Source: Selaginella tamariscina
Lineage: Eukaryota; Streptophyta; Lycopodiopsida; Selaginellales; Selaginellaceae
Length of the DNA: 64,000 bases
Direction of reading: 5' to 3'
NCBI GenBank assembly: GCA_003024785.1
Contig: PUQB01000101.1
Location: forward strand, 273,501 to 337,500
The notes under the pieces were generated by a model. The model had not been told where the DNA came from and made no database searches. It was given only the letters and a program-made list of their open reading frames with translations. Below, one piece after another: positions 1 to 64,000 of this stretch. Every line of letters begins with the position of its first letter. The first letter of the stretch is position 1. A program made the position numbers and the translations under genes.

Positions 1-238
1 GCATATAAGTATCATACATATACAACAGATGTATCTATGTATATATACACACACTCTACGTATATATCACGCAAATGTGTTTTCGCATCTCTCTCTCTTG
101 CAACCACACGTGCATGTTTGCATCCGTGAGTCTATTTTCTAACAATATTTACGTGTATCTACATAAAGGCGTAAGAACATAGAAGACAAGCATGTCTAGA
201 ACAGTGAAGATCATATCTTACACAGTGTATATGTATAG

Positions 239-718
239 GTGGCGGTGGAGACTTGTGGAGCTAGCTTTCACCGGTTTGATAAGTACCTCAACTTCTCCAA
301 CCCGCACATATCGAAGAGCTTCGATCCTAATGCCTGTGGTTGGGCTTACGGTATGAATATCTTTGACCTCCAGCAATGGAAGGCGAAGGACATCACCGGC
401 ATCTACCACAAATGGCAAAACATGGTACGTATTACAAGTAGAGTTCAATATTCTTCTATGTTGCGTGTTCGCTGGGTTTGACGAAATAGTATATACGTAC
501 AAACGAGGATAGAACATTGTGGAAGCTGGGGACTCTACCACCAGGCCTGATCACATTCTACAACCTCGGAAGTGAAGACGAAGGACATCCGCAGTGCGGC
601 AGTTATACACTACAATGGGAACATGAAGCCTTGGTTGGAAATCGGCATGGTCAAGTACAAACATTACTTGAGAAGGCATGTGAAGTTTGACCACCGTTTT
701 CTACATCAACGAGTGAAG
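239..718 (+). pseudogene. GAUT-type galacturonosyltransferase (GT8) fragment
   Basis: Two exon-like pieces encode the C-terminal part of a GAUT family glycosyltransferase, a Golgi enzyme of pectin homogalacturonan synthesis. The first (239-424) follows an AG acceptor and reads VETCGASFHRFDKYLNFSNP, then DPNACGWAYGMN and DITGIYHKWQNM, all hallmark GAUT stretches, and ends at a GTACGT donor. The second (about 502-718) starts NEDRTLWKLGTLPPGLITFY. The segment that normally follows (around HPLNKAWHVLGLGYNP in the family) is missing, and the frame shifts near 570 into SAAVIHYNGNMKPWLE, the conserved GT8 H-x-G-x-K-P-W motif. The expected AG acceptor before the second exon is not present. The rest of the enzyme, including the DxD region, is outside the window or lost. 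Family assignment is firm; the deletion, frameshift and missing acceptor make it a pseudogene. Confidence 0.85.
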
Positions 719-735
719 GTATCTAGTTATGCATA

Positions 736-742
<7 letters not shown>

Positions 743-780
<38 letters not shown>
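743..780. repeat. (TG)n microsatellite
   Basis: About 19 uninterrupted TG units immediately downstream of the GAUT fragment, in its presumed intron. It is the first of many TG/CA, GA/CT and TA arrays that mark introns and spacers throughout the window. Confidence 0.95.
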
Positions 781-783
<3 letters not shown>

Positions 784-1556
784 CATCTTATGCGTCTATG
801 TACGTCTCTATCTATTACCAATGATGCTTAACTAAGAGTAATTATTGGTTTTTGCAGTATATCTACGCCATTCATTCATTTTTTACACCGAGTGACGAAG
901 GTTTAACCTCTAAGTAGTGATTTTCCTGGATGCAAAACGGTTCATCCACGAGTGCCAGAAAAAGTTTTTCCAGCTTGAAACAGACTTAGGACTTGCCCGA
1001 ATTATTTTTCTAATATAGCGTGTGTGTATACGTGTGTGTGTGTGTCTTTCATTTTGCAGATAGATTGTTGTAGTTATTAATTTTCTGATAGAGAATGCTA
1101 CATAATAAATGAGGAAAACAGCAACCTTCTCCTGTTTGGTAACAGAATTCCAGCCAGCAGCAGCAGGTCCGTGTGTTTAATTGTTGTCATTGTCGGATGT
1201 TCTGCGACATTTGTTACGCTTAACCATGCTAACTAGTATGTGTATACATACGAATATATGTTGTGGATGAGATTATGCATTATGGCTCTCCGTAGAGCAT
1301 TTTTTAACTGATTGCGTTTACATATGCACGTGGATTCATGTATTTGGTGGACATTAGCTATTACAATGAGTATGAACTCTCTCTCTTTATGTCGGTGCAT
1401 TACGTGCACACACAGAGAGAGATGTGTATGATGTATGCAAACCATATTATCTATATACACATTTGCAGACATATATGCATACATGTACATGTATATAATA
1501 TATATCAATGTATATCATTTGCAGGCATCCACTTAACCGTGTTTACTGGAGGAAAT

Positions 1557-2499
1557 ATGTTGCTGCTTGTGGTCTCTTTGCTGCATTTGACTACTGCCTC
1601 TTGGTTTTCATCAGAGCTTCGAGTGCAAGGCAAGCAGGGAGGAGTTGAAGTTCAAGTGCCTCTCGACTCCAATGCTGCCTTGACTGCAGGTGAAGTACAA
1701 GTGCTTCTTGATTTTAAGAGCAGACACAACTCCACTGCTGAATTGGCCGACTGGACTGCAGAAAATGGCCACGAAGTATGCAACTGGACAGGTATACACT
1801 GCGATCCTTCAAAGCATCATGTGGTTTCGATCCAGCTTAATTATTCGTGGCTGGGAGGCACGATCAGGCCCATGTTGGGGCAGCTCAAGCACCTCCAGTT
1901 CCTCGACCTCTCCAAAGGTCCAGATGCTACAGAAGCTAGATCTATCTGGAAATCATTTAAATGTTAGCATAAGCAATCTCCCTCAATCGAATTAATAGCT
2001 TTATCCAGAGTGGATTCCACAGCTGCATCAGTTGGAAGGGCTTGATTTGTCATACAACAATCTCAAGGGCGCCATCTCTAAGTTACCGGCATCCTTGCGT
2101 GATCTTTATTCTTCCTCCTTGTTCCTGAATTGCACGCTGCTAGAAGATATCAATCTAGCAAGCAACAACCTGACTGGGGATGAACATACAAAATCTGCTT
2201 CTGAACAACAATATCACGGGGTAACTTCCCCAACAACAATAATCTCACGGGGTAACTTCCCCAACAACAATAGCTTGACTAACCTCAGCCACCTTTATCT
2301 GCACCACAACAGTTTTAGTGGGGGAGTGCCCAATCCTGCTTTGTTTCCCAGGTTGGAGGTATTGTATCTTGGATACAACAGCTTTTCAGGCGGTCTGGCA
2401 ATTGGAGCTCAACCGTTAAGTAATAATTTGATAATTTACAACCAGGTTCTCATGTATCTCTCGTCAGTGGCTTGTACCAATGGAGACTGCCGTTCATGA
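1557..2499 (+). pseudogene. LRR receptor-like protein, N-terminal part, broken
   Basis: The start at 1557 gives a hydrophobic signal peptide (MLLLVVSLLHLTTASW). An LRR N-terminal cap follows (EVQVLLDFKSRHNSTAELADW, then CNWTGIHCD with its cysteine pair), then VVSIQL, GTIRPMLGQL and leucine-rich repeats. The frame shifts near 1915 into LQKLDLSGNHLN. Two tandem stop codons (TAA TAG, 1993-1998) then interrupt it, after which repeats continue in that frame to 2499 (LEGLDLSYNNLKG, LEDINLASNNLTG, LSHLYLHHNSFSG). A short block at about 2209-2272 is duplicated in tandem (cacggggtaacttccccaac twice). No transmembrane or kinase part is visible. Intact homologues are plasma-membrane receptor kinases or receptor-like proteins; this is a decayed copy. 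Other overlapping frames are shadows. Confidence 0.85.
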
Positions 2500-4227
2500 A
2501 TGTGAACGTGTGAATATGAACGTACGCAATCCCAAAGGTGCATGATTATACACATATATACAACAAGTTCTTGTTCATATGTCATGTTTAGTTATCTGCT
2601 CTACACTCTTCTCCAAACGTTAATATAAATTAATATATCTTTTTAACAAACGAATGTGAAAATTAGGAACCTCAATCTATATTTAGTGCTTCAACCAATA
2701 ATCTTTTTAAATATCGTGTGTTGGAATTTGACACTTTCATATTATATTCATTTTTAAAAAACATAATAATTAGGTTCATTAATTATTCTTAACTCTTTAT
2801 TTTATTAAATTTAAATATTAAATTTCAAAATTTAATTCTGACAATAAGAGTCTCTATGAACTTGTGATTCTATCCGTTTATAACATTATATTCATTTTGA
2901 TAAACTTGTAGTACCACCCGTTTGTAACATTATATTCATTTCCAAACTCTTAAATTAATTATGTAAACATTTTCCTAAATTATAACATCTTTATTAATTT
3001 GAATAATTAGTGTTTAACAAACACCTTTAAATTAATCTTTCTTCTATAAATAATTACACTTTTGATATTAATATGATTGAATTGGTAATAATTAATTAAC
3101 CTTCAAATCTTAAGTTTATCCACAAGTTTTTATATTAGTGGATATAATATTATAATTGTATTAATATATCAAAATGCGAGGATTGTAATATGAATATAAA
3201 TTTAATTAATATGAATCAAATTTTAATTTTAAAATAAAACATAGTATTTTATTGAATCAATTAGATGAACTAACTGTTAATTTATGATTTTTCTTACTTC
3301 ATAAAAGATTATTCAAAATATTGAAAGTTCTTCCACATTAATGTTATCATAATATATTAACCTTATGTTTTAATTATATTTCATAATTTAAATTAAAATA
3401 CACTACTCATTTTAGACACCTAACAATTCACAAAGCACCTCATTGCTTCTTTAACAATGTATTAAGAAAATATATTATTTCTCAACTAATTTTAAAATGT
3501 ATTTCAAATTTAATATTAATGTATCACATATCAAAGTGTCAGATTTAAATCCCCTTTTAAAATCTTATTATTTCATAATTACAGTCATCCCATGTGATTG
3601 TAACCAAGCCACAATATTAAGTAATCCTATTTTAATATTTAATAAATATTATATTATACTTTTTCAAGTCATTTATAATTTATTTCGAATAAATAGTAAC
3701 AAACACTTTTAAAGTATAAAGTATAAATATTTCAATAAATTAGGTAATAAGAAACATCATGTTTTTTAACCAGATATCACAACGTATATTAAGGATTTTA
3801 AATTAAAAATTTTAAGAAGGAAGACCATTTTCTTAAACAAACTTACTTCATTATTCTATATATAGAACATAATATTAAACTTAATAAACACCACCAAACC
3901 TTGAAATAAAACCAATAATAAATTTAAGGAACATTATCAAACCTTAAATTAAAAAAAATCTTATTTTTTAATATTTCAAGGGACTAAAGCTACATATTTG
4001 TATGTTCTCTGGGAGTTCACACTTGCGACCATGATGTAAAATTAAAAAATCAATTTTTTAAATAATCATATTCCACTCCAAAATAAAATCGATACCAAAA
4101 ATCAACATTAACTTTTAAATCTCATTGGATATCAATTTTTTAACAAGGTACATGCATTTAAACTTTTGTAATAAATACCCGATTGTTTTTGGCTCATCAA
4201 CATCTTCAAACATAATCTATTAAAATT
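2500..4227. other. AT-rich intergenic DNA, no gene seen
   Basis: Very AT-rich sequence with short A/T runs. The only open frame of note (3497-3712, +) has AT-driven composition and no recognisable motif. I see no coding signal here; it probably consists of old decayed repeats. Confidence 0.7.
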
Positions 4228-6195
4228 AACAAGTTTACTTATTTAGTTAATAAGCAGAGTGGATAATCTTAATTCATACTCTTATTAACCAAGAAATCAC
4301 ACTTATTCAAGAGTTTGAATTAATTGATTCCCAAGTTTTTAGGATTGTACTCTTAAATTTAACATTAACAAGTTTACTTATTTAGTTAATAAGCAAAGTG
4401 GATAATCTTAATTCATACTCTTGTTAACCAAAAAATCATACTTATTTAAGAGTTTGAATTAATTGATTCCCAAGTTTTTAGGATTATACTCTTAAATTTA
4501 ATAATTATACTCTTAAATTTAACAACGGATGTTAACCAAGAAATCACACTTATTCAAGAGTTTGAATTAATTGATTCCCAAGTTTTTAAGATTGTACTCT
4601 TAAATTTAACATTAACAAGTTTACTTATTTAGTTAATAAGTAGAGTGGATAATCTTAATTCATACTCTTGTTAACCAAGAAATCACACTTATTTAAGAGT
4701 TTGAATTAATTGATTCCCAAGTTTTTAGGATTGTACTCTTAAATTTAAGAACGGATGTTAACCAAGAAATCACACTTATTCAAGAGTTTAAGCTTTATTT
4801 TAATAAATGTGCTTTATTTTAATAAATATCTTATACCTAATGTAAGGATCATGGGCCTTTCACAAGACTTGAACCCAAATTTTTAGGATTGTACTCTTAA
4901 ATTTAAAAATTGTACTCTTAAATTTAACATTAACAAGTTTACTTATTTAGTTAATAAACAGAGTGGATAATCTTAATTCATACTCTTGTTAACCAAGAAA
5001 TCACACTTATTTAGATAATCTTAATTCATACTCTTGTTAACTAAGAAATCATACTTATTTAAGAGTTTGAATTAATTGATTCCCAAGTTTTTAGGATTGT
5101 ACTCTTAAATTTAAGAACGGATGTTAACCAAGAAATCACACTTATTCAAGAGTTTAAGCTTTATTTTAATAAATGTGCTTTATTTTAATAAATATCTTAT
5201 ACCTAATGTAAGGATCATGGGCCTTTCACAAGACTTGAACCCAAATTTTTAGGATTGTACTCTTAAATTTAAAAATTGTACTCTTAAATTTAACATTAAC
5301 AAGTTTACTTATTTAGTTAATAAACAGAGTGGATAATCTTAATTCATACTCTTGTTAACCAAGAAATTACACTTATTTAGATAATCTTAATTCATACTCT
5401 TGTTAACCAAGAAATCACACTTATTTAAGAATTTGAATTACTTATTTAAGAGTTTGAATTAATTGATTCCCAAATTTTTAGGATTGTACTCTTAAATTTA
5501 AGAACGGATGTTAACCAAGAAATCACACCTATTCAAGAGTTTAAGCTTTATTTTAATAAATGTGCTTTATTTTAATAAATATCTTATACCTAATGTAAGG
5601 ACAAGAAATCACACTTATTTAGATAATCTTAATTCATACTCTTGTTAACCAAGAAATCACACTTATTTAAGAGTTTGAATTACTTATTTAAGAGTTTGAA
5701 TTAATTGATTCCCAAATTTTTAGGATTATACTCTTAAATTTAAGAACGGATGTTAACCAAGAAATCACACTTATTCAAGAGTTTAAGCTTTATTTTAATA
5801 AATGTACTTTATTTTAACGGATGTTAACCAAGAAATCACACTTATTCAAGAGTTTAAGCTTTATTTTAATAAATGTACTTTATTTTAACGGATGTTAACC
5901 AAGAAATCACACTTATTCAAGAGTTTAAGCTTTATTTTAATAAATGTACTTTATTTTAATAAATATCTTATACCTAGTTTAAGCTTTATTTTAATAAATG
6001 TACTTTATTTTAATAAATATCTTATACCTAATGTAAGGATCATGGGCCTTTAACAATAAATGTACTTTATTTTAATAAATATCTTATACCTAATGTAAGG
6101 ATCATGGGCCTTTAACAATAAATGTACTTTATTTTAATAAATATCTTATACCTAATGTAAAGATCATGGGCCTTTAACAAGACTTGAACCCAAAA
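4228..6195. repeat. Higher-order tandem repeat array
   Basis: Several nested periods are visible. A unit of about 140 bp starting acaagtttacttatttagtt recurs at 4228, 4368 and about 4615. A larger unit marked by acggatgttaaccaagaaat recurs at about 4751, 5117 and 5504 (period about 366-387). Three copies of about 70 bp follow at 5745, 5817 and 5887, then three of about 62 bp between about 5985 and 6140 carrying atgtaaggatcatgggcctt. Different sub-blocks are re-amplified within one another, as expected from repeated unequal exchange or replication slippage. Parts of the tRNA-like SINE sequence (4845-4885, 5205-5250) have been absorbed into the repeat unit. Confidence 0.85.
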
Positions 6196-6236
6196 CCTTT
6201 TGACTAAAACACACATGTATTAACCAACTAATCCAT
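6027..6236 (-). mobile_element. tRNA-derived SINE-like element
   Basis: Read on the minus strand, the segment starts with a box A-like TTAGTTGGTTAA, has about 30 bp of spacer, then a box B-like GGGTTCAAGTCTTG. A tail with ccatgatccttacattaggt and A/T-rich repeats follows. The spacing and both boxes match the RNA polymerase III internal promoter of tRNA-derived SINEs. Truncated copies of the box B side sit inside the tandem array to the left. A degenerate tRNA pseudogene is the alternative; no cloverleaf can be drawn with confidence. Confidence 0.5.
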
Positions 6237-6237
6237 A

Positions 6238-6900
6238 TGATTCTGGATGTTAAATTACACCATCAACAGCAAGGCGTATATTCATATGCATATTCTAGAC
6301 TAGTTGTGGATCACACATTCCAGATTAGTTGTGAACCATACAATCCTCAAGACCTTAGATATATAAACAAGGTTCCAGTTCCAGGTTTCTTAAAATCATT
6401 CAACACCAGTCTTCGGCCTTGTGTTTCATTTTATATTTTTCTTTCTTGAATACAATCTCCTCCTTTCAAGATTCCACCCTTGTTTTAAAGGTTTCGCCAT
6501 TTGCATAAGGTCGTGACACTTAATCTGACCTAATTATACACTAATAAGAATAGATATAATACCTATGCAAGGGGTCGTTATGCATTTAGTAATGAGGTTC
6601 ATTAATTGTATTTATTGTTAAAAAATAAAACAAGCTTTATTTCTTGTTAACTTAGGGGCAAAAAGAACATAACATTAACTACAAACTTATAATAAACTTA
6701 TAATATAAATTTTAATTAAGTAAAGAAATTAATCATGTGACGCATATACTCAGTAAAGTTATTAGTATATATTATTTTTAACATATAAACCCAATGTCAT
6801 ATGTATATTACATCAATAATAACAATTATACATACGTCTTGGCTTTTTAATAAAATAATTGAGATTAATTAAATAAGAAAAGGTAAATAAAGTTCATACT
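6238..6900. other. AT-rich spacer; one unrecognised open stretch
   Basis: A 70-codon open frame (6237-6449, +) has a less AT-biased composition than its surroundings but contains no motif I recognise. The rest is AT-rich and without signals. Confidence 0.4.
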
Positions 6901-7018
6901 TCTTTCTTTTTAATACCCTGTTGGGGCACAAAGAGGTAATAATTGAAGATTTGAAGAGCATCCCAGTGGAAAGCGGAAATACAGAGCATTTGGATTTATA
7001 TTTCATGGAGGTAGAGAG

Positions 7019-7126
7019 GAAGAGGGAATGGAACACATTAAGCAGTAACAAGAGGGAGAGGGAATGGAACACATTAAGGAGTAACAAGAGGGAGAGGGAA
7101 TGGAACACATTCAGCAGTAACAAGAG
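7019..7126 (+). repeat. 36-bp in-frame minisatellite
   Basis: Three tandem copies of a 36-bp unit (ggg of the unit at 7024, 7060 and 7096). Because 36 is divisible by three, the array preserves an open frame and encodes a charged 12-residue repeat, NKREREWNTLSS. It lies directly upstream of the F-box pseudogene and may once have been its N-terminal extension or 5' leader. Confidence 0.85.
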
Positions 7127-7129
7127 TTT

Positions 7130-8146
7130 ATCGAGGACCCACTGCAAGTCGCCTGGACGTGAGATCTCTATTCAAGTCACTTGCAGTATGTAAGTCATGG
7201 AAGTCATTCATTCAATCACCCGGTTTTGTGTGGAAGCCTTCCTCCACGGAGGTCTGCCTTCTGTCCCACGCATCTCCAGAACACGGCCTGCCTCGGAAGA
7301 CGGTCATGCGGAGTCCCTCCACGGGACTCAGTTTGAACCTCTCACTTTCACTCAGTTCCAGTTTCGAGCACTTTGACCTGGTTGCATCTTCTCGAGGACT
7401 GGTATGCGTGCGAGCAGCAGACACCCGCTGGACCACGTACCAGTTGCGGTTGGGAACCCGCTCACAAAAGAGTGGGTTGACCTCCCTATTCTATTTTGGC
7501 AAAGGCGTCCCTATCATGTAACATGGAGACTAGATAGTGTGGTGCATTCCGAGTGGGCACCTTTGTACCGGAGATGGTTTATAATGCTTATTATGTGTAC
7601 GACTCGGTCACTAAACAAGTGGTCTGTGACGAGGTGCATTTCCGACCTGGTGAGGCTACCAAGTACATGTTTTATAACTTGGTGAACAAATACTGGGAGA
7701 ATGATATACTCAAGGACATCCGTATCACCACAGGATTGGAGCTCGAGGGAGAAGAGCATGCTATACCGTATTCGTTTTCTGGGGTACAACCCGTGTCTCT
7801 GGAGGTATAACAATCAGCTGTATGTCGCAAGCCCATGGTACCGTAAACGGTGTGGAGGGTAGACAGAGACAAGAAAGAGCTCATACTGGTCGATGCGACA
7901 CTTGTCAGCAGGTTTGCAGACGACAAGGCCTTGGCTAGTTGTCGTCATGTTTATTCCGTTTATTCCAGTGCGGAGGACAACTTTGTGTGCTTCCATGTGC
8001 TAATGTTACCTGCTATTGTGTATGACATGAGCGCTGATGCTTGGAGTTATGACGGCTCCAAGCTCTTACATTATATGTGTGGTGAGCCTAGGAGCACCCC
8101 TGTGTTCACCTCGCCAAGGACCAAGTCTAAATTTGTAATTGTGTAA
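7130..8146 (+). pseudogene. F-box/kelch-type protein, frameshifted
   Basis: Consecutive frames together read as one F-box protein. The second half of an F-box is seen as RLDVRSLFKSLAVCKSWKSF at about 7155-7215. Then come LVASSRGLVCV (about 7380-7410), the typical NPLTKEWVDLP (about 7456-7490, different frame), VYNAYYVYDSVTKQVV (about 7575-7625) and a C-terminal part with VYDMSADAWSYDG, ending at 8146. At least two frameshifts (near 7440 and near 7810) break it. Intact family members are substrate adaptors of SCF ubiquitin ligases. The first half of the F-box is not readable in frame, and no introns are evident. Family is likely; the substrate class is unknown. Confidence 0.75.
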
Positions 8147-9132
8147 TATACACGGTGAACTTATATACTAACATATTTCTTCTTGTAACAGTCAGCTCCT
8201 CTCTCTCTATATATAATCCAATTGTATAAACACACGCGTCGCTGTGTCGTTGTGTATACGTACCATGTGTAATGTACAGTACAGTAGATATAATATTTGC
8301 TGAATGTGCACACTGTACAGTATATACATTAATAGATGTTTATATGCTGCATTTGATACAAGTATATTTGTAGACACACACACATGTCCTTATTTAAACC
8401 GTGTTTTTCTTGCTGAGAAAGGTTAGCCACCAACACTTTTGCATATCGTAGTATATGCACGTATATAACTTCAGTGTGTGCGCGCGCGTGTGTATGTGTT
8501 TTCTATGCCAATAAAAGTCACAAGCCATCCATACACATGCACACAATACACACGTGTATGACATTTACCCAGACACATACAGTGGTTGTGCATTGCATTT
8601 TATGTCCATCCCATGATGTAAAATACAATATAGATAACATTGTAAGTCGTAAATTATAAAAAATAATATTTATTTAGATTCAAACATAGAAAAGGAAAAA
8701 ATGGCATTTATTTTTACAAGTTTATGTTATATATTTGAACACACACACACACACACACACACATACATAGAGAGAGAGAGAGAGAACATTATGTTCAAAT
8801 TACCAACCATATAAAAAAAATGTAAAATAGAATATTTACACTATATGGTCAATTGTATAATACTTAAAATTAAATAAGACTTTGTATGCCATACTGAAAT
8901 TTACACGTTTGAAGTAGAACGATTTGTTTGCCTTCTCGATGTCTACATGTTTATACTGTGTCTGTTACAACGAGTGTGTGTGAGAAGAGAGATTTAGAGT
9001 TCCAATTCTACATGAAAAACTAAGTTCACTGTGATAGAGATAACTTAGAATGCTGTTTAATCGCATATATACTGATATATATGTATGTGTGTGTGTGTGT
9101 GTTATAAACATATACGAAGGAAGAATACTTAC
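8147..9132. other. Spacer with microsatellites
   Basis: Contains (AC)n at 8739-8762 followed by (AG)n at 8769-8785, TG tracts near 8475-8500 and a TG array at 9085-9101. Open frames here are products of the simple repeats. No gene is seen. Confidence 0.75.
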
Positions 9133-9376
9133 TTGTCCGAGAGGCTGCAAATACGATGTCCTGCTTCATCTTTTCACTGGCCTCCTGGAACTTGGCTTCC
9201 ATGTCTGTTTCTCCAATAGCCTTGCAAGTACCCCTCAAAGCTCGTATTAAACTTCCCTCGAAAACGTCCGCTCATCGCGAAACCTCAGCAAAGCTCTTGC
9301 CCATGCACCATGCATGTACCACCTCCATTATATCCGGCCTAAATGAATTCACGTATTCCTCTACGTCAATCGGAAC
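9133..9376 (-). pseudogene. MTR4/HEN2-type RNA helicase, C-terminal exon
   Basis: A minus-strand exon begins after an acceptor (CAG, 9377-9379) and reads DVEEYVNSFRPDIMEVVHAW, then FAEVSR, a TGA stop, ADVFEGSLIRALR, and CKAIGETDMEAKFQEASEKM followed by DIVFAAS. This is the extreme C-terminus of the SKI2-like DExH helicases that feed RNA to the nuclear exosome. It ends at a GTAAGT donor (9127-9132), which is odd because the family normally ends within a few residues of FAAS. Besides the in-frame TGA, about ten residues (the RRLEELL region) are missing. The 5' exons of the same gene type lie on the same strand at 40.2-41.5 kb. Confidence 0.82.
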
Positions 9377-9689
9377 CTGTAATAAAGATTAAGTATTGTG
9401 TGCGTGTGTGTGTTTGTGTGAGAGAGATTTAGAGCGTGTAAAGTGAAGAACAATTGATGTTAAAATCAATTTATATACAAAATCCTACGGACGTGAATGT
9501 GAGAGAGTTATTTGCCCTGTTTTTCGCGGTTTGGGGTGCTGTGTATGTCTCCAGTGTTATTTATGCGCATATATTCATACATGACACATTCCTAGCTTTG
9601 TCATCTATGTATGCGTGGGAGCATGCGTGCCTGTGTGTGTGTGTGCGCATGCAGAAAATACCCCAAAAGTAAAAAGAAAAAAGAAAAAG

Positions 9690-9845
9690 GGATCAGGAGA
9701 AAAATTCATATGTCTGCCTGCAAGCTTGTCGACGACACAAACCTTGTCTACGTGTCACGTCGTAATCACTCATCATCCCAAGGTCCGACATGGGAACATC
9801 TAATCCCATTAGAAACTCTCCATGATCTGGAGAGCTGCATCTAAC
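9690..9845. repeat. Segment repeated inverted at 32,965-33,140
   Basis: Contains cttgtctacgtgtcacg, aaggtccgacatgggaacat and tctaatcccattagaaactc, all found in reverse complement near 33 kb. It is richer in G+C than its flanks and open on the plus strand (ending LIPLETLHDLESCI), so it may be an old exon, but I do not recognise a protein. Both copies carry independent substitutions. Confidence 0.6.
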
Positions 9846-10093
9846 CATGCTCCTAAACCAGTTTAACAGTAATTAGATTAAACACTACTTTATATACTAT
9901 TATACACATATAAACATATAACTGTGTAGTATATAACACCATACAAGATGTTAACGTCATAAATATATCATGTGTGTCAGATACATAAATTCATATATAA
10001 AAAACATTAATATAATAATATACACAATTAAATAGTATAACAATATACGTAAAGGTATGCACGCACACCATGTATAGAGTTACGTTTAAGTGT

Positions 10094-10126
<33 letters not shown>

Positions 10127-10181
10127 ACCACCTAAGGACACAAAATGTGGTGTGTGTGTGTGAGAGAGTGAGAGAGAGAGA

Positions 10182-10688
10182 AAACATGTGCTTTTATTCA
10201 TGATATATTCTAAAGTACAAGCTTTCATATTATAATATTAATGTGGTATCTCTCTCCCTCTCTCTACACCTGATACATACGCTCGAGCTAAGAATTTTGT
10301 AAAACCCGTCGTCTGTATGGATTTGTAGCTTGAGACGTACTGCAGTGTGTCTGCCCGTGAGTCTCCTTCTCTCTGGGATATATATCGAGTGACCGTCGTT
10401 TGCTCTGTTGAGAAGCCAATGTTGAGAAGGTGCCCACGTGATTGTCAGATCAAGGAAAGCCCGTACATGTCTGGGTGTCCAGCTTGACGATTTCACTAAC
10501 CATGCAGTAACCATGTGGTGTGATTTCTCATGCCCAAGCATATATAAAGGCTAGGAAGACAAATGAATGCTCCGTATTTCGTTCTCTCTGTAGGGTTCAA
10601 GGATGGGATACTTAAAATCAGAATAGAAGCACTCCCCGAAGGATTAGTTGAGCATTATATATTACAAGCTCTTTGTAGAATAGCCAAC
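10182..10688 (+). repeat. Third copy of the block I end segment
   Basis: Closely similar in direct orientation to 28,468-29,000 and in inverted orientation (part) to 55,938-56,340. All three share a frame with LVKSSSWT, FLDLTITWAPSQ and TGFTRFLARAYVSGVE on one strand or the other, and a downstream stretch reading FKDGILTIRIEALPEG (10,597 on, +) in the two direct copies. The preserved frame suggests a host exon, but I do not recognise the family. Confidence 0.6.
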
Positions 10689-10689
10689 A

Positions 10690-11526
10690 TTTTAAGAACT
10701 ACAGTTCAGGGATAGACACATGTTTGAAACGGGACCGGCTGTGTTCAAGCAAGTTCCACAAAAACTATAGCTGGTATACAAAGAAGTTCTCGATTACAGA
10801 TACTCCAGGCATAATATATGTGTGTATTAAGAATGAACCTGCTAAGTATATTTGAATTTATGTGGCCACGTGTGACATCTTTCAAGTTGTAATGGCAACA
10901 TAGAAACTAGAAATGGCAACATAAAAATTAAAATTCATACTTAGCACTTATTAAAATAATAGGCGCATAGGCCCATATCGCATAGGTCCCTAGATCGAAA
11001 CTAAGTTACGTCATACTGTTTAAGATACTAAATATGTAACACAGTAAGAGTGCCAAATTACTTTACAATTTATTTTTAGTTTACATTAATAAAATAATAA
11101 TAACATTATTAATAATAATTCTTAAGAAAAAATGTCTTAGTTAATTAAAGATTAATGGTAAGAAGTGTTGATAATGCACTCAAGTTTGATGGGTAGAATT
11201 AAGCTCTATAGTATATACCCTTAGTATATTATAATAAGAAATGTTTACTCTTATGAGTTATGCATATACAAAATTGTTTTGATGTAATAATATGAATGAG
11301 ATAAATTATGTACTCTACCATATTACCTCAATTATACACGCCAATTTTTATGGGCCTGTCAAAACGATGTTAAAGTTTAAATTCTTAAATCCTTAGAAAA
11401 ATAGCACATTTATATATAATATAGTGTTTATTTTACTTAAATGCCTAGAAATTTCTTATAAATCCTCGTGAATTTTAAATATTCTCTTTAAAACGTGTTC
11501 ATCTACTAAAGTTAATATTTATTTTC
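10690..11526. repeat. Repeat flank shared with 26.47-27.56 kb
   Basis: The part 10,690-10,860 is found inverted at about 27,410-27,560 (gggacaggctg/cagccagtccc region and the tatagtttttgtgg segment). The part 11,160-11,526 is found in direct orientation at about 26,470-26,868 (gataatgcactcaag, cttgtaaatcctcgtgaatt). No gene is seen. The mixed orientation shows that several nested insertions share this family. Confidence 0.6.
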
Positions 11527-12300
11527 AGCTGTGCAGTGACGATATTCAATATATATATGACTTGTATAACACTACTAAGGAATGACCCCCTTTTGCAACG
11601 AAAACTTTTGTTATATTAATTTAATGCAACGTAAATATCAATTTTAAGTTTGCAAAGTGTTATTTGGAACAGTGATTTATATTATTTAAATTTGCCACAT
11701 GTAAAGTTTGTTCAATTTAAAATTTTTTGTGAAGTCCAAAACGATAAATTTTCCTGTTGAAAAAAAATAAAATTACACAATAAATTTAATTTTAAGGTAT
11801 AGTAAGACTAGCGTTATCACTGTAGCCACTGGCTATAGGCTAGTTTGCATAATACAGCCCCTTTTTATTCCAACGTTATTTAGGAGGGATTTAAGATACT
11901 TAGTGTTATGATATGGAAAAAAATTAATGAAATAAATTAAAAAGAAAATCTAAATCCTTATTAAAAACTAGAAAATTAATTTTTTACGGTTAATGCATTT
12001 CTAAATTCACATAGTTTTTTTATTTAAATGCATTTGTGAATGGGTTTTTAGTGTATATTAATTATATGACAATTAAAAGAGTAAAAAAAATGTAGGTAAG
12101 AAACCTTGGGAATGTGAATTTTCCTTTTATTTTTACACATGTTATAAGGTGGGGGGCTACGTTAAAGAGCGTTATGCAAGTGTCCCACAGTGTAGATTAC
12201 TCTCTCCCATTGCTCTTGGCTACTCTCTCTCCACTCTTTTGACCCTTTCTAGCTTACTCATGGGTCTTCTTTTTTCATTTTTGTTTATTTTGATGGTTGG
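11527..12300 (+). repeat. Alternative 5' arm of GDSL unit 1
   Basis: Replaces GDSL exons 1-2 in this copy. Homologous to 23,240-24,050 and 49,640-50,155 (both inverted). It contains the stretch tagccactggcta (imperfect palindrome, about 11,835), aaacgataaattttcctgtt, and a segment with ctacgttaaagagcgttatg (about 12,157) that reads YASVPQCRLL and a hydrophobic tail. Homology with the GDSL-bearing arms starts exactly at ggtgatcaaact (about 12,299), which is the donor side of GDSL intron 2. Confidence 0.65.
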
Positions 12301-12384
12301 TGATCAAACTATTTTACATATTATACACATATACACTTATGCATATATACACACATGATGTATATATGTGTGGGGGTTTTGCAG

Positions 12385-13461
12385 AGTGAGGATATTCCTT
12401 TTGTCGGAACTGAAGTAGCAATTCACACACAGTCAGGGTCGCGATGCAGCAGAGAGCCTACATTTTAATCGAAAGAAATAACTTTATTAGTTACTTGGAG
12501 CAAAAGGAAAACTACACCCCGTTAAAATTCATGGACCTGTTCATTTTCACTATGGCCTTACAATTAGAGGTGACACACACACACACACAACGTATACATA
12601 TTGCAAATCACTCGTGTATGTCTGTTTGATATATGTATATGCATAATACATATTTATTCACATAATTCGAATGTGTTATGTGCTTGAGAAAATTATCAAA
12701 TTGGCCCTCTAGTTTTGTGAATTAGCAAATTGTCTTTAGTTTTTAAAAATTAACAAATTGGCCTTTAGCTTAATAATACACACACATGCAATACATTGTT
12801 TAAAGTTAAAATATATAACACAATGATAAATATATTGTTTAATGTTAAAATATATAACATTGCATATGTGTGTATTATTAAGCTGATTAATAACTCAAGG
12901 TTAATTTGCTAATTTTAAAAAACTAGAGGACAATTTGTTAATCTTATAAAATTAGAGAGCCAATTTGATAATTTTCCCTATGTGCTTTATATTATTATTG
13001 TGTAAATTATGTACGATCGACTTGTATATATTTATGTGGAACGTTGTATAATGCGCTCTCTAGGAGCCGCTAATAGACATGTTCTCTTTGAATACCCATT
13101 GTATGTGATGCATATATGTAATAGTCCAATACATGGTTATGTGTGCATATTTTCCTTTGTTTTCTGTTTAAAAACTTACTTTCTTATGTATCCAGGAGCT
13201 GTACCGACTAGGTGCCTGTGAGATGGTAGTCATTAGAGTCAATCCTTTGGAATGGGACTCAGTCCCAAACTATATGTTTATAAACGGTAACTCGACACAT
13301 ACATGTGTATACAGGAGTTTAACGTTATGATCAAGGAGTATAACAGTGCATTAAAAGTGAAGATTACATAGCTCAAGTAGGATCATGCTAACTTGGTTAT
13401 GACATTGTGTGATGTTTATATTTTAATTCTCTAGTAGCCTCCAAGTAACAATCGTCTTAGA
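12385..13461 (+). pseudogene. GDSL esterase/lipase copy 1 (exons 3-4 only)
   Basis: Plant GDSL hydrolases are secreted SGNH-fold esterases. Exon 3 (12,385-12,569, acceptor gcag, donor gtgaca) keeps NNFISYLEQKENYTPLKFMD and IFTMALQLE, matching the family's GSNDFI block and the following helix. Exon 4 (from 13,196) reads ELYRLGACEMVVIRVNPLEW, the LYxLGARK(x)VV block III region, then NGNSTHTCV. A one-base loss then shifts into FNVMIKEYNSALKVKIT and LCDVY. Exons 1-2, carrying the catalytic GDS and oxyanion parts, are replaced by the alternative 5' arm. The final exon with the catalytic Asp and His was not found. Intron 3 holds a MITE. Confidence 0.8.
12687..12978. mobile_element. Mutator-type MITE in GDSL copy 1 intron 3
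   Basis: Terminal inverted repeats based on GGGAAAATTATCAAATTGGC (left end slightly mutated) with matching AAT..GATAATTTTCCC at the right. The 9-bp flanks TATGTGCTT are identical on both sides. A 9-bp target duplication is the hallmark of Mutator-superfamily elements. The interior is AT-rich without coding capacity. Confidence 0.8.
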
Positions 13462-15355
13462 TACGTGTGCATGTGTATAAATATGTATAAGTTATTGTAT
13501 GTGTGTCTCTCTTGCAAACGTCTTGAATTTCTCTTTATTAGGGGGGTCAATCTTAAACCTTTTGAGGTGGATTTAATGAAATTAACTATGCTCAAATCCA
13601 CCAAATTTTTTATACCAAATCCATCAAATTTAGTGGATTTTAAAATTTATATATTTAAACGTGCATTTTTCCAAATCCACCGAAACATAAAAAATAGCAC
13701 ATTTCATTAAATTTGATGGATATTTAAAATCTGCAGCTCCGGAGGTGCATTTTTATAAATTTACTAAAATGTAAAAATGACAGATTTCATTTTGCACATT
13801 TTCTAAGATTGACCCCTTATTGTACTCTTGTTAAGGAAATAAGACTCTCCCTTTTTCCTTCACCTTATTGTGAATTTAAACATTTTCTTATTATTTTCTA
13901 AAATATATTTATGTGTATTGTACATATGCATACATGTTGTATATATATATATATATAAGTATTATATGGAAAGCTATTAAGTTTCCTTTTCAAATGACAC
14001 CACCCTTGATATCACCTAGTGATTCAATATATTCCTTTTTAAATTTTTTTAATACTGCGGGTATGAAGTCCAATGTTCAAGCTCCAACTCTTTTTTGCTT
14101 TGATAAGGTTGACACAATTATAACACACGCACATGCATATATACATTTTATTTTTGTTTTTACTAATGAATGTAAATCAAATTGCAAATCAGGTTTAAAA
14201 AGTTAGGATAACGGTTTGAAAGGTTAGGATAGTTTTAAAGGATCGCAAATGGGAATGGAAATGATTACTTCATTTGACTTATTAAAGTATGTCTTCACAT
14301 GTAAATTAATATCATATGTACATGCTAGTTGAAATGTAATGTATTATACTTCATAATATAACTCTAAATGTACGCATGTAGTTTTGATATGTATAATTAT
14401 ATATGTATTTATGTGTGTTCTATGTTATAAAAAATATTTTTGTAATATGCACCACCATTTCCAACTTTAAAACCAACAGCCCATGATTTACCCAGTTGTC
14501 GTGTGTTAATCATTGTCCAATTCAAAAACGTCTTGGAATAATACAACTAAAATGAATAAATCACCAACCTTAACATATTCCATATCCTATATTAGTCTTT
14601 TGGCATAACATTTAGTAGCATGTCTAAGTTCCAATTACATGCAACCACTTATGTAACCGAAACTTGGGCATGCCACTGATTGTTGTGTTGGAACATTAAT
14701 ATTAAAATGTGAAACATATTAAGATCGGTGATTTACCCTTTTTAATTATGTTACTTCAGAACATTTTTAAATTAAATAATAATAACACCTAGTAATTGGG
14801 TAATATCATAAGTTATCGATTATGAAATTAGAGATGATAATGTTTATTATAAAAATATTTCTTATATGCATTAATCATTATTTACATATAAGACACGTGT
14901 AAATACATACACAACCATATATATTAAACTTACACCTACACATGCACATATACATGTCTTAAAATTATATTATAATGTATAAAATGTTACTCCGACCAAC
15001 ACACACATATAATATTAATCTGTATATGGAGGTTTTACCTTAATAAGTTTAAGAGAGTCATCTCCATTTTCATTTCCAAGTCCTTCGGAAACCACCTTAA
15101 CTTCCTGAACTTATTTACAATTTGATTTATATTCATTAATAAAAACAAAATTAAATGTGTGTGTACATGTGTGTGTTATAATTGTGTCAACTTTATCAAA
15201 GAAGAGAGAATAGAGGCTCAAATAGTGAACTTGATACTTTACACAATATTAAAATTAACATTTAAAAAAAAAAAAAAAAACAAGTAATAGTGAGGATAAT
15301 GTTACTTAAAAAGGAGACCAAGTAGGAATTTAGGCTTTCCATATAATAACTATAT

Positions 15356-15406
<51 letters not shown>

Positions 15407-15690
15407 CACACACACACACATATATATATATATAAACCATAACATATATGTATACATACAACACAAATATATTTTAAAAAACAATAAGAAAATGTATAAA
15501 CTCACAAGAAGGTGAAAGGGAAGGGATAATCATTTTCCTAAGTAAGAGCCATAAGCCCTACAATAAAGAAAAATTCAAAACATTTACAAAAGAAATACAT
15601 ATACAACAAATTACACATATCTATACACATGCACACGTATCTAAAATATTTGGAGGTTGCTAAAAAATTAGAATATAAACATCATAATAA
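13462..15690. other. Tail-to-tail junction of GDSL copies 1 and 2
   Basis: Contains the symmetry centre near 14,645. For example, aatcaccaaccttaacatat (about 14,560) recurs in inverted, diverged form near 14,720. A tail with ttttcaaatgacaccacc near 13,990 is mirrored by the 15,300-15,560 region. It also holds TA, GA and CA microsatellites (15,352-15,432). The missing last GDSL exon should lie here, but nothing with a DACCG or HPT-type motif is readable. Confidence 0.6.
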
Positions 15691-17300
15691 TAATATAATA
15701 ACCAAATCAGCGTTATCTTGCTTTAGCTATGCCATCTTCACCCATAATGCACCATTATACTCTTTAATTTTAACATTCAACTCCTATATACACTTGTGTG
15801 CCAAGTTACCCTTTAGAAACAAATAATTTGGGACTAAGTCCATCCTAAAAGACTGACTTTAACGACTATCATCTTACAGCCACGTACAACTCTTAAATAC
15901 ATAAAAAAAAAGCTTTTAAAAAAAACAAAGGAAAAATATGCACACATAACCATGTATTGGACAATTACATGTATGCATCACATTGTACGTGGGTATTAAA
16001 AGAAGAACGTGCTTATTAACGCTCCTAGAGAGTGCGTTACACAACGTTCCAATATACACACACAGATATATATGTAAAATTATATATGTGTCTGACAGTG
16101 CAAGTCAATCCGTACACAACAGCAATAGAAAGCACATACGGAGAATTATCAAATTAGCCCTTTAATTTTATGAAATTATCAAATTATTTTTTATAACAAA
16201 TTAACCTTGAGTCATTAATCAACTTAATAATGCAATGTTATATATTTTAGCATTAAACAATATATTTATCATATATTTTAACTTTAAACAATGTATTGCA
16301 TGTGTGTGTGGGTGCATGTGTGTGTGATTATTAAGCTAAAGGCCAATTTGCTAATTTTCAAAAACTAAAAAACAATTTGCTAATTCATAAAACTAAAGGG
16401 CCAATGTGATAATTTCCCAAGCACATAACACATTCAAAATTATGTGAATAAATAGGTATTATGCATATGCATATATCAAACAGACATACACAAGTGATTT
16501 GCAATATGCATATGTTGTATGTGTGTGTGTCACCTCTAACTTAAGGCTAGAGTGAAAATGAACAAGTCTGTGAATTCTAACGGGGTGTAGTTCTCCTTCT
16601 GCACCAAGTAACCATTTCTTCCTATTGAAATGTAGTGTACTGATTGGGACATAAGGCTCTCTGCTACGTTGCGACCTTACTGTGCACGAATTGCTGTTTC
16701 AGTTCCGACATCTGCCGAATCTGTTCAGTAAAAAGAATCTCACCCTGCAAAGCCCCACACATATATACATCGTGTGTGTATATATACATAAGTGTATACG
16801 TGTATAATATATGTAACATAGTTTGATCACCAGCAATACTGAAATCTTATTAAGTCGTAATCGATTTCACAGAAAATGCCGGCTCCCACGGACGCTATGT
16901 TGGTAAGGTTAATTCCGCTAAGATATGGAGGCGGAAAGGGGAGTCCGACCTGAACAACTACATAAACGAACAAAGTAATAACAGGGATGGTAAAGAGACA
17001 CTTACCCAGACGATTGAGGCTCAGCCGTCCATTGATTAATCTCTTGGTTGGCCAATGCGTATCGAAATCCCCGCCGTATGACGGCAGATCGGCTCGGGAA
17101 GAGCCCTCCGGAAACAAATATTATTCTCAACATTTCATCACCGTATATGAAGAATACAGGTGTTTCTTCCGACCGCGGCTGCTACAGCGATTCGGAAGAA
17201 GACTAAAAAAGGCGCCATCAGCAACAGCAAAAACGAAGGATGAGAAGCAAAATCATGCTTTGAGATCCATAAGAAAGATAAAAAAGATCATTTTTTTTAC
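15690..17300 (-). pseudogene. GDSL esterase/lipase copy 2
   Basis: Exon 1 (about 17,260-17,006) reads SSRADLPSYGGDFDTHWPTK, then NGRLSLNRL, to a GTAAGT donor (17,000-17,005). Exon 2 (16,949-16,831) reads VGLPFPPPYLSGINLTN, then ASVGAGIFCEID, matching the family pattern LGLPxxPPYL...GVNFASxGAGI. Exon 3 (16,744-16,534) and a decayed exon 4 (start about 15,893) follow in order. This copy keeps the best exon 2. The GDS block region upstream of ADLPSYG is damaged. It faces copy 3 head to head across the 17,765 centre. Confidence 0.8.
16140..16418. mobile_element. Mutator-type MITE in GDSL copy 2 intron 3
   Basis: Same element as at 12,687 in inverted orientation, with flanks AAGCACATA on both sides (the reverse complement of TATGTGCTT). 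The shared target duplication shows that the insertion preceded the duplication of the GDSL units. Confidence 0.75.
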
Positions 17301-18270
17301 AAGAATACAGAACATTAATCCATAGATGCATCAAACGGAAAGAGCTAACATTGATTAAGGAACCCATCTTTACTAACTTATTTATGATGGTGCCATAACC
17401 TTTGGTGCCCAGCTTAAGACTTCTTGCTGCTCGAAACCCTATCCAATCCATGCTACCTGTTCAAGCAAAGAACATAGGTCATTCAAACAAAGTTCTAATG
17501 TGGTGAAAATAAGTAGAAAAACAAAAAAAATATTTGCATTTCATTTAAAGATTCAAAAAATCATTCTTTTGATCAAATATACAGCAAAAGATATTTTTTA
17601 GATTGAATAAAAACTAAAAATCATTAAGAAATACAAAAAAATGAAAAAAAAATGATGAAACAAAGAGAACTCAAGCAATAACATTAATTTAAACAAAATT
17701 TCTCTCCTTACTAATCTCTCTATGATGCATCACGTCTTATCTTCGAAATCCTATTCAATGAAACCTTATTCAACGAAGGTTTCGAGCAACAAGACGCAAT
17801 GCATCACAAAAAATTTAATAAGAAATAAAATTCTTATTTGAATCAATATTATTGCTTGAACTCCCTTCATTTCATTATATTTTCTTCATCTTTTTCATCT
17901 TTCTTATCAATTTTCAATTTTCATTCAGTCCAAAACATGTCTTTTGCCATATAATTGATAAAAAAATAATTTGTTTATCTCTGAATGGAATGCAGATGTT
18001 TTGTTGCTTTTCTACTTGTATTTCACGACATTAGACCTGCGCAGGCGGGGTTCAATGGGCATTGAGCAGCGGGGGCGGCTAATGCACCACCATCTTCGGC
18101 TTTGGGGCACTGGTGGGCAATGACCTATGGCGTGTGTTCTTCACTTGAACCGGTAGTGCGGATTGGATACGGTTTAGAACAGTAAAAAGTAGTGAGTTGG
18201 GCACCAAGGGTTATGGCACCATCACAAATAGGTTAGTAAGGATGGGTTCCTCGCGTGAATCTCCTTCCGT
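17301..18270. repeat. Head-to-head centre between GDSL copies 2 and 3
   Basis: Inverted repeat around about 17,765. The segments 17,380-17,460 and 18,130-18,260 (caccaagggttatggc, ggattggatac/agggttt, gatgcatc) mirror each other, as do 17,640-17,760 and 17,770-17,900. Direct relatives occur twice at 44,285-44,700. A short GC-rich stretch at 18,035-18,120 (cgcaggcggggttcaatggg) is unique to this copy. Confidence 0.65.
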
Positions 18271-19945
18271 TTGATGCATCTATGGATAGAAAAAATGATT
18301 TTTTCATCTTTCTTATGGGCGCTTCTCATCCTTCGTTTTTGCCTGAAATGCAGATGTTCTGTTGCTGACGGCACCTTTTCTGGTCCTCTTCTGAATCGCT
18401 ATAGCAGCCGCTGTCAGAAGAAACACCTTATAGGTGATGACTCACCTGTAAATGTTGAGAATAATAGCTGTTTCCGGAGGGCTCTTCCCCGAGCCGATTT
18501 GCCGTCATACGGCGGGGATTTCGATACGCATTGGCCAACCAGGAGATTAATCAATGGACGGTTGAGCCTCAATCGTCTGGGTAAGTGTCTCTTTACCATC
18601 CCTGTTGTTATTACTTTGTTCGTTTCAGATCGGACTCCCCTTTCCGCCTCCATAAGCGGCGTTAACTTTACCAACATAGTTAAAGGAGCCAATTTTGCGT
18701 CCATGGGAGCCGGCATTTTCTGTGAAATCGATTACGACTTAGTAAGATTTCAGTACTGCTGGTGATCAAATACTGTAATATATTATACACGTATACATTT
18801 ATGCATATATACACACACGATGTATATATGTGTGGGGGGCTTTGCAGGGTGAGAATATTCTTTTTACTGAATAGATTCGGCAGATGTCGGAACTGAAGCA
18901 GCAATTCGTACACAGTCAGGGTCGCGCGGAGCAAAGAGCCTTATGTCCAAATCAGTACACTACATTTCAATAGGAAGAAATGGTTACTTGGTGCAGAAGG
19001 AGAACTACACCTGTTAGAAGTCACGGACTTGCTCATTTTCACTCTAGCCTTACAGTTAGAGGTGACACACACACATACAACATATGCATATTGCAAATCA
19101 CTGGTGTATGTCTGTTTGATATATGCATATGCATAATACGTATTTATTCACATAATTTCGAATGTGTTATGTGCTTGGGAAATTATTACATTGGCCCTTT
19201 ATGCAATACATTGTTTAAAGTTAAAATATATAACACAATGATAAATATATTGTTTAATGTTAAAATATATAACACTGCATGTGTGTGTATTATTAAGTTG
19301 ATTAATGACTCAAGGTTAATTTGTTAATTTTAAAATCTAAAGAAATTTGCTAATTTTAACATTAAGAGGCTAATTTTATAATTTTCTGTATGTGCTTTCT
19401 ATTACTATTGTGTAAATTGTACGGATTAACTTGCATTGTCACAACATATATAAATTTTACATATATATCTGTGTATGTATATTAGAACGTTGTGTAACTG
19501 TTTAGGAGCCGTTAATAGTTACGTTCTTCTTTTAAATACTCACGTACAATGTGATGCATACATATAATAGTTTAATACATGGTTATGTGTGTATATTTCT
19601 CTTTCTCTTTTTTTTATTTAAAAACTTATTTTTTTATGTATCTAAGAGTCGTACGTGCCAGTAAAAGATAATCATTAAAGTCAGTCTTTTGGGATGGGAC
19701 TTAATCTTAATAAATTATTTATTTCTAGACATTAAAATCGGTCTTTTGGGATGAGACTTAATCTTAAAGTATTTATTTCTAAAGGGTAACTTGACACACA
19801 TGGAGTTTAATGTTATAATTAAGGAGTATAACGGTGCATTAAGAGTAAAGATGGTATAGCTTAAGCAGGAATACTGACTTGATTATCACATTATCACTGT
19901 GATATTTATATTCTAATTCTTTAACAACCTCCAAGTATCTTAGAT
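18271..19945 (+). pseudogene. GDSL esterase/lipase copy 3
   Basis: The most complete copy. Exon 1 (to 18,580) has a hydrophobic leader (MIFSSFLWALLILRFCLKC). It then has a block I remnant, GDDSPVNVENNSCFRRALPR, where the family has GDSxxDxGNN, then ADLPSYGGDFDTHWPTRRLI and NGRLSLN. Intron 1 is 18,581-18,628 (GTAAGT..TTTCAG, 48 bp). Exon 2 (18,629-18,761) reads SGVNFTNIVKGANFASMGAG. Exon 3 (18,848-19,061) begins GENILFTE, then a TAG stop, then IRQMSELKQQF. Exon 4 (about 19,647 on) is badly decayed but keeps FNVIIKEYNGAL-like sequence. The inserted Asp in GDDS and the internal stop argue against function. Confidence 0.82.
19177..19386. mobile_element. Mutator-type MITE in GDSL copy 3 intron 3
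   Basis: A shortened copy of the intron 3 MITE with flank tatgtgctt on both sides. Internal deletions reduce it to about 210 bp. Confidence 0.7.
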
Positions 19946-20194
19946 ACGTGTGCATGTATATAGATATGTATAAATTATTATAAGTGTATATCTTTTATAG
20001 ATGTTTTAAATTTTCTTTATTATAAAGGTTGTAACTCTTACTTAGGAAACATGATTATTCCTTTCTCTTTCACCTTCTTGAGTTTACACATTTTTTATTG
20101 TTTTCTAAATGTATTTATGTGTGTTGTATGTATGCATACATGTTATGTGTTTATATATATATGTATATATAAATTGTTATTATATAAATCATGT

Positions 20195-20226
<32 letters not shown>

Positions 20227-21783
20227 CTATATGAAAAAGTCTAAATTCCTAGAGTTTCTTTTTCAAGTGACATTATCTTCGTTATTATTTGTTCCTTTTT
20301 TAATTTTTTAAATGTTAATTTTAATATTATATAAAGTATTAGGTTTAGTGTTCGAGTTTCTTATTTTTTCTTCACTTAATAGGGTTGACACAATTATAAC
20401 ATACACATGCATATGCACACACGTTTTATTTTGTTTTTATTAATGAATATAAATTAAATTATAAATTAGGTTTGGAAGGTTCAAGTAGTGATTCGGGAGG
20501 TTCAGGTGGTGATTCGGGAGGTTTAGGTGGTTTTAAAGAATTTGGAAATGAGAATGGAGATGATCATTTCATTAAAATTATTAAAGTAAGTCTTCATATA
20601 TAGATTAATATTATATGTGCGTACTGGTTAGAGTGATATTTTATACATTATAATATATTTTAAGAAATGAAATTAAACATAAACATGTATATGTGTGTGT
20701 GTAGGTGATTTAATATATTATTGTATGTATTTACATGTGTTTTATATGTAAATAATGATTATACATATAAAAAATATTTTTGTAATAAACATTACTCTTT
20801 AGCTTCAAAATCGGTAACTTATGATATTACTTGACTATTAAGTGTTATTATCATTCAATTTAAAAATGTTATGAAATAACACGGTTAAAAAGGGTAAATC
20901 ATTAACCTTAATATATTTCATATTTTAATGTTAATGTTTTAACACAATAATTAATGGCATGTCCAAGTTCTGGCTACATAGGTGGTTGTATGTAACTAGA
21001 ACTTTAGGTATGTAATCGAAACTTAGTATGTTACTGAATGTTGTATTAAAAAATTAACATAGGATGTGAAATATTTAATGTTGGTGATTTATCCTTTTTA
21101 ATTATATTACTCCAGAACGTTTTTTAATTGGACGACGATTAACACTTAGTAACCGGGTGACATCATGAATTATTGGTTTGAAGTTAAAAATGGTGATGCA
21201 TGTTACAAAAATATTTCTTTATGTATTAATCATTATTTACATAAATATATATAAATATATACATAATTATATATATTAAAACTTACATCTACACATGTGT
21301 ACATATACATGTACATGTATTTTACAATCTCATCCCTTAGAATTATAATTATAAAGTATAATACTACATTCTGATCAGTACGTACATATGATATTAATTT
21401 ATATATAAATGTATATTTTAATAAGTTTAAGGAAGTAATCATTTCCATTTACATTTGCGGTCCTCTAAACCACCCCAGCCTTTAGAACCTGATTTGCAAT
21501 TTATTATATTCATTAGTAAAAACAAAAATAAAATGTGTCAACCTTATGAGAACAAGGAAGAGTCAGAAGCTTAAACATTGGACCTTATACCCCACACAAT
21601 ATTAAAATTAGCATTTAAAAGATTAAAGAAAGAATATATTAAATCACCAAAGTGATAGAGAGGGTGGTGTCTCTTGAAAAGGAGACTCAATAGGAACTTA
21701 GGCTTTCCATATAATTATATATATATATAACATACATTTGTATAATAATAAATATACATACATACATACTATATACATATACA

Positions 21784-21815
<32 letters not shown>

Positions 21816-22039
21816 TATTATATATATATAAATACAAACATGTATGCATACATATAATGCACATAAATATATTTTAGAAAACAATAAGAAAATGTGTAAA
21901 CTCACAAGAAAGTGAAGGGGAAAGGGACAGTTTTGTTTCCTGAGTAGGAACTACAAGCCTGCAATAAAGAGGAATTCAAAATGTCTGCAACAGAGATACA
22001 CGTACAATGGCTTACACATATTTATACACACACGTATCT

Positions 22040-23164
22040 AAGACGATTGTTATAAGGCTGCTGAGAATTGAAATATAAACATCACAGAATGTGATAACCA
22101 AGTCAATGTAATCCTACTTGAGCTATGTAATTTCACCTTTAATGCACTGTTATACTCCTTAATTATAACGTTAAACTCCTATATACACCTGTGTGTGTCA
22201 AACTACCGTCTATAAACATATAGTTTGGGACTGAGTCCCATACCAAAGGACTAACTCTAATACTATCATATTACGGGCACCCATTCGGTACAACTCCTGG
22301 ATACATAAGAAAATAATAAGTTTTTGAACATAAAACAAAGAGAAAATTGCACCATAACCATGTATTAGACTATTACATGTATGCATCACATACAATGGGA
22401 TGGGTATTCAAAGAAGAACATGCTTATTAGAGTCTCTTAGAGAGTGCATTACACAACGTTCCACATAGATATATATGTAGAAATTTATATATGTATGTGT
22501 GACAATGCAAGTCGATCGGTATATAATTTACACAATAGTTTAGAAAGTGGGAAAATTATTAAATTGGCCCTAATTTTATGAAATTAACAAATTGTCTTCT
22601 AGTTTTTTAAAATTAGCAAATTAATCTTGAGTTATTAATCCGCTTAATAATACACACATATGTATATTTTAACATTAAACAATATATTTTCATTGTGTTA
22701 TATATTTTAACTTTAAACAATGTATTGCATTGTGTGTGGGTGCATGTGTGTGTATTTTAAGCTAAGGCTAATTTATTAATTTTTAAAAACTAAAGAACAA
22801 TTTGCTAATTCATAAAACTAGAGGGCCAATTTGATAATTTTCCCAAGCACATAACACTTCGAACGATGTCGATAAATACGTATTATGCATATACATATTA
22901 TCAACAAACATACACGAGTGATTTGTAATATGCATACGTTGTGTGTGTAATGTATGTCACCTCTAATTGTAAGGCCAGAGTGAAATGAGCAGGGTCTGAA
23001 ATTTTAATGGGGTGTAGTTCTCCTTTTGCTCCAAGTAACTAATAAAGTTATTTCTTTCGATTAAAATGTAGTGTATTAATTTGGACATAAGGCTCTCTGC
23101 TGCATCGCGACCCTGACTGTGCATGAATTGCTACTTCAGTTCTGACAAAAGGAATATTCTCACT
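22040..23164 (-). pseudogene. GDSL esterase/lipase copy 4 (exons 3-4)
   Basis: Exon 3 runs 23,164-22,961 and exon 4 starts at 22,296 after a CAG acceptor, reading ELYRMGARNMIVLELVLWYG. This keeps the LYxxGAR core better than copy 1. As in copy 1, exons 1-2 are replaced by the alternative 5' arm (23,240-24,050). Stops and frameshifts are frequent. Confidence 0.78.
22549..22844. mobile_element. Mutator-type MITE in GDSL copy 4 intron 3
   Basis: Inverted copy of the intron 3 MITE (GGGAAAATTATT..GATAATTTTCCC). The right flank AAGCACATA is kept; the left flank is partly deleted. Confidence 0.72.
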
Positions 23165-23239
23165 CTGCAAAACCCCCACACATATATACATCGTGTGTGT
23201 ATATATGCATAAGTGTATATGTGTATAATATATGTAACA

Positions 23240-24050
23240 TAGTTTGATCACCATTCAGAAAATCAAAATAAACAAAAATGAAAATAGGAAGACCCATGAG
23301 TAAGTTAGAAAGGGTCAAAAGAGTGGAGAGAGAATAGCCAAGAGCAATGGGAAAGAGTAATCTACACTGTGGGACACTTGCATAACACGGCTCCTTAACG
23401 TAGCCCCCTTTATAACATGTATAATAAATAAAAAGAAAATTCACATTTCCAAAGGTTTCTTACCTATATTTTTTTAACTCTTTTTATTCTTTTAATTATT
23501 ATATAATTAATATATATTAAAAACCCATTCACAAATGCATTTAAATATAAAAAAATATGTTAATTCAAAAATGCATTAATCCTAAAGAGTTAATTTTCTA
23601 ATTTTTAATTAGGATTTGAAGTTTTTTTAAAATTTATTTTATTAAATTTTTTCTATATCATAACACTAGGTATCCTAAATCCTTCTTAAATAACATTAAA
23701 ATAAAAAGGGGTTGTATTCTGCAAACTAGCCTATAGCCAGTGGCTATAGTGATAAAGCTAGTCCTATTGTACTTTAAAATTAAATTTATTAATTTTTTTT
23801 CAACAGGAAAATTTATCGTTTTGGACTTAACAAAAAAAATTAAATTGAACAAACTATACATTACAACGTTGTGTTACATGTGGCAAATTTAAATAATATA
23901 AATCACTGTTCCAAATAACACTTTGCAAACTTAAAATTGATATTTACGTTGCATCAAATTAATATAGCAAAAGATTTCGTTGCAACCTTAGTAGTGTTAT
24001 ACAAGTCATATATATATTGAATATCGTCACTGCGTGTTTACATACAACTG
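23240..24050 (-). repeat. Alternative 5' arm of GDSL unit 2
   Basis: Inverted homologue of 11,527-12,300. It carries a nearly perfect 19-bp palindrome, CTATAGCCAGTGGCTATAG, at 23,731-23,749, which is decayed in the other two copies, next to ggggttgtattctgcaaact. The boundary near 24,050 coincides with the outer end of the giant palindrome. Confidence 0.65.
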
Positions 24051-24603
24051 ATCTTTGACAGCTAGATGTATTAAAATTGTACATAACTGTATAGATATAC
24101 ATAAAATACGCATTTGTATGCAATATATAAAAGGATAAGGTTGAGAATTAAGTTGTAGTAAACAAAATCAACTATATCCTAAGGCAGTGAGAACCGTTGT
24201 AAATGAGGAACAAGAAGCTGATCTAATAGGTTGACCCAAGGTTAAACCATGGCTTGGTTGGTGAGAAATAATAATGAATGTGTTAAGTGAACTTGAGAAG
24301 GTGTTTAGGATCAACAATGTAGCCATTCAAATTCCAATAGCTACCCCAAGTGATTCAAATAAATAGAGAAAGGATGGGGCTGACTATAAATAATCCACGC
24401 TTTGGTAAAAAGGCAAAATCTCTGGACAAGCATAAGAGAAGAGGTCAAAGAGGACGGGGAAACTCCAAACCAATTAGGCATAGAGCGAAGGTAACACTGT
24501 TCGAGTTGGGTTATAAACACTAGGGAGAGAAATACTGTGTGACATGCTCTCGTATCATATATGCTGTCGCCGACTAAGGTCAGCGTTGGATAAGGGAAGC
24601 TGC

Positions 24604-24790
24604 CGCGACAATGGAGCCAAACACTGCATCCAAGAATATAGGCGTGATCGTCGATGTCAAGGCGGCAAGGCCGACACAACAAACAATCATGGATGTACAA
24701 GGACCAGAGGAGATAATCTGCCCCCTGTGTAGTGGTCAGCACCCCCTTTATAGATGCCCTAAGATGAACCTATTGCTAGAGAGCCTGACC
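24604..24790 (+). pseudogene. Zinc-knuckle (gag-like) ORF, copy A
   Basis: The frame from 24,611 reads MEPNTASKNIGVIVDVKAAR, then MDVQGPEEIICPLCSGQHPL and YRCPKM. The C-x2-C-x3-H-x4-C arrangement resembles retroelement gag zinc knuckles, though with one residue fewer before His than the classical CCHC. Copy B (58,382-58,887) carries the same knuckle after a longer basic open stretch. No protease, reverse transcriptase or LTRs are visible, so a captured host zinc-knuckle exon is equally possible. Confidence 0.45.
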
Positions 24791-25541
24791 ATTCCTGCAG
24801 CACTTCTGTTGGCAAATAAGTTTAATTTATTTATACATGTTGTATGTAGAATTGTTTGTTATTCTTCTATATATTATATAGTTTAGTATATATATATATA
24901 TATATAAATATAATTTTGTTCTTTCACATGTAAAACTATAATATTTAAATTTAAAAAGTTTATTATTTTATTCTATATTCATTTTAAGAAAATATATTCA
25001 TAATCACAAATATATAATGCATTTACATTTTTTAACAATTTTTACATTTGGTAGTGTCTTAGAAACTTAAATATTTCCATTTAATTATTATGTTATTAGT
25101 TTTAATTTTTTATAACATTCTTTAATTATAACGATCAAATTCACCTATCTAAATATGTAGTATGCAAGGTAAGTGATCTCACGTCAAAGGCGAGGCATAA
25201 CAATACATTAACAACATGGAAATCGCATAAGAATCGGATTGATTATATAAAAATTCCATTTTGTAAAATAATTTAGCAGACACGTTTGTATATCCCTCAT
25301 TTCTGGTTCTTGAAACTGAACTACAGTAGGTTCCTAAAAATCCCTTATTTTTTAAATATGTAGAAAATCTGCATTTTTGTTCAGCGAGAAGATGAGTATG
25401 TGAAGAATCTGCATTGTCTGTTCAGCCAAAATCGCAGCTCGCATACAGAAGCGGCCAGGAAGAAGCGGCTTTGCACCGCTTTTGAGGAGCTCGAGGAGCA
25501 TCAAATACTATCCGAGTCCTTAATCCAATCAGTGTCTTCAG

Positions 25542-25893
25542 ATGGCTTGTACCAAGCAGACTGCTCGCATATCAGCAGGAGGCAAGGCGCCAAGGAAGCA
25601 GCTAGCCACGAAGGCAGCCAGGAAATATGCACCAGCAAAAGGAGGCGTGAAGACGAGTTCCGTGGTTATGTATGGGCTCCAAGAAGAAGCTCAAAAATCC
25701 TGTGGATATAAAGACTTAATTGGAGAACATGCTGAAGAATAACTTTGAAATCTGCCCAACGGAAGAGCTTGTGGAGTCGGTCATGTATTGTTCCCACGAA
25801 GTAGAGGATTTTGCGGTCGTGATTGTCACATCAGAACTCGTGGCGGAGCTTATCCTGGAAATTTGCGAGAGAACAGAAGAACTAGGGTAAACT
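25542..25893 (+). pseudogene. Histone H3-like tail fused to unknown domain, copy A
   Basis: The ATG at 25,542 gives [20 protein letters not shown] then [17 protein letters not shown], a histone H3 N-terminal tail (residues 1-36) with R2C, K9I, T11A, S28Y and T32K. The histone fold does not follow. Instead the frame reads KTSSVVMYG, and a 2-base loss relative to copy B (about 25,680) shifts it. The continuation in the other frame is [20 protein letters not shown], then HEVEDFAVVIVTSEL and ELILEICERTEEL. An open stretch rich in Glu and Arg lies upstream (25,400-25,540). A truncated H3 with an accidental tail is possible, but both copies keep the downstream frame with mostly conservative differences. 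Confidence 0.6.
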
Positions 25894-26015
25894 ACTCAGA
25901 ATAAAGAGAAACTTCCCCAAGAAAGAACCTCCCGCAGGTGAGTTATTTATAGGAAGTGTGGTACGTCTTTAATTTCAATTCTATATAAATTATGCACATG
26001 TGCCTATATATTATG

Positions 26016-26068
<53 letters not shown>

Positions 26069-26085
26069 TAGGTGAAAACAAAAGC

Positions 26086-27007
26086 CTAGGACATTAACAG
26101 TTTGTTTACACGTCCGTAATCATAAGCTGCATACTTATATACATGTCTTTGGAGACGATGCATGTCTTTTCTGTTACTTTCATAGAAATAACCAAGTTTA
26201 AAACTTGGGCGGATTCCAAAATCATTTACGTCAGAGGTATTTTAAACGAATGGGCAGAGACACACAAACTAAAGACGTATTTCAGGAGTATGCTTCAGGG
26301 ACTGATACAATATGCATATACATACATATACATGAATCGTATATATACGCATGTCTAAGATGCATGTGTGTGCGTGAATCAGACGTATAAATGTACAGGA
26401 AAGCGAACCGGTGAGAGAGGTGCACATTGTACCGAGAGCATCCTACATAGAGTTGAGTTGTCAAGCGGCTGGTAGCAGGTGCTGATAATGCACTCAAGCT
26501 TGATGGGCTCCATTTGTGTCTATAGGATATACCTTTAGTATATTATAATGGAAATGTTTACTCCTATAAGTTTGTTTAACAAAAGGCCAGGACGCAGACG
26601 ATATATTAATGCATATACACAAAATTGTTTTGATGTAATACAATATGAATAATATAACAACATATTACTCTACAGTATTTCAATTTTTATCGGCCTTTCA
26701 CGCGATGTTAAAATTTGTTCAGTTTCTTAAATGCTTGAACATTTATATATATATAGTGTTCATTTTATTTAAATGCCTAGAAATTTCTTGTAAATCCTCG
26801 TGAATTTTAAATATTCTCTTTAAAACGTGTTCATCTGCTAAAGTTAATATTTTTCTCAGCGGTAGGTTCCACATTCGTGTTCTCAACCTGGAGATTATTA
26901 TCCTTTTATATATTGCATACAAATGCGAATATCTATGCAGTTATGTACAACTTTAATACATCTGGCTGTTAAAGATCAGCTGTGTAAACACGCAGTGATG
27001 ATATTCA

Positions 27008-27046
<39 letters not shown>

Positions 27047-27665
27047 TTGTATAAGTACCTTGTTTTGGATGTCAACTCCTGAATAGTGAAGCTGAGGAAA
27101 CAAATTTAAGACCCTGACAGATGTCAAGTCCTGGGCAACCATAGTAGTAAGCTTTCTATCTTATCCACATCTGTAGAGAAGATGTCCACGTGAATAATAA
27201 TCTTTAATTAAACTAAGACATTTTTCTCAAGAATTGTTATTAATGATGTTATTATGATTTTATTAATGTAATCTATATATTAATTTATAAACTACATAAT
27301 TAAAATACATCGTATAAAATGTAAAGTAAGTTGGTTTGGGTATGTGTAGAATATTTTTGCTGGCTAGGCACATAAAGTTTTTAGAATGCCACATAAACTA
27401 AAATATACTTAGCAAATCACTATGGGTTTATTCTTAATACACGTATACATGTACTATGCTGGAGTATCTGTATTTGTATCCATCTATAGTTTTTGTGGAT
27501 CTTGCTTGAAACAGCCAGTCCCGTTTCAAACATGTGTCTATCCTGAACTGTAGTTCTTAGCTGTAGAGTGCTGTAGAGTGGAGCAAGTTTTCAAGCTTCT
27601 TAAATTGATCAATGCGGTTTTATAGCAGTCATCGAGTTACTCATTCATTGTAGCTTATTCGATGA
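26086..27665. repeat. Extra segment in block I copy A
   Basis: Absent from copy B, where the two sides join at ttcacctatgaat/gtgtgtct near 57,118. It is a mosaic: 26,200-26,480 is found inverted at 43,170-43,340; 26,470-26,868 is direct with 11,160-11,526; 26,870-27,000 is inverted with 24,020-24,170; 27,057-27,200 is direct with 43,023-43,160; 27,410-27,560 is inverted with 10,690-10,860. A GC-richer stretch at 26,190-26,300 reads EITKFKTWADSKIIYVRGIL (unrecognised). This is nested mobile DNA related to the GDSL-unit flanks. Confidence 0.65.
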
Positions 27666-27734
27666 TGCTATCAACACACACACACGCCACACTTACAACA
27701 AACGCCGGTGTATCATACGTGTATGAATACAGGT

Positions 27735-27905
27735 GTTTGAGCTAATGAAGGCCTCGGAGTGCCGGCCCAATTATAAACCAGCTTAACAAGCGTGATCAAT
27801 TGATTTATCACTTTCAGAGTATGTAATAAAAACCTTTGGTGAGGACAGTGTTGCTCCTATTATTGGCCCTTTACCACCTTGCGGTAGGAGGCAGCCGGAC
27901 AACTA
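27735..27905 (+). other. Unidentified exon-like stretch in block I
   Basis: After a tacag acceptor the frame reads VFELMKASECRPNYKP, broken by stops, then EYVIKTFGEDSVAPIIGPLP. The start is faintly pentatricopeptide-like. The inverted copy at about 56,905-57,062 has lost about 34 bases inside this stretch. I cannot name the gene. Confidence 0.3.
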
Positions 27906-28182
27906 ATGGTTCTATACGTATGTATTTGCATCTAGAAAATACATACACATACGATGCATACCTATCATATAATGTGCTCTTTGGGCAGTTTCTCTTTATT
28001 ATATGTATTTAGAACACAAGTCACGTTCTGTATTTTGTATTACACACATGTCATGCTTTCCTCGACAGTGTGTCTCTCTGTGTAAGTGTGTGTGTGTGTG
28101 TTTCCCATTCATATAGAGCTAACACAAAGTCACATAAGTGGTGCCTCTTGTGGCCAGTAGTTGTATGGGTTGGCAATGTATA

Positions 28183-28189
<7 letters not shown>

Positions 28190-28223
<34 letters not shown>
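28190..28223. repeat. (CT)n microsatellite
   Basis: An uninterrupted CT run of about 17 units, followed by (AC)n at 28,240-28,251 and 28,339-28,354. The open frames across it are artefacts of the repeat. Confidence 0.9.
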
Positions 28224-28226
<3 letters not shown>

Positions 28227-28355
28227 GCAGAGGCCGACACACACACACACGCACATTTATCATTACGACCCATGCTATATATTCACATCATTCTGCATAT
28301 TTCTTACATGCACCAGGAGTAACACATGCGCTCGCACACACACACACACACACTT

Positions 28356-28538
28356 GAGACTTCCTGCTTTTGTAGCACGGGAACTGCTAAGATTCATTCC
28401 TCGCACACTTATAAATGTAAGTGTCTGTTGTGTGTGCACGTGCGTGTGTGCGTGTGTATGAGAGAGAGACATGTACTTTTATTCATGATATATTACAAAG
28501 TACAAGCTTTCATATTATAATAGTGGTGTGGTTCTCTT

Positions 28539-28570
<32 letters not shown>

Positions 28571-29207
28571 ACGCCTGATACATATGCTCGAGCTAAGAAT
28601 CTTGTAAAACCCGTCGTCAATAGATTTGTACTTGAGACGTACTGCAGTATGTCTGCCGTGAATCTCCTTCTCTCAGTGCATGAAACTTCCATGTGGGATA
28701 TATATCGAGTGACCGTCGTTTGCTCTGTTGAGAAGGTGCCCACGTGATTGTCAGATCAAGGAAAGCCCGTACATGTCTGGTAGTCCAGCTTGACGATTTC
28801 ACTAACCATGCAGTAACCATGTGATGTGATTTCTCATGCCCAAGAATATATAAAGGCCAGGAAGACAAAGGAATGCTCCGTATTTCGTTCTCTCTCTCTC
28901 TAGGATTCAAGGATGGGATACTTACAATCAGAATAGAAGCACTCCCCGAAGGATTATTTGAGCATTATATATTACAAGCTCTTTGTAGAATAGTCAACGT
29001 TACCTCTGCAGATAATGAGGTGGGGTCTTTGCATAAACACAAATACTTACATATACGTCTGTGTGAGATTTTATCTTTAGGACAATGTGTCTGACATACT
29101 AAGGGAAGGTTGCCTGCAAGACAGCAAATTTACTGTTCAGGTTCAAAGACAGCGTTTGGCAGTACTTAGTACATGTGAAACTGAGTGCACTGCTTCGACT
29201 TCATCAG
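28356..29207 (+). other. Unidentified exon cluster
   Basis: Three stretches have coding character and plausible splice signals: 28,356-28,418 (LPAFVARELLRFIPRTLIN, followed by GTAAGT); 28,906-28,998 (after tctctag, FKDGILTIRIEALPEGLFEH, then LQALCRIVN); and 29,075-29,207 (REGCLQDSKFTVQVQRQRLA). The opposite strand between them is also open (MVTAWLVKSSSW, FLDLTITWAPSQ). Similar sequence recurs at 10.2-10.7 and 55.9-56.5 kb. I do not recognise the protein. Confidence 0.35.
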
Positions 29208-29690
29208 TTAAATATCTCTCTCTCTAATTTAATTATTATTTTTATTTTGATAAATTTATTTCTAAGTCAGTTATCATATTTAACAGGATGAATCACCCAT
29301 GCCATATATTCCGTACATAGCCATTCCTGAATAATGCCACGTGGATTTACTATGGGGTTGTCCATGACACGTAGACACATACCTTATTATGGGCTGTTTC
29401 ACACCAACCTTTACTTAGCCCAAAACTTTTAAGTTAAATATGTGTAATGGAAAATTTTAAATGTAAAATAATCACACTAGTAAAGTTAAGGTCACCTTTA
29501 GTCACAATTACCATATTAATACGTAAATGTTAGTTTTTAAAATAATTTTCTTCACACCAAAGATTTTAATAAAATGTAGTTCTAAATAAAAGGTATTATC
29601 TTCACACTAACCATTATTTAAAACATGTAAAAGTAAACACTTCACACCAACAACTACTTATAAATTTTATTTAAAGCAAATCTTTTTCAT

Positions 29691-31080
29691 TCAAACATTT
29701 GCAATATATTGAGCTAAACTATGTTTAATGTTTTCTCCATTCAATTCCGATCGAAGTCTGAGCACCGGATCCTCCTCCTCCATATCAGCCACTCTATCCA
29801 ATCCAAGCTCTCGAATCTCTTCATTAACATTTGCATTCCCAATAACTATTAAAAGTTGTGTAGTAGACAGCATGCGTAGACAACGTTTGGAGCAGCAGTA
29901 GGCTGTAGACGAAGCTTGTGAGCCAAAATCTTGAACTTCCCTGGAAAGAAAAAAAAGGATAGCAAAATCTAGAAGTCTTGAGCAAAAAACATACCTTTGA
30001 GCAGACCAAAGGCACACTCAACAATGTCTCTTGCTTTTGATAACTCTTTGTTGTAGAATCGCTTTGTCACATTTAAGTTTGAAGAACGCCGGTACGGAGT
30101 CATGATCTCTGCACTACAAGCATAACCTTTATCTCCCAAAAGGTAAGGTTGCAGCACCAATGGAGCCTCTTGAACTTGGTGACTTGGAACTTGAATTGTT
30201 GGACGTTGCATCACTTCCTGTTGCTCTAGCCGCTTTCGAAATCCAGAAGTCCTCCACACACGACCATCGTGCACCGAGCCTGGCCAGCCACAACAAATGT
30301 CCATGAATTGTTTCTTGGTATCAACAATTGCTTGGAGGACAATGCTAACTTATGGTGCTTGACATAGACCTCTGGATCTTGTGATGGTTCCATTATTTCA
30401 ATCTGCGAGCAGTCAATGGCACCAGCTACGTTTGGAAGCTTTGTCACACGTGAAAATCCTTGTATAACCCCTAAATCTTCTGGGAACTTGATGAAGTCTT
30501 GAAGTCTCTCAACTATGGCCAAACAAGTCTCTAGAACAATCCCTGTAGCAGTGCTCTCCCCAATTCCAAACAACTCTGATAGTGTTATGAACTTGCAGGC
30601 ATTCCTGAGCTTGTAAAGTGTGCAGGCAACACGAACTCTCACCAAAACAGATTTCCGATAGTGTGTATCTTGCTTCAAAATTACCGGCTCTAAGATTTGA
30701 ACAAGCTGATCAAAAGCTGCTTTTCCCATGCCAAAATTCTGCTTCCATCTAAAGTCGTCAAAGATCTCCTCTACAAACCTATGAAACCATGTCACAGATC
30801 GTGGCTTGACCCACCAGGAACGGTGACATCCAAATCTAGAGTTGCTTGTTATCGCTTGCGCTAAAGTAGCTTGCACTTGTAGTAACTGCTCTAGTTGCAT
30901 ATTAGATTCCTCTTCTAAATCCTGGAGCTGCACTAGAAGCCTACGTCTCTTTCTCCCATTCTCTATTTTTTCTACAATTTCTAACCTTTGTGCCACTGCT
31001 TCATGTTGTTTCCTTTGCACTTGTCGCTGCTGGTGCCAGTGCAAAAGAAGGAACAACAAAAACAGCTCCAACTCCATCAT
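29691..31080 (-). pseudogene. Harbinger DDE transposase (DDE_Tnp_4 type)
   Basis: Exon 1 (31,080-29,995) and exon 2 (29,940-29,691) are joined by a 54-bp intron (GTATGT..TTCCAG). The N-terminal region is Gln/Leu-rich, then WFHRFVEEIFDDFRWKQNFG and a helix-turn-helix-like segment (LSELFGIGESTATGIV). The catalytic block GAIDCSQIEI supplies the first Asp, LLGDKGYA the second and VECAFGLLK the Glu, followed by GKFKIL and ACCLLHNF. GWPGSVHDGRVW is also typical of the family. Two lesions are visible: a frameshift near 30,350 (after YVKHHK) and a stop or frameshift just after LLHNF (about 29,866). The reading resumes as NANVNEEIRELGLDRVADME to the end. The catalytic residues are all intact. Confidence 0.9.
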
Positions 31081-31141
31081 CCGCTAGTTGGAACCTGAAA
31101 TAACGAAGGTTAAAATACTTCCATGGAAAAGGTCTAGCAAA

Positions 31142-32214
31142 CTATGAAGATGCAACATGCAAAGTACCAGCTTGCTTCTGCAGCAGAAGCTCAACCAGAC
31201 TTGCAAAATTGTTGTTCATTGCAGCAGCTGCCTCTCGCTCATTTACCAAGCGCTCATGCTCATTTGCCAATCGCTCCTTCTCCATCTGGAACATCTCCTC
31301 CTGTCTGCTTTTCTCAAATTCCAAAAACTTCGCATGGAGTTCTGTTCGGCCCCTGCTCCATTTCTACCATCATCTTCAAAGTTGTTGCTTGTCCCTCCTT
31401 GATCACTTCCACCATTGACTCAGTCTTTCTCCGCTTCAGTCGTCCACTAGATCCAGGTTCCTTGTCTCCAGCAACATGCATGGCTATGAACTACTTCAAC
31501 ATCTTCCTCGTCATCAGATTTCTTGTGGTTGCTGGCACGTGAGGTGTCATGCGAATGCTTATGCTGTGGTTGTTGTTGGCTGGTGTCTCTCAAGTTGACA
31601 GGCCTGATGTTTGGCTTGATCGCTAGAATCTCGTCCACTGCATCGAACACTTCTCTTGTTATTCTTGTTTGCAGCTTCCCGGGAACTAACGTTTGCTTCT
31701 CCTTCTCACCCAAACTGAAGTATTCAGCACAACCAGTGCTCTTATCATAGTCATGAATCTTCTTGTATGATGTTGCAGTGCTTCCCACCTTGCTTGACAA
31801 CTTCTGTTGGAGCGGTTCACACCATCCTCAGCAAGCTTCTTTGAGATTGTCTCCCACTTTTCTGCTGCAGAAACCATCCTTGCCCGTGGATCAACAACAA
31901 CAACCTCTTCAGACTCATGGTGCTTCGCTTCAACAGCAGCAACGTCTCTTCATTTGACCAATTGGATCCACGATCACGACTCTTCTTTTCTTTGGCCGTG
32001 ACCTTCTCCTCAGTAGCACCATCTAAAATGCAAAACTATCATGCATGCGTGCAATCTAATCTAGAAAATTACCTCGGAAACTCTTTTTTTGTGTGGAATT
32101 GTTGTCTCCTTCAGGCACCTCAACGACAGAACCTTAAGAAGAAAAGGGCCAAAAATGTGAGAAGAAAGCATGGAGTCTCAAGTTACAAACCTGATTTGTG
32201 ATTCATCTTCTTCA
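31142..32214 (-). pseudogene. Harbinger accessory Myb/trihelix-like protein
   Basis: This is the second Harbinger gene, upstream of the transposase on the same strand. Pieces in several frames read GSNWSNEETLLL, then AEKWETISKKLAEDGVNRS and CQARWEALQHHTR, a trihelix (Myb_DNA-bind_4-like) domain with its conserved Trp residues. LGEKEKQTLVPGKLQTRITR follows, then an acidic stretch (KKSDDEEDVEVV) and a Glu/Arg-rich coiled-coil C-terminus (RQEEMFQMEKERLANEHERL). A probable intron (GTAATT..TTTTAG) lies near 32,022-32,071. Frameshifts occur within the domain (about 31,940), after QHHTRRFM (about 31,770) and in the C-terminal half. In this superfamily the Myb-like partner helps nuclear import and DNA binding of the transposase. 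Confidence 0.82.
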
Positions 32215-32639
32215 TAGCAGCTGCCAAATCCTATCTGCAACTCACACCCTAAACCTGGTCACCACGCCTGTGTATTCAGTCACACCCTAAATCAAGTCGC
32301 CACACCTCTACTCAGCTTGCCGCACCTCTGCCATGCCCTTAATTAAAGGCTGTAAACGTTAGAAATTATACATTTAGCTAAATGTTAAAAGCACCATAGA
32401 AATTAAAAACATTTACACGAGACCTTTAACTTTAAAGTAATTGTACTTTTGGTGTGAAGAAATTTTGATTAAATATAACTTTTACTTTAGCACTTTTAAT
32501 TTATAAGTAAAGGTAATGTGGTGTGAAGAAAAGACGATTAAAATTCACATTTAACCCTAAGTAAAGGTTGGTGTGAAATGACCCTATATGTGTTAATTCT
32601 TTCAAAGTTACACACACACATGATTAAGTTATGCTAATG

Positions 32640-32800
32640 ATGATTGTTAAACAGTTTAGGGAAGCCTCCAAAGGAGAAAGGTTGCACCACCGACAGTGGA
32701 GTTATAACAGATCCTGCACTTGATCTTGCACATCTCTCTATTCCTGAAGATCTTGGAGTCCACGATGAAACACAGGATATAGTATTTAAACGTAATTGTG
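32640..32800 (+). other. Unidentified exon-like stretch, partly shared with 39.93 kb
   Basis: After aaacagtttaggg the frame reads GKPPKEKGCTTDSGVITDPA, then LDLAHLSIPEDLGVHDETQD. The segment from attaagttatgctaatgatg through tttagggaagcct also occurs at about 39,935-39,979, where the coding part is missing. It has coding-like composition but no recognised family. Confidence 0.35.
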
Positions 32801-33795
32801 CGCGGAATACCTTTACGTATATAGTACGTTTTAAGTATCTCTACGTACAAGCTCATCTGTATATATTCTTGTAATGACTATATATAGTTATATATTTGTA
32901 GTATATGTATATGCAAAGTATATAATAATATATAAATTAGTGTTTAATTTAATTATGTTAAACACGTTTAGGAGCATGGTTCATGGAGAGTTTCGAATGG
33001 GATTAGATGTTCCTATGGACGACTTGTCGGACCTTAGGATGACGATGTGATTATGGCGTGACACGTAGACAAGGTAGTGTCGGGAGACACGTCGACAAGT
33101 GCAGGCAGACAAGAGGACAAACTTGTCGGCATTGTAATTTTACATAGAAGAAGCGGGGAAAAGGTATGAATTTTTCTTTTTTTATATATACGTTTTGGGA
33201 GTATTTTCTTCCTTTTTTTGTTCTTTTTTTTAATAATTTGTAACAAAAGTAAAGGTCTGACATATCCGAGGTTTCACACCACAGGCAAGGATTATACTGA
33301 ATTGGGTTTAAGAGATGAGAGAGAGGTATTTGTTTAATCCCAAGTGATTAATAATTTACTGGTATTATTTCTCTCTTTGTGATTAATAATATATAATTAT
33401 AAATTTTATTTGCTAATGTTTTTGTTTAATATAAATTATATTGCCTAGTTTTAAATGAAATTATTGTTTTCTCTGTAGTTTTATTTAAAATTAATAATAT
33501 TGACTTGAGTTTTAAACATATGTGAGCATACATATATTGAATTAAATATTTATTGTATATATTATGCAGCTTATTATAGCGTATATTGTGCGTGTGTGTT
33601 ATATTTATATATATAATAGTTATTTCCCAAGTGATTATAATTTTCACTATTAAAAAGTTAACAAAATTAAACTCACTGTTAAATCTAGTTTTCTTATTTA
33701 ATTTAAAATTCAATATATATATATATAAAGAATTTACCTGGAAAGTTAAACTTAAAATATAATATTTTATGGGAGAGCTTCAACTATTTCTTTTA
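32801..33795. other. Spacer including the inverted copy of 9.69-9.85 kb
   Basis: The part 32,965-33,140 is the inverted relative of the 9,690-9,845 segment (tggagagtttcgaatgggat, cgtgacacgtagacaagg). The rest is AT-rich with no gene seen. Confidence 0.6.
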
Positions 33796-34181
33796 GGGAA
33801 CATTATCAAATTGCCCCTCTAGTTTTATGTAATCTAATTTAAAATAATTATGAAATTGGTCTTGAGTCATTAATCAACTTAATAATAGACACGCACACAT
33901 GCAATATTATATATTTTATCATTAAACAATATATTTACCATTTGTATTATATATATTTTAATCAACTTAATAATAGACACGCACACATGCAATATTATAT
34001 ATTTTATCATTAAACAATATATTTACCATTTGTATTATATATTTTAGCTCTAAACAATATATTGCATGTGTATGTGTGTTTCTGATTAGTAGTAAATTTG
34101 ACTCAAGGCCAATTTGATAGTTTTTTAAAACTAGAGGGTCAGTTTGATAATTACATAAAAGACCAATTTGATAATTTTCCC
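33796..34181. mobile_element. Solo Mutator-type MITE
   Basis: The same MITE as in GDSL intron 3, outside any GDSL sequence: GGGAACATTATCAAATTGCC at the left and GATAATTTTCCC at the right. Flanks TTTCTTTTA and TTCTTTCTA form a degenerate 9-bp duplication, so it inserted independently. It contains an internal tandem duplication (33,868-33,960 and 33,961-34,041). Confidence 0.78.
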
Positions 34182-34649
34182 TTCTTTCTATAATATCCAG
34201 CATTATCGTTATAAACTAGCTTAAATATTTTATTTTATTATCTAATATCATGTGCCGGCATGCATAAGTCTATGTATATGCATGCATGCACCATGCATGT
34301 AAATGTATATATACGATTATGGCATACATAAGTGCACATGCAAAGTGTTAAGTGTGTGTGTGTGGAGAGAGAGAGAGAGAGAGGGCTTATACAATACTTA
34401 CATGATATATTAGCATACAGCCACGCACACATATGCACATTCATATACAATATTTGACATATATATTATACTAGATGTGTAGAGAACTCGTCTACACACA
34501 CACACAGAGTGAACTATATATGTATACATACAAGGTGCAAGAAACCATCATATTACAACGATGTTTTAGAGCGGAGCTCGTTTGTATATAACAGGAAGGC
34601 TACCAGTTAGTGTATACCACTGTGTGTGTGTGCGTGTGTGTGCGTGCTA
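34182..34649. other. Microsatellite-rich spacer
   Basis: Contains GT/GA tracts (34,352-34,384) and CA tracts. Open frames here are simple-sequence artefacts. Confidence 0.7.
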
Positions 34650-34689
34650 TATATATATATATTCTCATGTCCCATACATACGTGAATAT

Positions 34690-35290
34690 ATGCACACACA
34701 CACGTGCATGCACACGCATATCTTCACAACAGAACTTCTACCAGCTACACAATCAGGAGGAGCACCGTATCCCATCTTTCCCTGGATCCACTCACGTACG
34801 TTCGTATTTATTCTCTCGAACCCATACTTAGCATAATACAATAATATTCCTCCATGTGCGAATACCTAACTCCCCACCGTGAATACGTTCTGATGGTCCG
34901 CCAGAAACCGACTGGATATCGGACCCCCCGGCCTCAATGCTACCCGCACACTCTCAGGTAACAATTTCATTCTCAAGTCTTCATATATGTCCAGCTATAT
35001 GCGTATACACACACATAAATACATACTTACCATCTCCAATTACGTACGACCATACACATACACACGCAAACACACGTGCGTACCTGAGGGCCAAGGCCAC
35101 ACTTCAGTCAAGCCAAGGCACGTGCATTGGTAAGCTGAAGGACAAGAATCACAACATAAGAGCTCGCCACGTTGCACAATGGAACTCACCTGAGATGTTC
35201 ATAATCTCATGGTTTCCGTTCATAATATGAAGCTCACCACCTTGCCGTTTTAATCTCTCAACGAAATATATCACTTGAAACACAGAATAC

Positions 35291-35336
<46 letters not shown>

Positions 35337-35944
35337 ACAAAATGTTCTCCTGATTGCCTTAAGAGGCTGAAGATACATGTATGGATGTAATAAGAATATA
35401 ATAGTCAGTGTGTGCGTGTAGGATGGGATAATTAAGGGACGTGTATCACTTTAAACACATTACACGTATGTTGCATGTTTGTGTGTAAGTATGTGTATAT
35501 TAGAAGCGTATAAAATTTGAGCACTTAAGTGAACACGACACACACTACTTCGAGCTCTTAAAAGAACATTTCAAACATGTACATTACAAACTGTGTGTGT
35601 GTGGAGAGAGAGAGATCACCTTACATTACACATTACATGTGTTAACACGTGTAAAAATATTCAAGTTCTTAAGACGTGTATGTAGATGCGTTACATACAG
35701 AATGCATACACGATCAGGTTATGTCCTACACAGAGAACATGCGCGCGCACATGTGTGTGTGTGTGAGAGTGAGAGAGAGACTTTGAGCCTTTGAGCTCTT
35801 GCGGCCTCGATCGAGCAGATCACCAACTTGGACAACTATCCAGCGTTCTTGGTCATCTTTGCTCAAAACACCCGCAATTTGAAGAGTATCTTTGGTCTTT
35901 GCAAGGTCCCAATGTGTGTCACCTATTGCAATCAATCGATCCAC
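34690..35944 (-). pseudogene. SLP-type metallophosphatase, copy A
   Basis: Exons of a Shewanella-like (calcineurin-fold, PPP superfamily) phosphatase. Exon from 35,944: RLIAIGDTHWDLAKTKDTL, LSKDDQERW, VVQVGDLLDRG. Exon 35,273-35,190: IYFVERLKRQGGELHIMNGN then HEIMNISG, ending at a GTGAGT donor. Exon about 34,960-34,690: VALRPGGPISSRFLADHQNV, FTVGS, a TAG stop, VFAHGG, then YAKYGFERINTNVREW and CVAGRSSVV. The metal-binding motifs GDxH, GDxxDRG, GNHE and HGG are all present, but the normal GDxHGD has Trp in place of Gly. The single TAG lies between GS and VFAHGG where the family has Thr. The exon around 35,080-35,136 is unclear. Confidence 0.88.
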
Positions 35945-36446
35945 CTAATACACGTATATATATACATACGATATATACACGTGTAATACATGTATATAGT
36001 TGTGATATACTTGTACGTGTGTATTGTGTATATATGTATGTGACTAATGTATATTATTTCTGATTTTTATGTAATGTACATGTATTTATATATTCTTGTG
36101 TGTACCTATGTATCTCCATGTGTATATGTGAAAATATACATATACACATGTAGTGTACCGTATATAGAATGTACTTCATGCATATTCATCTTTATATTTG
36201 TTCTACATCTATATGTGAGTGCGTGTGCCATAATGCAAATAAATAATGTCCTGTATATGTTAATGAATTTACCACAAGAAATCTTGTTCTTATCGTGGGG
36301 ATTTTCTGGGACTCTTGGGATTTTGTGCACATAGAAAACACACACATATACACCAGATACATAAATATACACATCTGAGACATATATAAAAATGATACAA
36401 CATACATACATATGTGTGTGGATACGTATGCAACACAAATGTGTAT

Positions 36447-37500
36447 ACTTACAGTGCGTTTTCGGCCATGCCTTTTGTTCTCTTGCCCCATTTATTTAAG
36501 GTTTCCATAATGGACTCCATTGGACCTGCTGCAAGTGATCCGTAGCTAGTTAGGACTATATAGTAACAGCTATCCACACACGAACGAGAACACACACACA
36601 CACAGCATTTGGGACATCAACTTTATATGAAAACCATCAAGCTAGTCTTATATAAGAAACATATAAGGAGATATTTATAAGGGACACACACACACACACA
36701 GCATTTGGAACATCAACTTTATATGAAAACCATCAAGCTAGAATCTTATATATAAGAAACATATAAGTGGGACACACACACAGCATTTGGGACATCAACC
36801 ATCTTATATATAAGAAATCTATAAGGAGACACACACACACACACAGCAGTTGGGACATCAAATCTTATATATAAGAAACATACAAGTAGATAACTATAAG
36901 GGACACACACACAGGACATCAACTTTATATGAAAACCATCAAGCTAATATCTTTTCTATATAAGAAACATATAAGTAGATATCTATAAGGGACACACAAA
37001 CACAGAGCATTTGGGATATCAACTTTATATGAAAACCATCAAGCTAGTCTTATATATAAGAAACATATAAGTAGATATCTACAAGGGACATACACACACA
37101 ACATTTGGGAAATCAACTTTATATGAAAACCATCAAGCTGGTATCTTTATATATAAGAAACATATAAGTAGATATATAAGTGAGGACTATATACTTACTC
37201 CACACATGCACATACAGTAGCTAGATTACACACTTACTCTTGCCAGGCGATGCAGAGGGAGGAACTGACGAGGTTTGCACATATGGGCTCCCAGATTGAG
37301 TCGGTGGGTAGACAGACTGCAAGGAATAAACAGCTCTAGCGACTCCGGGCTTATTGTATCCCTTACTCTCTTTCAGATCGGGCCGCTGCTGCATTGCTGC
37401 CTCCCATCGTGGAAGTCCCAAACTGTCCTCCCACAACAAAATCTACTAATGTATCGACAAATTCAGAAACCGCATTAGGGACTTTGCTATAGAAAGACGG
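36447..37500 (-). pseudogene. GEM-like GRAM-domain protein, 5' exons, copy A
   Basis: Exon 1 (about 37,500-37,238) reads SFYSKVPNAVSEFVDTLVDF, VVGGQFGTSTMGG, then after a frame change DLKESKGYNKPGVARAVYSL and QSGSPYVQTSSVPPS, up to a GTAAGT donor. Exon 2 (about 36,530-36,453) reads GPMESIMETLNKWGKRTKGM and AEN, and a 10-base loss removes the VWNH codons kept in copy B. LNxWGKxTxxMAxNVWxH is the conserved entry to the GRAM domain of GEM-like (ABA-responsive) proteins. The GRAM domain itself is absent. Identity rests mainly on exon 2. Confidence 0.55.
36585..37175. repeat. About 95-bp tandem array in the GEM-like intron, copy A
   Basis: About seven units, each with a (CA)n core, agcatttgggacatcaactt, tatgaaaaccatcaagct and taagaaacatataagtagat. 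Units vary by internal deletions and CA-run length. The same array at 54,025-54,600 has different unit lengths, so it has changed since the block duplicated. Confidence 0.88.
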
Positions 37501-37504
37501 AGTC

Positions 37505-37995
37505 CACCCCTTTGTATTAGAATAATCAGAGTAGTTAAAAGTATATATATATATATATTATATATATACAACATTATGCAATATTATTAAACCATGTAAA
37601 TAAGTTTTTGAGCAACTGAACATGTACTCTTTGTATTAGAATAATCAAAGTAGTTAGAAAAGTAGTTAAAGGTATATATAATATATACAACACTATGCAA
37701 CTGAACATATACTCTTTGTATTAGAATAATCAGAGTAGTTATAAGAGTAGTTAAAGGTATATATATGTAGTATAAGTGTGGTGTATATATAACACTATGT
37801 AAATAAGCTTTTGAACAACTACTCTTTGTTTTAAAATAATCAGAGTAATTAGAAGGGTGTTTATATATATATATATATATACACACAACACTATGCAACA
37901 ATATTAAACCATGTAAATAAGCTTTTGAGCAACTAAACATGTACTCTTAATCAGAGTAGTTAGAAGGGTATATATATGTAGTATAAGTGATATAT
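37505..37995. repeat. About 110-bp tandem array, copy A
   Basis: About five units containing actctttgtattagaataat, cagagtagtt, a (TA)n core and aaataagcttttgagcaac. It is immediately upstream of the GEM-like exon (minus strand). Its counterpart is at 54,955-55,365. Confidence 0.85.
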
Positions 37996-38254
37996 ATATA
38001 AAGAATGTTCTTTATTTTAGGGTAATATTTTTATGTTGAATTTGTTATTGTACTATAAGTTTAAATAAGCAAAGGTTCTAAATGAAAACATACAAAGTGT
38101 CAAACTAAAAATATATTGATAATATGTGTTTGATGGCTCTATAAGATCTAGAGAACTTAGGTTTGTAAGTTTATAGAGTAGAGATGAACATCTTAATTAT
38201 AGTTTTGATATTTATAAGTGCTAGTACATGTGTTTCCCTTCATTCTTTAAAAGT

Positions 38255-38660
38255 TGAATATGATACTTGCAAGTCACATTTTACTTAGAAGAACTTTCCA
38301 AGCAATACGTGTTATAACTGACACAGGTTCTGATTTAATACGATGTATTGTGATAATGTTTAAAAACCAAGTTTCAATATTAATCATGCTAGTATCGAAA
38401 GAGGCATATGCAAGCCTGATACTAGTCTAGGTACATAATATTACATTATATACATAACACATGCAATTGCACATATGCAGTGTTTACATATTATGTAATA
38501 TATGCATAACGATATAAGATATGTAATGTGATTTTTTATCCACTTAGGTACAAATACACCTTGTAACAGTACAATTGACATTGCTTACATAGACAGGCTG
38601 CGTCTCAAAGGTGAATTACATAAGGACTATTTCAGGTTTTCCCCAACTTCACCTCATGTA
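38255..38660 (+). pseudogene. A1 aspartic protease fragment, copy A
   Basis: The frame reads KAIRVITDTGSDLI (about 38,305-38,335), the catalytic D-T-G-S of pepsin-like proteases, preceded by a FYL remnant of the FYLGxPP strand. After an intron-like stretch, GTNTPCNSTIDIAYID and LKGELHKDYFRF match the plant family pattern C..YGDGSxTxGxLxxDxFxF. Frameshifts separate the pieces. Copy A extends further 3' (to about 38,660) than copy B, which is cut at the block junction. Intact plant members are secreted or vacuolar proteases; the second catalytic Asp is missing. Confidence 0.72.
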
Positions 38661-38884
38661 TAAGTAGTGTTTGTATGTTCAACAAAAGAAGTATAGGACG
38701 GATGTGGGTAGGCGAAGCCCTTCCTGGCTTTTTTTCTATAGTAACTGTTTTTTATTCTTGTGTTGTAAATAATACCACAGTTAACCACTTTTACTTACAT
38801 AGTATATGTGCGTAAGCCCTGGTAACCTTCTTACGCATATAAGTGTACATGCAATGTATGTGTATAAATGTATATGTATCCTTA

Positions 38885-39119
38885 TTATATAAGTTTATTC
38901 TCTGTGTCCGTGTGTCGTGCCCAATAGCCACCGTAAATCTTAAACTCGCGCCCTACACCACCCGCTTCCGTGTTACTCCTACTGTACACGTAATCAACAA
39001 CTTTCGTAAGAGGACCACCGTCTTTACTATCCCTAGATTCTAGTATATTTCCCCTTTTCCTTTTCTTAGAAACTACCGTCACCTTTTCCTCCTGCTTTTG
39101 TTCCTCTTCCGTTTTGTTA

Positions 39120-39120
<1 letters not shown>
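38885..39120 (-). other. Unidentified lysine/glutamate-rich ORF
   Basis: The minus-strand frame reads KTEEEQKQEEKVTVVSKKRK, with a nuclear-signal-like SKKRKRG, then GGPLTKVVDYVYS and GREFKIYGGYW. It follows a (TG)n array (39,123-39,159). It is GC-richer than its flanks and may be an exon of a nuclear protein; no family is recognised. Confidence 0.3.
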
Positions 39121-39161
<41 letters not shown>

Positions 39162-40203
39162 TGCTTGTGCGTGCACATATTTAAGTATCTGTATATATGT
39201 ATGCACTTACATACAATATATAAAGATATTACACATATATATGATATGTTATGTATGACAGCAGTGTATATGTATATACGCATACATGCATGCATATACA
39301 AACATGTTTCCGTGTATGGTAACTTATACAATCCCAAATTATTATATAAATTTATTTGCATATCCCTTATCGATTTTCACTATATATAATATGTAAGATA
39401 TACGGATGTCGGTACTAAGGGTAATTACAGGGACAGGAAAGGGCAACAAGCTAAAGAAGGGCACTGGAAAAACGATATTAATCAAATACAAACCGTAAAA
39501 GGGGAACGGAAAACCAAGACTAAGCCCAGGCACAAGACTGCCCATTGTTTAAGGACGTGAATGGTAAGCTTCCCATATATGTGTATGTGTGTGTAGAAAT
39601 GTATGTGAAAACTGTTATATTAATTTGTGTATGCAAATTCCTAGTATAGATGTGTATGAAGTTTATACGTGCGACATATACTGGCAAGATGTAACATGTT
39701 ATATACATACTAATCCGTTATATATTTTTATTGAAGTATATCAAATATATTTATATTTATACCTGTATACACGTATACACAACACACACAACTCGTCCAT
39801 CGTATATGTATAATTCACATATACGATGGACAATTCACCTGAACCACTTAAGTGTACCTACAGTCAGGATTACCATAATGTTATGCCATTTGGTTCAAGT
39901 GGCATTTCGGATTTGTGATATACCAAACACACGATTAAGTTATGCTAATGATGATTGTTAAACAGTTTAGGGAAGCCTAGGTTGCACCTAGGACTGTGCC
40001 GCTGGACGAAGGGATAAGTAGAGTTATTAGCAGTATTATTCAAACCAAATTCCCGAAAAAAAACCAATTGTGGTGGAACGAACCATGTGAGACAGCATAC
40101 ATACGTACATAAACATCTTAAACTGTTCAAGAATTGAGTCAGACGTACCCTTTGTTAATATGTATATGTATAAATATGTGTGTCTGTGTGTGTAAAAACA
40201 TAC
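39121..40203. other. Spacer with one GC-richer stretch
   Basis: The part 39,409-39,560 is coding-like in composition (plus-strand AG before ggacaggaaagggcaac, GTAAGC after gtgaatg) but unrecognised. The part 39,800-39,835 contains an inverted repeat (catcgtatatgtataattcac / tatacgatgga). The part 39,935-39,979 matches 32,620-32,664. Confidence 0.45.
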
Positions 40204-41467
40204 CTGCATGGCAAGATACTCACAATCTTTTTGCTGCAGCTGAAAACAACAACCAGATCATATTGCTTGAGCATGATCATCTTCTATATGCCACTCTGTC
40301 GCCTTTCTCTTCCTGTTTTCGTCTCTGGAATTTGCCATCCTTTTTACTGCTGGGCTCAGTCATCTTTCACGGCATTAATTGCCATTGAGAAGCTGTCTTC
40401 TCGGAATGTACCATGCTCGTCTACCACCAAGTATAGACCATCACCCCACCAGAAATATAAAATGCTGAAGAGGTGTTAACCTGAAAACCGTGTACGCAAG
40501 GCTGCTGATGGACCTGCATAAAACCAGGTCATACAAAAGTCACACACATATCGTGTATATGCATATTGTTATAAATACTTCTATTGAAAACTAGCCATAA
40601 CAAAATTACGTATATCAAGCTACATGAAAACCGATAAGAACACAAAACGAGCATATTTGGGTACCATGACAATGCTTTCCTACCACACGACTCTTCCTTC
40701 ACGTTCTCTCATGTAATGCACACCTCGTCAAATATAATCTGGGCAACCTCACGCAGAATCTCATGAGAGACCGTGAATATTTATAACATATATTACAGCA
40801 CTTTGGATATTTCATTAATATAGTATAAAAGTTAATAACAAAAAGCGCTTGCATCAATGTGTGACGACATCATAGTGCTCCTTTAAGCACATCTGATCTT
40901 CCTATCATATTCAATTGAAGATCATCATTTGCAAAGTATAGCATTAACATATACACTTTTAGCCACTATAACACTAATTTATAATTTATAATTATAATCA
41001 TAAATTACAGTGGAAATTTATTCAATATGTTGACGTATTTTTTAAAATATTAGTGATGGCATAGTTTATTATGTTTATTAACATTGAAACTTACCAGGCA
41101 AGACCCATTGGGTGAAATTGTTACATCACCCCTACATCAAAGAACTCTTCTCTCAACTTCTGATAGTGTGTAGAACCTCTGATTGTCCCGTATTCTGCAA
41201 CTACAGTTTTCCCTGCAGATGCAGGCGCCGAAACCTGTATCAAACAGCAGCATTTTTACAGAAATATGAATATTAAATGACACTCAAACACAAGATTTCA
41301 CGCTTACCATGACAGATTCCAATGCGGCAATGCTCGCGGGAACGGATCGAGAGTGAACGGATACTCCTTCCGACTTCGCAGGACGCTTGGGCACCTGATT
41401 GATTTCGTTCTCGGCACTACGGCAAGGGCCCCTGAACCGGCCTCTTGCTCATAGTCGCAGCCGCCAT
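40204..41467 (-). pseudogene. MTR4/HEN2-type RNA helicase, 5' exons
   Basis: Four exons in order on the minus strand. Exon 1 (41,467-41,308) starts MAAATMSKRPVQGPLP, frameshifts, then reads NEINQVPKRPAKSEG and VPASIAALESVM to a GTAAGC donor. Exon 2 (41,234-41,095): VSAPASAGKTVVAEYG (Walker A, motif I), KLREEFFDVG, then after a small deletion DVTISPNGSCL. Exon 3 (about 40,775-40,626): EILREVAQIIFDEV, a frame change, HYMREREGRVVW, a stop, ESIVMVPKYARFVF, so the DEVH box is split by one base. Exon 4 (40,480-40,204): LTPLQHFIFLVG, GLYLVVDEHGTFREDSFSMA, DLVVVFSCSKK, YLAMQ. Sequence between exons 2 and 3 is shortened. The intact protein is the exosome-associated 3'-5' RNA helicase. A C-terminal exon of the same type is at 9.1-9.4 kb. 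Confidence 0.87.
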
Positions 41468-41817
41468 AGCTGCGGAGAACCCTAATTCTGTAGGGAATAT
41501 GCTAGAATCTTAGTTTTATATTAATATCACTTTTTGTCTTAATGTTATATTAAATCTAACTACCCTTTGTAATTAATTGCTCATAATCTGAAGGTTTAGC
41601 ACGTTCTTATTTGTGCAAACAGTTTACTAATGTTACCAGTTTAATCCCTTTAACATTTTAATTTTTTAAAATTTTAATTACTATATAATCATTCTTTATA
41701 GATATAATGGTTTGTTTTTTTATTACTTACAATCAAAATTACTATGTTCTATTAAATACTATGATATTACTTTTATACACTTGTATATGCTTACATAATT
41801 ATATTTTTTTAATTTAA

Positions 41818-42320
41818 TTATAAAAAAATTGATTTATACCCTTAAAATTTATCATATTTACATATATATCCCTAAAAGTTTTATATTTACATCACTGAAA
41901 CTTGAATTTAAAACTTCATAAATTTTAAAATTAAAAATTAAAAAATATTTTTAAAAAATCAATAAAAATTTATAATTAATTTATATTTTAATATATTTAA
42001 GTCCAAAATACAACCTATTAAACATATATATCACTATAATATAATTATTTTACAAAATATTCCATTTTTTACTATGATAATTTTTAATATTTAACACTTA
42101 ATAAACTTCAATTATTTCATTTGTAATATATTATGAATTGAAAATATATTTTTAATTAATATTGTTATTTTAAAAGTTAAAATATTACAATTAAAGTGTT
42201 TTAAGGATATAAATGTAAATTTATAATTTTTAAAGAGGTATATATATAATATAAAACTTATAAAGGTATATATGTAAATATGATAAATTTCAGGATATAA
42301 ATGTAATTTTCCCTTAATTT
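41818..42320. mobile_element. AT-rich foldback MITE
   Basis: The left end (tttatcatatttacatatat, atccctaaaagtttta) and the right end (tatatgtaaatatgataaat, ataaaacttataaagg) are inverted copies. The centre is near 42,065, so the element is about 500 bp. No coding capacity and no clear target duplication could be assigned. The next bases, taaggtacagtaagactagc, equal the outer edge of the GDSL alternative arm. Confidence 0.6.
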
Positions 42321-43640
42321 TAAGGTACAGTAAGACTAGCCCTCGCAAATGGTATTTATTTACTTTCTATTTAACTACAGCATGATAGTTTCCATGGCAT
42401 ATGTAAGTAAAAAGTATATTATCTGTTTGTTTATATATGCATCTCTATACAGTCGTATAGACATCTTGTGTATACACATACTAATTATATGTTATGCAGG
42501 CTTCTTAGAAATTAAACTTATTTTAAATCATTAAAATAGTTAATAAATGAGTTTAATAATAAGTGTAATGGTGACTCAAAACATACATATAGAGATATAT
42601 ATACTTCTATATATGTATATCTCCTTTGTAAATAGATAATATGGTGTGCATATCTGTATAGTCTATACTCTGTTACTATGAGTTTCAAATGTATACAAGA
42701 TATGTACTTATATGTCTGTCATGAATTGTACTAGTCTGTATACACATTTGTATACTTACATAAACACGCACCTAGACACATACACATGTACACGCATATA
42801 AAAGGTACTTGTTTACATCTTAATTAACATGGTAGGCCCTGGTTTAGCACAGCAAGTGTTAACCATAGGGAGCTGAGCACTAGAAGGTAGTCATAGGAAT
42901 GAGGACTAGAAGGTAGTCATTTGCGACGCGTTCTTGTGTCATATAATCAAATCTACTACAACTCACTAACTCTTAGCAAACTGTGTTGCAATTTCCAACA
43001 ACAAACTATTTTGTTGCACGACCCTAGTACCTTGTTTTAGATGTCAATTCTTGAATAGTGAAGCTGAGGAACAAATTTAAGACCGTAGCAGATGGTTAAG
43101 TCCTCGGCGACCGTAGTGGCAAGCTTTATATCTTTTCCACATCTGTAGAGCAAAATGTCCACGACTCAACTCTATGTACAATGTACGCCTTTCTCGCCAT
43201 GGTTTGGCTTTCCTGTACATTTATACGTCTGATTCAGTCACACACATGCAACCATGTTGTGGATAGACGTGCGTATTTACGATTCATGTATATGTATGTA
43301 TATGCATATTGTACCAGTCCCTGAAGAATACTCCTGAAATACGTCTTTAGTTTGTGCGGTTCAAATACTTTTAAGAATATTCTTTAAAACAAAGCATGGT
43401 AATTTATGCGCGGGAAATTTATGCTGAAATCAATTTGATAATTCGACATGCGTACAATACTGACACTTTATATACAATGATTTTTGATGGGACCCACTTG
43501 CTTATGTAATCTTATATTTTATATTCAGAAGTGTTATCTAATTGTGATAGAATATGTATTTGATTTGAAAAGTTTATGTTTTGTTCCAACTAAACTAGTG
43601 CAACTACTAAAATGTAAAATAAGTAAAAAAATACAGCTTA
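42321..43640. other. AT-rich spacer with nested repeat pieces
   Basis: No gene is seen. The part 43,023-43,340 matches pieces of 26.2-27.2 kb (accttgttttagatgtcaat, direct; tacgtctgattcagtcac, inverted). Confidence 0.6.
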
Positions 43641-44081
43641 GGGCTGGGTCGCACTGACCCTTAAAACCCTTAACTTATGTATTTTAAGGGTTTTGCAAGG
43701 TCGCACTGACCCTTAAAACCCTTAGTGCACCCTTAAGAATACATAAAATTAAGGGTACTTAAGGGTTTTTGTGTCACACCTACCACTAAAATTTTGTTCA
43801 CTTATGACGTCATTACATAAAAAATGCACTTTTTTCGTTAAGGGTATGAAAATAGGTTCTTTAAGCACCCTTAAGAAAAAACATCATTTATTGCTGGTGG
43901 GACAGTATCACTGTTAAGATGAATATTTTATATGTTTTAAGTGTTTTAATGCGACACTGAAACCCTTAAAAATTTTAATTATCATTACATTTTAAGGGTG
44001 AATACGATAGTAATACTACATAAAAATTTATGTAGTAACCCTTAACGGTTAAGGGTTTTAATGGTCAGTTCAACTCAGCCC
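43641..44081. mobile_element. Tourist-like MITE
   Basis: A 441-bp element with inverted termini: GGGCTGGGTCGCACTGACCC at 43,641 and, as reverse complement of the right end, GGGCTGAGTTGAACTGACCA. Both are followed by TTAAAACCCTTAAC. A TTA trinucleotide flanks both ends (43,638-43,640 and 44,082-44,084). TTA duplications and GGG-starting ends are typical of Harbinger-mobilised Tourist MITEs. The interior is built from repeated AAGGGT/ACCCTT motifs that can fold back extensively. Its ends differ from those of the Harbinger element at 29.4 kb beyond the initial GGGCTG. Confidence 0.85.
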
Positions 44082-44699
44082 TTATTTTGATAAATTTTCT
44101 CCCTGAAGAATTTAACTTATGAAGGTGTTGTACTAGAAATATTGCATTTTAATCTCGAACTCAGGATCTGTTTGCATTTAAATCTGACAAAAGTGAAAAT
44201 CTATTATCAACGACTTTATTAAGGCCAGTTGGCATAATTAATCGCGCAGTTTATGCTTCACTACATTAGAACCTTGTTCTTATGAAGTGTGTTCTTCGCT
44301 TGAACAGGTAGCGCATTGGATAGGGTTTCGAGCGGCAAGACGCGATGCATCATGGAGAGTTTAGTAAGGAGCGGAATCTTTGTTTGAATCAATGTTACTG
44401 CTTGATCTCCCTCTGTTTCAGATTTTCGGTTTTCATTCAGTCCAAAGCATGTCTTTGCCGTATAGTTGATCAAAAGATAATTTGTTTTATCTCTGAATGA
44501 AATGCAGATGTTTTATTGCTTTTTTGCTTGTATTTCACGACATTAGAGCTTTGTTCTTATGGCGTGTTCTTGAACAGGTAGCGCGGATTGGATAGGGTTT
44601 CGAGCGGCAAGAAGCACCAAGGGTTATGGCGCCATCACAAATAGGTTAGTAAGGATGGGTTTCTTGCGTGAATCAATGTTAACTCCATCCGTTTGATGC

Positions 44700-46390
44700 A
44701 TCTATGGATTGATGTTCTTGTATTCTTGCAGAAAAAAGATCTTTTTCATCTTTCTTATGGATTCTCAAAGCATGTTTTTACTTCTCATCCTTCGTTTTTG
44801 CCTGAAATTCAGATGTTCTGTTGCTGACGCACCTTTTCTGGTCCTCTTCCGAATTGTTGTAGCAACAGCCGTCGGAAGAAACACCTGTATTCTTCATATA
44901 CGGTGACGAATCACCTGTAAATGTTGAGAATAATAGCTGTTTCCGGAGGGTTCTTCCCGAGCCGATCTACTGTCATACGGCGGGAGATTAATCAAGGGAC
45001 GGCTAAGCCTCAATTGTCTGGGTAAGTGTCTCTTTACCATCCCTGTTGTTATTACTTTGTTTGTTTATGTAGTTGTTCAACTCGGACTCCCCTTTCCGCC
45101 TCCATATCTTAGTGGCGCCAGCATGGTTAAAGGAGTCAATTTTGCATCCATGAAAGCCGGCATTTTCAGTGAAATCGGTTACGACTTGCAATATTTTTGG
45201 TGATCAAACTATGTTACATATATTATAGACAGTATACACTTATGCATATATACACACGATATATGTGTGGGGGCTTTGCAGGGTCAGAATATTTTTTTTA
45301 CCGAACAGATTTGGCAGATGTCAGAACTGAAGCAGTAATTTGTGCACAATCAGGGTCGCGACGTAGCAGAGAGCCTTATGTCCAAATCAGTACACTACAT
45401 TTCAATAGGTACTTTGCGCAGAAGAAGAACTACACCCGTTAGAATTCACGGATTTCACTCTAGCATTACAGTTGAAGGTGACACACACACATACAACATA
45501 TGCATATTGCAAATCACTCGTGTATATATGCATATGCAAATACGTATTTATTCACATAATTCGAATGTGTTATGTGCTTGGGAAATTATCTTTTGGTTTT
45601 ATGAATTAGCAAATTGTTCTTTAGTTTTTTTAAAATTAGTAAATTGGCCTTTAGCTTAATAATACATACACATGCACCCACACACACATGCAATACATTG
45701 TTTAAAGTTAAAATATATAACACAATGATAAATATATTGTTTAATGCTAAATTATATACTCAAGGTTAATTTGTTAATTTTAAAAAATTAGAAGATAATT
45801 TGTTAATTTCATAAACTTAGAGAACTGATTTGATAATTTTTCATATGTGCTTTTTAATACTATTGTGTAAATTATGTACGGATTAACTTGCATTGTCACA
45901 TATACATATATAAATTTTTACTTATATATCCGTGTGTGTATATTGAAACGTTGTGTAATACACTTTTTAGGAGCCGTTAATAGGCACGTTCTTTTATGAA
46001 TACCTATGTACATTGTGAGACATACATATAATAGTTCAATACATGGTTATGTGTGCATTTTATTTATTTTATTTATTTTTTTAATTTTTTTTCTGTTCAA
46101 AAACTTGTTTTCTTATGTATTTAGGAGCTTATTTTTTTTATGTATTTAGGAATTGTATTGACTAGGCGTCCATAAGATGGTAATCAAGTTAGTTCTTTAA
46201 GATAGGACTTAGTTTTAAATTATGTTTTTTTAAAAGGTAGTTTGACATACAAGTGTATATAGGAGTTTAATGTTGTAATTAAAGAGTATAATAGTGTATT
46301 AAGAATGAAGATTACATAGCTCAAGCTTGATTATTAAATTAATATTATGATATTTATAGTAATTTTTAAATAACAATCGTTTTAAATATG
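44700..46390 (+). pseudogene. GDSL esterase/lipase copy 5
   Basis: Exon 1 ends at 45,021 before GTAAGT. It keeps SPVNVENNS but has GDE where the catalytic GDS belongs, and a deletion of about 35 bases removes most of the GGDFDTHWPTRR segment. The intron 1 acceptor TTCAG has become TTCAA. Exon 2 (to 45,199) has an MVKGVNF-like stretch. Exon 3 (45,282-45,477) reads NIFFTEQIWQMSELKQ, a stop, then DVAESLMSKSVHYISIG, the best-preserved version of the SVHYISIG block. Exon 4 (from 46,150) is heavily decayed. Confidence 0.78.
45580..45842. mobile_element. Mutator-type MITE in GDSL copy 5 intron 3
   Basis: The intron 3 MITE again, with tatgtgctt on the left and atatgtgctt on the right. It is slightly shortened internally. 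Confidence 0.7.
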
Positions 46391-46645
46391 TGTGCATATG
46401 TATAAATGTGTAAGTTATTGTATGTGTATCTCTCTTGTAAATATTTTAAATTTTTTTTATTGTAAAGTATGTAATTCTTGCTTAATAAACAAGACTGTTC
46501 TTTTTTCCTTCACCGTCTTATGAATTTACACATTTTCTTATTGTTTTTTAAAATATATTTATATGTTTTATATGTATGCATACATGTTGTGCGTTTATAT
46601 ACATATATGTATATATATATATATTTGATATTATATAAACACATG

Positions 46646-46682
<37 letters not shown>

Positions 46683-47539
46683 ATTATTATATGAAAAACT
46701 TAAGTTTCTATTTGATTTCTTTTTTAAGTGACATTATTTTCATTATTACTTATTTCTTTTTAAATTTTTAAATATTAATTTTAATATTGTGTAGGGTATT
46801 AAGTTTAATATTCAAGCTTTTTATATTTCTTTCTCTTTATAAGGTTGACACAATTATAATACATATACACATGTACATATGTTTTATTAATTTTTTTATT
46901 AATGAATATAAATTAAATTGTAAATCAAGTTCGAAATGTTGAAATAATGGTTCAGAAAAGGTTTGAATGAGTCACGAGGATTTATAAATAAAAATGAAAA
47001 TAATCACTTTTTTAAATTTATTAAGGTAAATTATATATATAAATTAATATCATATATGCATGTTGGTTAGAATCTAATGTATATACATTATAATATAATT
47101 TTAAGAAATGAAATTGTAAAATACATGAATAATGTATATGTGTGTGTAGGTGTAAGTTTTAATATATATAATTGTATATGTATTTACATGTGTTTATATA
47201 TAAATAATAATTAATGTGTAAAAAATATATTTTTGTAATAGGCACCACCATCTTTTACTTTAGAATTGATAGTTTATAATATTACTCGATCATTGAGTAT
47301 TATTATCATTTAATTTAAAAATGTTCTAAGTAATATTGTTAAAAAGAAGTAGATTATCAATTTTAATATGTTTTACATTTTAATGTCAATGTTTTAGCAC
47401 AAGTAATTAGTGGCATACCTAAGTTTTCGGTTACATAAGTAGTTACATGTAATCAAACTTGGCATGTCACTAAATGTTATGAAAAAGACTAACATAAGAT
47501 ATAAAATATGTTAAGGTTGGTGATTTATCATTTTTTATT

Positions 47540-48640
47540 GAGTTGTATCAATTGGGTACTTATAGTATGGTAGTCGTTAAAATCAATCTTTTACGATGGA
47601 ATTCAATCCCAAATTATATGTTTCCAAATGGTAACTTGACACACAGATGTATATACGAGCTTAACATTACGATCGAAGAATATAACCAGTGTTTATTGTA
47701 ATTCTCCAGCAGCCTCCAAATAACAATTGTCTTAAATATGTGTGTATGTGTATAAATATGTATAAGTTATTATACATATATCTCTCGTAGTAGATGTCTT
47801 GAATTTCTCTTTATTACAAAGTTTGTAACTCATGTTCAAAAAAACATTAATATCCCTTTTCTTTTTATTTTCTTGTGAGTTTACATATTTTTTTATTGTT
47901 TTTTAAAATATATTTATATGCATTATATGTATGCATACATGTTGTGTGTTTATATATATATATATATGTATATGTATATTTGTTATTATAAATACATTAT
48001 ATATATATATATATATTTATATGAAAGCTTAAGTTCCTATTGAGTCTCCTTTTCAAATGACACCACCCTTATTATCACTTGGTAATAATATATTTCTTCT
48101 TTAATTTTTTAAATATTAATTTTAATATTGCACAGGGTATCATATCTAATATTGAAGCATCCAACTCTTTTTTATCCTGATAAAATTGATACAATCATAA
48201 CACATGCACACGCACATACATGTTTTATTTCTGTTTTTATTAATGAATATAAATTAAATTGTAAATCAAATTCAGAAGGTTAATATAATAGTTCGGGAAG
48301 TTCGAATTGTTTCAGAGGACTTGTAAATAAAAATGAAAATAATCATTTCCTAAACTTATTAAAATATATTTTTATATACAAATTAATATCATATGTGCAT
48401 ACTAATCAGAGTGTAATATATTATACATTATAATATAGCTTTAAAAAATAAAATTATAAAATACATGTACATGTATATATACGTGTGTGTAAATGTATGT
48501 TTTGATATGTATAATTATGTATGTATTTATGTATGTTCTATGTAAATAATAATTAATATATATAAATATTTTTATAACAAGCACCACCATTTTCAACTCT
48601 AAAATCAATAATTCATAATGTCACTCATCTATTTAGGTGT
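47540..48640 (+). pseudogene. Extra GDSL exon 4 and tail, duplicated in unit 3
   Basis: The start (attgggtacttatagtatgg, then gtcgttaaaatcaatctttt) corresponds to GDSL exon 4 from within its LYxLG codons, followed by the downstream tail region. It is in plus orientation and has no exons 1-3 of its own. It shows that the palindrome centre of unit 3 suffered a local duplication or unequal exchange. Confidence 0.6.
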
Positions 48641-48938
48641 TAATCATCGCTTAATTCGAAAACGTTCTAAAGTAATATAAATAAGAAAACAAGTTTTTGA
48701 ACAAAACACAAAGGGAAAATATGCACACGTAACCATGTAGTGGACTATTACAAGTATGCATCACATTGTACGTGCGTATTGAAAAGAAGAACGTGCCTAT
48801 TAGCGGCTCCTAGAGAGCGCATTACACAACGTTGCAATACACACACACACATATATATGTAAAAACTATATATATATGTGTGTGACAATGCAAGTCGATT
48901 CGTACTTAATTTACACAACGTTAATAAAGAGCACATAC

Positions 48939-49228
48939 GGAAAATTATCAAATTGGCCCTCTCATTTATGAAATTAGCAAATTGTTTTCTAGTTTTTTAA
49001 AATTAATAAATTAACCTTGAGTCATTAATCAGCTTAATAATACACACATATTTTTTAGCATTAAAGAATATATTTATTATTGTGTTATATATTTTAACTT
49101 TAAACAATGTATTACATGTGTGTGTACATGTGTGTGTATTATTAATCTAAAGGTCAATTTGTTATTTTTAAAAAACTAAAGAACAATTTGCTAATTCAAA
49201 ACTAGAGGGCCAATTTGATAATTTTCCC
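48939..49228. mobile_element. Mutator-type MITE in GDSL copy 6
   Basis: Inverted copy of the intron 3 MITE, flanked by agcacatac on the left and aagcacata on the right. Confidence 0.72.
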
Positions 49229-49374
49229 AAGCACATAACACATTCGAATTATGTGAATAAATATGTATTATGCATATACATATATCAAACAGACATACAT
49301 GAGTGATTTGCAATATGCATACGTTGTGTGTGTGTTTGTGTGTGTGTGACCTCTAATTGTAAGGCGTGTGTGAC

Positions 49375-49568
49375 CTCTAATTGTAAGGCCAGAGTGAAAA
49401 TGAGCAGGTCCATGAATTCTAATGGGGTGCAGTTCTCCTTATGCTCCAAGTAACCTATAAAGTCATTTCTTCCTATTAAAATGTAGTGTATTGATTTGGA
49501 TAAGGCTCTCTGTTGCATTGCGACCCTGACTGTGCGTGAATTGCTGCGATAGAAGGAATATTCTCACC
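49375..49568 (-). pseudogene. GDSL esterase/lipase copy 6 (exon 3)
   Basis: Exon 3 reads SKSIHYILIGRNDFIGYLEH, then KENCTPLEFMDLLIFTLALQ. It is the cleanest version of the SIHYxxIGxNDFI block among the copies. The donor region is duplicated in tandem (about 24 bases, 49,351-49,374). Exon 4 is missing because the rearranged centre cuts in before it, and exons 1-2 are replaced by the alternative arm (49,640-50,155). Confidence 0.78.
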
Positions 49569-50154
49569 CTGCAAAGTGTGTATACATGCATAAGTGTATA
49601 CGTGCATAATATATGTAACATAATTCGATCACCAACAAAAACCAGAAAAATCAAAATAAAAAAGAAAAAGAAAGTAGGAAGACCCGTGAGTAAGCTAGAA
49701 AGGGTTAAAAAGAGTGGAGAGAGAATATCCAAGAGCAAAAGGAGAGGAGTAATCTGCACTTGCATAACACGGTCCTTAACGCAGCCCCTCTGTGTATAAC
49801 AAATATAATGAAATTCACATTTACATTAATTCCCATGGGTTTCTTACCTATTTTTTTAAATTCTTTTTTTTATTTTAATTGTCATATAATTAATATACAT
49901 TAAAAACCTATTCACAAATGCATTTAAATAACAAATATGTTAATTCAGAAATGCATTAACCCTAAATATAGTTTTCAATAAGAATTTGGATTATTTTTTT
50001 AATTATCCTTCCTAAATAATATTGGGGGCTGTATTCTGCAAACTAGCTCTGCATTGGCTATAATGATAACACTAGTTTTACTGTACCTTAAATTAAATTT
50101 ATCGTGTATTTTATTTTTCTTTCAAACAAGAAAATTTATCGTTTTGGACTTAAC

Positions 50155-50570
50155 GGCTTCTGCTTGGCAATCTCTGTTTAAGAGGTTGATTAACATCCCA
50201 AACGAGCTAGAAACTCGGTCAGATGCAATGTCTATTAAGGAAGGCACCCACGCTCCTACCATCACGCCGCACGTGGCAGGACGGCTTCCCTGTCTCGATC
50301 CAATACTAGATTGCAGTCTCAAAGGAGATTACTGGGTCCTTTGAGATAGTCTCTGGGTTGTCGAATCCGCATCCTTTCCCTGCTGCTCCAGGTTGTAGTT
50401 CCTGCAATGTAATTGTTAGCATACGTGTGTGTGTGTGTGTTAGAGAGAGAGAGGTTACCATGTAAGCTGGATTAGACCTCGACCATGGTAGCTTTTACCA
50501 ACGGCACAAGGGTACTCAGCTGAATTTTACAATACTGACCCTTGTCCTTGACTTCCGGAATCACATACAG
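50155..50570 (-). pseudogene. GH19 chitinase fragment
   Basis: Exon A (about 50,570-50,459) reads LLYVIPEVKDKGQYCK, then AEYPCAVGKSYHGRGLIQLT; its last bases join exon B across a GTAACC donor to make LTW-NYN. Exon B (50,401-50,155) reads NYNLEQQ, frame change, GAAGKGCGFDNPETISKDPV, ISFETAI, a stop, then VMVGAWVPSLIDIASDRVSS and FGMLINLLN. These are diagnostic stretches of class I/IV family 19 chitinases (SYHGRGxxQLTWNYNYG; PxISFxTAxWFWM). The catalytic glutamates lie upstream and are not seen. The fragment abuts the alternative arm of GDSL unit 3 at 50,155. Several stops and frameshifts make it non-functional. Confidence 0.87.
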
Positions 50571-52009
50571 CAGAGGCTTCGCCACGTATCAGAAAATTTC
50601 ATGGTGTATTACACACATGTACTTAATTAAAGGCCTGCACAACGTAAATTTCTTCAGTATGTCCGTAGATGTGCATTTGAAGAAGTATGGAGTGAAGCAC
50701 AAGTTCGTGAAGAGGTTCATATTTCACAAACAAAGGGCAGATTTCTGCATTGTGGTGGACATTCTTCACAAATTTGAAGAAGCCCATATTTTGCCACATT
50801 GTAGTGTCCATATATAAGCACGTCTGTGTGTTGATGTATTAATCTACTTTGAGAGTTACAATGCGGATTGAACAAGCAAGAATCCACTATTCCAAATAAC
50901 ACTATTTCAAAATAAGTACTTCATTAACAAAACAAGCATATTCATTAAGTAATATATACACATAGAATGCATTATTAAACGAGTTTGATCACATCATTAT
51001 ATATAACACACGCCTTTGCATTGTCACTTTATTTCTAAGTTTGCCTCAGCAATGGTCTGAGTTATATGAAATTATAATGTGTTTAATTTATTTTAACGTG
51101 TTGAGTAACTAAACACTGCACTACAGGAAAGAAGTTGAATCATGAACATGGATATAGATAAAGGTATTGTGTCACGTTCCAGGAGCTTTACACAGCAATC
51201 CTTCTTGTTTACAAATACTTGTGTTGGGGGGTGTGCGTGCGTGTGAGAGAGAATCCTTGTTTATAAACTGTTACATTTTGCTTTATAACGACATATTATT
51301 TTATTAATTTGGTTCATATAATTTGGAACCACAGTCCTAACATGCTTTCGACTATATAAATGTGTAAATAATTACATAAGGACAATGATGAAAAATTTTC
51401 AATATATAAGATTAACAAAATCACAAAGACTCCTAACTCCGTACAGCTACATAATACCTGGCTGAGTAACGAGTAGCTCCTGCAAGTTTCACCACATTAG
51501 TGTCCGTGTGCGTGTGCGTGTGTAGATTTCCATACATATAAAGACTACAGTCAACACATCATGTGTGCATGTGTATATATAGAGAGAGTTTCAGTGTGTG
51601 TGTGTGTGCACTTATGTCTACATGTGTAGATATCCATACATCTAACAAACATACGCATAGCGTGTATATGTACATGCCACAAGGAGGTACAGAGTTTAAG
51701 TTTCTAAGTCTACAATCAACACATACACATGACATGTCTTTTGTATGCATGTGTGTGTGTGTGTGTCTGTGAGAGAGGGAGAGAGAGAGAGAAGAGTGTG
51801 AGTGTGGTGTGTGTGAGTGAGTGAGTGAGTGAGTGAGTGAGAGATGAGAGAGAGAGAGAGAGAATAAATCTGCACGAGATATAGATATTACAGACTTAAT
51901 ATAGTATTTAATACATACGTTATATGTCCGTGTATTTAGCATATATATCTTACATGCATGTATATATTGCTTATGCACGTGTACATATATCAACATTATA
52001 ACAATATTA
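50571..52009. other. Spacer with microsatellites; one coding-like stretch
   Basis: The part 50,600-50,820 is open on both strands (minus: MDTTMWQNMGFFKFVKNVHH) but unrecognised. The rest is AT-rich with TG, GA and a GAGT array (51,811-51,842). The long minus open frame across 51,559-52,143 is mostly a CA/GA translation artefact; only its start (CVAGRSSVV) belongs to the phosphatase of block D. Confidence 0.5.
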
Positions 52010-52089
52010 TATATATATATTCTCATGTCCCATACATATGTGAATATATGCACACACACACACGTGCATGCACACGCATACCTTGACAA

Positions 52090-52652
52090 GACAACAGAAC
52101 TTCTACCAGCTACACAATCAGGTCCCATCTTTCCTGGATCCACTCACGTATGTACGTATTTATTCTTTCAAACCTATACTTAACATAATACAGTAATATT
52201 CCTCCATGTGCGATACCGTACTCCCCACCGTGAGTACGTTCCGATGGTCCGCCAGGAACCGACTGGATATCGGACCCCCCGCCTCAATGCTGCCCGCACA
52301 CTCTCAAGTACAATTTCATTCTCAAGTCTTCATATATGTCCAGCTATATGCGTATACACACACACATAAATACATACTTAACATCTCCAATTACGTACGA
52401 CCATACACATACACACACAAACACACCTGCGTACCTGAGGGCCAAGGCCACACTTCGGTCAAGCCGAGGCACATGCATTGGTAAGCTGAAGGACAAGAAT
52501 TACAACATAAGAGCTTGCCACGTTGCACAATGGAACTCACCTGAGATGTTCATAATCCATGGTTTCCGTTCATAATATGAAGCTCACTACCTTGCCGTTT
52601 TAATATCTCAAGGAAATATATCACCTGAAACACAGAATACGTGTGCGTGTGC

Positions 52653-52697
<45 letters not shown>

Positions 52698-53311
52698 ATA
52701 CACACACACAAAATGTTCTCCTGATTGCCTTAAGAGGCTGAAGATACATGTATGGATGTAATAAGAGTATAATAGTCAGTGTGTGCGTGCATGATGGATA
52801 ACCAAGGGACGTATCACTTTAAACATTACACGTATGTTGCATGTTTGTGTGTAGGTATGTGTATATTAAAGCGTATAAAATGTTCGAGCACTTAAGTGAA
52901 CACGACACACACTACTTCGAGCTCTTAAAACATTTCAAACATGTACATTACAAACCGTGTGTGTGTGAGAGAGAGAGCACCTTACATTACACATTACATG
53001 TGTTAACACGTGTAAACAATATTCAAGTTCTTAAGACGTGTATGTAGATACGTTACATACAGAATGCATACACGATCAGGTTATGTCCTACACAGAGAAC
53101 ATGTGTGCGTGCGTGTGTGTGTGTGAGTGAGTGAGTGAGAAAGAGACTTTGAGCCTTTGAGCTCTTCGCGGCCTCGATCGAGTAGATCACCAACTTGGAC
53201 AACTATCCAGCGTTCTTGGTCGTCTTTGCTCAAAACACCCGCAATTCGAAGAGTATCTTTGGTCTTTGCAAGGTCCCAATGTGTGTTACCTATTGCAATC
53301 AATCGATCCAC
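52090..53311 (-). pseudogene. SLP-type metallophosphatase, copy B
   Basis: Same exons as copy A but broken differently. The first motif is GNTHWD (metal-binding Asp changed to Asn) in RLIAIGNTHWDLAKTKDTLR; GDLLDRG is kept. The GNHE exon (about 52,618-52,531) has lost one base within the His-Glu codons. The 3' exon (about 52,310-52,090) has one base missing in the LRPGGPI codons and another in VFAHGG, but has ACG (Thr) where copy A has the TAG stop. The two copies therefore decayed independently, and at duplication the gene was less damaged than either copy is now. Confidence 0.87.
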
Positions 53312-53817
53312 CTAATACACGTATATATATACATTCGATATATACACGTGTAATACATGTATATAGTTGTTATACTTGTACGTGTGTGTTGTGTATATAT
53401 GTATGTGACTAATGTATATTATTCTGATTTTATGTAATGTACATGTATTTATATATTCTTGTGTTACCTATGTATCTCCATGTGTATATGTGAAAATATA
53501 CATATACACATGTATAGTGTACCGTATATAGAATGTACTTCATGCATATTCATCTTTATATTTGTGCTACATCTATATGTGTTGCGTGTGCCATAATGCA
53601 AATAAATAATGTTTTGTATATGTTAATGAATTTACCACAGGAAATCTTGTTCTTATCGTGGGGATTTTCTGGGACTCTTGGGATTTTGTGCGCATAGAAA
53701 ACACACATACACCAGATACATAAATATACACATCTGAGACATATATAAAAATGATACAACATACATACATATGTGTGTGTAGATACGTATGCAACACAAA
53801 TGTGTATACTTACAGTG

Positions 53818-54945
53818 GTTCCAGACGTTTTCGGCCATGCCTTCTGTTCTTGCCCCATTTATTTTAGGTTTCCATAATGGACTCCATTGGACCTGCTGCA
53901 AGTGATCAGTAGCTAATACTTGAAGAAGACTTATCACATATCAAGTAGATATATCTAAGTTAGGACTATATAGTAACAGCTATCCACACACGAACGAGAA
54001 ACACCCACACACACACTACACAGAGCATTTGGGACATCAACTTTATATGAAAACCATCAAGCTAGTCTTATATATAAGAAACATATAAGTAGATATCTAT
54101 CACACACACACACACACACAGCATTTGGGACATCAACTTTATATGAAAACCATCAAGTTAGAATCTTATATAAAAACATATAAGTGGGACACACACACAG
54201 CATTTGGGACATCAACCATCTTATATATAAAATCTATAAGGGACACACACACACACACACAGCAGTTGGGACATCAAATCTTATTATAAGAAACATACAA
54301 GTAGATAGCTATAAGGGACACACACACAGGACATTAATTTTAATGAAAACCATCAAGCTAATATCTTTATATATAAGAAACATATAGTAGATATCTATAA
54401 GGGACACACAAACACAAACACACAAACACAAAGCATTTGGGATATCAATTTATATGAAAACCATCAAGCTAGTCTATATATAAGAAACATATAAGTAGAT
54501 ATCTACAAGGGACACACACACACACACACAGCATTTGGGAAATCAACTTTATATGAAACCATCAAGCTGGTATCTTTATATATAAGAAACATATAAATAG
54601 ATATATAAGTGAGGACTATATACTTACTCCACACACGCACATACAGTAGCTAGATTACACACTTACTCTTGCCAGGCGATGCAGAGGGAGGAACTGACAA
54701 GGATTGCACATATGAGCTCCAGACTGAGTCGACTGCGAGGAATGAACAGCTCCAGCGACTCCGGGCTCATTGTATCCCTTACCCTCTTTCAGATCGGGCG
54801 CTGCTGCATTGTTGCCTGCTGATTTCCGGTTCGCCGGAGTTCCCATCGTGAAAGTCCCAAACTGTCCTCCCACAACAAAATCTATCAATGTATCGACAAA
54901 CTCAGAAACCGCATTAGGGACTTTGCTGTAAAAAGACGGAGTCAC
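53818..54945 (-). pseudogene. GEM-like GRAM-domain protein, 5' exons, copy B
   Basis: Exon 1 (54,945-about 54,670) reads SFYSKVPNAVSEFVDTLIDF, VVGGQFGTFTMGTPANRKSA, GNNAAAPDLKEGKGYNEPGV, and is in frame further than copy A. Exon 2 (about 53,905-53,818) reads ESIMET, then after a one-base change MAENVWNH immediately before a GTAAGT donor. NVWNH at this exon edge fits GEM-like proteins, where LKTGPS follows in the next exon. The following exons (GRAM domain) are not present. Confidence 0.57.
54025..54600. repeat. About 95-bp tandem array, copy B
   Basis: Counterpart of 36,585-37,175 with the same unit motifs. CA-run lengths and unit deletions differ, and one unit has a tandem acacaaacac expansion (54,408-54,430). 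Confidence 0.87.
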
Positions 54946-54954
54946 CCTACATGT

Positions 54955-55365
54955 ACTCTTTATATTAAATAATCAGAGTAGTTCGAAGGGTAGTTAAAGG
55001 TGTGTGTATATATATATATATATACTATGCAATAGTATTAAACCATGTAAATAAGCTTTTGAGCAATTAACATGTACTCTTTGTATTAGAATAATCAGAG
55101 TAGTTATAAGGGTAGTTAAAGGTATATATGTAGTATAAGTGTAATATATATATAACACTATGTAAATAAGCTTTTGAGCAACTGAACATGTACCCTTTGT
55201 TTTAGAATAATCAGAGTAGTTAAAAAGGTGTATATATATATATAATATACAACACTATGCAACAATATTAAACCATGTAAATAAGCTTTTGAGCAACTAA
55301 ACATGTACTCTTAATCAGAGTAGTTAGAAGGGTATATATATATATATATATATATATACATAAAA
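54955..55365. repeat. About 110-bp tandem array, copy B
   Basis: Counterpart of 37,505-37,995 (aataatcagagtagtt, (TA)n, aaataagcttttgagca). It has about four units against about five in copy A. Confidence 0.83.
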
Positions 55366-55599
55366 AGAATGTTCTTTATTTTAGGGTATTATTGTACTAT
55401 AAGTTTAAATAAGCAAAGGTTATAGATGAAAACATATAAAGTGTCAAACATAAAAATATATTTATAATATATGTTTGATGGCTCTATAAGATCTAGAGAA
55501 CTTAGGTTTGTAAGTTTATAAAGTAGTGATGAATATCTTAGTTATAGTTTTGATATTTATAAGTGTTAGTACATGTGTTTCTCTTCGTTCTTTAGAAGC

Positions 55600-55937
55600 T
55601 GAATATGACTACATTACAAATCACATTTTACTTAGGAGAACCTCCCTAATCAATACGTGCTATGGCTGACACAGGTTCCGATGTCATATGGATGTATTGT
55701 AATGATGCTCAAAGTCAAGTTTTAATACTAATCATGCTAGTATTGAAAGAGGCATATGCAAGCCTGGTACTGGCCTAGGTACATAATACATTATATACAT
55801 AACACATGCAATTGCACATATTAGTGTTTACATATTATGTAATATATGCATAATTATATAAGATATGTGATGTGATTTTTTTTTCACCTAGGCACAAATA
55901 CACCTTGTAATAGTACAATTGACATTGGTTACATGGA
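55600..55937 (+). pseudogene. A1 aspartic protease fragment, copy B, truncated
   Basis: The frame reads FYLGEPP, a stop, SIRAMADTGSDVIWMYC, a clear pepsin-family active-site block, then after a further stretch GTNTPCNSTIDIGYMDG. It ends abruptly at the junction with block I, inside the YGDGS-like motif, so the fusion cut through this exon. Confidence 0.75.
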
Positions 55938-57191
55938 CGGGCGAGAGAGAGAGAACAAAATACGGAGCATTCCTTTGTCTTCCTAGCCTTTATATATTCT
56001 TGGGCATGAGAAATCACATCACATGGTTACTGCATGGTTAGTGAAATCGTCAAGCTGGACTACCAGACATGGACGGGCTTTCCTTGATCTGACAATCACG
56101 TGGGCACCTTCTCAACAGAGCAAAACGACGGTCACTCGATATATATCCCACATGGAAGTTTCATGCAGTGAAGAAGGAGATTCACGGGCGGACACACTGC
56201 AGTACGTCTCAAGGTACAAATCTATATGGACGACGGGTTTTACAAGATTCTTAGCTCGAGCATATGTATCAGGCGTAGAGAGAGAGAGAGAGAAACCACA
56301 CTAATATTATAATATGAAAGCTTGTACTTTGTAATAATCATGAATAAAGTACATGTTCTCTTTTCATACACACGCACACACGCACGTGCACATTTATAAG
56401 TGTGTGCGAGGAATGAATCTCAGCAGTTCCCGTGCTACAAAATGCAGGGAAGTCTTAAGTGTGTGTGTTGTGTGTGTTGTGTGTGTGTGTGTGTGCGAGC
56501 GCATGGTGTTATGCTCCTGGTGCATGTAAGAAATATGCAGAATGATGTGAATATATAGCATGGGTCGTAATGATAAATGTGCGTGTGTGTGTGTCGGCCT
56601 CTGCGTAGAGAGAGAGAAAGAGAGTACATATACATTGCCAACCCATACAACTACTGGCCACCAAGAGGCACCACTTATGTGACTTTGTGTTAGCTCTTAT
56701 ATGAATGGGAAACACACACACACACACATACACAGAGAGACACACTGTAGAGGAAAGCATTGACATGTGTGTAATACAAAATACAGAACGTGACTTGTGT
56801 TCTAAATACATATAATAAAGAGAAACTGCCCAAAGTATAGTACATTATATGGTAGGTATGCATCGTATGTGTATGTATTTTCTAGATGCAAATACATACG
56901 TATAGAACCATTAGTTGTCTGGCTGCCTCCTACCGCAAGGTGGTAAAGGGCCAATAATAGTTATTACATACTCTGGAAGTGATAAATCAAATTGATCACG
57001 CTTGTTAAGCTGGTTTATAATTGGGCCGGCACTCCGAGGCCTTCATTAGCTCAAACACCTGTATTCATACACGTATGTATACACCCGGCGTTTGTTGTAA
57101 GTGTGCGTGTGTGTCTTTTGTTTTCACCTATGAATATAATATATATAATAAGCATAATATAGAGGCACATGTGCATTATATAGAATTGAAA

Positions 57192-57647
57192 TTAAAGACG
57201 TACCACACTTCCTATAAATAACTCACCTGCGGGAGGTTCTTTCCTGGGGAAGTTTCTCTTTATTCTGAGTAGTTTACCCTCTGCACCAAATGGGCACAAT
57301 TTGAGTTCTTCTGTTCTCTCGCAAATTTCCAGGATAAGCTCCGCCATGAGTTCTGATGTGACAATCACGACCGCAAAATCCTCAACTTCGTGGGAACAAT
57401 ACACGACCGACTCCACAAGCTCTTCCGTTGGGCAGATTTCAAAGTTATTCTTCAGCATGTTCTCCAATTAAGTCTTTATATCCACAGGATTTTTGAGCTT
57501 CTTCTTGGCGAGCCCATACATAACCACGGAACTCGTCTTCACGCCTCCTGTTGCTGGTGGATATTTCCTGGCTGCCTTTGTGGCTAACTGCTTCCTTGGC
57601 GCCTTGCCTCCTGCTGATATGCGAACAGTCTGCTTGGTACAAGCCAT
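57192..57647 (-). pseudogene. Histone H3-like tail fused to unknown domain, copy B
   Basis: A single frame of 152 codons is interrupted by only one TAA (57,468-57,470). It starts [20 protein letters not shown], then [17 protein letters not shown], the H3 tail to K36 with R2C, A7V, K9I, T11A, S28Y and A29[15 protein letters not shown], the stop and [20 protein letters not shown] follow, then VVYCSHEVEDFAVVIVTSEL, MAELILEICERTEELKLCPF and LLRIKRNFPRKEPPAG, followed by a GTGAGT that could be a donor. No histone-fold residues are present. The C-terminal part, about 95 residues with alternating hydrophobic and acidic segments, is not a family I can name. In copy A the TAA is also present but a 2-base loss breaks the frame earlier. 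Confidence 0.62.
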
Positions 57648-58381
57648 CTGAAGACACTGATTGGATTAAGGACTCGGATAGTATTTGACGCTCCTCGAGC
57701 TCCTCAAGTGCAAAGCCGCTTCTTCCTGGCCGCTTCTGTATGCGAGCTGCGATTTTGGCTGAACAGACAATGCAGATTCTTCACATACTCATCTTCTTGC
57801 TATGACAAAAATGCAGATTTTCTACATATTTAAAAAACAGGGATTTTTAGGAACCTACTGTAGTTCTGTTTCAAGAAACCAGAAATGAGGGATATACAAA
57901 CGTGTCTGCTAAATTATTTTACAAAATGGAATTTTTATATAATCAATCCGATTCTTATGCGATTTCCATGTTGTTAATGTATTGTTATGCCTCGCCTTTG
58001 ACGTGATATCACTTACCTTGCATACTACATATTTTAGATAGGTGAATTTGATCGTTATAATTAAAGAATGTTATAAAAAATTAAAACTAATAACATAATA
58101 ATTAAATGGAAATATTTAAGTTTTTACATAAACTTTAAAATAGACACTACCAAATGTAAAAATATTGTTAAAAAATGTAAATGCATTATATATTTGTGAT
58201 TATGAATATATTTTCTTAAAATGAATATAGAATAAAATAATAAACTTTTTAAATTTAAATATTATAGTTTTACATGTGAAAGAACAAAAATTATATTTAT
58301 ATATATACATATATAACTATAACTATATAGAAGAATAACAAACAATTCTACATACAACATGTATAAATAAATTAAACTTAT

Positions 58382-58887
58382 TTACCAACAGAAGTGATCG
58401 AGGTTCATCTTAGGGCATCTATAAAGGGGGTGCTGGCCACTACACAGGGGGCAGATTATCTCCTCTGGTCCTTGTACATCCATGATTTGTTTTGTTGTGT
58501 CGGCCTTGCCGCCTTGACATCGACGATCACGCCTATATTCTTGGATGCAGTGTTTGGCTCCATTGTCGCGGCAGCTTCCCTTATCCAACGCTGACCTTAG
58601 TCGGCGACAGCATATATGATACGAGAGCATGTCACATAGCAGACTCTGCAGTATTTCTCTCCCTAGTGTTTATAACCCAACTCGAACAGTGTTACCTTCG
58701 GCTCTATGCCTAATTGGTTTGGAGTTTCCCCAGTCCTCTTTGGACCTCTTTCCTTATGCTTGTCCAGAGATTTTGCCTTTTTACCAAAGCGTGGATTATT
58801 TATAGTCAGCCCCATCCTTTCTCTATTTGAATCACTTGGGGTAGCTATTGGAATTTGAATGGCTACATTGTTGATCCGATTGTTCAC
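58382..58887 (-). pseudogene. Zinc-knuckle (gag-like) ORF, copy B
   Basis: The 5' part (58,887-58,663) is open: VAIQIPIATPSDSNRERMGL then KKAKSLDKHKERGPKRTGET, basic and proline-containing. After frame changes the knuckle CPLCSGQHPLYRCPKM and NLDHFCW end it at about 58,382. A basic region plus zinc knuckle is typical of a nucleic-acid-binding or gag-like protein. There is no sign of pol or LTRs nearby. Confidence 0.45.
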
Positions 58888-59025
58888 TCTAGAACACCTT
58901 CTCAGAGTTCACTTAAACACATTATTATTTCTCACCATGGCTCAGGGTCAACCTATTAGATCAGCTTATTGTTTCTCATTTACAACGGTTCTCTCTGCCT
59001 TACATAGTGGATTTGTTTACTCATT

Positions 59026-62000
59026 GTATTAAACCTAAGTAACACCTTAGAAAATATATTCGTTGGAAATATTAACTTTCAAGTACAACTTAGGTATACC
59101 TAAGACTATTATAAGACTTACTTCAGACGCTGTATATGGCTAACATCCCTTGCAGCAGCTGAACTATCTTGAGATAAAAAATTGCCTTACACAACTTCCC
59201 TTTTTAACTCAAGTATTCACATGGTTTAAATGTTTTAGTCACCTGAACTTGTCTCGAACTAGAGTAAAATTTAAAAACTCTTTTATGCAGCTCCCAGTCT
59301 TCATCACATTGAACACACGTCTCGAACCAAAGTGAACCTGATAATACTGTTAATAAAACATTAACAGTTGACCTTATTTGATTAACCAAATATTGAAACA
59401 TTGACTGTTGACTGGCTAAATATTGTTTTGACTTGCTCATCTTTAACTATTGTTGCTTCCATGGCCACTAAGTCACTTGAAACAATATTTATACTCAGTG
59501 TAACACTTATCAAAAAACTCTCATAAATCTTTGTTCGTTCACTATCAATTCAATATAGCTAAATCCACTTTAATAAAACCTTTAGCTTTTGCAAAAGTGT
59601 CAGTTGTGAATACACTTATTAAAATTTAGAAACTAAAGTTAATTCAAAGCATATCTCTTTTTTTTTTTTTTACTTACTTACTTTCGTTTTTTTATTTCTT
59701 TTTTTAAAAAAAATTTTTACTTATATTAAAATAATATGGCCTCCTCAGTTAAAATTCATAACTTCTTCATTTATGAAAAGCCTCTTTAGCTTAGTAAAGT
59801 TTAAAAATTGTTAGTCAGATATTAAACCTCCTCAAGAATTCTTAATGCTTCCTTAGCCATATGTTAAGTCTGATTGGTTAGAATTTTTAAGGCTTCCTCA
59901 ATTAAATATTTTGGCTAGAATTCTTAAGGCTTCTACTCTAAGTGCCGTCATATACCATATCTCTAATATTTTGAGTATTGAGGATCTTGGATCCTTTAGA
60001 GCCTACTTATTACTACTGCAGCCAGGTAAAAAGCAAGATGTGAGTGGTTTAAGAAAATTTGAGTGTTTAACATTTGTGTATAAGAACTAATTAGGACTAA
60101 CCAAGTTTGATCCAAAGTGTATTCAATCTTACTTGATCGAAAGGCTAAAGAATACAAGTTGTATAAAACATGAAATCTTTACATCTTAACAAAATATTTT
60201 GAAAATGAAAGTGCCAAAGTGTTACACATCATTGATTTAAATATTGATGTGAGTTAAACCTAACCAAAATGAGAATCTAATTATTTATTTTTTCAATGAT
60301 AAGATAAAAATCCTAATGTAATTTAAGGTTAAAAAGGATAATAAAAATATATAACACTTCCGTTATCGATTACATTTCACCCACTTAACACGTGAATAAT
60401 AAGTGGAATTTTTAATAGGTTGGTATCAAATTCATAATTATGCTTTGTTATAAATAATTATGCAAGAGTTACAAAGATGATTAAATGAACATTATTTCTT
60501 ATCTATAATGGTTGATGGTCATTATATATAATAATATAAGATTATATAAAAATAACCTTATAAGATTCATCATATCTTCTTTATAAAATTTTAATTTGCC
60601 TTGCCATATTATGAATTTATAGGTATTCTTGATGGGCTTGCCTAATTTATTATAAGATACCTCTTTTATTTTAAATATTCAAATAGAAAATAAACCTTTA
60701 AGGTTAATTCATTTTATTTATACACATGATTTATTATATATAAAAATATTTAAATACATGTTCTTTTATTGATTTTCAAAACTTATTAATCAATTAAATA
60801 AGATTAAGAATATATAAATATTTAATTATAAACCTTATAAAGATTATCCTAAATTCATGAAGCAACTCAAAACAACTTAGGGGTTTTTTCATTCAACTTA
60901 ATAAATATAAGAATATTATCAAATTAGCTCAAAGATTAAGGGTTGTTCATATAGCAAAGAGGACTGCATGCTTCTTTTTAAAACTTTATTTTTATATATT
61001 AGCCCACCCCCTATATATACATATGTAAGGCTAAAATTAGGATAGCATTAAGGTCACATACTTTTAAATTCTTTTTTATAATTAAGTATTTGGTTATAAA
61101 TCATCACTTGAAGAATAAATTCAATGTGAACTCATTATAATATTTTGTTCTCTTGTTTTCAATAGCATTATGTTATGTTTATGTTAAATTTATTTTTTTA
61201 TTAAATTTTATAAATAAATTTCTTACATTTGAGAAATATTTGTATACATCTAAAAATGACATGGATCATATCAAATTTATACGATAAAAAGAAATTTATA
61301 ATATAAATATTACTTACTTTTTATGTATATTTTTATGCACTTGAATTATATTTATATATTAAATTATAAGGGGTAGTTGGAACCTTCTATAACTATAGCA
61401 TTTCATTATAATAATGTTATTAATATAATATGCAGATGTCAACTTACAATTAATCCATATAAAATATTAAGTGACTAATTATTATAATTAATTTATATAA
61501 AAAAAACTATCTAACAACATATTCACTTTTGACTAACTTTAATAATAAAGTTATTTCAAATTTTGGTCCCTATAAAAGTTCCAATTACTTTAAGACAAAA
61601 TTCTGTGGGATTAATGCTTTTAAAATCTTGGGTTCTTACTTGTTATTTACTGTATATTTTTACAATTTTGAAGTTTTCTATAAAATCAATGGCATTTACT
61701 GCATGCTAATGCATACTGACTGTATAGAATACTCTTAGAATATTCCTTTTCAAAATTTTGCCTCCAAAACTTTGCTCATGGATCAAACACTAGTACAAGA
61801 TTTTAAAACAATTATCCATAATGAACAAAGTTATGGTAAAATGGAGAGTCTTCAAGTTATTATTATAAAAAGTGAATTGTATGCTCATCTATTACCAGTT
61901 AATTATATTCCATTAAAAAAATTACATATATATCATAATTAACCACCATCTGAATCCATATGTACGTTATAACTAGAATGAGCATGTCTATAGTCTCATT

Positions 62001-62223
62001 TCTTAATAATTATTTAATTAGCATTTTTTAATATTAAAAAAATTTCTTTAGAATAATATATAATTAAAAAAAGAATATTCTTTAAAATGTATGTTTAAAG
62101 TAAAAAATATTCTTTAGAATATTTTATTTTTGTAATTGACCCTTTAATAAATTATAATATAATATATTTAAAATACATATTTATATTCATATTAAAGAGC
62201 ATAATCTAGTTTCAGTTTAATAC

Positions 62224-62265
<42 letters not shown>

Positions 62266-62486
62266 AATTCATTATAGTGTTAAGAGACTGATTAAGAAAG
62301 AAAAGAATATAGAAAGCTTATGGAAAAATCATATAGAAATAAAGAAAAAGAATGGCGATAAAAATTGATGCTGATTACTTTTGTTGAACCGTATGAAGTT
62401 ATATTAGAACGTATATATATACTGTATATATTTTTAAACATATAAACTAAATGTATATGCATGTATGTATACACATTATGAATATA

Positions 62487-62535
<49 letters not shown>

Positions 62536-62640
62536 TATATATATATTAAGAATTACGTGTGTGTGTGTGTGAGAGAGAGAGATATGTGTATGACTCCACA
62601 AATATGTTATATCAGGAAATTTACTAACAACATCTAGTTA
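59026..62640. other. AT-rich gene-poor region
   Basis: No coding stretch longer than chance is visible. It includes poly-T/A tracts (59,657-59,715), loosely repeated ttcttaatgcttcctta / ttcttaaggcttc motifs near 59,835-59,935, (AC)n at 62,224-62,255, a palindromic (TA)n at 62,480-62,545 and TG/GA at 62,556-62,583. It separates the repeat-dense region from the intact mannosidase gene. Confidence 0.7.
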
Positions 62641-62662
62641 ATGAGTATGATATTCTCACTCT

Positions 62663-64000
62663 CTATACAGCTGAGAATTTAAAAGCCTGTATCTCCATTG
62701 GAGCTAAATCTAGCAGCCCATTCTTCTTAAACAACCTTAAACCCTCCTTCCTACTACTGCCTTGTACAATGTAACCGAACTCACGACTCTGTTCTTGTAC
62801 AAAGTTAATCGTGGACTTCATCATATCCTTAACAACCACGTCCTTAAACACACTGAACATATCCAAACCACGCTCGTCCAGTGTTTTACAACCTTGTACT
62901 CTTCCATATGAGTCATCCCAGCCCCTTCTTAGGATGGTTAGCCCGTATTCATCTCGGTCACCTGCTTATGTTATAATAAGTTTATAACATGTTTAAATTT
63001 AAGACGTACCTGAGGTTGGCCTTAACACCTTCAAGTTTACAAGATGCATATCGCATGGAAAATCCATTCGTAAGAAGTTCCTTTCGAACACATCTGGCTT
63101 AACAGTATCTGGTTTCCCCGTAAACACGACAGGTCGGTAGTTCAGTTGTGCAGAGACTAAGTGAGAAAGAACTGAAGGAAGCCTTGGAGCAGAGGACGAT
63201 GGATCTGGCAACCTGGACACGTTCTTCTCGAGAAGAACATGGAAAACAATATCAAGTGGTTTGTTGTCCGTAATCCCATGTCCGTGTCCGAGACCTCTTC
63301 CGTCATCACCCGGTATCCTCCTGTCCAGCATGATCTCCAGCCAGCCGTTTCCCAGACTCGCAACTCCGGCAGCCTGTCTGCTGTGAACGGACATCCGCCA
63401 GCCGTTGTCCCCTTGCAAGAGAGCAAGAGACGGCATCGGATAGTAGTTCCCCTGTAGCGGTATCTTGTCATAAGTCTCTCTCCGGATGGTCTGGTACCCG
63501 TTTGAATCTGAGTAGAACACTCGTCCGTTGTCAATGCCCGTCTTGAACCGACATACAATCTCCTTGTTGTCGTACTTCACACTGCTCAAGTCAACGTGGT
63601 ACTCCATTTCGAGCAGAGTTTTCGACTTGAATACTCTAGCCGACCTCGAGACCGGGTTGTCTCCGAGTTTGCTCCTGGGAAGAACGAAAACCTCCTCCAT
63701 GATCGGTCCTCGAGATAGTATGGTACCACCATCTGTCTCAAGAAGAGTACTTGCTTCTCCGGCTGGACGGAACAGATACGCTCCACTTCCACTGCTCGAG
63801 TACCACATAACCTCTTCCTCCACTGTGACAGTCCCGCTTTCTTGTCGGATCCACCTGAGCATCCCATTCTCCCGTGAGAATCCGATACTCTGATCCCCAC
63901 CGGACTCCACAACAAGCTCCGGTCCCAGAAGAGTGCATTCATAAGGTTGCGGACAATAAGACCTGTCCGAGACACGTAACTCGGCTAGAACAGCTTCTGT
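62663..64000 (-). CDS. Golgi alpha-mannosidase II, 3' part (two exons)
   Basis: GH38 Golgi mannosidase II trims two mannoses from GlcNAcMan5GlcNAc2 during complex N-glycan synthesis. The visible CDS is 64,000-63,010 joined to 62,961-62,663 across a 48-bp intron (GTACGT..GCAG) and ends with TAG. It has no frameshift or stop. It starts mid-protein (AELRVSDRSYCPQPYECTLL) and carries the family's C-terminal landmarks: NGMLRWI, YSDSNGYQTIRRETYDKIPL then QGNYYPMPSLALLQ, MSVHSRQAAGVASL, GWLEIMLDRRIPGDDGRGLG and FPCDMHLVNLKVLRP. The last exon gives YGLTILRRGWDDSYGRV, MFSVFKDVVVK and LAPMEIQAFKFSAV. The catalytic nucleophile and zinc site belong to the N-terminal half, outside the window. NYYPMPS and the DDGRGLG motif favour Golgi II over the vacuolar enzyme. 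Confidence 0.95.

Follow-up and report, generated by a model that had tools for sequence, protein, structure and literature searches.

A nested palindrome of decayed GDSL lipase copies in Selaginella tamariscina, probably built by repeated fold-back

Introduction

In the genome of Selaginella tamariscina, a dead lipase gene appears to have been copied backwards onto itself at least twice, and the turning points keep the order and direction of the steps. The resulting nested inverted duplication is real and old, and it is larger than was described in an earlier reading made from the letters of the DNA (hereafter, the sequence-only reading). The window analyzed here is the whole stretch of 64,000 nucleotides, positions 273,501-337,500 of contig C14 in a draft genome of 300.7 Mb and 1,391 contigs. 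We consider it probable that the full structure goes back to a founding fold-back that made one inverted pair of gene copies, a copy of that pair nearby (arms E and F), and a later fold-back of the first pair, AB, that gave the four arms A, B, C, and D.

The palindrome and its six arms

Self-BLAST of the window gave inverted matches centered at ~14,654, ~17,764, and ~21,000. Reading base by base put the loop centers at 14,645, 17,765, and 20,985, which is where the symmetry centers had been drawn in the sequence-only reading. The + - + - order and the nested 12.5-kb inverted repeat that it described were borne out by the inverted matches. Its four GDSL copies are present and alternate in orientation, but they are not the whole set. 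Six arms made of GDSL-lipase pseudogenes lie in the window, namely A+ B- C+ D- (11,533-24,033) and a third inverted pair, E+ F- (44,155-50,154), with its center read base by base at ~47,441 (Table 1). According to our own reading of the bases, the loops at the three A-D centers are 10, 26, and 10 nt long. The strongest inverted self-match joins A and D, with 2,129 aligned columns at 84% and 2,321 bits, as against a best inverted match of 56.3 bits (mean 35.9) in 20 dinucleotide shuffles of 11,001-24,500. The pattern is thus not one of short local inverted matches alone, the case that had been named as fatal to the proposal.

Table 1. Features of the palindrome, the second pair, and their immediate flanks (window coordinates)
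Feature	Position	Strand	Description
Block X remnant outside arm A	11156..11532	+	Matches 26,470-26,863, 73%
Arm A, type 1	11533..14640	+	5' part (~750 bp) of different origin, followed by GDSL exons 3-4 and AT-rich tail
A-B center loop	14641..14650	+	Flanked by TTACAT and ATGTAA; junction common to the other two tail-tail centers
Arm B, type 2	14651..17751	-	Upstream region, exon 1-4 remnants, tail
B-C center loop, 26 nt	17752..17777	-	Matches arm E upstream sequence when read in the B direction
Arm C, type 2, sister of B	17778..20979	+	Exon 1-4 remnants
C-D center loop	20980..20989	-	A-B junction reversed; ~20 nt extra sequence beside loop
Arm D, type 1, sister of A	20990..24033	-	Exons 3-4
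Block X remnant outside arm D	24010..24138	-	Matches 27,014-26,898, 85%
Arm E, type 2, second pair	44155..47436	+	Exon 2-4 remnants
E-F center loop	47437..47446	-	Founding junction, oriented as C-D
Arm F, type 1	47447..50154	-	Inner 1.15 kb (47,540-48,687, including exon 4) inverted in place

The likeness between arms is ~70-90%, varying by region, which corresponds to a divergence of 10-30%. The arms are not near-identical, so the palindrome is old. This divergence also bears on whether the structure could be an artefact of assembly or amplification. Artificial palindromes are known after whole-genome amplification, as the available part of one study describes (PMC6218980), but chimeras of this kind should presumably have near-identical arms. 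In addition, arm A carries a private dispersed insert of ~290 bp (13,530-13,825) that also occurs on other contigs and has no match in the other five arms among the matches listed. An artefact is therefore scarcely conceivable.

Relationship of the arms to GDSL lipase genes

The search of the genome gave as closest relative a GDSL gene on contig C604, with a 99.6% identical stretch on C809. With the exon 4 peptide of this gene as query (E <= 1e-10), agreement was 100% on C604 and C809 and 35-48% on five other contigs; on C14, the match fell in arm A, at 55% and with three stops. When its five exon peptides were joined, the gene scored 100.6 bits against the GDSL family profile PF00657. In an exon-by-exon search (E <= 0.01), B and C yielded parts of exons 1-4, E of exons 2-4, and A, D, and F of exons 3-4. 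In the same search, exon 5 was found in none of the six arms, and exons 1-2 were not found in A, D, and F. Several of the exon matches are interrupted by stops. The matches to the C604 gene also extend between exons, so the arms look like unprocessed, decayed pseudogenes. Directly, the profile did not reach them: the 164-aa frame of arm C, the sole arm frame tried, had no Pfam match, and none of the 116 PF00657 matches among those listed for the genome (best 150 of 247 candidates) lies on C14. It is by way of the C604 gene that the arms are related to the PF00657 family, as decayed relatives of it.

The 5' parts of the arms (alignment columns below 1,250) fall into two types. A, D, and F have in common a ~750-bp 5' part that differs from that of the other arms, and those of B, C, and E are alike, whereas A and B agree at 36-47%. 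The palindrome therefore runs type 1 +, type 2 -, type 2 +, type 1 -. Another dispersed element, at 12,688-12,978 in arm A, is matched in all six arms and has no match in the 10-kb C604 stretch, which indicates that it was inserted before the first fold-back.

The surrounding region

The palindrome lies within a ~95-kb stretch that holds other locally duplicated and inverted segments. For example, segments X (24,157-28,900) and Y (34,650-38,598) are both amplified on this contig: further copies lie at 52-61 kb and, outside the window, at C14:353-379k. Off C14, they have partial matches only, among the candidates listed (best 40 of 189 and best 40 of 59). The copy at C14:365-379k is in reverse orientation and is without a 3.3-kb insert that carries a DDE transposase remnant. 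Within X, the part at 26,470-27,190 is inverted in place when compared with either the C582 locus or the distant copy. Y is inverted relative to X at 52-59 kb, and remnants of X lie at the outer ends of A and D. Little related sequence was found in the 20 kb to the left of the window or in the readable right side up to C14:357,500; on that side, the 5,000 bases next to the window read N.

Given these neighbors, the arms might be the long inverted repeats of a mobile element that captured GDSL fragments. The arms do hold dispersed elements, and the DDE transposase remnant lies close by, at 29,969-31,080. But the transposase sits in the very insert that is missing from the C14:365-379k copy, and among the candidates listed (best 39 of 408 and best 40 of 701), C14 alone has the whole unit, the matches elsewhere consisting only of the GDSL relative and short dispersed inserts. 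We find this origin hard to credit.

Junctions and loop directions

Fold-back is recognized by a short single-copy loop between inverted copies, and such loops were found at all the centers (10 nt at three of them and 26 nt at B-C). The A-B, C-D, and E-F centers, at which arms meet tail to tail, have one junction in common, consisting of TTACAT, a 10-nt asymmetric loop, and ATGTAA. In the C-D junction, one base is changed on either side of the loop's stem and ~20 nt of extra sequence lies alongside, with the asymmetry kept. A junction common to all three centers points to a single fold-back that founded all three pairs.

Since the loop is asymmetric, its direction can be compared between centers. 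The A-B junction aligns better with the reverse of C-D (score 92, against 61 forward) and with the reverse of E-F (110 against 68), whereas C-D and E-F align better in the same direction (84 forward, 58 reversed). Thus, CD and EF are reversed relative to AB. The 6-bp stem formed by TTACAT and ATGTAA is inseparable from duplicated arm sequence, because the founding junction has no unduplicated relative against which stem and arms could be distinguished.

The fourth center, B-C, is of another kind. In the B direction, 21 of 25 aligned bases of its 26-nt loop agree with the stretch of arm E immediately upstream of the turning point, as good a match as none of 2,000 shuffles gave, and 17 of 26 agree with the C604 gene (1 of 2,000 shuffles did as well). 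In the C direction, the loop matches neither arm E (1,106 of 2,000 shuffles as good) nor the C604 gene (245 of 2,000). The loop is native in the B direction only. B therefore continues into its own upstream sequence before the turn, and C starts past the loop, as in a fold-back, in which the loop is native to and contiguous with one arm. The inverted microhomology at the B-C boundary is ~2 bp by eye, after divergence.

The B-C loop bears on a rival explanation, in which a copy of AB was re-inserted in reverse beside the original by end joining and there was no fold-back at 17,765. The several locally duplicated and inverted blocks of the region speak for it, and pair EF is evidence that pairs do get copied at a distance. 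However, such an insertion gives no reason why the copies should meet within 26 nt of one native upstream position, nor why those 26 nt should be B's own upstream sequence, which is predicted by fold-back and not by chance insertion. For these reasons, we consider inverted re-insertion unlikely.

Order of duplication

The alignment of the arms and the tree that the sequence-only reading proposed were carried out, and the sisters turned out to be A with D and B with C. For the four arms A-D, 160 quartet sites are informative, of which 117 group AD/BC, 27 AC/BD, and 16 AB/CD. By region, AD/BC accounts for 60 of 72 sites in the heads and 57 of 88 in the tails, AC/BD for 7 and 20, and AB/CD for 5 and 11. 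With transversions only, the counts are 21, 1, and 0, respectively. Unrooted trees of heads and of tails separate ((A,D),F) from (E,(B,C)) with bootstrap values of 81-100, and transversion-only trees have the same shape (63-98), with the BCE clade at 63% in tails and 85% in heads. On the tree rooted with the C604 gene, support is 99.5/99 for AD, 93/92 for BC, and 94.6/97 for BCE. The placement of F with A and D is weak on this tree (67/61); F nonetheless carries the A/D-type 5' part. Sister arms are thus symmetric about the newest center, as expected of a fold-back there. The 43 of 160 sites that conflict with AD/BC are mainly transitions, which suggests C-to-T homoplasy or some conversion between arms.

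Two other histories were rejected. A separate origin of palindromes AB and CD does not agree with the mere 16 of 160 sites for AB/CD or with the common junction. That the tail of F is a tandem copy of the tail of E is not supported by the tails tree, which splits B, C, and E from A, D, and the F tail at 98% (63% with transversions alone); the match of F to D reflects the in-place inversion.

These counts also address a simpler route to alternating arms, in which one fold-back made AB and the pair was then duplicated in tandem or by rolling circle to ABAB. By this route, a single inversion event suffices and + - + - still results, so the sequence-only reading overstated the case when it denied that simple segmental duplication produces such a pattern. 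But tandem or rolling copying would make A and C sisters, as well as B and D, and would leave all loops in one direction. Neither is seen: the loops are opposed, AC/BD is far behind AD/BC, and the arm types run 1-2-2-1. Rolling amplification, one of the routes that had been suggested, is likewise not supported. Tandem duplication of the pair is ruled out here solely by arm types, loop directions, and quartet counts, and we regard it as highly improbable.

Origin-dependent inverted-repeat amplification (ODIRA) has to be weighed on the same evidence. According to this model, hairpins at both ends give a closed molecule, which is replicated and re-integrated. As the available text of PMC4689423 describes it, ODIRA amplicons have alternating orientation and short-loop inverted junctions at both ends of the unit, and both are found here. 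However, in that text, one event gives an inverted triplication off one template with copies of equal age, whereas here there are four arms, two age classes, opposed loops, and two arm types. Equal divergence of the four arms would have favored ODIRA and was not found, and tandem insertion of a dimer should leave the loops in one direction. We consider ODIRA very unlikely.

Mutation pattern

Per site, singleton C-to-T and G-to-A changes outnumber the reverse changes ~3-5-fold in the alignments of the upstream regions (type-1 upstream part excluded), heads, and tails. The transition/transversion ratio is 2.4-4.7 in tails and 1.4-3.8 in heads. Among the controls, two parts of block X have ratios of 1.1 and 2.0, and two parts of block Y have ratios of 2.6 and 3.0. 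Because the control ratios overlap those of the arms, methylation-driven decay as a mark specific to the palindrome was set aside.

Proposed mechanism

Of the routes offered in the sequence-only reading, repeated inverted duplication with fold-back priming is the one supported by the short loops, the single founding junction, the AD/BC sisters, and the B-native loop at B-C. The starting point would have been a 3'-truncated copy of a GDSL-lipase gene with the dispersed insert already aboard. A broken or stalled 3' end may then have snapped back over the 10-nt loop in the AT-rich tail and been copied, producing an inverted pair, which would later have been duplicated close by as pair EF. Finally, in a later fold-back over the 26-nt loop in the upstream region, the AB pair would have been copied in reverse to give A, B, C, and D. 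A second fold-back of the whole AB pair about 17,765 fits both the loop directions and the AD/BC grouping. The arms, the common junction, the loop directions, the native 26-nt loop, and the branching order are directly observed, and from them we infer hairpin-primed synthesis as the chemistry, a prior break, and the route to EF.

Events of this kind have been described elsewhere. In yeast, fold-back inversions are mediated by single-stranded DNA hairpins with stems down to 4 bp, and two cases involved two sequential hairpins, as reported in the accessible portion of PMC7467729. Human inverted duplications have single-copy spacers of 766-70,466 bp, and 13 of the 21 junctions that were sequenced show inverted microhomology of 2-8 bp (PMC3907307, from the part available). 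Like the yeast and human cases in these texts, the Selaginella structure has inverted copies around a single-copy loop. Unlike them, it is old, interstitial, and nested, it contains its founding junction three times, and its loops are far shorter than the human spacers.

The hairpin-RNA question

Hairpin RNAs can arise from long inverted repeats, and the paired arms were examined with this in mind. Perfectly paired 21-mers number 206 of 3,099 for B-C and 269 of 3,093 for A-D (low-complexity words left out), and none of these is an exact match to the C604 exon parts. Within two mismatches of a C604 exon part, there are at most 16 of 206 for B-C and at most 3 of 269 for A-D, and 0 of 37, 0 of 37, and 0 of 44 for A-B, C-D, and E-F, respectively. 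These counts would speak neither for nor against a putative hairpin-RNA role.

In teosinte, the hairpin Tpd1 of Teosinte Pollen Drive targets a GDSL lipase gene (PMC11390486, as far as its available text goes). Both systems involve a GDSL lipase and a long inverted repeat in a plant; compared with Tpd1 as presented there, the repeat in Selaginella is built from lipase pseudogenes, its arms are 10-30% diverged, and it is known from sequence alone. The inverted-duplication model of plant miRNA origin (PMC3237417) likewise concerns, by its title, inverted duplication of gene sequence, whereas the arms here are kilobases long and decayed. It could be imagined that the ~95-kb stretch is a recurrent germline hotspot of fold-back, struck repeatedly in a short time, and that the GDSL repeats made or make hairpin siRNAs against the C604 gene in the manner of Tpd1, but we would give this combined proposal only a very slight chance.

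Significance of the palindrome

No function is needed to explain the palindrome. It is the plain relic of an already known type of DNA copying error, and nothing so far points to a function. Among the open-licence papers listed, no title describes a comparable nested palindrome from a plant. The fold-back studies cited above deal with events caught soon after they happened, in yeast selections and in patients, whereas here an old fold-back has been retained in a plant genome, with its junction kept in three copies and then folded again. Because the junction was copied three times and refolded, its asymmetric loop can be used as a direction marker. With such a marker, fold-back can be separated from tandem and rolling models by sequence alone, and the same approach is usable on other old palindromes.

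Duplicated neighbours of the arms

The arms (six GDSL-lipase pseudogene copies, window 11,533-24,033 and 44,155-50,154) are accompanied on their contig, C14, by other duplicated segments, among them blocks X and Y, whose positions are listed in the table together with those of the Pfam-annotated features. Block Y carries tandem arrays with units of about 96 bp and about 115 bp. Parts of block X match a locus on another contig of the same draft genome (C582:979,377-981,083), and a 0.7-kb piece of the block (window 26,470-27,190) sits inverted in place when compared with either C582 or the distant C14 copy. Reading of the frame suggests histone-H3-like fragments in block X; Pfam gave no hit for them. 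The insert with the transposase remnant is absent from the C14:365-379k copy. Towards one end of the window, diverged direct repeats are clustered at 4,220-6,194.

Coordinates of features in the window and on C14
Feature	Position	Remark
Leucine-rich-repeat gene fragment	window 1,338-2,499	Pfam; near one window end
Block X	window 24,157-28,900	amplified on C14
Block X, further copy	window 55,943-59,021	
Block X, distant copy	C14:371,602-378,833	beyond the window
Insert with transposase remnant	window 29,390-32,695	DDE_Tnp_4 / HTH_Tnp_4 (Pfam; HTH_Tnp_4 match under Pfam's cut-off)
Block Y	window 34,650-38,598	one of three copies on C14
Block Y, second copy	window 51,433-55,942	
Block Y, third copy	C14:365,156-368,846	
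Family-38 glycosyl hydrolase, C-terminal part	window 62,999-63,910	Pfam; near other window end

Sequence divergence of the arms and their nearest relative

The nearest relative of the arms that was found, a GDSL gene, is represented by stretches on contigs C604 and C809 (L004 and L005), which share 99.6% identity and are perhaps two haplotypes of one locus. Among the six arms, singleton C-to-T and G-to-A changes occur at a per-site frequency approximately 3-5 times that of the reverse changes. In 13 of the 15 arm pairs, the tails have a higher transition/transversion ratio than the heads.
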